In this document: one piece after another, positions 1 through 50,453 of the stretch | Layout of the letters: every line of letters begins with the position of its first letter | Position numbering within the stretch: the first letter of the stretch is position 1 | Assembly (NCBI GenBank): GCA_018524725.1 | Contig: JAEUWP010000020.1 | Coordinates: forward strand, 1-50,453 | DNA from: Podaxis mareebaensis | Taxonomy: Eukaryota; Basidiomycota; Agaricomycetes; Agaricales; Agaricaceae | Reading direction: 5' to 3' | DNA length: 50,453 bases | Translations under genes and position numbers: made by a program | Notes under the pieces: generated by a model | What the model saw: the letters and a program-made list of their open reading frames with translations, nothing else | Told to the model about the DNA's origin: nothing | The model's database searches: none

Positions 1-905
1 CTCCGAAGGGGGAGAGTTGGTCATACGACCGTCCACCTTGAATGTTGTCCCCTCGATTTCTGAATGCATCTGCTTTGTGGAACAATCCTCGAACTGGAAC
101 AGACGACGGCGTATATCATCTCCTTCGGAACGACATTCGACCTGGCCGAGTTCGTGAAAGATTTCGAATAAGTGACCGAAAACGCGTTGCTCGTTGCCCA
201 AGATCTGTGAGGGAGGCTCTTCGAAGCCTTGCCAGACCAAGCCCTTTACTCTCTCGGCCCCGTCGCCATCATCCTCGATGTCTGCCTCGCTTCCATCAAC
301 TGCGTTGCCTTGGTTGGTATCTTCACTTCTGTTAAGCCTGTCTGATTTGCCGTCCTCACCCGCACTTAGCCCATCCTCTTCACTCTCATCTGTATTCCCC
401 ACATCTTCCTGACTCTCCTCACCCTCCTCACCCCCTTCACTCTCATCGTCCTCTACGCTCTCCTCATCCCCTTCACTCTCACCGTCCTCCGCACTCTCCT
501 GATTGTCACTACTCTCCTCCTTCGACGTTGACTCGTTATCTTCACCTTCAGAATCTCCGCCAGGTTGCGCTTTGCCACTTCCACTATCATGGGCCTCGAC
601 GGGTATCAAAAGCTGCGGCATTCCGACCCCATTGCGAAGATTGTTGAAGGCTCTATTCACAGACTGATTGGATGGCCGGAAGGGAGCATAATGATTGAGA
701 AAGTCGTCGACAGTGCAAATAACCATTTCCTCGTCCATGTGGTCTCCAATAAGGGTCCTAAGCGTGACCTGGTCGTATCTTCCCCCCACCGCTTTCGCGC
801 TCCGTGGTGTCGAGCTAGAGATATTGTCAGTGGCGTAGCGAACAAACTGAAAGAACTGCTCACGTGGGTAGCGAGTCTTGTTTCTTTGCAGGTGTTTGCG
901 GCGGA
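1..905 (-). CDS. FunK1-type protein kinase, 5' part, cut by the left edge
   Basis: An open frame without stops runs on the minus strand from a possible 3' splice site (CTTAG at 910-906) to the window edge. It encodes the N-terminal region of a FunK1 fungal-specific kinase and is clearly homologous to the start of the complete copy at 3554-6329. Shared blocks include the segment around MVICTVDDFLNHY, a long acidic Glu/Asp/Ser stretch (about 110 residues, longer than in the other copy) and QFEDCSTKQMHSEIEGTTF. The first in-frame ATG is at 738-736. The frame stays open another 55 codons upstream, so the true start is probably in an exon above 905. An open stretch at about 960-1031 ending in a GTGAGC donor is a candidate, but its phase does not join cleanly. 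The kinase catalytic core lies outside the window. FunK1 genes form large families in Agaricomycetes; substrates are unknown. Confidence 0.72.
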
Positions 906-3553
906 CTAAGGAACATCATGATCAATTCTTGTTGGGGTAATAGAAACAATGCGCTCACTTCGATGGCTGTTGGTTCCTCGGTGGCGTTTTCATCCTTTGC
1001 GTTGAACTTGAAGACGATATATGAGTTCGTCAATTATGCCAATGCAAACAGACCATGACTAACGTTGGCTGTTGTTCTCCTCGCCGTTTCTGTGGGCGAG
1101 CCTTGGACCTGGGCAGAGAAATTTAGGAAATGTAAGATGTACAAGGAGGATCACGAACCCGCTCCCCTTTGTCATATTGGAAGTCGAGGTGACTGGAGGA
1201 AATGGCTGCCATGCCATGGACCTTATATCCTGATTGTCTCAATTCACATGGATGCCAATTTGCACTCATCAGCTCTGCCTCGTGGCGAAGGGCCAACTCT
1301 GCACTCGAGAACATCAGAAGTGCGATAGACATGCAACGGACATGCATGCTCCTTCAAGCTACTGTTACGGGTAAATAATGCCCATACCCTGACAGGTTTC
1401 AGGATCCCAGTGGGGACAGAGAAGATACCTCCAACGCGCGCTAACTGTACATCTGCTATCAGACCTCCAATCGGAAGAACCATGCGGATGCTATTGCTCC
1501 CTTTCTGATAAACAGGATACACCTTACAATAGTACCGAATGCCTTTGCTTTGTTCGAAACTAGAGTAAGCGAAACCTTTTGATGGCGCTCGAACTTTCCT
1601 GATATTTCCACTCGTGGCGTAGTCAGGGGTGAGGGCTACACACCTTCGTCCAACATTGGGAGGCCCAAGGGGCTGTACCAGAATGTCTTCTGTCATACCC
1701 ATTAGTTTTGATTTTGATCCTCGTTTAACCCTTGTTTAACAGCATATGTCTTCTTCGTGGCCGGGGCCCGAAAAAAAGTGAGTCACTATTCCTAGTCAAG
1801 TTTCCAATCCCAGAACGCGAGATTCCCATAAGCCTCATCCTTGAATACCCCATGGGATCCGAAAGGGCTGCATTGTTTCCGTTCGTGTCATGATTGGGAC
1901 TCCGATAATCTTAGCGAGCTCAAACTTGTACCAAGACAATCGATCAGAAGACTTCAGAAGACCCAGTATCGCGATTCCTGATACCCATGTAGCTAGATAT
2001 TGTTCCGTTGCGTTATATGGTAACGGTTGAATATCGCGCCGTAGACTTGCGATCGAAATACATGAATCGTAGGCACCAGTGCCGGCGAAGATGCATAAAC
2101 TCCAGTCAATTATTCCGCAAGAAATTATTGATGGGATACTGGAATGTCGTTCAGACGCTTTCAGGAGGGCCATGCGCACTTTTGCACTTCACCACAGTCT
2201 GTCAATGATGCACTACAGGAACACATTAACATACCGCAAAGATGATCAAGGGAGTGACCCAAAACACGCCAGGCGCAGAACCACAGCAGAGTTGTCCTGG
2301 TCACTCTTTGATGTCCCTCAATTAAACATCTCCCACACGAAGTCAAATTTCAGAAGGCTGCGAAATATGTTCACGATTCTCACAAATTGGACATTGCAGT
2401 TGCGACCAGGGCTAAACTCCACACAACAAACAGTTTCCACTACAGGGACTAGCCTTTCAATAGGGTAGTGTCAGAGATCGATGGGACTAAGTTTCTGGTT
2501 GACACTTGGATCACAAAAAACCGCGTGGTGGAGAAAATCATCCTGGTGAAACAGAAGTGGTACGAAGAGAAGTATGGAACAATCTTGATAAATCGGCATG
2601 GTCTCTGGACTCGGAAAATGGACGTGAGGCAGCCACCGAGATGGGCGCCTTGATCTGTATTACCAGGGAAGTTGATGTTCCTGAAAAGAGACGAAGAAGA
2701 GTCATTGTGGATGGTAGTTCCTCCGGGTTGTTTGCTTCGCCACTGACCAGGGGCAGGCGACCGAGCAATTCAGTACCCCAACTATACCGGAGTGGTCCTG
2801 AAAGACTACCAGAAACAGGTGGGAAAGCACCCAGAAAAGGCTCAGGATGGTCTGTAATGTCACGCTGGGAAATGTGCTTCGTAAATCGATGATACTGCTT
2901 GTAATGTCAGCCTCTAATATACGACCAACGTGTTTGTCTTGTGGTGGTTATTGGATTGAGCCACTCACGTTTACACGAATAGGTGTCGATTGGATAAAAC
3001 GCTCAGCACCTCCCTACTATGACGAAAGGACTTGACCCAGCGGACAACTGAAAGCAATTCAGGTTGGTGCATGAGTGAGACTGTACACGATCTTCAACAC
3101 AGGTGCTCACAAACCTCATGTCAAATACGATCTATGTGGAGAGCAGATTGGGCTTTTGGCGACTAGCCACCCCAATGCATTTTTTACGCACAGGAACTCT
3201 AGGACGTGTGTCAAGAAACAGACGGAGAGTCGTCCGAAAGGTGCCAGAAAAATATTCAGGAATAGTTCTGGACCTTTGTACGCATCTGGGTCCCAATTCA
3301 GTTCGGCTAGCCACTCCTGGAATTTCTAGTGGATCACCGTCGGTGCCCACGGTCAATCCACGGAACCGATCGCTCGCAGAGAAAGTGACCTCATTGCCAC
3401 TACGATGTGACTAAGTTGCATGCTTTCCCACCCTCTGTTTCTGATAATCTCTCACTAGAGTTGGGGAACTGAATTGCTCGGTCGTCCTGTCACTGACTGT
3501 ATCTATAATCCGACGCCACAAGACGCAAAAGGGGTGGAAGATACGACCTGGTC
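906..3553. other. Gene-poor spacer between the two FunK1 copies
   Basis: About 2.6 kb with only short frames. Apart from the weak ORF at 1244-1702 (minus) and an inverted partial match (2757-2830 against 3419-3486), I see no gene I can name. A frame near 2091 (plus) begins with a motif resembling an F-box start (IIPQEIIDGIL) but loses coherence within about 100 residues. The stretch may hold decayed gene fragments left by the rearrangement that created the inverted duplication. Confidence 0.5.
1244..1702 (-). CDS. Hypothetical protein, 152 codons, function unknown
   Basis: ATG at 1702-1700 opens a 152-residue frame with balanced composition and some hydrophobic patterning (VLPIGGLIADVQLARVGGIF) in the middle. 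I do not recognise a domain. Near 1398 the sequence has a GTATGG donor-like site, and the adjacent minus-strand frame (1347-1123) also reads as plausible protein, so this may be the first exon of a two-exon gene. I could not find an acceptor in the right phase with a normal intron length. It lies in the spacer between two duplicated kinase genes and may be a degraded fragment. Confidence 0.25.
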   Translation of the reverse strand: MGMTEDILVQPLGPPNVGRRCVALTPDYATSGNIRKVRAPSKGFAYSSFEQSKGIRYYCKVYPVYQKGSNSIRMVLPIGGLIADVQLARVGGIFSVPTGILKPVRVWALFTRNSSLKEHACPLHVYRTSDVLECRVGPSPRGRADECKLASM

Positions 3554-6329
3554 ATGCTTAGAACTGGTATTGGGGACCACATGGACCAGGAAATGGTCAT
3601 CTGCACTGTCAATGACTTTCTCAATCATTATTCTCCTTTCCGGCCGTCCAACCGATCTGTGAACAATGCTTTTGACGACCTTCGCAATGGAGTCGGGGTG
3701 AAGCAGCTACTGATACCCGTCGAGGCCCATGGTTATGAATATGGCAACGGGATGCACAATTCACGATCTTGTGAAGAGTCCGAGGATGAAGGTATCAAGT
3801 CAACGTCGAAGGAGAATGATGATAACAAGGCAAGGGAGAATGGAAAGGATGGGAATGGAGAGGAGGACGGGATCGAGGATGATGAATATGAGGAGAATGA
3901 GGAGAACCAGGACAGTACAGTTGATGGAAGCGAGGCAGACATCGAGGATGACGGCGACGGGACTGAAAGAGTAGAGAGCTTGGTCTGGCAAGGCTTCGAA
4001 GAGCCGCCCTCACAGGTCTTGAGCAACGAGCAACATATCTTCGGTCACTTGTTTGAAATCTTTCACGAACTCGGCCAGGTCGAGTGTTGTTCTGAAGGAG
4101 GTGATATACGCCGTCGTCTGTTCCAGTTCGAGGATTGTTCCGCAAAGCAGATGCATTCAGAAATCGAGGGGACAACATTCAAGGTGGACGGTCGCATGAC
4201 CAACTCTCCCCCTTCGGAGCGTGTGTCCTTGGCGGAAACAGCAGTCATCATGGAATTCAAGCGACAGAGTGATAGCCAATCAGTCGAAGATGTGAGTGCC
4301 AGAACCACCGACCGCCTGCTCTGTATGGACATGATCCTCTAGAACCGCTTCAAGATAGCGTCTGCCGCCACACAAATCATGAACGACGATCCCCGTCGTA
4401 TGTTCACATATGCCGTATGTACACGTGTGGGTTTGAACTCTATAGTGTTCTGAACATGCCGTAGATTAGCGTTGAAGACAACATGATGGCGCTCTGGTAC
4501 TTTTCGCGATCTCACTCTGTCAAGACGCACAACTTTAATTTCACCAAGGTTTGTCCTTACTCTTCTCAGCAGTGAACTCAATCTGAGGTTCGTTCTTGAA
4601 GAATCACAAGACATTGATCCGCGTCGTTCTCTCGTTCCTTTTTGCAACTGGGCCAGAACTTGGATACGACCCTACGATCGACCGGGTCACATATAATGAC
4701 AAAATCTGCTACGTCTACAAAATGGAAGGGGAGCAGGGGCCGAGGTATTATCGGACTATCAACTCGTTGTTCAACAACCGCGTTCCCTGCATCACGGGGC
4801 GGAAGACACGTGTATGGAAGGCCGTCGAGGTCGAAGGTCCTGACAAACTGGACAAAGTCAAGGGTACGGATGTTGCGCTCAAAGATGTCTGGCTGGACGA
4901 ACATGCGGAGACGGAACAGACCATTCAGAAGAGGATTTTCGAGGATATCCGTGCTGCTCCGAAGAACCAAACTTCGAACTTTTACGCCCTTCCCGAGGAT
5001 ATGCAGAAGCATTTCGGCCCCCTGATTGAGTCGGGAGAATTCAAGAAGTACTTCATGGGTATCAAGCACGAAAGTCGTGGACAACGTACAAAGGTGTTAT
5101 GCAGCAGTGCGAAGCGGGCATTTGGCCTCTTCACGAAGAAGAAACGGCGGTCTGGAGGGAATGTGTTAACTGGTTCAGCGCAAACCACCTCCGCTCGAAA
5201 ATATAGTGTAAGGTGGCAGCTGAGAATTATCTACGAATGTGTCGGCGAACCGCTTCACAAGACGTCAGAACTTGCAAAAGCAGCCGAAACAATTCGTTGT
5301 GTAATTTTCGGTGAGGACGAGGGATTCAGACGCCGTGACGTACGAACTAATTCTTTGTATTGCTTTAGCCCTCATTTTCTTATTCATCGGGAACTGGGTT
5401 CACCGAGATATCAGTTCTCCGAATATTATATCTGTGAAGGAAGGAGGGAAAGTCTGGGGAAAGTTGAGTGATCTGGAGCATGCGCGAAAGTTTTGTGCTA
5501 ATTCGGATGGCGGTGATGCCAAAACAGTAGGTCCTACTTGCTCCTTGCAAAGTTTTTAAAAAACTTATGTTCTTTTCAGGGATCGCCGTATTTTATGGCG
5601 ATCGAAGTGCACCTCGGGGAGTATCTGTATCATCCTCCGTTAACAAAACGTCCAAGGTGGACCCGTCCCGTCTTCGCGGAATCATCGCGAGCTGCCTCAC
5701 CTAAGAAGCGTAAACAGCCACTCGAGGCTACAACACCAGCCCCATTCATGTATCGCTTTATTCACGACTTGGAATCTCTCTGGTGGGTCGTGCTGTGGAT
5801 TCTCACTGCCCGAGTGGATCATCCCGAATCCAATGAATGGGCTGAGGATGTCTATGTTTATGCGCTTACGCCTACGAGCACCCGCCTGAGTGTTTTTCGA
5901 GGGTATGGGATACTCGCTTCAGCCCTGAAGTGCGTCGTGCATCCCAAGCTTGATTCATGTGCCCCCTATCTCGAATCCCTTCGCACTATCCTCCTCGATG
6001 CTTACCTCAACGGCGATCAGTTCAACAGAAGACACGACCCTAAGGTGTATGTCGAGGTCTATGATTCCGTGATATTCGACTTCATGGATCTCCTCGTGGA
6101 AATGGAAAAAGCTGAAGCCCCACTTATTCCGTCATCTCCATCACGATGTACCACCTCCACTTCGGCTATCCTAGGCAAGCGCCAGCACTCCCCTTCGCCT
6201 CAGGACAACGGTTACCAACCATCCCAACAGAGGCGGTTAAGCGAAAGCGGAGGCGGAAGAAGCAGAAAAAAACAGAAGACACGGAAGCAGTCACCACGTC
6301 GAGCAACCACCACCGAACTCCCCTCTTAG
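3554..6329 (+). CDS. FunK1 fungal-specific protein kinase, complete
   Basis: Six exons give 836 residues: 3554-4291, 4343-4414, 4465-4548, 4602-5310, 5369-5526, 5580-6329. All joins are GT-AG and in phase. Short exons 2 and 3 carry family hallmarks (QIMNDDPRR; ISVEDNMMALWYFSRS). Exon 4 carries LGYDPTI and VALKDVWLDE. The catalytic loop HRDISSPN is at about 546-553. The usual DFG position reads SDLE (about 568-571), normal for this family, and the activation segment ends GSPYFMAIE (588-596). SLWWVVLWIL follows in the C-lobe. Residues about 60-130 are very acidic and the tail is rich in Arg/Lys/Ser with possible nuclear-localisation motifs. FunK1 proteins are widespread in Agaricomycetes, have diverged from other eukaryotic kinases, and mostly lack known targets. 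The ATG at 3554 is the first in frame; relative to the left copy, a 4-nt indel disrupts a possible N-terminal extension upstream. Confidence 0.9.
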
Positions 6330-7260
6330 ACCATTTCCCAGTTTGTAGTCTCTTTTCGGTTTCTGGTATTTACTTCTTGCAATTATATCCTGTCCAGCAT
6401 CTTCTAGCCGCGGCCGTTGTTGAATGTTGGCCATCTACTCTGGATTTGCTCATATTAGGATGTTGTATTGAAGAGGGTGTTGTCGCGGGCAACCGATGTG
6501 GTGCCTTGGATAAATCGAGATGCGAGGAACACATGAATGGAAACGCTCATGACCCGCCTCGCATCTATGGAAACAGCATGGAGATTCCATCAGGCCTGTC
6601 GTCCCTCAGACACATGCCTGAGACGAATGCTGATAGTGAGACTGTTGTGAGCGTCCGTCCTTGTACGAGGCAAAAAAGTGGGATATCTCAGAACTTATCG
6701 GTAAGCGTGTCATCGTCGTTGCCAACAAATTCTCCTCTACTGGAAGTCAAGGTGGGATGAGATGGGATAAATCTTTAGATTTGTTAAGCTTTCCTGTCAC
6801 GCATTGTCAGCCCTCTTCCAGAACGATGTACATATGGCGCCACAAGTAACACTCTTCTAGCATTACTAGGTCTGCTAGCCATAGAACACCCGCACTACTG
6901 CTTAGTACAGGTGTTCTTATGCCCCGGCTAAGTTTCCTGTGTTTATATTTACTCTGCTACGTCAAGGAAGCAAGACACAGGGGGGTAGAGACATGCCGGG
7001 ATACCCCGCTGTCGTATACTGACACGAGCTGGTTGGCAGGGCGTCCTATTGTGATGAATTTGGATGCAAGATATAATCATTACAGTATAGGGACAGGATA
7101 AAGTACAATAGATAAATCAGGCCAGAAAAAGAGAAAAGGGGAGGAATAATAAACGTTAAACGGCGGAACAAATCAAACCTCCCCATCCACACGACATCTA
7201 CAAGCCGGATAAAAGAAGGTACAGGAAAGAAAAGTGCGAGTCGAAAGAAGAAAAACCACA
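6330..7260. other. Intergenic, convergent 3' ends
   Basis: This 930-bp stretch separates the 3' end of the FunK1 gene from the 3' end of the Yta7-like gene. Frames here are short and have no recognisable family. I see no RNA gene or repeat. Confidence 0.5.
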
Positions 7261-10200
7261 TCACGAGTGCTCATTCCTATCCAACTCTGAAAAGTCACCG
7301 GCCTCCTCAACAAACTCGTTCACCAGATCCATCAACTCCCGTACAAGGCCATCCCTCTCCCATTCCATCCGGTGTCTCCAAACATTCCCGAGACAAGTCG
7401 CACGCAATTGCTCGAGTTGTTCGACATTCAACGATGCAGTTCTGTCCCTCAACTGTTTATGCAACTCTCCAAGAAGCGCTTCATCAATATGGAAGTCCGG
7501 CAGGGGTGGTGTGGGCGTTCGTTCGATGACCATCTGAGCAGGTGTTGGAGAAGTCTCAGCGGCAGTGGCAGTAGCGTTGATTATAGTAACCTCGGGTGTC
7601 TTTGTTCGACGGAGGGGTGTTGGTGTATGGGGGCGTGGAGATGGGGTCCGCGGACGTCCGTGGTCCATGGCTGGGGGAGGAACGAGGAAAGGATTTCCCC
7701 CTACATTCGCAACAGGGGCGGGTAGGATGGGGGCAAAGTTGAATTCGGCCGACGGTATGGGGTTCGGTAAGCGGTTGTACGCATTTGGGGCAGGGGTATC
7801 AACCGAAGGGGGCGCAGGTTGGTTGTTTGCAGGACTAGCCGTCCTGCTGTTCCTTGCCATAGTGAACACGTCCTCCGACGGTGGTATTGGATTTAGCAGG
7901 GTTGGATCAAACCCACTCCTCGGGCGCGGAACATCTACAAGCATCGCATCGGACCCAACAACTGGCGGCATCGATGATTGATCAGATATGTCGACGACTG
8001 GCATAGACGTAGCCTGCAAAGGCTGCATTGGCTCGACCACCTCTGCCGACGTTGCAAAATGCACTGTCCTCGCATGGGAAGGGGTATTCTGACCAACAAC
8101 ACCCAACGGACCCCCCTCTTCATCCTCCTCGGTCGACATCCTCGACCGCTTCGATTCCCTCTCCTGGGCATCTCCATTATGCCCATTTTCCTCGTCATCT
8201 CCATGTGAACTACCCGAACTTCCTCCCCTCTGCCTTTTCAATCTCCTCTCCAGCTTGACAGGATCAGTGATCGAAATCTCTAACGACTGTCCACTGCTTC
8301 TCGTACTCCTCCTTGTCGCGGCCTCCTCCTTCTCTTTTTCCCTGTCTTTTTCCTTCTCCTTCTCCTTGTTTTTCCGGTGCTCCTCCCGCCGCTGCCGCTC
8401 CCGAACAGCCATCCTCTCGCACTCGAGTTTAAGTGTAGGATCAAATTCCTGAATGCTGACTTGTGCTGCAGTAAGCATGGCCTGAGCCTTATACATCCGA
8501 TCCATATCCTCGTACGCGCGCATCTCAGCATTCTGAACGATCTTCATGATGTCATCGAGGAAATCTTGAGGTGTGAGATATCGCCCCTTGTATAGATCCA
8601 CATGCATCTTTTCCAGATCAACGTCATGCAAACGAGGTTCGGGTAGTACAACAGGAGCGGGTGCATCGACGTCCATATGACCGTTGATCATGACCTGCTG
8701 CTGCTGTTCCTGGTCGATGACCTCGATGATGCCATTCGGGTGCGGGGCTTGAATATTCGTAGTGGTAGTGGTAGTAGTCGTCGTGGTAGTCGTCGCTTCC
8801 ACCTGCACAACGGGCGGTTCAGAGAAATCATAATTGTACTCCTCCTATCGTCCGATCAATAACTACTCGAGCGACAAACTTTGCAATGCTACTCACCGAA
8901 GCCCGCTTGGTAAACCTCTTGAACTTCCTCTTCAGCTCCGTCAAGATCGGTCCCAACCGATACTTCAACAGAGTAATGGTCTTCTGGTCATTCTCAACTT
9001 GCAACGCCAACTCGGCCGCCGTGGGCTTCCGCGGCTCCAACGGAGGTGCAATGGGCAACTCTTCCAACACCCGTTTCCTCCTCTTCACACCGTCCGGGAA
9101 TTGGTTCGGCGGCCGTCGTACATCAGCGATAAGCGGCGCGAAAAATTCTTCGCGTTGAGCGGCAGTGGGGGCTACGATAGCTACACGGTTCTCTTTCATA
9201 TGACCGAACCACTGCTTCACATCATATGGCAGGTGAGAGAACTCTCCATCGACGAGGGCCAAGAGAAGGACAGGCTCTGTCGGAGATAGCGTATCTAACA
9301 TCGCACGAACAGTCGAACGTGATGTTTCCGACACAGCCGCGCACCAACTAAGAAGCGAAGGGATGTAGATGATAGAAGGTTGATGGCGTTTAGCTTCCAC
9401 AAAGAGTTGCACGATCGCAGCCTCCACAGTCTAAGCGAAGGAACATTCAGCTGGGAACAGAAAACGTCAATATAGGCAACAGAAGCACTTACCCGTGTCG
9501 AATCACCCAACAAAGTACCGAGCTCCAGGGTCTGAATGTGATAGCCTTCCAAATGATGCAGGGCGGCGGCGCCGACATAGTTCTGACCCATCCCAATGGA
9601 GCCGTGAATAAGTATCCGCGGACGATAGACGCGTAGCGTTTGCATTGCTAAGGATGATCGTTCCTGATCAGAATAGGAAATTGCACCAAAAATAGAACTG
9701 AACATACATTGAGAGAACATTTCGCGCTCAAGAGCACCATCATCTCCGCCTTCGTCTTCGTACTCCGCCTCCTCCAGAGCGCTCAACTTCTTCTCCAACG
9801 GCAGTACTTTATTGATAGCCGCTTTGACCTTTTCTAGTGTTTCGCCAAGAAGTGGAACGAATTGTTGAGGAAGAGGTGCAGCGGCCGAAGATGATGACCG
9901 CGCTGAAGAAGGGACGAGTTCTACAACGGGTTGATTAGTGAGGTCTAACCAATCCATTATACAACGTACTCTTGATGGAAATCATGAAATCTCGCAGCTG
10001 GACATTGATCGTTTCAGGCTTAAGGAGAAGCCGTTCAGTCGACTTGTATATCTGAGGGTATCTGCGCTGAACGGCATTGAGAGCAGCTTCCGTGCATAGA
10101 GCCTATCAAGAATCAACTCTGGAACAGAACACGCGATGAGAAAGCAAACACACTCGTAAGTCGGCACCACCATATCCTTTCGTTAATTTTGCAAGGCCTC

Positions 10201-12214
10201 TCAATCTCTCTTTTGCTTGCTCCCCCTCATCCGCACCCCAGCCAAGCCACCCCTTTGTCATAATTGATAAAATCTTCTCCCGCGCTTCTAGCCCCGGTAG
10301 CGGGAAGTAGAATTCACGGTCGAAACGACCCGGTCGCCGCAGTGCAGGATCGATGGCATCGGGACGGTTAGTGGCACCAATGACGACGACTTGGCCACGT
10401 CCGTCCATACCATCCATAAGGGCCAGGAGAGTGCTCACAATAGATGCGTGAATCTGGTCTTGCTTAGATGAACGCACGGGCGCCAGACCATCAATTTCGT
10501 CGAAGAAGATGATCGAGGGTTGAGAGTTCTTTGCTTCTTCAAAGAGCAATCGAAGTTGACGTTCGGCTTCACCGACCCACTTTGACAAGCAATCGGCACC
10601 TTTGCGCATGAAGAAAGCTAATGTATGACCACATTAGAGTGAAACCTAAGGAAATGAGGGGCGCAACAAAGGAACTCACATATTGATCGTCCGTTGGAGC
10701 GACAGCTAGCAGCAAGGGCCCGGGCAAGTAGCGTTTTACCTGTTCCGGGAGGACCGTGAAATAGGACACCACGGGGGGGAGTGACACCGAATCGTTGAAA
10801 GACTTCGGGGTATAGTAATGGTAGGAGTGTCATCTCCTTCAGGGAATGGATGTCTGAATAGGAGCTTGAGTCGAAAGCGATGTATGGAATAGCAGGAGAA
10901 CTGACGCTCATCGAGACCACCGACTTCGTCAAAAGTCACGTTCTGATTTACGCCCAGAGGATCAGCGTCGGCCAAAGCTGTTAAGCTACTTAGCATATGC
11001 GCTCAGGTATCAATGGAGAAGCAAGTACCTGCATCGCCCACTCTACCAAGATTCGATGGCGTGCCAGCAGTGAGATCGCCAGGCAACATGCTGCCAGCGG
11101 CGACCGGAGCCCCAAACGGGTTCATCCCAAAGGGCTGCTTTCGAGGCGTCCTCGTGGGATAATCAGAGTCCTAAGATAATTAATCAAGAGAGATGACGAA
11201 TAGGAAGGGGATACATACAGAATCATCACCACCCATTCCCATCCAACGACCCAGTTCCGCACCACTCGCACTCCATCCGGGGCCTCTCCTGCCTTTCCCG
11301 GGCCCGCCACGACTTCCACCATTACGATTCCCATTGGTTTTGGGTGGAGGCCTAGGCATTTCCTCGAGCGGAGGAGGAATGGCGTAGTTGATCTTTTGGC
11401 GCTGCCGCAGTGAATATGGCTTGCCATCGTTATCGACCTCTTGCTCGGGCTCGGGCTCGGGTTCGGGTTCAGGTTCGAGGGTGACTTCGAGGTCGGAGGT
11501 GCCCATCGCATCCTCATTTTCATCAACTGATCCGTCGGCGTCTGCTGAAGATTGTTCGGAATTGTCAACATATTGATCGTCTTCATCTCTCTTTTCACGG
11601 CGTCGCAGACGAGCTTTGTAGCGGTCTTCTCTCGACGGTTTCTTGGGTGGTGAGTTTCCGTTTTTCTTGGGAGCGGTAGAGCTTCTGGTCCTTCTTCGTA
11701 GAGAGTATCCGGCGAAGCCATCTTGTTTGTCCTCGTCGTCGTCGATGATAAAGTCCGAGAGATTGCGCGTAGAACGTCTGGTCAAGCGCCGCCGGGGTTG
11801 AGCTTCGTCGTCTTCGTCGTCTCCATCCCGTACCCGGTGATGCTGCACCTTGACATTATCGTCGAACAAATTCTTCGCTTCTTGGTTATCCTCCTGCTTG
11901 GCTAATCCATCCATCTCGTCCTCTCCGTAGTCCGACTCCTCGTACACAACCGCTTTCACCCGTCGGCCTCTCTGCGAGGTGGTGTAGACAGGTTGCTCCT
12001 CTGATTCTGCTTCTGCGTCCATCTCATGTCCAACAGAGGAGGGTTCACTCGCATTGTACTCCGAGCCAGAGGGGCCTAGGCTGTCAGACTTGGCCCTATT
12101 TCGGGTGAGGACAGGCATTATCTTGATCTTGAGAGGTGTTTGCTGAGCAGGCTGGTAAGTGACCGGTGGCGACGGGTGGGAGGTTTCCAAATGCGTCGAG
12201 TCGGGGCTAGGCAT
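7261..12214 (-). CDS. YTA7: Yta7/Abo1/ATAD2-type AAA ATPase with bromodomain-like module
   Basis: Ten exons, 1474 residues: 12214-11219, 11170-11029, 10977-10906, 10853-10680, 10617-10154, 10102-9970, 9920-9708, 9647-9493, 9430-8897, 8802-7261. All junctions are GT-AG and in phase. The N-terminus is acidic with basic patches and Glu-Pro repeats (about residue 260). The first AAA module has [11 protein letters not shown], Walker A GPPGTGKT (437-444), Walker [11 protein letters not shown] (497-506) and [19 protein letters not shown]. The second AAA module is degenerate (GSIGMGQN at 747-754, IIYIPSL at 803-809), as in the family. A bromodomain-like region ([23 protein letters not shown]) spans about 1020-1080, followed by a long disordered segment and a helical C-terminal region. 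Family members are hexameric chromatin ATPases that handle histone H3-H4 and adjust nucleosome density. A 12-Thr run opens exon 10. The ATG at 12214 is the first in frame. Confidence 0.95.
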
Positions 12215-13438
12215 CAAAAAGCGACGCCTTCACCAATAAGAGACGTTGACGCAAACGCAAGGATTGTGCTTCGAGGGAATATGGTGTCGCTGTCGCCGCC
12301 GGCGATGAGCGCAGTTACGGGATTGTTATGTTCGCTGGACAAAAGGACAGGCTGAGTCCAAACAGGTGGCGGTGCTTATTTGTCCTTGTGTTGACACGCA
12401 TCACCACCTTGTTCCGCTCCCCTTCCGCACGAACAGAGACCTCTGCTCGCTGTCTGCCGCAGCGACAATGTCCCCTGGCCGCGAAAACTGGCACCGCGCA
12501 CTGCATGCAGAATCCACACAGTTGCCACCATATACCATGTTTGCGTATGCTTGTTATCAACCTCGTGGGTGGCGTGAGTTACACATCCCTTCCTCATCCT
12601 CCCCCTCTCCTCCCTCTTTACTGGGGTAGATTTGGTGGTGGAATGTTGGGAAAGGTTGAGCATACATAGCCTACAACGGGGGCGTTTCCGACACAAGAAA
12701 CTTGCTGCAGAAAAATCGGAAAAGTTGGGGCCCTGGCTGGCACTGTCTGAGGGTGTGTCCTAGCGTAGAATCCGAGCGTATGGACGTCGAAAGCAAGGGA
12801 AATCCAACCGTTTTGCTGCCTCGCCTTGCTCGAAGATACCAGCCGTGACTTCCCAACCGTGACTCCGTGATAGGTCACGCTTATCGTCACACCTCTGACC
12901 TCACAACCCGTTGGTGCAGCACCTGACGCCCTGACGTGAGTTCGAACCCCGCCATCGCTCCGAATTCCTGGTTGATTGACCTACCAGCGATGGGCATTTG
13001 TCTTACCTATGTCGTCGTAGGTTTGCGGTGACATGTGGTCAATCAATCAATCAGCCAACACCCTTCGCGATGAACTGACTGACCTGACACTCACGCGGGG
13101 CCAGTTTCTGCGTATTTCCCAGCCGTGCTTACACCCTTGACGGCGCTAATGTCTCCTCAAAATACATCCGCAGAAGAAACCCGTCGCATCTGGCTTGTAT
13201 GAGAATCCATGTCGATTCCTGGGAGTATACTGTACTGATTGTCAACTTCAGGTCACGCTACGACAAGCGGACAATGCAAATAGCGCTTGAGGCGTTCGGG
13301 GTCTTTATTCCACGGTGGTCAATCTAAAAATATCCCCGTTTATGCATCCGGCTACCTCCAAATGGCGTAATGAACTGCTCGTGTACTTAAAAGCCAGTCG
13401 ACTTCCGCAATGTCATCTGGCCGTCTTAGCGTCGCTGG
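12215..13438. other. Divergent intergenic region (Yta7-like gene / membrane-protein gene 1)
   Basis: This 1.2-kb stretch lies between two divergent starts and should hold both promoters. A near-perfect inverted repeat, GGTTGATTGACC at about 12969-12980 against GGTCAATCAATC at about 13036-13047, could form a stem-loop or mark a binding site. A TTAAAA-like element lies about 50 nt before the ATG of the plus-strand gene. A TTCGAACCCC string near 12941 recalls a tRNA T-loop, but no tRNA fold surrounds it. Confidence 0.4.
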
Positions 13439-14700
13439 ATGTTGAACCTGCATGACCCCCTGGTTCAAGTGAGAGGTGAGCAACTTCCAGTATATCTTAT
13501 CGCGTCTGAACTCAACGAGCGCGATATAGTGACATCCGTGGCATGCTCCTCGGCTGCCATCTTGTCTACCCTATGCAGGATATTCATTCGGAGAAAGAGG
13601 CTTTGGGTCGATGATGTGCGTGTCACCCTCCTGAGCCTAAGCCAGGTCCCCTTATACCGTGCTAGGCCGCTGCCATCTTCTCTCTGCTTTCTTTGGTGGT
13701 GCAAATTGCTGCAGTCTTTGTCACTCCAAGTATGTTTTCCCTCACAAGTGCGATCGAGTTATTCCAGTCCCAACATCAATTCCCCCCCCCCCCAAAAAAA
13801 AAGGGCTCGGCACACACATTGGCGAAATTCGCTACTACCTCATCGCAGTGACATTCTTCTCTGTCCTCTGGTATGTTTCCATTCTCCCCTGGTTCTCTCC
13901 GCCCTTGTTAGGATCTTTGATCCGTACTGATTGGTTTGTACCTACCCAGGTCTGCACGGCTCTCCATTCTATTCTCGCTTGTTCGCATTAACCCATTCCC
14001 CGAACATCGGACAAAGCTCAAGTGCATCGCCGTTATATTCGTCATCATCCCCCTCCTCCTCATCCTCCAATGTTTTCTCACGTGCATCCCCAAACCTGCT
14101 TGGAAATCATGGGCAGTCCCTCAATGTGTCCTAGACAACTCTAGCGCCATCTGTCAATTGATAGGTTTATCTCCATTATAATATGAAGTCATCGGCGATG
14201 CTGACGTGGTTACAGCCGACATATTGTCCGACGGTGTACTCCTCTACGTTCCAACTCGCCTCCTCATGATCCTTAGCGATAAGAATCTACGAATCCGTCT
14301 CATACTTCTCTTCTCCACCTGTATTATCACATCGCTGGTCGGCTTGGCTCACGCAATCGAAATATTTAGAGAGGGCTACGCCTCGAGACTTTATACTGCT
14401 ATAATCGAGGTACGCCCGCTTCTTCCACGTTACACCCCAGACCCTGAATCCTACTCGCCGGCTTGCGGAACCCTACAGAACAATATCGCACTCATCGTCT
14501 GTAACACACCCGTAATTCTGGCGTCAATAATCGACTTGAAAGAAGCCCCTTGGGAGGAGCGTCATCTCCTAGAGGAGCTGCGGAACCTCGAGTTGGAATC
14601 AGCCCCTTCGCCTGTGGACGAGACGGGCAGTCATCCCCGAGACAATTCAAGAATTATTGATGTTAACCCTATACCTTTACCCGGACGACCGCTCATATAA
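13439..14700 (+). CDS. Multi-pass membrane protein, rhodopsin-like fungal family (paralogue 1)
   Basis: Seven exons, 294 residues: 13439-13475, 13530-13615, 13666-13729, 13804-13870, 13950-14164, 14216-14409, 14479-14700. The predicted protein has several hydrophobic segments, for example VTSVACSSAAILSTL, AIFSLLSLVVQIAAVFV, the stretch after SARLSILFSLVRI, and the LLFSTCIITSLVGLAHAI region. Topology looks seven-pass-like with a short charged C-terminal tail. It resembles the basidiomycete integral-membrane family often labelled rhodopsin-domain-like. I infer the family from pattern; ligand and partner are unknown. Intron 1 has no stop in frame, but paralogue 2 (20548-21915) has an intron at the equivalent place, and removing it aligns both N-termini. 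The acceptor of intron 3 abuts a C12-A9 run. Confidence 0.75.
13781..13803 (+). repeat. Poly(C)-poly(A) tract at a 3' splice site
   Basis: About twelve C residues are followed directly by nine A residues and the AG used as acceptor of intron 3 in the membrane-protein gene. A long homopolymer pair at the splice acceptor is unusual and prone to slippage or sequencing error. The downstream exon frame does not depend on the tract length because it is intronic. Confidence 0.8.
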
Positions 14701-17105
14701 CTTCCCAACAATTGCCTATCGTTCGGCATTGATGCCGTGCCTGGAAAAGCTACGAGCTATGCAATATTCTTTCGCACTTGGGGACGCTTCCAAAGGTATG
14801 GATGTCACTCGGGCCGGGAAACAGCATATGAGGTGTGTTGAGATACACATACAAGTTATCTTTGGCAGACCTGGGAAAACCTGAGTTAGTATGTTTTGAC
14901 TTCAAATTCATTCGCCCTTTTTTTAGCTAATATGTTCCTAAGTCAAGCTTCTATTAGGACTCCACAGAATTCAAAACGGCAGCCTTCGTGAAGGGAGTTG
15001 GACCACCTAATGGTTTACACGCCCTCAAAATAAATAGAAACCAATTTAAGTTAAGAAGAGATCCTAGATGCCTTTGCTTCGAAAGAAGGGTTCGTGCGGT
15101 CGACTGCTAGGGTATGATGCATGAGGTATCCAGCGTTGCAGTCTAGACCGTCACATCTTGTCCTTATTTGAGTAGTTTGGAATTTGAATCATAGTATAGG
15201 AAGGTTCAGGTAGTGAAGGAAGGCGTCGTTATGATATACAAACTTCACAACCAAAGATATGGCAAAACCGCGGAACTGCCTACATAATTCTCCAGGAAGC
15301 TCGTTTCCCACTCCTTGCGCCCATGGTCACTCTACCCTCATTCCTGGCCCTCCCTCTGCCATTCTTCCCGCTTGATTATTTATGCGTCTCTCACATTATC
15401 TTAACCATCGTCCATTTCAGTTTTATTTACACTGCTTGGGATCTAGGCATGCGATTTTTCTTCTCCCGGTTGCTGTATTCCGTCTCAAATATCGAGGTGT
15501 AATTACCCCGATGGGCACCACCTAATGGGCCCAGGTCCAGGGACAAGTACACAGACGCGGCATACCACCGAAGCAGTCCTAGCCATCGCGAGGATGTGGA
15601 GCGTTGTACAGGACTCATTAAATCCACCAGCATGACATGGGAGCTGCGGTGAATGCGGCCACCGACGGTATCGTACAAATGTACTAGCATGCGTGGAGTC
15701 GTGCGGTATGTATCTCGTGGTATGTATCTCGTGACACAGATCTCACCCGTTCTACGTTTTGCTGGATTCCTTGAATTCTGCGATCACCACAGTTTCCACC
15801 GAGATAGTCCCTTTCAAATCAGAATCTAATCGACATTGCAAGCTGGTGCCTTTGCTGTCGTCCTTGGGGTAGAGATCTAACTGGTAAAGCGATTTTTGCG
15901 CTCCTGTTATTTTTGGTCAAGGCACACGCTATCCTGTCCACCCAGAATATCGATGACAGCTTGCAGGCTCTTAAAACGTCGACCTTGATCGATGATCATC
16001 CGCGTCCATGAATTATGGCAGAACGCCAAGACCGAGCCATCCCGTGGCCTCCCTTTCCCCGTACTCTACGTGACTCTCTTCCACAGCTCCTCGGGACACG
16101 CAGTGCAGCCTGCCGGAATGCGCTGCCTAGAGATCTCGATTCTCTAGGGATCATTGGGACGGACAAATGTTGAGAGTGGATCGCACCCGCCATCACATCA
16201 GCGGATCAGCAGGGTCAGTCAGACGGAATTGGCTATCTATGGACATATAGGAATGAGCGTATGGAACCGTTAGTAAACGGTATTTTTCACTTGAGCTTTT
16301 CGCTTTTCTTTCATGACAGAATAACCGGATTGTGATGCACGACCATGCCGCGCATCCTGGAACTCTCCTCAGTCGTCTACCATTACTTGGTGACTCTGCG
16401 TGAGCTTCCAGATATTATCCCGTCAAATTCTCGTACTTATACATCTCCGTAGTTACTTAACGCTCCATAAAAAAGAGTGCCCTTGAAGGCCAGAAATTCT
16501 TCCAAAGGACATTCCGGCGCCTGGCGCACAATAATTGACCGGGCTATATGCTGGGAGAATCCATAGCTACAATTCTTCATTAATTCTTTTCCTGCATTTA
16601 AGCATCTACGCGACTCGTGACCAATCGTTGGATGATGTTGGCGATCCCGGAAGCAATTGCCACTCATCCTTTGGATCCAAAAGACTCGGACCTCAGGAAT
16701 CATTTTCAAGAACGCGAGTTAACACTGGGCCGTTGTATGTAGAATATGATGACTGGGGATTGGAAGCATAACACGTTCATGGTACCACCTTGCACAAACT
16801 AGTAGCTACATAAATCAGAAGCTCCGCTCATTTCCAACGTTGCCTCTTCTTAAGAGCACCAATGCCAATCGCATTACCACTAATGTATTTTATTAGACTA
16901 TCTCGGGCTAGTTAACTCGGTTACCACTTAACGAGTTAGATGCAGGGGAGAATATAATAAGACATACATACAGCACATAAAGGGCATATAAGAGGGGCAT
17001 AGGACATAGAGTAGGACGGTAAGGCGTAAACAAAGTGTAAATATGTGATGTTGTACAACTTGAAGTATGATTGGGGGTGATGGGAGGAGCCAAGCGATGA
17101 TGGAT
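14701..17105. other. Long intergenic region without recognised genes
   Basis: About 2.4 kb with only short, incoherent frames on both strands. A perfect 14-bp tandem duplication (GTATGTATCTCGTG twice) lies near 15705-15733. I see no RNA gene and no mobile-element ends. Base composition and CpG content resemble the flanking gene DNA, unlike the repeat island beyond 38.9 kb. Confidence 0.5.
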
Positions 17106-18359
17106 TTAGGGAGACAATTGCCTCGCCTGGAGCCGACGGCGGAGCTCTTGAATTTCTGCGGCTTTAAGCCTAGCAATCTGCTCGCATTCGCTAGGGTGCT
17201 CGGTGACATAGTGATTGCGAAGATCATCCCAAGAGGCGTTATTTGGGAAGTTCTTAACTTCCAGCTCACCGGGATTCCGGGACATTTCCTTATTTACGCT
17301 ATGAATACGACTTAGCATAACGGTTCGGAAACAACGGAGAGTGTACTTACTGACAAGCCCGACAGAAAAGTCGGCCGTTCAGTGGAATGTATAGGACGTC
17401 GATGTGATGAATGTCGATTTCTCCGGGTCTGTATGGTAAGCGACAAGGACGAGGCCCTTCATTTGGCCGGGAGGCATCTCGAATGAGCTCGGGCTCGGCA
17501 CACTTGCCAGCCGACGTTGACCGGAAAGGCATAGGATAATCGACAATCGTGACATCGAAATAGTCGTTGTTTCCTCGGGAAGGGACACAAGGCTCAGCAC
17601 TCTTGCATCGGGGTTGTCCATGAAATAGTGATGTGGCCCATGAGAAGCGGGAGGACCTTGAGGAAATCGAAGTCCGGCGCAGGGGTCCAACGGATGAAAA
17701 TCTCTGCACAAGCTCGTTTCCAGACGTACTGGATGTTGGAGATGACTTATCCGATTCCCTAAGGGACAAGGCAGCGAACTTCTCCTTCCAAGAATCCCGT
17801 TCTTCCTTCAAGGAATTTCGCTCTTCTTTCACGAGATGCAGCTCCCTTTCGGCCGTTTGCGCCCGTAGCGTCAGGCGATTTACTTCACGTTGAAACCAGG
17901 AGATGGTGTTCTTAGCGACAACCGATATGGTGTTTTGTTCCGCCTGGATGCGTTCCTGACATCCGCGAAGGGTATCGTTAAATGTGGCCATGAGGTGCGG
18001 CGGCGCAGAGTACGGTGGGGTTGGGGAGATATAAGGGTGATGAGAGCGAGGGTGTGGTGGGCGAGTATTTGAGGAACTGATACGGGAAGGGCGTCCGAGG
18101 CGGATTGATTCGCTGCGGTTGACAGTGGCAACATATGGGGGCGGTGCTTCAAAAGACCCCGCGTCAGGGATTGGTATGATAGTCGGGCGAAGAGTTGGCG
18201 CTCCAGGAAGTGGGGCTCCGTGAGGGTGCGCCTCAGAAATATCTATAGTCTTTAAGGTGTATTAGACTTCCCAGAGGGAGCGGGACTGGCCGGGCAACGT
18301 ACCTTAGGCCCATACAATGTATGAGCGATCCGTAAGGTTGGGGTAGTCGTGTCGTTCAT
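17106..18359 (-). CDS. Coiled-coil protein with C-terminal C2H2-like zinc-binding motif
   Basis: Three exons, 382 residues: 18359-18303, 18249-17351, 17298-17106. Introns are 53 and 52 nt. Residues about 20-105 are Pro/Ser/His-rich and probably disordered. Residues about 106-175 are heptad-like and charged (ERELHLVKEERNSLKEERD), indicating a coiled coil. A Ser-rich linker follows. The C-terminus pairs FCRAC (Cys315, Cys318) with HYVTEH (His348, His353) and a helix, a spacing compatible with one zinc site. The second intron falls just after the Cys pair, so the motif is visible only after splicing. The intron 2 acceptor could also be CTAAG 10 nt earlier, adding a few residues. I do not recognise a named family. 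A frame that starts only at the ATG at 17991 would miss the first exon. Confidence 0.65.
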
Positions 18360-20547
18360 CTGAGCAAAGTTGAATAGTCGAGATAGATATACAAATAAGC
18401 GGAGGGCAAACGTGCAACGGGAAACAAATAGGAAATGGTAAAAATAATTAGCCTTGGTACCAACCAGTGGTAACAGGAGAAGGGAGCAACTAATCAAGTC
18501 GTTAGAGGTCCCAGCGAGCGAGTTTTAGTAGTAATCCCACCATGAGAATCATGTTGATGCTAGCTTTCGAGCACAAAAAGGACAATTAAGCGAGTGACAG
18601 GAGACGCATTCTCTCAAACCCGGTAATAACAATTAGCCTGCACCGGCCGGGCGTCTCCTTATTGTTAGCGGAGCGCAGCCAGAATGACCGAAACAATAAG
18701 CTCGACACTGAGTCTCTTCGTTATAGCCATGGATTCGTCGTCAAGGCACTATATTGGTCAGATTTGGCTCCTTCAGCACTTCATCGACGCAACGTCACCA
18801 GCGGGAACAGTGTGCTAACCCTTTGTTGACTACTCGGGCACAAAGTTTGCATTGACTCAGCTGGGCACGGTCTGCACGAGTTATATCGAAAGTGATCATA
18901 AAGCACGACATGAAGAGGAGTAAAAACACCGGCAATTCGGAAGGTGGATTTGCTAGGTTAGACGAGTTCATGAAACGGCAAGTGATATGGGAAGTCGTGG
19001 GAATATCTAAGTGAACCAGATAAACTGTCACAAACACAGCCCCCGATGACCAGGTTCACTGACCACAGGATTTCCCTTCCTTGAATTAGACACGCGTTCG
19101 AAATCTCTCAGGCCCATTTCGTCTGTCGTAGATTTGGCAACCGGCGTACATTGGGCTGCGGCCCTTATGCCTGGTAGCACTCATTATCGATCTTCTTCTC
19201 GACCTCGTAATCCTCCCAATCAACCTATTTTTGGTTCCTGTGGAGCGAGCTCTTCTAAGATTTAAGGAAGGCGCCAACAGAGAGAGTGAGTCAGCCTGCA
19301 ACAGGAAAGAACTAAGTTCAGTTACGAGACTTCATCTACTTCGTTCAGCTGCTACACGATGATTTGCTTTCGCAAGCTCCCACAACTGCTATGTAACCGG
19401 AGCTCTTTCCTGTCCGCTTAAGGGCTCCCCCTCTCATCGACCAGATTATCTACTGCAAACAGTGACGAAGACGTGGCCATTATCGCAACGCCTACAGATG
19501 ACTGAAAGAATAGGTGGGGGCTTTGCAGGTGTCGTGCTAATGAACCATTCCATGTCCCACACCTTTCCCTCAAATCCACGGTATCAGAATACGCATTGGG
19601 ATCACTGTAGTTTCATATATCGAAACTTTTGAGGTTACCAGTAGGCCCGAGTACTATAAGCTCATAACTCTGGTCAGCAGTAATCAGCATGCGAAAGTCA
19701 TTGACGTAGGAAGTAGGGAGACGTGTCGCACTGTCACGTACGTGCGCTTAATACCCAGGAGACGATAGGACCCACATGGTTGTTCATAAATTTGCTTTCA
19801 ACCTCCTCCCCGACCATGCCTCCTCACCGCCTTCAGGGAAAGCGACGGCAGTGTATCCGTATACCATAACGTTTTACGAATTACTTTGTTCTTACCACCC
19901 ACTACCATATCGATTCATTGCGCTTCCCGTTCATTTCGAATTGTTCCCCTCTAAGTATTCGATTTATCTAGCAGTTGAGGCTATCCTCATTCTCTCTCGT
20001 GGCGATTACAATCACAGTCAACAACATCATTGGAGACAATCAGATGTTCCATCACTCCGTTTTCCAGTGAATGGATCGATCAAGCCCGTCTATGCCGCCA
20101 CTTCACATCATCCCTCGAGCTTGTTTCAAGAAGCTTGGCCATGCCAACAGAGAATCGAAAGAACATCAAATCGCCTGAATGGAAACATTCATAGATCGCC
20201 GTAGGGATCAGGAGGGCTCTTTTACCCACCACGAGAGAAGTGGCTGTTAGTGAATTACTGCCGAACAACCTGCGGGCTGCCTGTAACTCTGCTTGCTTGT
20301 GTACCTCTTGGGCTTGACAAACATCGTGGCGTATCCATTCTTCCTTGCTAAGCAGTAGGTGCATTCTGGACGCCTAGATCGTCCTCTACGTAACTTTCGG
20401 ATTCTGATGTTTATTTTTGAAGAATGAGGTGATTGTTGTCGGCCGCCGAGAAATATGTATATTAGCATGAACGTTACGGGATAAATAGGGCGTCTCGTGG
20501 AATGTCACATCAAAAAGGCTGAATGTTACTCAGCATTACCTGAGACC
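18360..20547. other. Long intergenic region without recognised genes
   Basis: About 2.2 kb between the promoter side of the coiled-coil gene and the 3' end of membrane-protein paralogue 2. The longest frame (19776-20204, plus, 142 codons) has no recognisable domain and no supporting splice pattern. I see no tRNA, repeat or element end. Confidence 0.45.
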
Positions 20548-21915
20548 TCAAGCCTCCTCAGGTGGTCTGTGGCCTGGTTGGGTTGTAGAGCTTTCCGGCT
20601 TGAACTTCGCACAATCGTCCGTTTCTGTGTAAGAATGAGACGCAAGAACCTTCATACTGTGGGATTCGACGTCAGTTTCGTCAAGTTGGCGACCTTCGAC
20701 GGGCAAGTCGATAGAGACAACAGTAGGATTGTCTGTCACGGTGGTATGAAGCTGAGTGCGTGTGGTTCCTGTTCCCACTGTAGTCGTGGTGGTTTTTCGG
20801 AGCCAGGTCGGCCACATGCTGGTCGTTGTCAGGTCGTCATCTTCGAACCAGTTGTTTCGTTTGAGAATTTGTGCAAGACAGAGGGGCAAATTGCAGACCA
20901 GAAGGGAGACACAATCCTACGGGACAGGACGGACGTCAGCTGTCACGCGCAGTGCCTGTCAAGAATTGGCCACTCACCTCGGTGATTGCTGCGATGATTT
21001 CTCGAGGTCCGCCAGAAACTAGGATGAAGGAAGCGTGAACGAGAGAGACGATTGTGGTCGCGATACACGTCGAGAAGATCAGCATTAGACGTTTACGGAG
21101 ATTGTCGCTCATGATAGCACGGAACATCCGCATCGGAATCCAGAGCAAACAGCAATCCGCAAAGACATCGGCTACAGATCCATCTCGCTAAGGGCGGGTT
21201 GAAGTGATGCGGAAGTGTCACTTACTGACGAGCTGCAAAATTGCTACGTCCTTCCCCAACTTACACTGAGGACTTGGTAGTTGCTTCCACTCCCTCCCAG
21301 GTTCACACACCCAAACGAGTTGTGCCAGTAGTACCATCCAGATTGTGAAGAATATTACACCGATAGCTTTCCAGATGCGTTGCCATCCGTTGAAAGGCTC
21401 GATTCGGATAAGTGAGAAAAGGATGGAGAGTCGGGCGGACCTATGCGGCAAAAGGTCATACGAAGCCGAGGAGACAGATACTCGAGTATAATAACTCACC
21501 AAATTGTCGAGTAGAACGCGATGGCCATCATGTAATATCTAGCGGTCCCTGCCACACCCGCTGCAATGCCCACTTAACTGCCTGGAGTCCAATGACATGA
21601 GAACACTCACCAGGATTTGGTAGGTGCATGAAAACAGCCACCACCTGTGTTATCAATGATAAAGTTGAAAAGATTGCCCAGGCCTTAATGACAGAAAATA
21701 TAAGTCCTAGGACATGCTGAGGTGCCAAGCCGCTCACATCGTCGAACCACAGTCCTGCTCCTGGGATACGAATGAACATCCGTTGGATAGTTGATGCAAT
21801 CGCTACTGCAGAGCAAACTGCAGATGTGACTATATGCCATGAACGTATTGGTCAAGATCTGGGTGTCCTGAGGAAACAATAAGAGCTCACTTTTGATCTG
21901 GACTTGAGGATCCAT
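20548..21915 (-). CDS. Multi-pass membrane protein, rhodopsin-like fungal family (paralogue 2)
   Basis: Seven exons, 342 residues: 21915-21891, 21829-21738, 21683-21611, 21560-21500, 21440-21226, 21171-20978, 20916-20548. All six introns match those of the gene at 13439-14700 in position and phase. Exons 5 and 6 have identical lengths in both genes (215 and 194 nt). Conserved blocks include SARLSILFSLIRIEPF, the LMLIFSTCIATTIVSLVHA helix and LLVCNLPLCLAQIL. The C-terminal tail is longer than in paralogue 1, with Thr-rich and acidic stretches that look cytosolic. Function is unknown; a receptor-like role is only an inference from topology. The inverted orientation and roughly 6 kb separation suggest an old duplication. 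Confidence 0.78.
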
Positions 21916-22593
21916 CGCCTAGCTGATGAAATGAGTGACTGAGAGAGAGGAGAATGAGTGTTAGAGCGTCATAAAGTAGCAAGAGCGTGTGGAGTGTGTA
22001 AAAAGTATCTAAGTAGCTACTCAATTGTTCCCCGTTAAGAACAGGGTCTTTGACAGGGGAACAACCTGTTTTGTCGAAGAAGTTGGACCTCTCTCACATG
22101 CTTGCGATCCTGGGGTCGTTCGAACTGCCTCCGATCACGTTTGATGGGGAAAGGTGGTCGTGATCTTCCTGAACGCCTTGGCCAGCGCCCAGGTATTTAG
22201 TGGTCGGGGGTGTAATGACTTGTGTCCGCGACCAAAAAATACATTGCATATTCGGCACGCTGGCATGGGCCACACTTCTGGTGGGCTTTTCCAACGCCAC
22301 CCGAACAACAATCAGTCCGTCCGACTCCGTTGTTCTCCCAATATATTTAACCCTGACTTTGTTGGGCCAAAAATGACTTAATACTCCATTCATTCGGGTC
22401 AGTAAAGGCAGGTAAGGCGGGTCCGGGCTCAAGTTCTTAGTCCTCCAGACCATCAAAGGACCGAAAAATGTCGCGGAGTATGATTGGAATGGTATACGCA
22501 AATATACCGTGGTACATAAATATGCAACCCTGGTCCAAACCAAATAAGTAAATCGAGAGGCCGCTCTGGCTGCTGGTATGTAACTTTGTTTGG
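21916..22593. other. Intergenic region
   Basis: About 680 bp between the start of membrane-protein paralogue 2 and the 3' end of the MTA phosphorylase gene. A 149-codon minus-strand frame (22094-22543) has no family signature and I treat it as chance. No repeat or RNA gene is visible. Confidence 0.45.
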
Positions 22594-23746
22594 TTAAGCG
22601 GAGGTGACATCTTCACCCTCGACTCCCGAGAAATATTCAGGTAGGATGAAAGCGAGTTTTTCTCTGTCTTCTTGTTTTTGTTTGACGGAACGAGGCATAA
22701 TGCTGAACTTCATCTTGCCTACTTCCTCGAGGAAGATGTGACCATTCTCAGGATCAGTGATTGCCGCTTGGAGGTCATCAAGAATAGTTTCTGCGACAAG
22801 CCGAGAGGTATCTGCATTCGCTTTGAGAGTCTTGAAGATTTCGGCGGCGGTAACAGCTTCTTCCTGTTCCCTCCAAGAATCATAGTCTGTTGCTGTGGCA
22901 ATGAGCGCGTAGCTGATATTCATGAATATGTTTGATCCACATCAGATTCACAGAAAACGCCGCACCTCAGTTCGGCTTCCCGCGCAAGTTTAGCCTCAGG
23001 CAACGTGCTCATGTTGATGAGGTCACCGCCCCACTGGCGATACATCATGCTTTCCGCTCTGGTAGAGAACTGAGGGCCCTCCATGACGACAATGCACTTG
23101 TCTGTGAACAGTTTGACACCGCGACCCTCTTTTTCCAAAACTTTAGTAACCCGGGTTTCGAGCCATTTCACGAAACCATTGCTGAAGGGATCTCCGAAGC
23201 CAGCGTGTGCAACGATCGACACGTCGTTGAAGTAGCTAGCTGGCCGGATGCCTTTTGTGCGGTCGATAATCTGTGTCGGCAGGACAAACGAGCCTGGGGT
23301 GATCTCTTCCCGAAGAGATCCCACGGCGGAAAAAGCAAGGACAACGCGGACGCCCAGGGACTTCAGCGCTGCGATGTTGGCGCGATAAGGAACTACGGAG
23401 GGACTGATCGTGTGGCCGATACCATGTCTTGCAATGAAAGCAACAAGAGTTCCCGAAGGGAGGGAAGAGATAACGATTGGAGCGGAAGGATATCCCCAGG
23501 GCTGTACAACTCTGAGTCAGGTCACCAGGGCCATCCGATGGCTATGCTCACAGTTTCTGGATTAATTTTTTTCCTGTGCCATGTTCAACATGCAAAGAGG
23601 ACAGCAAAGGGGAGTCGCGCTTACACAAAAGTGAGGTTGTCCAAGTGGTAGAGGCCACTTCCCCCAATCACGCCAATGAGAACTGCAGCGTCTTGAGTGT
23701 AATCGCCGCATGGGCAACGATAGTACCTACCCTTGTCTTGGGCCAT
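22594..23746 (-). CDS. MEU1: S-methyl-5'-thioadenosine phosphorylase
   Basis: Five exons, 316 residues: 23746-23731, 23682-23625, 23573-23552, 23501-22966, 22912-22594. The enzyme splits methylthioadenosine with phosphate into adenine and methylthioribose-1-phosphate, feeding methionine salvage and clearing a polyamine-synthesis by-product. Visible family marks are GVIGGSGLY near the N-terminus, [26 protein letters not shown], the strongly conserved [12 protein letters not shown], and [19 protein letters not shown] followed by TATDYDSW. Length fits the family. Exon 3 is a 22-nt microexon that restores the conserved KINPETPWG block; without it the alignment breaks. Some family members have Arg where this protein has Ile in RHGIGH. 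The ATG at 23746 precedes a 16-nt first exon. The gene is followed on the same strand side by a LysM gene but shows no operon-like link. Confidence 0.93.
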
Positions 23747-24023
23747 TAGATCTGTTCAGAGGACACTTGACGGGTGTGAGGGTTTGGATAAGTTTTTTGA
23801 GTTGGCGTCCGACGCATTTAGTAAGTGTACTAGTACTTTCCTTTCTTGTATGATCTCAAGAAAACGTGAACAGGGGCTAATAGCCTCTTTTGGAGAGATT
23901 CCTACAAGCTGAGGTCCACGGAAGTGAAAAACAATATGCATCTCAATTCTATTATTGGGCCATGGAAGCGGGTAGAAGGACATGGTTTGGGTAACTTGGA
24001 TAACGTATATTCACAAAAGCTGT

Positions 24024-24672
24024 TCAAGAAGAACTCGTAGTATTGTAGGGGATAACTTCAGCTGCGGTGCAAAGAACCTGGAAGTATTGCGTTCAGAGAA
24101 AGTTAGCAATGCTAGGTGAATTGACACAAACCTCTCCGGGGTATATATTAGTGCAAGCGGCATCAACATTAGGGTTGTTGGCAATGAGGGTCGCGAAATC
24201 GATGCCTGCGCTGGTAGCTATAGCTAGACAGTCATCGCCGGCTGCGACTACATGAACAGTGTCGCAATCTTGCCCAGTGGCCCCAAGACACAAAGTCTAT
24301 GATTATCAGCTCTCCCACACCATTGAATGTCTCTCATATAGAACCTACCTCTCCAACGAACAAGTTTGTGCAATCGGCGTTGATAATACCTTGGTTCACG
24401 TGGGCGAGCTGGAATCTGAAAGCAGGTGATCAGTATTTAGGGCATTCGACAAAGAAAAAGAGCGTACGTGGAAACGTTCTGAGCTGCCGATATGCCATCA
24501 CAGAAGTCACCTAGATGAACTGTGTATTGCCTAGCACAGGCTGAGTCTGATTGAGCGTGTCCAGTGTTTCCTATCGCATTTTTCGTTAGCAGCAGCGTAG
24601 GTGGATCGAGGAAAATGTCGAACCAAGGAGCGCAATAGTGAGGAGGGCACCGAGAACTTGAAAGACGGACAT
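24024..24672 (-). CDS. Secreted protein with two LysM domains
   Basis: Five exons, 145 residues: 24672-24624, 24570-24468, 24415-24349, 24296-24132, 24077-24024. Residues 1-22 form a clear signal peptide (hydrophobic core LLTIALLG, small residues before the likely cleavage after Ala22). LysM 1 spans about 32-77 (YTVHLGDFCDGIS to VGETLCLG) and LysM 2 about 86-131 (TVHVVAAGDDCLAIA to YPGEVLC). Paired Cys residues in each domain fit disulfides. LysM modules bind chitin or other GlcNAc polymers. Small secreted two- or three-LysM proteins of fungi can mask chitin from plant hosts or protect hyphae; which applies here is unknown. The whole domain structure appears only after splicing. The first donor (GTTCGA) is weak, but intron 1 has a good GCTAAC branch site. 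Confidence 0.88.
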
Positions 24673-24740
24673 TGTGTTTCTGAAGGGAGAACTTGGGATG
24701 AGCTGGGCTTCACTGAAGATTACAGTGAGGATTTTTCATC

Positions 24741-24747
24741 TTTTATA
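24741..24747 (-). promoter_or_regulatory. Probable TATA box of the LysM gene
   Basis: Reading on the minus strand, TATAAAAG lies about 69 nt upstream of the ATG at 24672. That spacing suits a TATA-driven, possibly inducible, promoter. Confidence 0.5.
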
Positions 24748-25358
24748 CTTTTGTCTTTTCAAGTGGATATATTCGATGTCCCACGAGGGCACGGCGACCT
24801 CGGGAGAGATGTGGGATAAAGCGCTCGCTTTGACTCAAATTTCATCATTCCGTGTGTGAGCGAAGGTGAGCGATGCCAGGCATTGGACAATTTGTCTCTA
24901 TAGACGCATGGTCCCCAGGATGTGCCTGGCGGCGGCTGATGTTTCAATAATAATCTTTCTGATCGCGACTCTTGATGAGGTTTGCGCCGTGGGCCGTTAA
25001 ATGGGCGAGAGGTGTTTTTTTTATTTAACAGGAGGGACGGCTCCGATGAAGGCGGGGAGGGGCTACAGTCTTCAAATAGATGCAATAGGAATTGCTGTCT
25101 GGGAAAAGGCGGTCACGACGCCCAGGAGAGCTACATAGGACAAAGTTGAGCAGAAGGAACACATTGAATCATATTATGTAAGGTGCTTATTTGGTTCAGT
25201 GATCGATAGCAAATATTGACAATGTTAACATCCTTCAAGCTTCAAGCTTCAAGTTCCAACCCGAACCTCCACACCGCGCTGCGTCTTTTGATCTCTTCTG
25301 ACTTTCTCACATCTCTTGATGACCAAGCGTCGGTTGGGTGCATGAAAGACCTTAGTTC
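24748..25358. other. Divergent intergenic region (LysM gene / PPR gene)
   Basis: About 0.6 kb of upstream sequence shared by two divergent genes. A short tandem repeat, CTTCAAG three times (about 25236-25254), sits roughly 100 nt before the PPR start codon. No other feature is visible. Confidence 0.45.
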
Positions 25359-27128
25359 ATGCTGAAGACACGTCTTTGCCTTCCGAGCAAAGTCCGATTG
25401 TGGAATTTCCAGCCGAGGACTGCGACCAGAAGCTTCTTCTCTGCCACCAAACCAATTTCGTTTCGGAGATTGAAGCCGAATGTGGGAGGGTCTAAGATTG
25501 CCGAAAGGGTCAACAAATCCCGAGTAACAACATTGTTTCAGGCCCTCAAGTCGTCCATTGACTCGACGAACGATCACGAGCTCATTGTTTCCCGTGTCAA
25601 GGATAATCTCGACCGCTTCATTCCACTCATTTCCCGTCCGCATGACGCTTACGAGAATGTCATCCGTTTCCTTATCAAGCGTACTTGCTTGCCGGCAGCC
25701 GTAGCTGTATACGAGCGCATGGTCACAGAGGGGTTTATCGTTTCGCCTTCTGTCGAAGCTCAGATGATTGTTGTCGCGATGGGAATTGCGGACAAGAAGA
25801 CCAAAAAGGAGCTAATTTCTTCTCTGAAGGCCGTCGTTAGGAATCAACTCTTTACTGACGATGACCTCTTTGGTCTCCTCAGCTCCATGGTCGAGCTAGA
25901 GCTGTCGCCAGTGATATTCAACGTCATAGTGGACGAGTTCTACAAGACCCATCATTCTGCCGAGGAATTCGATCCCGACCTAGGTTTTTACAAGAAACTG
26001 GTTTATTCTGGAATACAATCTAGCAATATCGGACAGGCGCTTGATACATTGTCAGCTCTTCCAGGGTCTAGCATCAACGAAGACAATATGGCGGAGGCGT
26101 ATGCCTCTTTCATCGCGGGGATCCGTGATACACGGCATTGGGATAGGGAGACCGTTTCTGATGTCCTTGGCTTGATGGAGAAACAAGGCATCGAACCTGG
26201 CATTGGCGTTTTCAATGCCCTCATCTCTTACGAAGTCCGTACAAACTCCCTTCGTCGCGCTTTTGCCATCTATCACGCTCTCAAGAATCACCCTAAACTC
26301 CTCCCAGACGATTTCACTTTTGGCAGCCTCTTCAACGTCCTCAATCGCTTGTACAATCCAAAGAGGCGCAAATACCGTCATGATAGACACCTCCCTGATG
26401 ATATTCCTACTCCACGAGCGCTATACCGCGACATGATTAGCGCTCTCGTTCGACATCCCCGGGCGCCCTCCTTCCAACTCACTACCTCCCTCTTGAACGT
26501 CGTTCTTCGTTCTTTTATCTATAAAACCGACTACGTGGGCGCATACATTGCGATTCGCTGTTTCACCTCCTTCCACGTTCCGATGAATTTCAAAACCTAT
26601 CTCATCGTCTTCCGCCACCTCATGAATCGCATCACATACGGAATCAGGGCATTTCGGAAGATGGGCGATGACAAATGGGCGGACCGTTTCCTGAGCTTAC
26701 CATATCCCATCCACGACCCTAGCTTCTTATCCGGTCTCGAGCTCAGCAACGCACTCGCGGCTCGGATATTGGAGGTCTCTAGACGGAGTTCTTTCAAGCT
26801 GGATTGGCCTTTGTATATCACAGCGGGCGCCCCGCATGAACAGGTTCCAGAAAAGTATCATGTCCCAACAGTTGAGAATATGCTAGGAAGGGACCCGGTT
26901 CCGGTAGATCAACCTTTTGATCCTGTACCATTGGAACGGCTGTTGAAGAAGGCTATTCTGGCCGAGTCTGACTCAATGCGACAGCTGGGTCATGGAAAGG
27001 GTGCGAATTCATATATCTCAAAAGTAATTGCCGACGCGAAGGATGAGATGATTCCTCCGGGAGTGAGTAGGCCGTTGAAGAGGATGTTGAGGAGGCGAGA
27101 AATGTTAAAATTAGCTTATTTGATATGA
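25359..27128 (+). CDS. Mitochondrial PPR-type protein
   Basis: A single uninterrupted frame of 589 residues, unusual here because almost every neighbour is split by introns. The first 35 residues are rich in Arg, Lys, Ser and aromatic residues with no acidic residues, a typical mitochondrial presequence. The body is strongly helical with pentatricopeptide-like units, for example the segments around AVAVYERMVTEGF, DVLGLMEKQGIEPGIGVFNALIS and AFAIYHALKNH, each with the degenerate helix-turn-helix pattern of the family. Such proteins bind organellar RNA for maturation, stability or translation. The exact target cannot be read from sequence. The C-terminus is very basic (RPLKRMLRRREMLK), which could support RNA or ribosome contact. 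The ATG at 25359 is the first in frame and gives the complete presequence. Confidence 0.8.
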   Translation: MLKTRLCLPSKVRLWNFQPRTATRSFFSATKPISFRRLKPNVGGSKIAERVNKSRVTTLFQALKSSIDSTNDHELIVSRVKDNLDRFIPLISRPHDAYENVIRFLIKRTCLPAAVAVYERMVTEGFIVSPSVEAQMIVVAMGIADKKTKKELISSLKAVVRNQLFTDDDLFGLLSSMVELELSPVIFNVIVDEFYKTHHSAEEFDPDLGFYKKLVYSGIQSSNIGQALDTLSALPGSSINEDNMAEAYASFIAGIRDTRHWDRETVSDVLGLMEKQGIEPGIGVFNALISYEVRTNSLRRAFAIYHALKNHPKLLPDDFTFGSLFNVLNRLYNPKRRKYRHDRHLPDDIPTPRALYRDMISALVRHPRAPSFQLTTSLLNVVLRSFIYKTDYVGAYIAIRCFTSFHVPMNFKTYLIVFRHLMNRITYGIRAFRKMGDDKWADRFLSLPYPIHDPSFLSGLELSNALAARILEVSRRSSFKLDWPLYITAGAPHEQVPEKYHVPTVENMLGRDPVPVDQPFDPVPLERLLKKAILAESDSMRQLGHGKGANSYISKVIADAKDEMIPPGVSRPLKRMLRRREMLKLAYLI

Positions 27129-27430
27129 GAAGTAAACTACCCTTTGTAGTTTAGTAATGCGTAACATCCCCTGCTCGAGATATCCACTTGGCTACGGGCC
27201 AGCGTGCCTGCCGGACTACAAGCGCAGGATTAACCGCGAAATTTCATAGTAGGTTTCATCAGGATAACCAAGGCTTGAGTGGTCGCGAACGCTTTTTCTT
27301 CAGTTTGAGGGACATAGTAGTATGACTCATTGGTGCTTATTGTTACAGCAGCAGACTATTCCGTGCATTTATCTTTCTCCAGCCTTGACGGCCACTGGTG
27401 CGAGTATCCTACTTCTGTGGAGGCAATAGA
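27129..27430. other. Short convergent intergenic region
   Basis: About 300 bp between the stop of the PPR gene and the stop of the Rqc1-like gene on the opposite strand. No feature is seen beyond presumed overlapping 3' untranslated regions. Confidence 0.5.
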
Positions 27431-30250
27431 CTAGTCGACGGCATTCAGGTCTGCGGCGTCCTCATCTTCATCCTCAGACGACGAGCTCTCCTCTGCAGGA
27501 GCGGTCCTTCCCCATAACCTCCCCAGAATATTCCTAATCATCCTCGGCATGGGCTGGAAGCATAGAATTAGTATCAGATGAAGACACTGCAATATAAACA
27601 TGAAAGACTGACAGCAATGTCCTCCTCTTCCTCATCCTCATCCTCGTCTTCGTCCTCGTCTTCTTCGCCCTCTTCTACTTCTTCATTGCCTGCGGGAGCT
27701 CCTCCATCCCCATCTACGGCCTCACCTCCCGCACCTCCTTCCTCTCCTGGGTCTTCATCATGACCAACTCCCGCGAACATATCCTCTCCAGGCATCTGCC
27801 CTGGCATCCCGCCCGCACCAAAAACCCCTGGATCTGCAGCACCACCTTCATCCATAGCAAGCATCCCGTTCACCATCATATCCTCCAACTCTTCCGGCGC
27901 CAGCTGTGCAATGACCTGTGCAAACTGCACAATACCACCCGGGAATCGCTGTTCTAGACCCTGAGCTTCGAAGAACGCCTGGGACGGTATCTCATGACAA
28001 ATTCTGGGACAAAGAGTGGGGTTACGTACCTCAAGTTGCTGCCTAAACCCAGCATCTGGGATCATCTGCGCTAACCTCCTACGATCCATCTCCCTCTCCC
28101 GCCTCGTTCTCGCCCTAAACGCAAACAGGTCCTCTGTGCCCTCGAAGAACTTGTCATCATACAACGTCACTGCATCCTTTGGTGGTAACGGGTCACATGC
28201 CAGTGATTTGCCTTCCAATACAAATCTCGGGATGAAGGAGAACAAGTTCCGGTAGCTCGACTCGAGGACGACGACGTGGCGATACACCGAGTATCGGAGG
28301 TTTTCGGAGTTTTCGTAGAGTGTGAGGAAGGCTTTGCGGCGGGGTGGGAGCGGGAGCGGGGCATTGGGAGAGGGGAGGGAGGCAAAAGTCGATGTGACGG
28401 TCTCAGTAAACCATGATGCGTGTTCTTTCCATGGTTGGAACGAGCGCTGGGCATAGAGATGAGATAGAAGGTGGAGGATGCCTTCGGCGAACGATAATGA
28501 CGTTGCGTTGGTTTGGATTTTGCATTCTGGGTGGCCGCGTACGGATGCGGGGAGGCTGACGTCGAGTTTGTCTGCGAGGAGGGGAACAATAGAAGGGAAG
28601 GCTCTGATGGCTTCGGTCAATGCTGCTGTGCTTCGGTCTTGGCTGCCGTCCTTCGCGAGGGTTCGGAGAGCGAGAGCGTGACTGTACGCCCAACCTGGGA
28701 GAAGACTGGGATTGAGGCGTTTGTCTTTGCCAAATTCATGGGAACTATCGAAGATATCGTAGACGTCGACTAGCCATTGGGCCATGTTAGCTTTGATGGA
28801 GACTTGGTCAAGGTGTAGGAGGGCGCCGTGTGGGTCCGCCCATGGATCGAGGGAGTAGAGAAGACGAGCGAACTCGAAGCCCGTTCGAACACATCCTCTT
28901 CGCTGAAGGTCACTGAGAATGATGTTGGCGTGGTGCATTAAACTTTAAATTAGGCAACACTCACACGACCTGACGATGAATAGCGAGGAAGAAGGGTCGG
29001 TTCTCAACTCGGTCGAAGTCCAACCTGTTGAGCCCACTCGTGAGATTGAAGGCTCCGATGAAGGAACGTTCGTAAGTGAAGAGCGCTCGATCAACAAAGT
29101 CCACGGCTTGAGCGTGCTCTGCCACAGCTTTAGCGCATGGCTATTATGGAGCAGAGAAATCAGGCCTACCCTCTCTGTGTCGATAAACCTCGGAAAGTTG
29201 GAGCAGCGTGTCGGCATGCCATGGCAGCTTTCGGAGGAGATCATAGAAACCTTGTGGGTCTGAGAAGAGATGAATGAGTAATCAAACGATATGTTGAGGG
29301 CAAACTCACCTCCGGACATGACAGTTCGCATGAATGCCCTCGTCATACTCTTGTATTTCCTGCTGTATTCAACCGTCCACCATTTCTCACCTGTAGCCTC
29401 CCATTCCCGTCGCTGAAACTTCTCATGAACTTCGCTGTCCGTAAGCGCCCTGATCGACAGACCCTCACGTTGGCTCGCAGACCACCAGGTCGGTTGAGGT
29501 CGGGTGAGATTAGATCTCAGTGCGCCAACATTACGCCGAGAAGAGGAAGACCCCGTTTTTGTTGCTTGCACAACGCGAGAGCCAAAGAACTTGCGTAGTT
29601 CCGCCTCCGCGTCGAGGTGCTGCAACGAGACGCCAAGTAGATCAGCGAGCGAATGGCCCCTGGCTGTTGTCTGCGAGAGTTTCTGTTGTGCAGGAAGTCT
29701 TTCATGTCATGAGACACAATCGGCAAAATGGAGAGGACGGTACGCACTGGATGGAGAGTTCAGCGAGGACTTTGTCGATATCATCCTCCCTTGCTTTTTT
29801 CTGCTTCTGCTTGGCTTTTTTCAGAGCTTTCCGTTCATTTGCTGTCAGAGGATCCTTCGCCTTCTCAGCCTGCGGTTCATTGTTAACGGCAGCTCGAGGC
29901 GCGGATGGAGGTTCTGGCGTTGAAACGGGCAAATTATTGCCATCCCGAGTTTGGGCTCCTGTCGGCTTCTTTTTCTTCTTCTTCCCTTTCTTGGGTTTTC
30001 GTGCAGATTCTTCGGCATCACTATCATCGCCTTCGCCTTCATTTGCAAGAAACTACGCAGTTAGTTCAACGAGCTGGTCCCAGGTAAGAGTAGGAAGCGA
30101 ACGCACGCCTGCCGCAGCAAACACCCCTGTCTTCTTTACAACAGGCGCTTCGTCGTCAGTCAAATCTGACCCTGAGGGTTTATTTGGTCCTCCTAGAGCT
30201 TCGAGTTCCTCGAGTTCACGTTGCTGGCGTTTGTTGAGGCGAGGAGGCAT
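27431..30250 (-). CDS. RQC1: TCF25/Rqc1 family protein (ribosome quality control)
   Basis: Eight exons, 813 residues: 30250-30107, 30052-29744, 29682-29310, 29259-29170, 29118-28965, 28912-28030, 27978-27613, 27553-27431. The N-terminus MPPRLNKRQQRELEELE and the Lys-rich block at about 71-79 fit the family. The conserved core includes QHLDAEAELRKFFGS, LPWHADTLLQLSEVYRHRE, VDFVDRALFTYERSF, RPFFLAIHR and RRGCVRTGFEFARLLYSLDP. The C-terminal part has a long Glu/Asp run and ends in RMIRNILGRLWG plus a second acidic tail. Yeast Rqc1 and human TCF25 act with the Ltn1/listerin ligase, Rqc2/NEMF and Cdc48 on stalled 60S subunits. The exon 2 donor is chosen for phase (GTACCG); GTGCGT four bases earlier is an alternative that would break the frame. 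The start codon is 180 bp from the divergent NACHT gene. Confidence 0.92.
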
Positions 30251-30430
30251 GTATGATTATGGACCTATGTGATGTGATTCGTGGTTAACTGACAAGTATG
30301 GGTTCTAGCATCTGCCATCTTAATCTTATCACCTGACATGACAGTTGCACCTCCATGCGATCCCACAGCAAGCGTCAGACCTAACCTTTGCCCGTTGCTG
30401 CCACTCCCCTTTCTACTTTTCATAAGAACC
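30251..30430. promoter_or_regulatory. Compact bidirectional promoter (Rqc1-like / NACHT genes)
   Basis: Only 180 bp separate the ATG of the minus-strand Rqc1-like gene from the ATG at 30431 of the plus-strand NACHT gene. Both promoters must lie here. An earlier in-frame ATG at 30338 would lengthen the NACHT protein by 31 residues and shrink the gap further. Confidence 0.6.
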
Positions 30431-33400
30431 ATGTCAAAATTACTTGAATCGACTCTCGAGCGAATCAAACGGTTCAAACTCGGGAGAGACCATTCTGATC
30501 ACATTCGGCCCCTTTCTCTCCATGACGCAATTGCCGATACAGGTATTGGTGGTCAATTGGCGGCCACGCAGACCATAGATAATGGTATGTCCCCCCAGCC
30601 CTACTACCCAAATACCATCAGTAAAGCTCCTGCCTTGATAGATACAAGCATACCTATGCCTTCGCACAGGCAAAGGACTTCGCATATGTTTCAAGGCGCA
30701 CATCACTTTGTAGTGAACAACCCCATCATGGTGAATCAAACTGTCGTTAACTCCGATGTCGAAGCTGCTGGTAAGTGCCATCCACGGGTACTTGCTCAAA
30801 AATATGATGCCGAAACACAATTAGGAATGAAGCTTTTATTGGAAAGGGGGATAGCGGAAGCGACACTGGACTCCTCCGCCCGATATCCCCCTCCTCTCTG
30901 CCACCCGGGGACACGTGAAGACCTGCGCAATCGGATAACCTCCTGGATCACGGACAACCACCGCAAATCAAACCTTCTCTGGCTCTATGGTCCTGCTGGC
31001 ATCGGGAAATCCGCCGTCGCCCAAACCATTGCCGAATGTTATCAAGAGCGTGGTTGGCTTGGCGCCGCTTTTTTCTTCTCTCGGCCAAACAAGCGCAACG
31101 ACCCCTATCGTGTGGTCCCTTCCCTTGCATACCAGCTCGCGCTCCTCCGTTCCGCCTATAAGCAAATCGTGACCCAGCTAATCACCCACGACCCCTCCAT
31201 CCTCCACAGCGCATTACACGCACAATTCCAAAAGCTCATCGGGGACCTTCTTCCTTCCTTGGACACGGGAGGAAGGTCCGGGCATCCAGTTCTACTCGTT
31301 CTGGACGGTTTGGATGAATGCGACGGGGACGACGCGCAGAAACAATTAATCGAGTTGGTCGCTTCGTTTTCTTCCGTGTGTCACCGTTCTGGGTCGCCTT
31401 TCCTCTGGATTATTACCAGTCGCCCAGAGTGGCAAATTGTCTCGACTTTTGAGAAGGTCGAGTCTGCCGCTCCATGCATAAAGGAGGAGCTTCGCGTCGA
31501 TTCTCGCGACGCTCAAAAGGATGTTTCCATTTTCCTTCGCGCAGGCTTCAAGAATATACGGGATAAATATAGCGACGCCTTTTCTCCTCAGACAATATGG
31601 CCAACGGAAAGTGAATTCTTGGTGATCTGCTGCACGGCATCTGGTCTTTTCGCATTCGCAGATACTGCGCTGAAATTCATTGGGGATGATGAAGTTGGCA
31701 ATCCCGTCGCACAGTTGCGAGCTTGCTTAGATTTTTTGAAAGGGAGCCTAACGCTAGCGGGCGAAAACCCGTTGGACCCCCTCAACACCTTGTACCGTGG
31801 AATTCTGCGCACCATCCATCCGAAAATACTTCCTACCACGATGCAGATCCTCGCCAAGTCTTTTTGGGGGAAACTCCTCTCCCCGCTCGCCACATCGCCA
31901 ATTTTCTGTTTCTTGATCAGGCCACCTTCTATGCAAGTTTGCGCCGGCTTCATTCGGTCCTAGTTATCCCATCTCCTGAAAACGCGGAACAGTTAATACA
32001 CACGTACCATGCATCCTTTGGAGACTTCTTGAAGCGTGCCTATGAAACCGGAGAGTTTGGTATCACACGGGCTGACATCACCGCTGATACAAGGAAACAA
32101 TGTATCCAATGGTTCGCTAAATGGAAGGCCTATCAGACTAGTAGCAGTCACGATGCTCGCAGTGGGTGATACCTTTTCCAGTTAACATGCGAGCCTTGAC
32201 CGTCAACAATAGAAATTCTGACATGGCCTGGAACCTCGCCTTCCCTCGCATTCTCCATATTCCGTCACGCGAAAGCAGAACTGATGCGAATCTGGGCGAA
32301 CGCATCTGAGGAAGACATGCCTCAAATGTACGAAGAGGTTCGGGATTTTGACATTCAGTCCATCCCCCCTAGCGAACTTCACGCATGCGTGGCTCCGCTC
32401 TGCCGATTGAGTAGTTGGGTGCGTTACTCTTTCATCTCAACCTGTCCCAAATAGGCTCATGATAGCTGTAGCAACAACAGGGGAATTCATATGGGGTTGG
32501 CTATAACATCGTTCGTTTTGAACCTTTCTATGTGAAGGACTATCGCCTCTTCCGAGAATACGGCTCTTTGATAAATCATGATGATATGAAAAAGGGAGAC
32601 TTCAATCAGGTGAGTGCATCTTCAAACCTTTCATCAGAGGCTAACTTCTAGTAGCTTACACAAGACTTGGGTGAATGGAATTTTTGGATCCTCCCTGCAA
32701 AGGGCGGCCCGAAGCCGGGCCTTCAGTATTTCCACAAGATCCGAGCGGCATACTGGAACCCGAATCCATGTTATTTCCTGCTGGGATACCGTGCAAACAC
32801 GTGCCTAATAATTGCTTACCGGCTGACAAGCACGAGGCAATATGTCTCGGAGGCGTTCGAGCGGATACGGAATGCATATTCAATCTCTACGTACGGAGGC
32901 TGGTCATGGCCAACACAACAACATCTAAACACCATCGTGGCAACTTCAGCTACGAACACAGGGGTATCCAAAGATGGCTTATCCCCATTGGCCCGTGGAA
33001 TTATGGCATTTATAGGCGACTCAACACGTGGTGATCCAGTTGGTCGACTCAATTGGATCATCGATCTGCTCACTTGTCCCGACAAATATGAACTGGTCCT
33101 GGGCCTCTTGTGGCAACGGATTCTTTCCGATGTACCCTTAAACATGCGACCTGCCGCCTACCGTATCCTTGCGTTCCTCCTGGCGAGTTCGTTCACTAGG
33201 GGTCCCGGGGTCGCACCATGGCCGATGTCCGTTCGAGACATCTGCGAATTTCTTGCAATGGACGAGGACATTGTTCTGAAGGCGCTTCAAACACTGAATA
33301 TTCTGATATTCAAATGTCCTCTCCCACAGTCAATGAAATCGAAACTCGGTGACCACGACTTCATATGGTTCATTCCTCCCGGCAATCAAGAACAACTCAG

Positions 33401-34224
33401 TAATGTTAGGATATGGCATGGATGGTTCAGTGGCCTCCAAGATGCTAATCCACGAGTCTGGCTTGATGTCTCTACGCGTTTTATTCGGTGGTCTAATCAC
33501 TTTCTGGTGGAGATGGCTACGCAGGAAGGTCAGTATTGATATTGCGATCACTGACAGAAGTTTTCCGACTGCTAATACAACATAAAGGCTCGTGTACGGA
33601 TGGAGAAGGCGGCCGTATATGGAGAGAGTTCATGAATGACAGCATAGAGCACAGGTTTAAGTATCATGTTTTTTGTGGACTATGGCCAACGTTGAATTGG
33701 GCGATGGAGCGAAATCCCAAAGAAACGGCGGTCCTTCTCCGCGAGTTTCGCTTCCCCCACCTTCGTATCTGGTATGGAGCGGACATGGCTCCATCGCACC
33801 AGGATCGTCTTATAAGTTTGGTTAACAAGCTCTATTCGGTGCGTTCTTCGTTGGCCTTACCTTCCTACCTTCCGATTGATGAAAATGGCTATAGGTCCAG
33901 ACTGAGCTCGATCTTGACCCCATCGTAAAGGTGGAAAGCCACTGTGACGAGGATGAGCGGCTACTTGAAAAATGGAATAAGTTCAAGGTTCCACATCGAA
34001 AAGCAAGTTTTCCCATTGTAGGTCCAGGATCATTATCTCGGTTGGTCAAACCGCTTACTTTGCCCATTATTTTACAGCTACAGGATAAATCAAATGGACG
34101 GATTGCCTTGATATCTCTGCACCATGGCACGGTCCCAAAAGACCCCTATTCTTCAAAGGAATGGAGCATCTTTCTGATAGGTCATGGCGCAAACACATGT
34201 ATTATAGCACTCAAGCAACTTTGA
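30431..34224 (+). CDS. NACHT-domain (STAND) NTPase, with apparent frameshift
   Basis: Proposed exons: 30431-30770, 30825-32161 (containing a frameshift), 32213-32418, 32481-32609, 32655-33528, 33588-33838, 33895-34017, 34078-34224; about 1135 codons. The N-terminal 110 residues are variable. The NACHT domain follows the CHPGTR motif and has Walker A GPAGIGKS (169-176), Walker B LLVLDGLDE (270-278) and WIITSRPE. Downstream is the winged-helix-like LDQATFYASLRRLHSVLVIPSP and YHASFGDFL, typical of agaricomycete NACHT proteins. The reading frame must shift by +1 (or -2) near a T5G5 run at 31861-31870 to join these parts; no intron fits there. The C-terminal region lacks recognised ankyrin, WD or TPR repeats, but has two similar short blocks (LLGYRANTCLI and LIGHGANTCII). 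The family is linked to nonself recognition in fungi. The gene could be a recent pseudogene or contain a sequence error. Confidence 0.75.
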
Positions 34225-36353
34225 GGGCGGTGATAGCACCGCTAGTGGTAGAGCATAATCTCGGGTGGAAAATTTATTTGCAAGTGGGGCATGGGACTCA
34301 TTGGAATGATATGGGGACCTTGACCGGGGCGGAAAGGATTCGGGCTCCGATTGTCATTGCTCGAGTCGATTCACGGGAATAATATATCATTGAGTAAATC
34401 ATACTACTTCGTCCAACCACAGAATCAGAACTCGAGCCAAACCACCATAACAGTCTACGTCATTCCCTCCCCGCCCGCTACCATCGTCGTCTAAGCACCG
34501 CGAAACTTGCTAAGACGCTCTAGTGCACAGTCGCAATGACTGCCATCCTTATGATTGTCGTTATTTGTGACTGTACACGCGCCTGTGATGTCCGTAGACA
34601 CCGACATGGCCCTCTGCTATCTCGGTAGAAGTACAATTTTGGACCAATATGCCCCCACCCTCCCTATATCCCACAGTACGGCACGAGTCGCTCGAAGCGA
34701 TGTACGTTATTTCAGTTTCTTACACCCTCGGGATAGTCGAGAGGTTGGGTGCAATAGTACTCTCGGTCTGCGCCTGATTCCGTGGGACCGTCGTTACCGC
34801 CCGTGGTCGTGATCATGGACGCCGCCTGTTCCCCTTCCGGTGCGGCGGCAACTGCCTCCTTCTGCCGCCCGTACTCAAGGCGCTCAGGCCTGTTAGGACT
34901 GGAGCTTATCCCCGGTATGATACCATGGAAAAGAAAAGAAAAATGAATATGGTTGTTGTTTTAGATTGATTGAAGAAGTACCCCACACCGAAATGGACTA
35001 TGGGATACCGGTATTAGACCTGCCACAACGACTGTTCTCTCGCTTTGGAATGGATCCGGCTCAGAGGTGCGGTAGGGCTTGGAGGAACGAACAGCGAACA
35101 TCGAGACGGACAGCTGTCCATGATCAAGAACCGCGTTAGGGTAAGGGGAGAGGTGGTGGGGAAGTGAATGCGAGAGGATGTGCGGGGAACGTGGTTGTAA
35201 CAGTGATTGTAATGTCAAGTGCGGTAATGCCGGGTGACAACGTGCTTAGTCCCCGTCTGACAGGTAGGTCGATGTCAGAAGGATAGTCCACCCTAAGGCG
35301 GAAAATGGATAGAAGCAGAGATAGGTATTGGAGGAGATAGCATCCTGCGTCGCCGAAAGCACTCAGATTCGACCTCAACACCTGGCTCTTGCAAGTCAGA
35401 ATGAATGCGTAAATCAACCATTGGACGTCGCAGGCATTGTTATTGCTGGTGCCGTCTGATCATGCCTACTACTTTCTCATCAATCCTGCTGATTGGCGAC
35501 GAGTCTCTGCTTGACGGCGAACTGGGAATAGGTTCGAGGAACCAGCTCCTCGGAACATTGAACAGGGATCATGTATGTCAGGTGTTAGAAGTGGGAAGAA
35601 GGATGTGAAAGGGAGGGAAAGAGAAATGTCGAGCGAGGTCAGAGAGTTGAAGTGGTATGTAGAGTCGCCGAGACGTCAAGTAAGAACGAGGTATTCTAAA
35701 CTGACATTCTACTTACATTCAACAACGGAGATCGTACTGTGATACGACTCCCTGTGTATCTGTTTCGTGTTTCCGTGATTTTGTACCAGAAGTCCTAGGT
35801 AGTTAGGACACCGGGCGGTTAACTTCAGTATGGATGCAAAAGAAATGCCTTGAAAACCCAAGAGAGCACAGAAGGCCTTGTGCAGGAACAGAAAAGGTAC
35901 CAGTTATGGACGTGATAACAAGCACCCAAGGGCTGCGGGGGTGTGGCGGAAATCAAAGGGTGAAGGTTCCGATTCCAACAATTGGCCGCATCAAGTTGAT
36001 GAGTCAAAGATCGACAATGAACATCCATAACTTTCATACCGAGGCACCAATGTATAAGAAAAAGGGTCCAAGTGTGCATATATACGTACATTGGACAGAA
36101 GCGTCTCTGTAGGTATACAGAGATCGGAGGCAAAAGAACGCAGCCGCAGGCACACCGAGGAAAAAAAAAAAAAAACAGCAGGGGCGGTTGATACTACTCA
36201 TACACGGTATGAACGAGAACCCGGAGAGAACGAAAAGAAGTAAAGAGAAGGGCACACAAGAGAAAAAAAAGACAGGAGGGAGAAAAGGGTTTCGTGAAAA
36301 ATGTGTCCAATGTGCTCCCCGCTCAACACAAAAAGAAAAGAGAGTAGAAACAT
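34225..36353. other. Mostly non-coding region
   Basis: About 2.1 kb after the NACHT gene. At 34229-34382 (plus) a frame continues with coherent-looking protein offset from the NACHT stop, so the gene may once have been longer. A small minus-strand candidate gene lies at 34712-35101. A run of 15 A residues sits near 36161-36175. Otherwise no gene is recognised. Confidence 0.4.
34712..35101 (-). CDS. Candidate small two-exon gene, unknown function
   Basis: Two minus-strand pieces, 35101-34989 and 34889-34712, join in phase across a 99-nt GT-AG intron (GTGTGG to AACAG) to give 96 residues. The product is polar and shows no domain; its tail reads DREYYCTQPLDYPEGVRN. Other frames upstream (to about 35417) also look coding-like, so this may be only the 3' end of a larger gene whose first exons I could not resolve. 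Without transcript or homologue support it remains tentative. Confidence 0.3.
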
Positions 36354-38199
36354 CTAATCCAACTCGACAGCCTCCAAATAACTCTCTGGCACGAGTGCAT
36401 GTCGAACTCCGTTCCCCACATCCACACCTCCATCGACACCCTCAGGCACAACGACCACTGCCCAACCGACGCCCCCACCCCGCCCAACGACACGAACGAC
36501 TTGATCCTCGATTAACCGCATTTCCGCTGTACCCTCTGGTTCGAACGCGAACAGGGCGCGATACTGACCGGGATACAGAGGTTCCTCTTCTTCTCCCTCA
36601 CCTTCACCTTCTGCCTCCGCCTCAGCCTGATCACGATCAAGATCATCTTCCGCATCATAATAAACCTCCGAGCTCCGTCCGCTCTCAGGAGTGACGCTAT
36701 CCCCATGCTCCTCCTCAAAATTCATCTCCATCTCCACACGCGTCGGATACTTTTCCTGTTGTTGGTGCTGCAACGCTCTCTGCTCCCTCTCCTCCTGTTC
36801 CTGCTGATGACTCTGTCTTCTCAACCCGCCAAATCCAAAACTCCAACTAAACCTCCCCATCCCGCGTCTAAACCACCCATCACCGTCTTCCTCATCGTCC
36901 TCATCGCCATCGTCATCATCATACCCTCTAGCAAAACCACCAAACCTTCCCCGGGCACGATCACGTTGATCATCCTTGTCATCATCATCACTGCTCGTAG
37001 TCGCACTCGTACTCGTAGCATTCGTCGATTCCGACGCAGTACTCCACCGCTTCGACGACGGACGTGCCTTTTTAGATCCTCCCAGTTTTTTGTTAAGCCG
37101 AGAGAATTTATTGGGTTTGGGGACGTCAACTCCCATCCCGCGATACCGATCATCCGAAGTCATAAACGCAAAATCACGAATTTTGATTTTAACACGGGTA
37201 GAACGGCGGAGGCGGGATTTCGGTTTCGTACTAGTCGCTGTAGCGGGTGGTGTTTGAGTCTGGATTTGCGGAGAGGTAGTCACGGTTGGGGTCAACACCA
37301 TCGATTCTGGCCTTTCATCCCTCTCCTTTTGGGGAGATAGAATACCTCCTGTACTTCCCGTACTCAACGCACTCAACGTCGACTGTCTCTTCGACCCAGC
37401 CCCGGCAGAACCCATGATCAAACCAATACCAAACCCAATACTACTCCTACTTTCCCTCTTCGAGTTGCTCCGACTCACAGACGCGCTGGAAGGTTTGGAT
37501 CCAGAAGAACGAACAGAGATCGTGGAGATCCGACGGCTGTCTGCTGGTGAGGGTGGTGCGGGGCGGGTCGAGGAGAGAGAGGGTGAGGAAGTGAGGACGG
37601 GGGAGAGGGGTGGTCGGGATTGGGACTGAGATTGTGACTGCGGTGGTGTCGTCTGTGAGGGTAACTGCTTCTCATCTGGCGAAGGTATGCTGGGAGTCTG
37701 GGATTTAGCCGGCGCCGATCCAGCGGTAGAAAAGGACATCGAGGCCGGGGTGGGAGTTGTAGGAGAGAGCATGTCGAGGTCTTGTTGAGAGTTGGGATCG
37801 AGGGTGGATGGTGTCTGTGATTCGGCTGTTGAAGCAGGTTGTGGCGTTGTGGGTGGTTCCGAGATAGAGCCGTTTGGTGTTGCTGTTGTTGATGCTGTTG
37901 TTGTTGTTCCTGGGGCCTGTTTCTCGCTCCCGCTCTCACCAGCGCCGTTGATCAACGGTGGGTTATCAGTTGGGAGTGCTCCTGTGGCGGTGGATTTGCG
38001 GCGTGGGGGTGGTTTGACTGCAAACTCGTGTGGACCCGGCATAGGAGGTGGAAGGAAGGAGGATGATGGAGAAGGAAAGGGAGATGCCGAAGCTGGGGTA
38101 TCGACGTGCAGGGACAGAGGTCGCGATGTCGCTGCGACGGGAATGAGCAAGAATATTGTGGGACTGATGATTCAACTTACGTTCAACAACAGAGGCCAT
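36354..38199 (-). CDS. SH3-domain protein with long disordered N-terminal region
   Basis: Two exons, 38199-38181 and 38131-36354, give 598 residues; the 49-nt intron follows six codons. About 500 residues are low-complexity: Pro/Ser/Thr-rich first, then a basic segment with SRLRRSTRVKIKIRDFAF and MTSDDRYRGMG, then alternating acidic and Gln-rich stretches. The C-terminal 75 residues form an SH3 domain: YRALFAFEPEGTAEMRL matches the ALYDF and acidic RT-loop region, GWAVVVV replaces the usual WW-containing strand with a single Trp, and HALVPESYLEAV matches the closing V-P-x-x-Y-V. The domain has an extra Gly/Val-rich insert before the last strands. SH3 domains bind proline-rich partners, often in actin, polarity or signalling complexes; the partner here is unknown. 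The short first exon is easily missed, but it supplies the only start that joins in phase with a normal intron. Confidence 0.82.
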
Positions 38200-38985
38200 G
38201 ATTCGTCGTGGTCCAAGAAACTCTCTCCCTCAAACATTTCTCAACTCTGCACCGTTGCCATGCCACCACCTGTGTTTGCCTGTATTTGCTTTGTCACTTA
38301 AAATAACAAACGACATATTTAACATCAATGTGCTCAGTATAATGTTCCCCGGAAGACGTAGAGGTAGAACAAGCTGTTATCAACGACCTTGTGAAACCAT
38401 GCAGACTCTCTGCGACATCCTCTGACCACTTCGGGAGTCTCAAGACACCGCAAAGCTCGACGAGAGTGTTCCATCCGACTTTACTCGATATCACCAAGGA
38501 GTTGATATCAGACAATGAATATTTTGTGTTGTGGCAGACCAAGATGTCGTTGATATCCATTCTCGGGTTCTTCACACCTAGAAAGCCCATTGGCTGGTGC
38601 TGGCGCTGGGACATGATTTGGAGGCGGTTCCTCAGCTCAGTAAAAAAAAACAAGGAACGAATTAACGAACGAACGCTCGTGAAGGATTTGTGATGTTGGG
38701 ACAGAGAACACGCATCCTGGCGATTCCTTAGTCAAGTTCGGAGGCAGCGAGATGGTCTGCGAGATATGAATTGGCGTTAAATATGAGATGGCTGTGGCGG
38801 ATGCCGTGGGAACTTAGTACAGTTGAAATGTTAATAATGCATATCGTCGGGACCCAGGTCACGCCGATGCATTATGGTGTGTATGCTGGTGCATGACTAT
38901 ATAAGACATGCAGATATCCTGTACTTACATGTCAAAATATCAACAAACTTTATCTTAGAACCAGATACTTTAAATTTTCTTATTC
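38200..38985. other. Intergenic transition into the AT-rich repeat island
   Basis: About 0.8 kb upstream of the SH3 gene. CpG dinucleotides are still common up to about 38870 and disappear after that, marking the change from gene DNA to repeat DNA. Two overlapping opposite frames at 38294-38693 have no recognisable domain. Confidence 0.5.
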
Positions 38986-39001
38986 CTTTAATATTCAATA
39001 C
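38986..39001. repeat. Target-site duplication, left copy
   Basis: CTTTAATATTCAATAC directly precedes the poly(T) end of the zinc-knuckle retroelement and is repeated exactly at 41066-41081, just beyond its other end. A 16-bp direct repeat on both sides of an A-tailed element is the expected trace of target-primed reverse transcription. Confidence 0.9.
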
Positions 39002-41065
39002 TTTTTTTTTTTTTAAGTCAACAGTTTATTGCACTAGTACTAGACTAATACAAATGGGTGCACGATAGCAGTCCCGTCGTGTAAGAGAAAAGAAACAGAG
39101 GAGAAAAGAAAAAGAAAAGCAGAAACAACAAAAATACAGGTGCCCTGAACAACATGAATGAAAACTAACCAATTACATCAAGGCAGTCTGTGGCCAGGAG
39201 AAGGCATGCTGAAGGAGGTGAGCATATGGTGATGCATCAGCCCTTATGACCCCCAGAGGGGGCTTTCTTGGCCTCTGCATTGCACTGGTATTGCCTGAGA
39301 ATCCAATCCTGGTCAAAGTGATGTCACCAGTAGGGACACTGGCAGTTGTTGGAGGAGTGGGTGCCTGAACAATTGAGGCACCAGGGGGAGTGAGGGCAGG
39401 GATTGCCTGCTGGAGTAGGGGGAATGGGGGGGGGGTTGCTTTGGGGTTGTCCTTGCAGCACCCAGCCATAGAGCAGTGGGAGGTCTCAGAATGAGGACCC
39501 CCACAGAGGGGACACCTGGGTGCACAAGCACAACAGGCATTGGAAGGATGACCCCAGTGCCAGCAGCACTGACACTGAGGTGTGCCAGTGTGGGTGTGAG
39601 CCCCCTTGATGAGACAGGACACACCATTGATTATGATGTGCCTGTTGATGAGGGAAGTGGCAAGTGTGCCACATTGAGAGTTGACCAAGTTGATCCACAC
39701 AGTGGTGGTATCAGACTTGGCAGAATTGCAGACAATACACAGATAGTGCACATTGGAGGAGGGGAAGAAGGGAGAGGCTGAGGCCTCAGTCTCGACTTGA
39801 TCAGCTGTAAGGGTAAAGCCATTAGCTGAGAAAAAGGGAACATCCACAATCTTGATGAAAGATCAGGACACAGGGAGGGTAATGGAGGTGCTTTTGAGCA
39901 TGATAGGAAGTGAGGCAGAAAGAGAGTTGAGGTCTGCCTGGGAAGGGACACTGCCTGTAGAGAAGGTGATAATACCAGAGTAGAAGCAGCCAGAGTCAAT
40001 GGTAAGTGCTGACTTGGCCTGGGCAAGTGCTTGATTGAAGCACACAACCAGGGATTGAAGGGAGATATGAGCATTAGCAAGGTCACTAGCACTAGTGCTC
40101 AAGAAGAATTGACACTGGGTGGGACCCCAGGTTGCAAAGTATGGCTTACACTATATGGAGGTATTGGGGCCAGAAGGGCCAGTTTTGACATCATGCAAGG
40201 GAGGTCTAGGCCTGTTGTATGGAGGTGGAGGGGCACATGAGGGAGGTCTGGGCCTATCACATGAAGCAGGAGTCACAGGGGGGGCCAAGAAGATGCCAGG
40301 GCCTGGGTAGAGGGTTGGGAAGCAGGCACTGGTTGAGTGTCTGCCATCACTGAGTCAGCCATTCCATAGAACAGCATGTGTTGGGCATGCAGTTTGCATG
40401 CCTTAATAAGCAGACCAGTAATACTGTTTGCTGGGGAGGGAATACACTAGGCAGGGGGCAGGGTGCGGTTGGTGAATAGATTTTTGGACTCCAAGACTGA
40501 GATGAAGTTGCAGATGGTAGTGAAAAGGTGGGGGTCAGGTGGGAACTGATACTCTACATCATTAAAAGCTCAGGTTATCTGTATAACAGCACCTGAGGGG
40601 GATTTGTCCTCATCATTGTCTACCTTGTCAGGGGTAGAATCAAAGGGGAGGGTGGAAGGAACAGCTTTGGGAGTTCTCTGCTTAAAGGGAGGGGAGACAG
40701 GGAGATTGAGCTCTATGTCAGAAGAGGACCTACTCTGGAAATGCCCAGTAGCATGCCTGGATGGTGAAGGAGAGGGGGAAGATGCTCCAAATATCTCTCT
40801 AGCTAAGTTTCAAGAGGGGGTTTACTGGCCACTTGAGCTTGACTGAGTGGAAGAGCTTGAGGATGCAGGTTCCTCAAACACAGGTTGCAGTGGGGGTTTG
40901 AACAACAGGTCCAATCAATGCGAAGTAGTCAGGTGTTGCTGCTGAGGGGTCTCAGGAACCTCAGATAAGTTGAGGGGTTCAAATTTATTTCTTTATTTGC
41001 CCATAGTGCTACAAATAACTGACTATAGAGGGAGATGGTGGTGGTTACTGGAAAAGGAAGGTGCA
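39002..41065 (-). mobile_element. Non-LTR-type retroelement with zinc-knuckle ORF only
   Basis: A 2064-bp element on the minus strand, flanked by a perfect 16-bp target-site duplication and ending in a 13-nt A tail (poly-T 39002-39014) with AATAAA 11 nt before it (39030-39025). One long decayed ORF fills it, from ATG near 41004 to the stop at 39173. The C-terminal half has knuckle-like motifs (CQCCWHWGHPSNACCACAPRCPLCGGPH), as in ORF1/Gag-like proteins of basidiomycete non-LTR elements. There is no endonuclease or reverse transcriptase. At least six in-frame stops fit CGA, CAA or CAG changed to TGA, TAA or TAG, and there is a frameshift near a G7 run at about 40278. It probably moved with reverse transcriptase supplied by another element. 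Confidence 0.82.
39173..40102 (-). pseudogene. Zinc-knuckle ORF1/Gag-like coding remnant
   Basis: This is the best-preserved stretch of the element's ORF. It is open from about 40102 to 39173 except for one TGA at about 39866, where the related copy at about 49357 has CAA. Blocks include ALAQAKSALTIDSG, VDVPFFSANGFTLTADQVE and SLINRHIIINGVSCLIKGA, ahead of paired Cys/His clusters around 39480-39590. The protein is presumably an RNA-binding ORF1 product. Many Arg positions in the family read as Cys, His or Gln here, as expected from CpG decay of CGN codons. Confidence 0.7.
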
Positions 41066-41081
41066 CTTTAATATTCAATAC
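41066..41081. repeat. Target-site duplication, right copy
   Basis: An exact repeat of the 16-bp sequence at 38986-39001. It lies next to the 5' end of the minus-strand element, which starts TGCACCTTCC. Confidence 0.9.
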
Positions 41082-41161
41082 ATATTATACATTTCACACA
41101 GATATAAAGAGCTAAGGAAACTAACATATCAACTAATTATCTGGACAAAAGATATGTATTA

Positions 41162-41881
41162 TATTATAGTGAGGCCACTTTAGTCTGTAAAAAGGCCTGA
41201 TACATATCTGCAGATCATATCAAAGGAGACTTCTCATATACTAATAGATGAGCTACCTTTCAGCACTGAGCTTACACAGTAAGGTCAATGCATTCAAGAT
41301 AACTGCAATGCAGTTACACAATATGTTTATTCCTCAATAGAAGACATAGGCAACTCAGAGAGTGATAAAGGTTATAAAAACAACTTAAATCATATCACTT
41401 ATAGTTGATAAAGACTTCTATTTGAGTCTCCACCTAACCAAGTAGAAACAATGCTTTCTACTTGTTAGCTGTCAATGGCTTATATACCTATGAACAGTGT
41501 ATCTAAGTATATCTACTATGAGATATCATAAGAAGTGATCTAACTTAATCAGTCTTCTCCAGGTACTGAGGCTTGACTCAGAGATTGACTTGGAACCAGA
41601 AAGAAGTCTAATTCTACTATGAATAGTTAGATTGACTTCTTTATGAAAAGTTCTTTATCAAAGAAGTCTTCTTTCTAAGAATAAACAAGGAACAATCTAG
41701 AAAGCTTATCAATATACAAATGTCATATGACTTTAGGATTACATAATCAATCCAGCTGTTGCTCAAAAATCATAGTATGAAACAAACAAATTAAAGACTA
41801 AAGCTTTTAAATAAAACAATAATAAATAGATTGAAATCATAATTAGTAAATGTATAGTGAATATTTACTAAGTTTATAACA
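41162..41881 (-). repeat. LTR A, about 720 bp
   Basis: This segment is colinear with 43640-44365 over its whole length, with many transitions and small indels. Shared landmarks are TATAGTGAGG near the start, the block GACTTCTATTTGAGTCTCC, TACTGAGGCTTGACTCAGAG, and the ending TATAACA. Compared with LTR B, its first bases read TATTAT instead of TGTTAT, a likely G-to-A decay. On the minus strand the sequence starts TGTTATAAAC. Confidence 0.75.
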
Positions 41882-43639
41882 TATTGTGTCCATGGGTTAT
41901 ATCAACAGTTCATATTGGAACTATTACCAAATTACATATAGTACAGACAATAAATAAGATATCTTGATAAGAAATGTGTAAAGCAATACATTGTTGTTCC
42001 ACATATCTCCTAACAAGATATTATATCTATCATTTCCACCATATGTAATATAATAATAATATGGGCTATTAATATAATCAGCAGATACAGTAAATATTTT
42101 TAGCACAAATATATTCAGATAATATATTGACTTCCTCAGCCTTTTATATCTGAATGATACATATGACATCTCTCAAATATTAAGAGATATGATATTCAAG
42201 ATATCTGGTTTGGAGATAAGGTTTGTTCATATTTCAACATGTAAATACAGGATATCTACTGGTCTTATATAGTCATATTCCAGCTATTATGAACCCTCCT
42301 AGTAGCCACTGCTGCAATGACATTTACCATGCCTTAGTCCATGAACTTAGACTCTGAAATACCTCTCACTATACCACTCAAAATACCAGTATATTAAGTG
42401 AAGACTCAACCCACTATCACAATGAAGCTTTCACCAACTGTCACCTACCTGGGCATTGAGGAGAGATTTCTTCTGTTAGAGGTGAAAGACAGGCAAGCAT
42501 AGCCAAATCCAACAACTACTAGGCTTCATAACCAATACAATATGCTTGAGGACCCAGGAACAAAAGGAAAACAGATGACAAGGATAGGCAAAAAAAATTA
42601 TAAAAGGGGTTTTGAAGTTTTTAAGGAAAGATGTTTGTAATAGCAGTGCAAATGGCTTAAAACAAAGGGATACAATTTGCTACCTCCCAATACATGAGAC
42701 ATATTTCTTTATATACAATTATGTCTAGATATTTGAATTGAGATCTCAAAGTGGGAGGCATAGAAAAGTAAAACAAAAGGTAGCTAAATTGCAATTGGCC
42801 AAGGAATGTAATAAGACAATAAAGCATCAAGGTTGAAAGGAAAGATAAAGGCAGAATTGAGAAATAGCTTAAGTACACTAGCAAAACACTGGGGAAGGAG
42901 GCAAGAGTAAAATGGAGTAGGAATGGACTGAGACATTGGCAGAAGATCATAAGGCAGAATTGTTAGAATATGAATACATATTAAACAATAAACCAGATTA
43001 TACTCATGTAGCAGGTAGTCAATAGAAGAAATATAGAGAATGAATGCAAACAAGTATGATGACAAAAAGATCCAAAAACTCAAATAAAGTATTCTAAAGG
43101 TGGTGATGGGTAGCTTGACAATAGGTGCTCTGACAGATAGTGTTCCATGTTTGGCTAGCCAGAGAGTAATATGAGGTTTCCATTTTTATGAGCAACTGAT
43201 TGTTGGTCTCTACATCTCCTAGGTACTTTAGATACTGACCTTCTGGTCAGCATATGACTTGGCAAATTGGACAAGTTATGGCAGTAGCAAGAGAATGATA
43301 TGTATAGTAGATATGGTTGTATTGACAATATAGGCAGATAAGGGCAGAATTGTTGGTAGTGAGCCCCTTCAGAATAGTGAATGGAGTGGTTGAGCACCTC
43401 ATCATGCTCGACTGGAGTTATGTCCATAAAAAGGGTTATCACAAAAATGAGGGAAATGGGGGTGTGCCAATAGAGACATTGAGTATTCATCTGTAGTAGG
43501 TAGTGAACAGTCACTTTCTTCATCTGAAATGTCATATATGAGCTCTTCAAGGGCTTCCAGAGATGCATTAGTGAGTTTGGTAACTGGTATAGCTCAGATA
43601 TTGCATGGGTGGTAGGGTACAAGTCAGAAGGCAGTGAAT
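41882..43639 (-). mobile_element. Internal region between the two LTRs, decayed
   Basis: This 1.76-kb AT-rich segment lies between LTR A and LTR B. On the minus strand, about 43577-43407 reads as a coherent acidic peptide (EALEELIYDISDEESD is recognisable). A second frame, about 43404-43091, has two CxxC pairs (CLYC, CPIC) and one internal TGA. I find no reverse transcriptase or integrase, so the pair could bound a small non-autonomous LTR element, or the LTRs could belong to two different insertions. Confidence 0.45.
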
Positions 43640-44365
43640 TGTTATAGTGAGGCTACTTTGGTCTGTAAAGAAGCCCAATATATATCTAAAGATCATATCA
43701 AAGGAAACTTCTCATGTACTAATAGATTAGTCACCTTGAAACACTAGCCTTATACTACAAGGTCAAAGCATCTCTTAGTAACTTTTCAGTAGTTACACAA
43801 TATGTTTATAACTTCAATAAAAGACTTAACAACTTAGAGAGTGATAGAGATTAAAGAAAATTTATAATTTGTATCACTTTGAGTTGATAAAGACTTCTAT
43901 TTGAGTCTCCACCTAACCAAGTAGAAATAATGCTTTCTTGTTAGTGTCAACAGCTTATATACCTACAGACAATGTATCTAAGTATAGCTATCATAAGATG
44001 TCATGAGAAGAACTTCTAATTAATAAGGCTTCTTCAGGTACTGAGGCTTGACTCAGAGATTGACTTGGGACTGGAAAGAAGTCAATCTATATTAAGAATA
44101 GATAAAAGACTTCTTAATGAAAAGGTTCTTTAACTTCAAAGGACTTCTTTCTAAGAATAGAAGAAAAGCTTATCAATCCATTAATATTATACAACTTTGA
44201 AGTTTATATAAAAATAGATCAACTATTTTTATCTAAACTAATGTTCAAGAATCTGAAACTAGTTAGAAGGTAAAAGCTTTTAAAAGATATAAGTACAAAC
44301 AAAGATAAAAGAAACTCAAGTAAAAGAAAATATAATTTGAATTGTTTAGTATACAATTCATAACA
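43640..44365 (-). repeat. LTR B, about 726 bp, probably a 3' LTR
   Basis: Its ends are TGTTAT and ATAACA, a perfect 6-bp terminal inverted repeat with canonical TG...CA. On the minus strand it is preceded by GAAAGGGATTA, a good polypurine tract. That makes it the 3' LTR of a minus-strand element whose internal part lies to the right (44366 onward). It is a direct repeat of LTR A. Confidence 0.78.
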
Positions 44366-44378
44366 TAATCCCTTTCAT
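44366..44378 (-). promoter_or_regulatory. Polypurine tract next to LTR B
   Basis: The minus-strand sequence GAAAGGGATTA ends exactly where LTR B begins. This is the normal site for plus-strand priming in Ty3/gypsy reverse transcription and fixes the element's orientation as minus. Confidence 0.6.
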
Positions 44379-44420
44379 ATAGTTTATAACCCATAAACTG
44401 TCTAACTACTTAGCTTATAA

Positions 44421-45713
44421 TTAATAGTGTCCTTCTCTATCTATGTTGTAGATAGCATCATTGTTGAAGTCAAATTCAAAATTAGTGTCATAATCATCTG
44501 ATAGATAGGTGAGTCTAGCTAAAGATAAGTGAGCATGTTCTGGGTGATTGTGAGACCTGGAAATTGTTCCATGAGGGTCTTCTTGAGCATGACAATAGGC
44601 AGGAGAATGGGAAAATTGTTAGAGTTTTCCAACACATGGGTCAATAGGGGAATTAGAGTGCTTCTGAGAAGCTCTCTGGACTGGATAGTAAGTGGGACCA
44701 AGGGTAAAGGTAACCTTTTGAGGTCCATTGGTGTGTGTAGTGGAGTTGGGTCTAGACTCATGGCTAGACTTGGCAGTGGTGTTGGTGGAAGAGTTAGGAG
44801 AGGTTAGTAAACCAGACTCAGACTTGGAGAGTACAGTGGAGGTGGAACAAGTAGTTCAATCTCCTCCTCTAACAATAGAGGTGATCCAGTCATCTTCAAG
44901 CTGCACCAATTTTTCCAAGGCACTTGTGGGAAGTTTCCTTTGCTCAATGTCTGGATAAGGATTTCTGGAGCAAAACTTGGAAAAGTGTCTAGGAACTGAA
45001 GATTGGCAGTGGATGCAAAAGTACATCTTGCAGAATGTCTAAAGATGGCTCATTCTACTACATAGGTGGCAGGGTCTGTTTCAGGGTTGTATATTTGGAA
45101 TATAGCATGGGGAAGGGTGATTAATTGGTTGATCATTTTGTGAAGTTGCACTAGTTAAAGTATTGTTACTATTTTTAGCCAATTCATCAGACTTGGCAAA
45201 TTCCAGCAAAGGAGTAGTAGATGGTTGATGTGACAGTTCTCAGGGGTGGCTAGGACATAGTTTAAATCTGTCTGGAGATGGTTTACTGATTGATACAGGT
45301 TAGAGATAGAAGTCAGGCTCAATGGTCCTGATCTTCCAGATGATGTTGCTAATATAAGGACCTGCAGGGAGATAGCATGCCAGTTCATGAATACTGGTGT
45401 TCAATTTCTTGAATTGTGTGATGTAATGCTCTCTCAAAGCAGTAAACTCATCAAATGCAGTCCTAAGGATATGCAGTTTGCCAATGAGTTTAGAATTCCT
45501 GCTATAACTGGACAGAAAGTCACTGGCTGTTCTCTCATGTAGAAAGACACATCATAGGGAGGTATCTTTACTACAGGATACTGTAGCTTGACCTTGTTCA
45601 GGTCATGGTGAAGGTTGGTGGCTTGCCAGAACCTTTGTTTCTGTCTCAAGTTTCAGAGAGAGAGGATTCAAGGTAGTAGTGAGGGCATTTTTATTGATAA
45701 GAGTAGAGGACAT
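44421..45713 (-). pseudogene. Gag-like ORF with CCHC-type motif, decayed
   Basis: One frame of 431 codons can be followed from ATG at 45713 to TAA at 44421, crossed by several stops. Those I read are TGA, TAA or TAG at places where CGA, CAA or CAG would be expected. A cluster at about 44950-45050 has CHLC and then C-x2-C-x6-H-x4-C, a zinc-knuckle pattern found in basidiomycete LTR-element Gag proteins. It lies between the chromodomain remnant and the polypurine tract/LTR B, an odd position for Gag. It may be a third ORF of the gypsy element, or the Gag of a separate Gag-only element. Confidence 0.55.
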
Positions 45714-45829
45714 TTGTCTGAGGAATATTAGATGAGTTTCCTTTGTCTTTTATACTATTGAAGAATTTGTTTTGCATTTTGTAAGTTTTCTTCAGGTTCC
45801 CAAGAGTCCTCTGTTAGACTATAGCCTTT

Positions 45830-46887
45830 TCAATAGATTAAGTATTCCATGTAGGTTCTAAAATGTGTTTTGTGAGGTCTGTGTTTTAGAATTGCTTTGA
45901 TTTCATATTCTTCTTCTCCTGAGACTAACATTAGTGGCAGATTTATGTAATGTTTACTATAAATGTTATTTTCAATGACTGAAGTGAGAAGTGAGCATGA
46001 AACTTGTTGTGAATCTTCCATTTTGTTGGAAGCTTTAATTCATATGTTACTGGTGAAGTTTGTTTGACAATTGTGAATGGTCCTTCTCTTCTTTGATTAA
46101 GCTTTTTTGAAGCATATGGAAGAGAAAGGTTTCAATTGTCTAATCAAACTTTATTTCCAACTTTGAATGGATTCCATGGTTTGTTCTGTCTAGCTACTAT
46201 AGTTTGTTGAGTGCATTCATATGCTTCAAGTGCTACTTCTCTCATTTGTCCTAAAGATAAAATCTTCTCATTGATTGAAGGCACTTTAGATTCTTCTTCT
46301 TCATCATTTATAAATGTCTTAGGGTTGTAGCCTAAGATTAATTCATAAGGGGTATTTGTTCTTCCAGTATATAGTTTAGTGTTGTAAATGAATTCAATCA
46401 TGGAAAGTGCTCTTTTCTATGTGTTCAGATTCTTAGAAGTATAGACTGTAAGGTAGAATTCTATTTCTTGGTTATATCATTCCATTGTTCTATCAGTTTG
46501 TGGGTAATAAGCAGTTGACATTGCTAGTTCTATATTTAGTTTCTTATAGAATTCTTGCATGGATTTAGCTGCAAATCTAGGGTCACAATCTGATATAACT
46601 CTTTGAGGTGTTCTATATTTGGAAAAGTCTTTCTTGATAAGGATTTCAGCAATATTGTCAGAAGTGGTAGTCTTCTGATATACTGTTAGTATAATCCCTT
46701 TCATAAGTCCATGGTCCACTATGGACAAAATAGCACCAAAGCCACCACCTGGGGATAGATCTGTGATTAGATCCATTGAGATTTGGTTAAATGGGCATGT
46801 AGAAGTAGGTCCTTTTATGGGTTGTAAGGGTAGTTTAGTTAGATGTCAGTTAATTTTGTATTATTGACATGTAGCACATCCTTTCAC
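45830..46887 (-). pseudogene. Ty3/gypsy integrase-chromodomain fragment
   Basis: Read on the minus strand: the CC half of the integrase zinc finger (VKGCATC, about 46888-46868); the catalytic core (ISMDLITDLSPGGGFGAIL, VISDCDPRF, YYPQTDRTME, 46790-46480); the end of the core (EFIYNTKLYTGRTNTPYELILGYNPKTF and GNKV); the segment SKKLNQRREGPFTIVKQ then KLPTKWKIHNKFHA (about 46110-46000); and a chromodomain-like end (GEEEYEIKAILKHR, about 45930-45880). Stops and a TAA inside the CC motif show it is dead. Protease, reverse transcriptase and RNase H are absent. Chromodomain elements integrate into heterochromatin by reading histone marks. Confidence 0.82.
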
Positions 46888-46945
46888 AGTACTACAAACA
46901 ACTAACTACAGAGGAAGATGGTGGTGGTTGCTGGAAAAGGAAGGT
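46888..46945 (-). repeat. 58-bp copy of the zinc-knuckle element's 5' end
   Basis: This segment matches 41005-41062 at about 52 of 58 positions, and all differences I see are transitions. In the full element this sequence is the start of the 5' leader. Here it joins directly to the integrase fragment. Confidence 0.75.
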
Positions 46946-48480
46946 AGTTAACTCTAGTACAGCAGAGTATGGAAATAGAGGACTTACTAGGGTCAGAAAA
47001 TCAGTCTAGTATATGGGCCAGGAGAGATCTATTTTGTATACTGCAGTATTTCTTTCTTTTGGGAACAGAGCAAAAATAAGGAGAATGCAGAAGTAGATAG
47101 CCAATTATAATTGTATTTCTCAGTAGTATAAATCCATTTACCATCAATATCTTTGATTTGGGAGAATATATAAATACAAGAGTACAACAATAGTAATTCA
47201 AGGGAAAAAGAGCCTGAAGTTTTTGACCTCAATGTTTGAATCCAAAATAATCCACCTGCCTACCCCATATCCCCAGATCTTTCCCACTGATGACTTGGGA
47301 TCAGGATGTGTAGTGGTATAAAGAAACATGCCAGTGGGAAAGTTATGAGTCAAAGTCTGCTGACAATTCTCATAATTGCAATAAACAGGCATGGGCTGTA
47401 GGCCAAACAAACAAAGAATAAGTCAAACACTTTGATAAAAAGTATTAAACACATATGGAGATGGGTGTTATACAATGGGACAACAGGAATATTTAGATGA
47501 TGGGATGGACAGTCAGAGACCCATGATGATACAGAACTACAGCTCTTACAAGCTGGAGGAACTGGAATACCTCCAGGGCTGTAAGCTGGATTGACCTATG
47601 TTAGCTTGCAGAAGCCAGAGTCTCCCTTCTTCATCACCATAAGCCCATCAATTGAGGCTCCAAGATTAAAGCTGGCTAAAAGGAGATTGGAAAAAATGTT
47701 AGGATTTTACTTGAGATAGTTGTTCTCTACAAAATCAATCATGAAGTTGTAGATAATAGGAGGATGGAAATCTTCTCTGAGGAAGGCCATAGTAAGCCAA
47801 AAGGTCCTAAGCAATATATAAATAAGCTTAGATTTCTCATATAAACAGCAATACTTACTTTTTAGCAAAGTTATAGATTTGCTCAAGAGGCTCCTCATGG
47901 ATAAAGGGTCCACTACAGGTTGTGAAAAACAAGCTGGCTCTATCATCCTTCTGGATTACTCTTAATAGAGCTGGAGGAAAAATGACTTTGAAGAGCCATA
48001 TTTATAAGTTGAGTGATCATTTGGACATTTTAAATCACTTACATCCTCTGGAGTGGCACTTAGCTGATCAGGTTGAGGCTTAATCCAAAAGTCTCCAGTG
48101 TCAGGAGTAGAATGGGTAGATATGAAGACTAAGAAACATTTATAGCTATTTAAACTATCAGTACTAATCAATATATACTAGTCAAGGACTTACTTCTGGA
48201 GCTTTGGGATCAAGTCTGTGATGGTCTTCTTCAAGATGGCTATCTTCCTAGGAGTGCTCATATCTAGCTGAACTGAGAACTGACCAATTTAGCTGAAAGG
48301 AGTGTTGGGGAAGTAATATTTGAGATGAAGATAAAGAAGATTAGAGAGACCGATCTCATTATCAAAACTTGCCAGCTGAAAGACCAGAATGCAAAGACTT
48401 TCTGGGCTGAGATCTGGCATACAACTCTGACTAATGAAGGGCCAGTCAAGTTGTATGATTTAGTCATATTTTGAGAAAGG
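46946..48480 (-). other. AT-rich region with decayed unknown ORF(s)
   Basis: Several adjacent minus-strand frames read as protein interrupted by stops: 48467-48264, 48171-47962, 47946-47707 and 47410-47198. Pieces such as CNYENCQQTLTHNF and HPDPKSSVGKIWGYG suggest a cysteine-containing protein, possibly transposon-encoded, but I cannot name it. No ends or long repeats are visible. Confidence 0.35.
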
Positions 48481-48490
48481 CTAATATATC

Positions 48491-49520
48491 ATTTTTTTTT
48501 TTAAATCAGAGTCTATTGCCACAAATATGTCTATCTATGACAAACAGGTGCATGGTAGCAGTCCCAATGGTTTATAGAGAAAAGAGAAAGAAAAGAAGAA
48601 AACAGGTGCCCTGATCAATATGAACCAAAAAGTTCAAAGTAAATCACATATAGACAAAAAGAAAGACAGTCTATACAGAAGAAATGACATTCCCACTATA
48701 CTTGAGAACTAACCTTTGTACCTGCCACCTCAAGAGGCAGCAGTGTGCTTGACTGCAGCAGCATTGGCATTGCATTGGTATCTTCTATGAATCCACTCAT
48801 AGTCAAATCAGTGTCACCAGTAAGGGCACCAGCAGTTGTTGGAAGGATGGGTATCTGAGCAATTGAGGCACTGTGGAGAGTGAGGGCAAGGAGTACCCTT
48901 GGGGATGGGAGGGGTTGAGGGGTTGGCCTTGGGATTGCCTCAATAGCAACCCACCATGGAGTGGTGAAAAGCCTCAAAATGAGGACCCCCACAGAAAGGG
49001 CACTTGGGTGCATGCATGCAGCAAGCATTAGAAGGATAACCCCAATACCAGCAATACTGGCATTGAGGTGTGCCAGTGTGGGTACAGGTACCCTTGATGA
49101 GACAGGACACACCATTTATCATGATGTACCTGTTAAGGAGAGAGGCAGTAAGGGTGCCATGCTGGGAATCAATTGAATTGATCTATACAGTAGCAGAATC
49201 AGACTTGGGGGAGTTGTGGACAATATGTATGTGATGCATGTCAGAAGTGGGGAAGAAGGGGAAGGCCAAAGCCTCAGTCTTGACTTGATCAACTATTAGT
49301 ATGAAGCTGTTAGCTGAGAAGAATGGAACATCCATGATCTTGATGAAAGATTGGGATACAGGGAGAGAGATGGAGGCACTTTTGAGTGCTGATGGAAGAG
49401 AAGTGAAGATCATTTGGAGGTCCACCTAGAAGGGGACACCACCTGTGGAAAAGGCAATGACTCCTAAATGAAGATAGCCAGAGTTGATGACAAGTGCTGA
49501 TGTGCCCAAAACAGAAACAT
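48491..49520 (-). mobile_element. 5'-truncated copy of the zinc-knuckle retroelement
   Basis: The poly-T run at 48492-48502 is the A tail of a minus-strand insertion. The sequence after it matches 39015-40020: same 3' untranslated region (GGTGCATGGTAGCAGTCCC against GGTGCACGATAGCAGTCCC), same zinc-knuckle block (about 49115-48940, with several Cys/His positions altered) and VDVPFF-like segment near 49330. Homology stops near 49515, so about half the element is missing from the 5' side, as is usual for non-LTR insertions. I found no convincing target-site duplication. The coding region is more decayed than in the first copy. Confidence 0.75.
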
Positions 49521-50453
49521 GGGTGAAATGATACAATTTTTGTCAATATAGCTATAAAAATAACATGGCTATAGAGACAGAATATCTCCAGTTACTGAAC
49601 AAGGAAAGGATCATACCTAAAATGGAAGTAGCTACTCTGCTATGACAGAGTAAGCCCAAAGTCAACTAGAGAAGCTGGCAAGACTGGTTATCTAGTACTC
49701 CAGACTTATATCTGTGAACCAGAAGGATGCTTCCTATGCAGGAAAACTGTACTGCATTATTATTCCAAGTTCAGAAGCCATTGACAGCCTATCTATGAGT
49801 AATGACTCTGATCCAAGGCTTAGATCTTGCTCTGTTCACATTATTGATATAGTAGCTATACTGGCTACTTATCAGACTACAGTTAAGACATCTCTACCTT
49901 AAGGAAAAGATAGGAAAGCCCCAGGGCACCAGACAGCAGTGAGGTAGCTACTGCTCAGAGAAATTCCAGAGCATAATAATTCACATGTCTGAATACACCA
50001 GAACAACTAGTTAGCTCTACAAGATAAAGAAAACACATGAAATGGACCTGGAGTATCTCTTTACCAAGGAAAAACCTTGGTCACTTGGTAGCTACTTCAG
50101 TCCAGACCTCTGAGATAAAGAAACCATGTGGTAGATGATGAAGATCACCCTTAAAAATCAATTATCCAAGCCCAGACCAGTTAACCATGCAGTCTTGGAG
50201 CTTACAGACAAGATATCCCTGAGCTTTAAGGCTCAGACTTATTCTAGAAATGATTATCCAGTTTCCATATGGTCCCAAGTATTCTAGAAACTATATAACA
50301 TGTGATTTTGTACTTTCTTAGTTTGTATCTTGTCTACAATATATAAACCTCCCAGGCATGAGCTGGACAGGCAAGAAACCTGCTCCCAGTAGTGCATAAG
50401 GGATTGACCACTCAATTCTAAGTGCTAAGTGAGAGTTTAAGTGTTTCTTCAGT
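49521..50453. other. AT-rich right-edge segment, possible element promoter
   Basis: No protein frame is recognised. A TATATAAA box at about 50340-50347 followed by a pyrimidine/purine-mixed leader up to the edge could be a promoter or LTR U3-R region of an element continuing outside the window. I found no CpG dinucleotide in this stretch. Confidence 0.3.

Follow-up and report, generated by a model that had tools for sequence, protein, structure and literature searches.

A probable half-LINE in the agaric fungus Podaxis mareebaensis: a gag-only element with LINE-like ends

The nearest analogues of the element described here are half-LINEs (HAL1, HeT-A), rather than the gag-only LTR elements and SINEs to which a first-pass annotation of the same DNA had compared it. 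HAL1 (half-L1) of mammals is described as a non-autonomous LINE derivative that encodes only ORF1p, and these L1 derivatives have several independent origins in mammals (PMC5753468). HeT-A of Drosophila carries gag without pol, and the conservation of its gag suggests selection; TART or TAHRE is proposed to supply the pol, and its source is described as not settled (PMC5537684). In trypanosomatids, RIME and NARTc have a short 5′ hallmark, Pr77, in common with ingi and L1Tc, and this hallmark is a promoter (PMC4748587). SINE/LINE tail pairs, which include the fungal pairs Mg-SINE/MgL and SINE2-1_BG/Tad1-24_BG, show a LINE 3′ end on a non-autonomous element, and the shared 3′ end is taken as the recognition site of the LINE reverse transcriptase (RT) (PMC3747384). 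Regarding fungal LINEs, marY2N of Tricholoma matsutake is a poly(A)-tailed LINE, and the sections of the source that deal with it mention no gag-only derivative (PMC10627285). The open-licence literature yielded no precedent for a fungal gag-only LINE; Repbase and most subscription papers lie outside that scope.

Here, we analysed a stretch of 50,453 nucleotides from P. mareebaensis (the window; contig C333 of the searched genome, which comprises 36.95 Mb in 429 contigs). The product of one host gene in the window (25359-27128) matched 19 proteins; outside the window, the best named match is from Macrolepiota fuliginosa (64%), and Agaricus bisporus, Leucoagaricus, Leucocoprinus and Amanita come next among the named ones. 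This places the host with the agarics, close to Macrolepiota, and bears out the basidiomycete origin assumed in the first-pass annotation. The unit at 39002-41065 is very probably a half-LINE, which encodes only an ORF1/Gag-type RNA-binding protein and would use the ORF2 protein of two LINE lines, A and B, in trans via the cycle proposed below. The first-pass annotation had described a 2064-bp, A-tailed and AATAAA-bearing unit exactly flanked by a 16-bp duplication, and this description holds. The sequence CTTTAATATTCAATAC is located at both junctions, 38986-39001 and 41066-41081, and the exact identity over 16 bp excludes a chance match. The features of the window are as follows.

38986-39001, no strand: target-site duplication on the poly(A) side, 16 bp.
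39002-41065, minus strand: complete gag-only non-LTR element (probable half-LINE), a decayed copy of 2064 bp with its 5′ end at 41065.
39002-39014, minus strand: poly(A) tail of 13 A.
39002-39075, minus strand: LINE-shared 3′ segment of 74 nt, of which 13 are the A tail, from alignment to L061, L062 and L066.
39025-39030, minus strand: AATAAA, within the LINE-shared tail and 10 bases before the A run.
39240-41004, minus strand: gag/ORF1 remnant (594-codon homologue), with nine stops and register changes.
39290-39589 (approximate), minus strand: zinc-knuckle region, with three CCHC-type motifs seen by eye in the intact homologue.
39592-40129 (approximate), minus strand: two predicted RRM-like domains, equivalent to residues 293-472 of P0001.
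41006-41063, minus strand: LINE-shared 5′ segment of about 58 nt, which stops just upstream of the gag ATG; proposed internal promoter.
41066-41081, no strand: target-site duplication on the 5′ side, 16 bp.
46885-46945, minus strand: isolated 61-bp copy of the element 5′ end, 89% identical, from sequence comparison.
48491-49536, minus strand: second family copy, 5′-truncated and decayed, from sequence comparison.

The unit had also been taken as a finished insertion and not a deletion product, which agrees with its bounding duplication and with the copies of the same layout found elsewhere in the genome. The second copy at 48491-49536 had been said to share the same 3′ end; it is a real family copy, but a diverged one, with 73% identity to element positions 1054-1789 and 67% across the 3′ end at 48492-48630. 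Its tail is also 76% identical to the tail variant of L017, and inspection by eye showed no duplication at its ends. At 46885-46945, no further part of the half-LINE was matched beyond the 61-bp 5′ piece, which is followed on the minus strand by a Gypsy integrase-like frame (by eye). Two direct repeats at 41164-41826 and 43642-44299, about 2.47 kb apart and 74-85% identical, are possibly the LTRs of a decayed LTR element adjoining the half-LINE. The insertion is bracketed by a 91-nt inverted repeat (81%; 38885-38975 and 42194-42284), and the G+C content, about 0.50 before, drops to 0.35-0.42 where the contig end becomes repeat-rich (window positions 40001-50000).

The reading of a single Gag/ORF1 frame is borne out by one family copy with an intact ORF of 594 codons, but it does not apply to the window copy as it stands, in which the frame is broken by nine stops. 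Compared with the 594-codon homologue, these are five TGA, two TAG and two TAA, and the window gag is recovered as three tblastn blocks in three registers; thus, the window copy is a dead, decayed member of the family. The gag product of the intact copy has two predicted RRM-like folds (residues 293-472 of P0001) and three zinc knuckles recognized by eye. An RRM plus CCHC is the arrangement of the Type I ORF1 protein. The Pfam search of gag gave no family above the cut-off, with a row for PF04926 below it. Fold matches other than the RRM, such as 2nyi at the head of one list and chlorite dismutases at lower ranks, were regarded as unspecific similarity. The gag is homologous to ORF1 of LINE A (tblastn 5e-44), and the C178 locus (L064) has no match to gag.

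A nucleotide search with the 2064-bp unit gave at least 78 matches among the best 40 of 254 candidates, and the 30 best-scoring loci were fetched for comparison. Of the 30 loci, 12 keep both ends, as judged by the 5′ motif and by at least nine A in the poly(A) run; counted from CCTTCC through the final A, these copies measure 2045-2109 bp. Direct duplications of 11-16 bp flank 11 of the 12 copies, perfect in nine and mismatched in two (L012 and L017); no duplication could be recognized for L007, which also keeps both ends. In all eleven duplication-bearing copies, the common CCTT start is separated from the duplication by 2-7 extra bases, and such bases are usual at LINE 5′ junctions. The protein search with gag gave at least 80 matches (best 74 of 290 candidates), 78 at 50% identity or more and two at 37-39%; the 78 are not a copy number, since in some cases several matches come from a single locus. 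The family thus shows the non-LTR (LINE-class) traits of a 3′ poly(A), target-site duplications of variable length and the lack of LTRs. The earlier view that the element represents a family is confirmed, as is its expectation of further copies with the same ends and duplications of 10-20 bp.

RT and endonuclease (EN) had been reported as missing from the unit, and the same is found across the family. A search with the LINE EN gave at least 150 matches (best 150 of 172 candidates), which were crossed with the gag match list. None of the 78 gag family matches, drawn from the best 74 of 290 candidates, has a same-strand EN in the 2.7 kb downstream, and four of the 78 listed have one at 2.8-4.4 kb. 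In two of these four, on C314, a poly(A) and a duplication that belong to the gag copy close it off ahead of the EN. On C375, a 28-nt match to the 5′ end (96%) separates the gag match from the EN, as would be the case if a LINE had inserted there; the third locus is C265. Among the matches listed, an EN lies directly downstream (75 bp) only at a 39% match, which is LINE C, a different LINE. An RT and EN of its own, a trait of the LINE class, is therefore lacking among the matches listed, and the element can be only a non-autonomous member. The possibility that most copies carry an RT ORF between gag and poly(A) had been raised, and for the candidates scored the lengths of the 12 complete copies and the EN count answer it in the negative. 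The 3′ UTR motif GGGCACCT occurs in 12 of 12 complete copies; the four aligned LINEs lack it in their last ~150 nt. Given this motif and the one layout of all complete copies, the simplest reading is a single origin of the ORF2-less layout, which would predate the divergence of the family. A rare full-length sister with the same gag and an RT may be among the unscored candidates.

The partner LINEs are present in the same genome; they are about 6.9 kb long and carry ORF1, EN and RT. A 159-nt query from the 3′ end gave at least 42 matches (best 40 of 195 candidates), and for twelve places among the matches listed the similarity is confined to the final 74 nt (with the A tail) and amounts to 91-93%. 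In two of the twelve, L061 and L062 (tail 93%), LINE ORF2-like frames, partly broken, lie upstream of the tail. The clearest single case is C19, where a 6.9-kb span contains the 5′ end at ~873 with ORF1 and EN (L065), the RT at 5084-5863 and the tail at ~7712-7788 (L066, 89%). On C274 (L063), a LINE B copy lies inside a LINE A copy and the tail is 81% identical over 124 columns; Pfam finds the endonuclease (PF14529, 5.4e-10) and the reverse transcriptase (PF00078, 1.4e-29) in LINE A. The inserted LINE B at C274:1089-7983 (L063, L067 and L073) is complete and lies within the last zinc knuckle of the ORF1 of the other LINE. It is bounded (~1089-7983) by a 12-bp duplication, GACCACCATGTG, derived from the ORF1 of the host LINE. 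The complete LINE on C334 (~26664-33520) has a 15-bp duplication, GAAACTCCATTACCC, and the C19 LINE, one of the three LINE copies examined, has no duplication at its ends. The duplications of 12 and 15 bp are thus in the same size class as those of the half-LINE.

LINE lines A and B are related. Their ORF1 sequences are 76% identical and the EN is 43-50% identical to the LINE A query, a difference that suggests exchange between LINEs at the ORF1/ORF2 border. The 5′ end of the LINEs is sharp, with 36 of 39 non-self matches to L065:560-1000 starting at query base 14 or 15 (best 40 of 121 candidates). LINE frames of 1252, 1324 and 1343 codons with stop-free EN matches, on C153, C120 and C185, make a helper plausible. 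RNase H was not seen by Pfam in L061:817-1746 and was otherwise sought by eye. The partner RT and the 'Pol-like protein Pol-2' of T. matsutake, which we take to belong to marY2N, are 53% identical at 76% query coverage, and the named relatives listed for the RT are agaric proteins. LINE C (C375 and C28), whose ORF1 is slightly nearer to gag (34-40%) than that of LINE A/B, was rejected as a partner; its fetched 3′ end lacks the tail and the fetched stretches contain no match to the 5′ end. A full-length partner sharing the 3′ end and bearing an RT had been anticipated; the LINEs found carry EN and RT, and the 5′ end is common to both elements as well.

To describe the shared ends, we compared gag-only and LINE copies at both termini. 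The last 74 nt of the window unit, A tail included, are 93% identical to L061 and L062 and 89% identical to L066. The query with the gag-only 5′ end gave 27 matches (all 26 candidates scored) and reached four LINE 5′ ends with genome-wide E values of 4e-9 to 5e-8, those of C369 and C381 directly and those of C200 and C241 at 2.4-2.7 kb upstream of a same-strand LINE EN. In the alignment of thirteen gag-only and four LINE 5′ ends, the first ~58 nt agree, with only ~43 nt in two of the LINE rows. Local alignment scores of the gag–LINE 5′ pairs are 15-33, compared with means of 7.4-7.8 and maxima of 15-18 for shuffled sequences (2600 shuffles per LINE). Every shuffle is outscored by 35 of the 39 pairs; the four pairs not above the best shuffle are L005 with LINE A, and L004, L005 and L026 with the C274 LINE. 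At the 3′ end, the tails of 17 gag-only and four LINE copies have in common an invariant ACTGCTA, a CA-CC-TTTGTA-TAG block and CAATA. The gag-only tails form three variants (L003, L009 and L017), which differ in the inserts between the constant TTTG and TA-TAG; one variant is close to the LINE tails, and the other two match less well. These variants are compatible with an exchange of ends, but are not proof of it. Over their last 49 nt, certain tails at LINE B loci are similar to variant 2 (86%). The search for a conserved RNA fold in the tail was negative (0 consensus pairs), and the Rfam search for a 5′ ribozyme in the window copy gave a sole row, NEAT1, far below the cut-off.

For the gag ORF, the median dN/dS is 0.299, with a range of 0.197-0.461 (Nei–Gojobori; 435 non-independent pairs from 30 loci). 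Neutral simulations starting from L003 with 11% change per copy, run 12 times at each of the CpG transition rates of 1, 5, 10 and 20 times, give mean values of 0.72-0.78 and a minimum of 0.62, for sequences less diverged than some of the real pairs. No pair approaches the neutral value. Of the CpGs in L003, only a minority remain in most of the 29 family copies set against it, and the commonest in-frame stop is TGA, as cytosine methylation and deamination would give. CpG decay is an unlikely cause of the low dN/dS, by the simulations and by the pairs that are still CpG-rich (L003 with L007, L016 and L026), which give 0.30-0.38. These ratios indicate that the gag ORF evolved under purifying selection, and gag is thus not a mere passenger. 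Since the complete copies all lack ORF2, selection most likely acted on the non-autonomous element, and it would be best explained if the gag protein mostly serves the RNA that encodes it. Synonymous divergence between family members reaches about 1 (pairs with L003), with one layout throughout.

Six gag-only ORFs, picked for long frames, are 76-86% identical to one another and 34-46% identical to three Macrolepiota proteins, and only 29-35% identical to ORF1 of LINE A/B and 34-40% to that of LINE C. In a midpoint-rooted tree of 13 rows and 344 columns, the gag-only sequences group with Macrolepiota (97/92), apart from the LINEs; the Macrolepiota rows are less than half filled, and the program warned of long LINE branches meeting. 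The gag search of a large protein database gave only three matches, all from Macrolepiota and on short contigs. A gag this distant from LINE ORF1 between ends this alike implies that the coding part and the ends have different histories, and the sequence comparisons identify an old gag lineage with LINE A/B-like ends.

The separate gag branch, which includes Macrolepiota proteins on short contigs, would also suit a satellite that has outlived its autonomous LINE family, with the full-length members either extinct or missing from the assembly; TAHRE may hold this place for HeT-A. The gag search scored the best 74 of 290 candidates, which leaves some room for such members; however, none of the 78 family matches listed is such a member, and the gag-only layout in 12 of 12 complete copies makes it most likely that selection and radiation took place within the gag-only form. 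We therefore regard this relic origin as unlikely, while giving it real weight. A recent internal deletion, with loss of ORF2 from a resident LINE, would account for the match of both ends to LINE A/B and for the homology of gag to LINE ORF1. It is contradicted by the ORF1 distances to all three LINEs and by the separate branch with Macrolepiota, and synonymous divergence of up to about 1 within one common layout also speaks against it, so that this origin is very improbable. Poly(A), duplications and a conserved ORF would equally fit processed-pseudogene retrocopies of a domesticated host gag gene made by the LINE machinery, but the copies have a LINE-like 5′ end up to the ATG and a LINE 3′ tail, and the many diverged copies with identical end layout point to replicating sources and not to one parent gene; a host-gene origin is scarcely credible. 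Lastly, short non-autonomous elements occur both among LTR elements, where the gag-only type is named TR-GAG, and among SINEs, but either identity is negligible for a unit (39002-41065) whose two ends carry no repeat of at least 24 bp, with 11-16 bp duplications plus poly(A) in its family and with a 594-codon ORF.

For the half-LINE reading, which we prefer, the following cycle is proposed. First, a promoter within the ~58 nt shared at the 5′ end would direct transcription of the whole unit by RNA polymerase II, and the transcript would be polyadenylated at the shared AATAAA, which is present in the sequence. Translation would then give a protein of ~594 amino acids, whose ORF bears the mark of selection and which may coat its own RNA in cis. 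The ORF2 protein of LINE A/B, with its EN and RT, would recognize the tail that the two elements share, together with the poly(A), and act in trans. Finally, the RNA would be inserted by target-primed reverse transcription, a route consistent with the observed 11-16 bp duplications. It is possible, if tentative, that the two elements form a long-lived system in which a diverged gag is selected, while the ends are matched to those of the EN- and RT-supplying LINEs and perhaps renewed from them time and again. If this two-element reading is true, ORF1p must serve the RNA that encodes it in cis and ORF2p must work in trans, and the ends that are recognized would be modules open to exchange. The combination of a selected gag and a missing RT makes it testable which LINE proteins are needed in cis and which can be borrowed. 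The 5′ ~58 nt and the 3′ 74 nt (with the A tail) are candidate recognition blocks for the LINE machinery in organisms with little LINE study, and the pair of elements allows one to ask why a genetic parasite retains one RNA-binding, coat-like protein.

With a LINE-homologous ORF1 (5e-44 to LINE A) and no ORF2 (0 of the 78 matches listed), the family has the composition of a half-LINE. As HAL1 is described in the source cited above, the two have in common that they are ORF1-only LINE derivatives. HAL1, however, is mammalian and derived from L1, whereas the fungal half-LINE has an agaric host, predicted RRM-like folds with three zinc knuckles, and an ORF1 only 29-35% identical to that of the LINEs that share its ends. 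Descent from the mammalian L1 clade is not indicated, since the host is an agaric and the named relatives listed for the partner RT are agaric as well. HeT-A and the fungal half-LINE both encode gag only; HeT-A is described as lying head-to-tail at chromosome ends, to which it attaches with no target-site duplications, whereas the fungal family has target-site duplications (11 of 12 complete copies) and has both short ends in common with its partner. The likeness to RIME/NARTc, from the published account of Pr77, is that of an autonomous/non-autonomous pair with a common 5′ segment. To our knowledge, RIME and NARTc encode no ORF1 protein; unlike them, the fungal half-LINE has kept a full ORF1 under apparent selection, and the Rfam search of the window copy gave no ribozyme. 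SINEs are short, Pol III-derived and non-coding, whereas the fungal half-LINE has a 594-codon ORF, apparently under selection, for a 594-aa protein and also has its 5′ end in common with a LINE. As far as the cited accounts describe them, HAL1, HeT-A, the Pr77 elements and the SINE/LINE pairs each show part of the layout of the fungal half-LINE. Mammals have half-LINEs in HAL1, and flies have a special telomeric form in HeT-A; a mushroom family with duplications, a separate gag clade and ends that match those of LINEs would extend the strategy beyond these two animal groups. In summary, the fungal half-LINE is old and self-standing, and it resembles HAL1 and HeT-A while belonging to neither.
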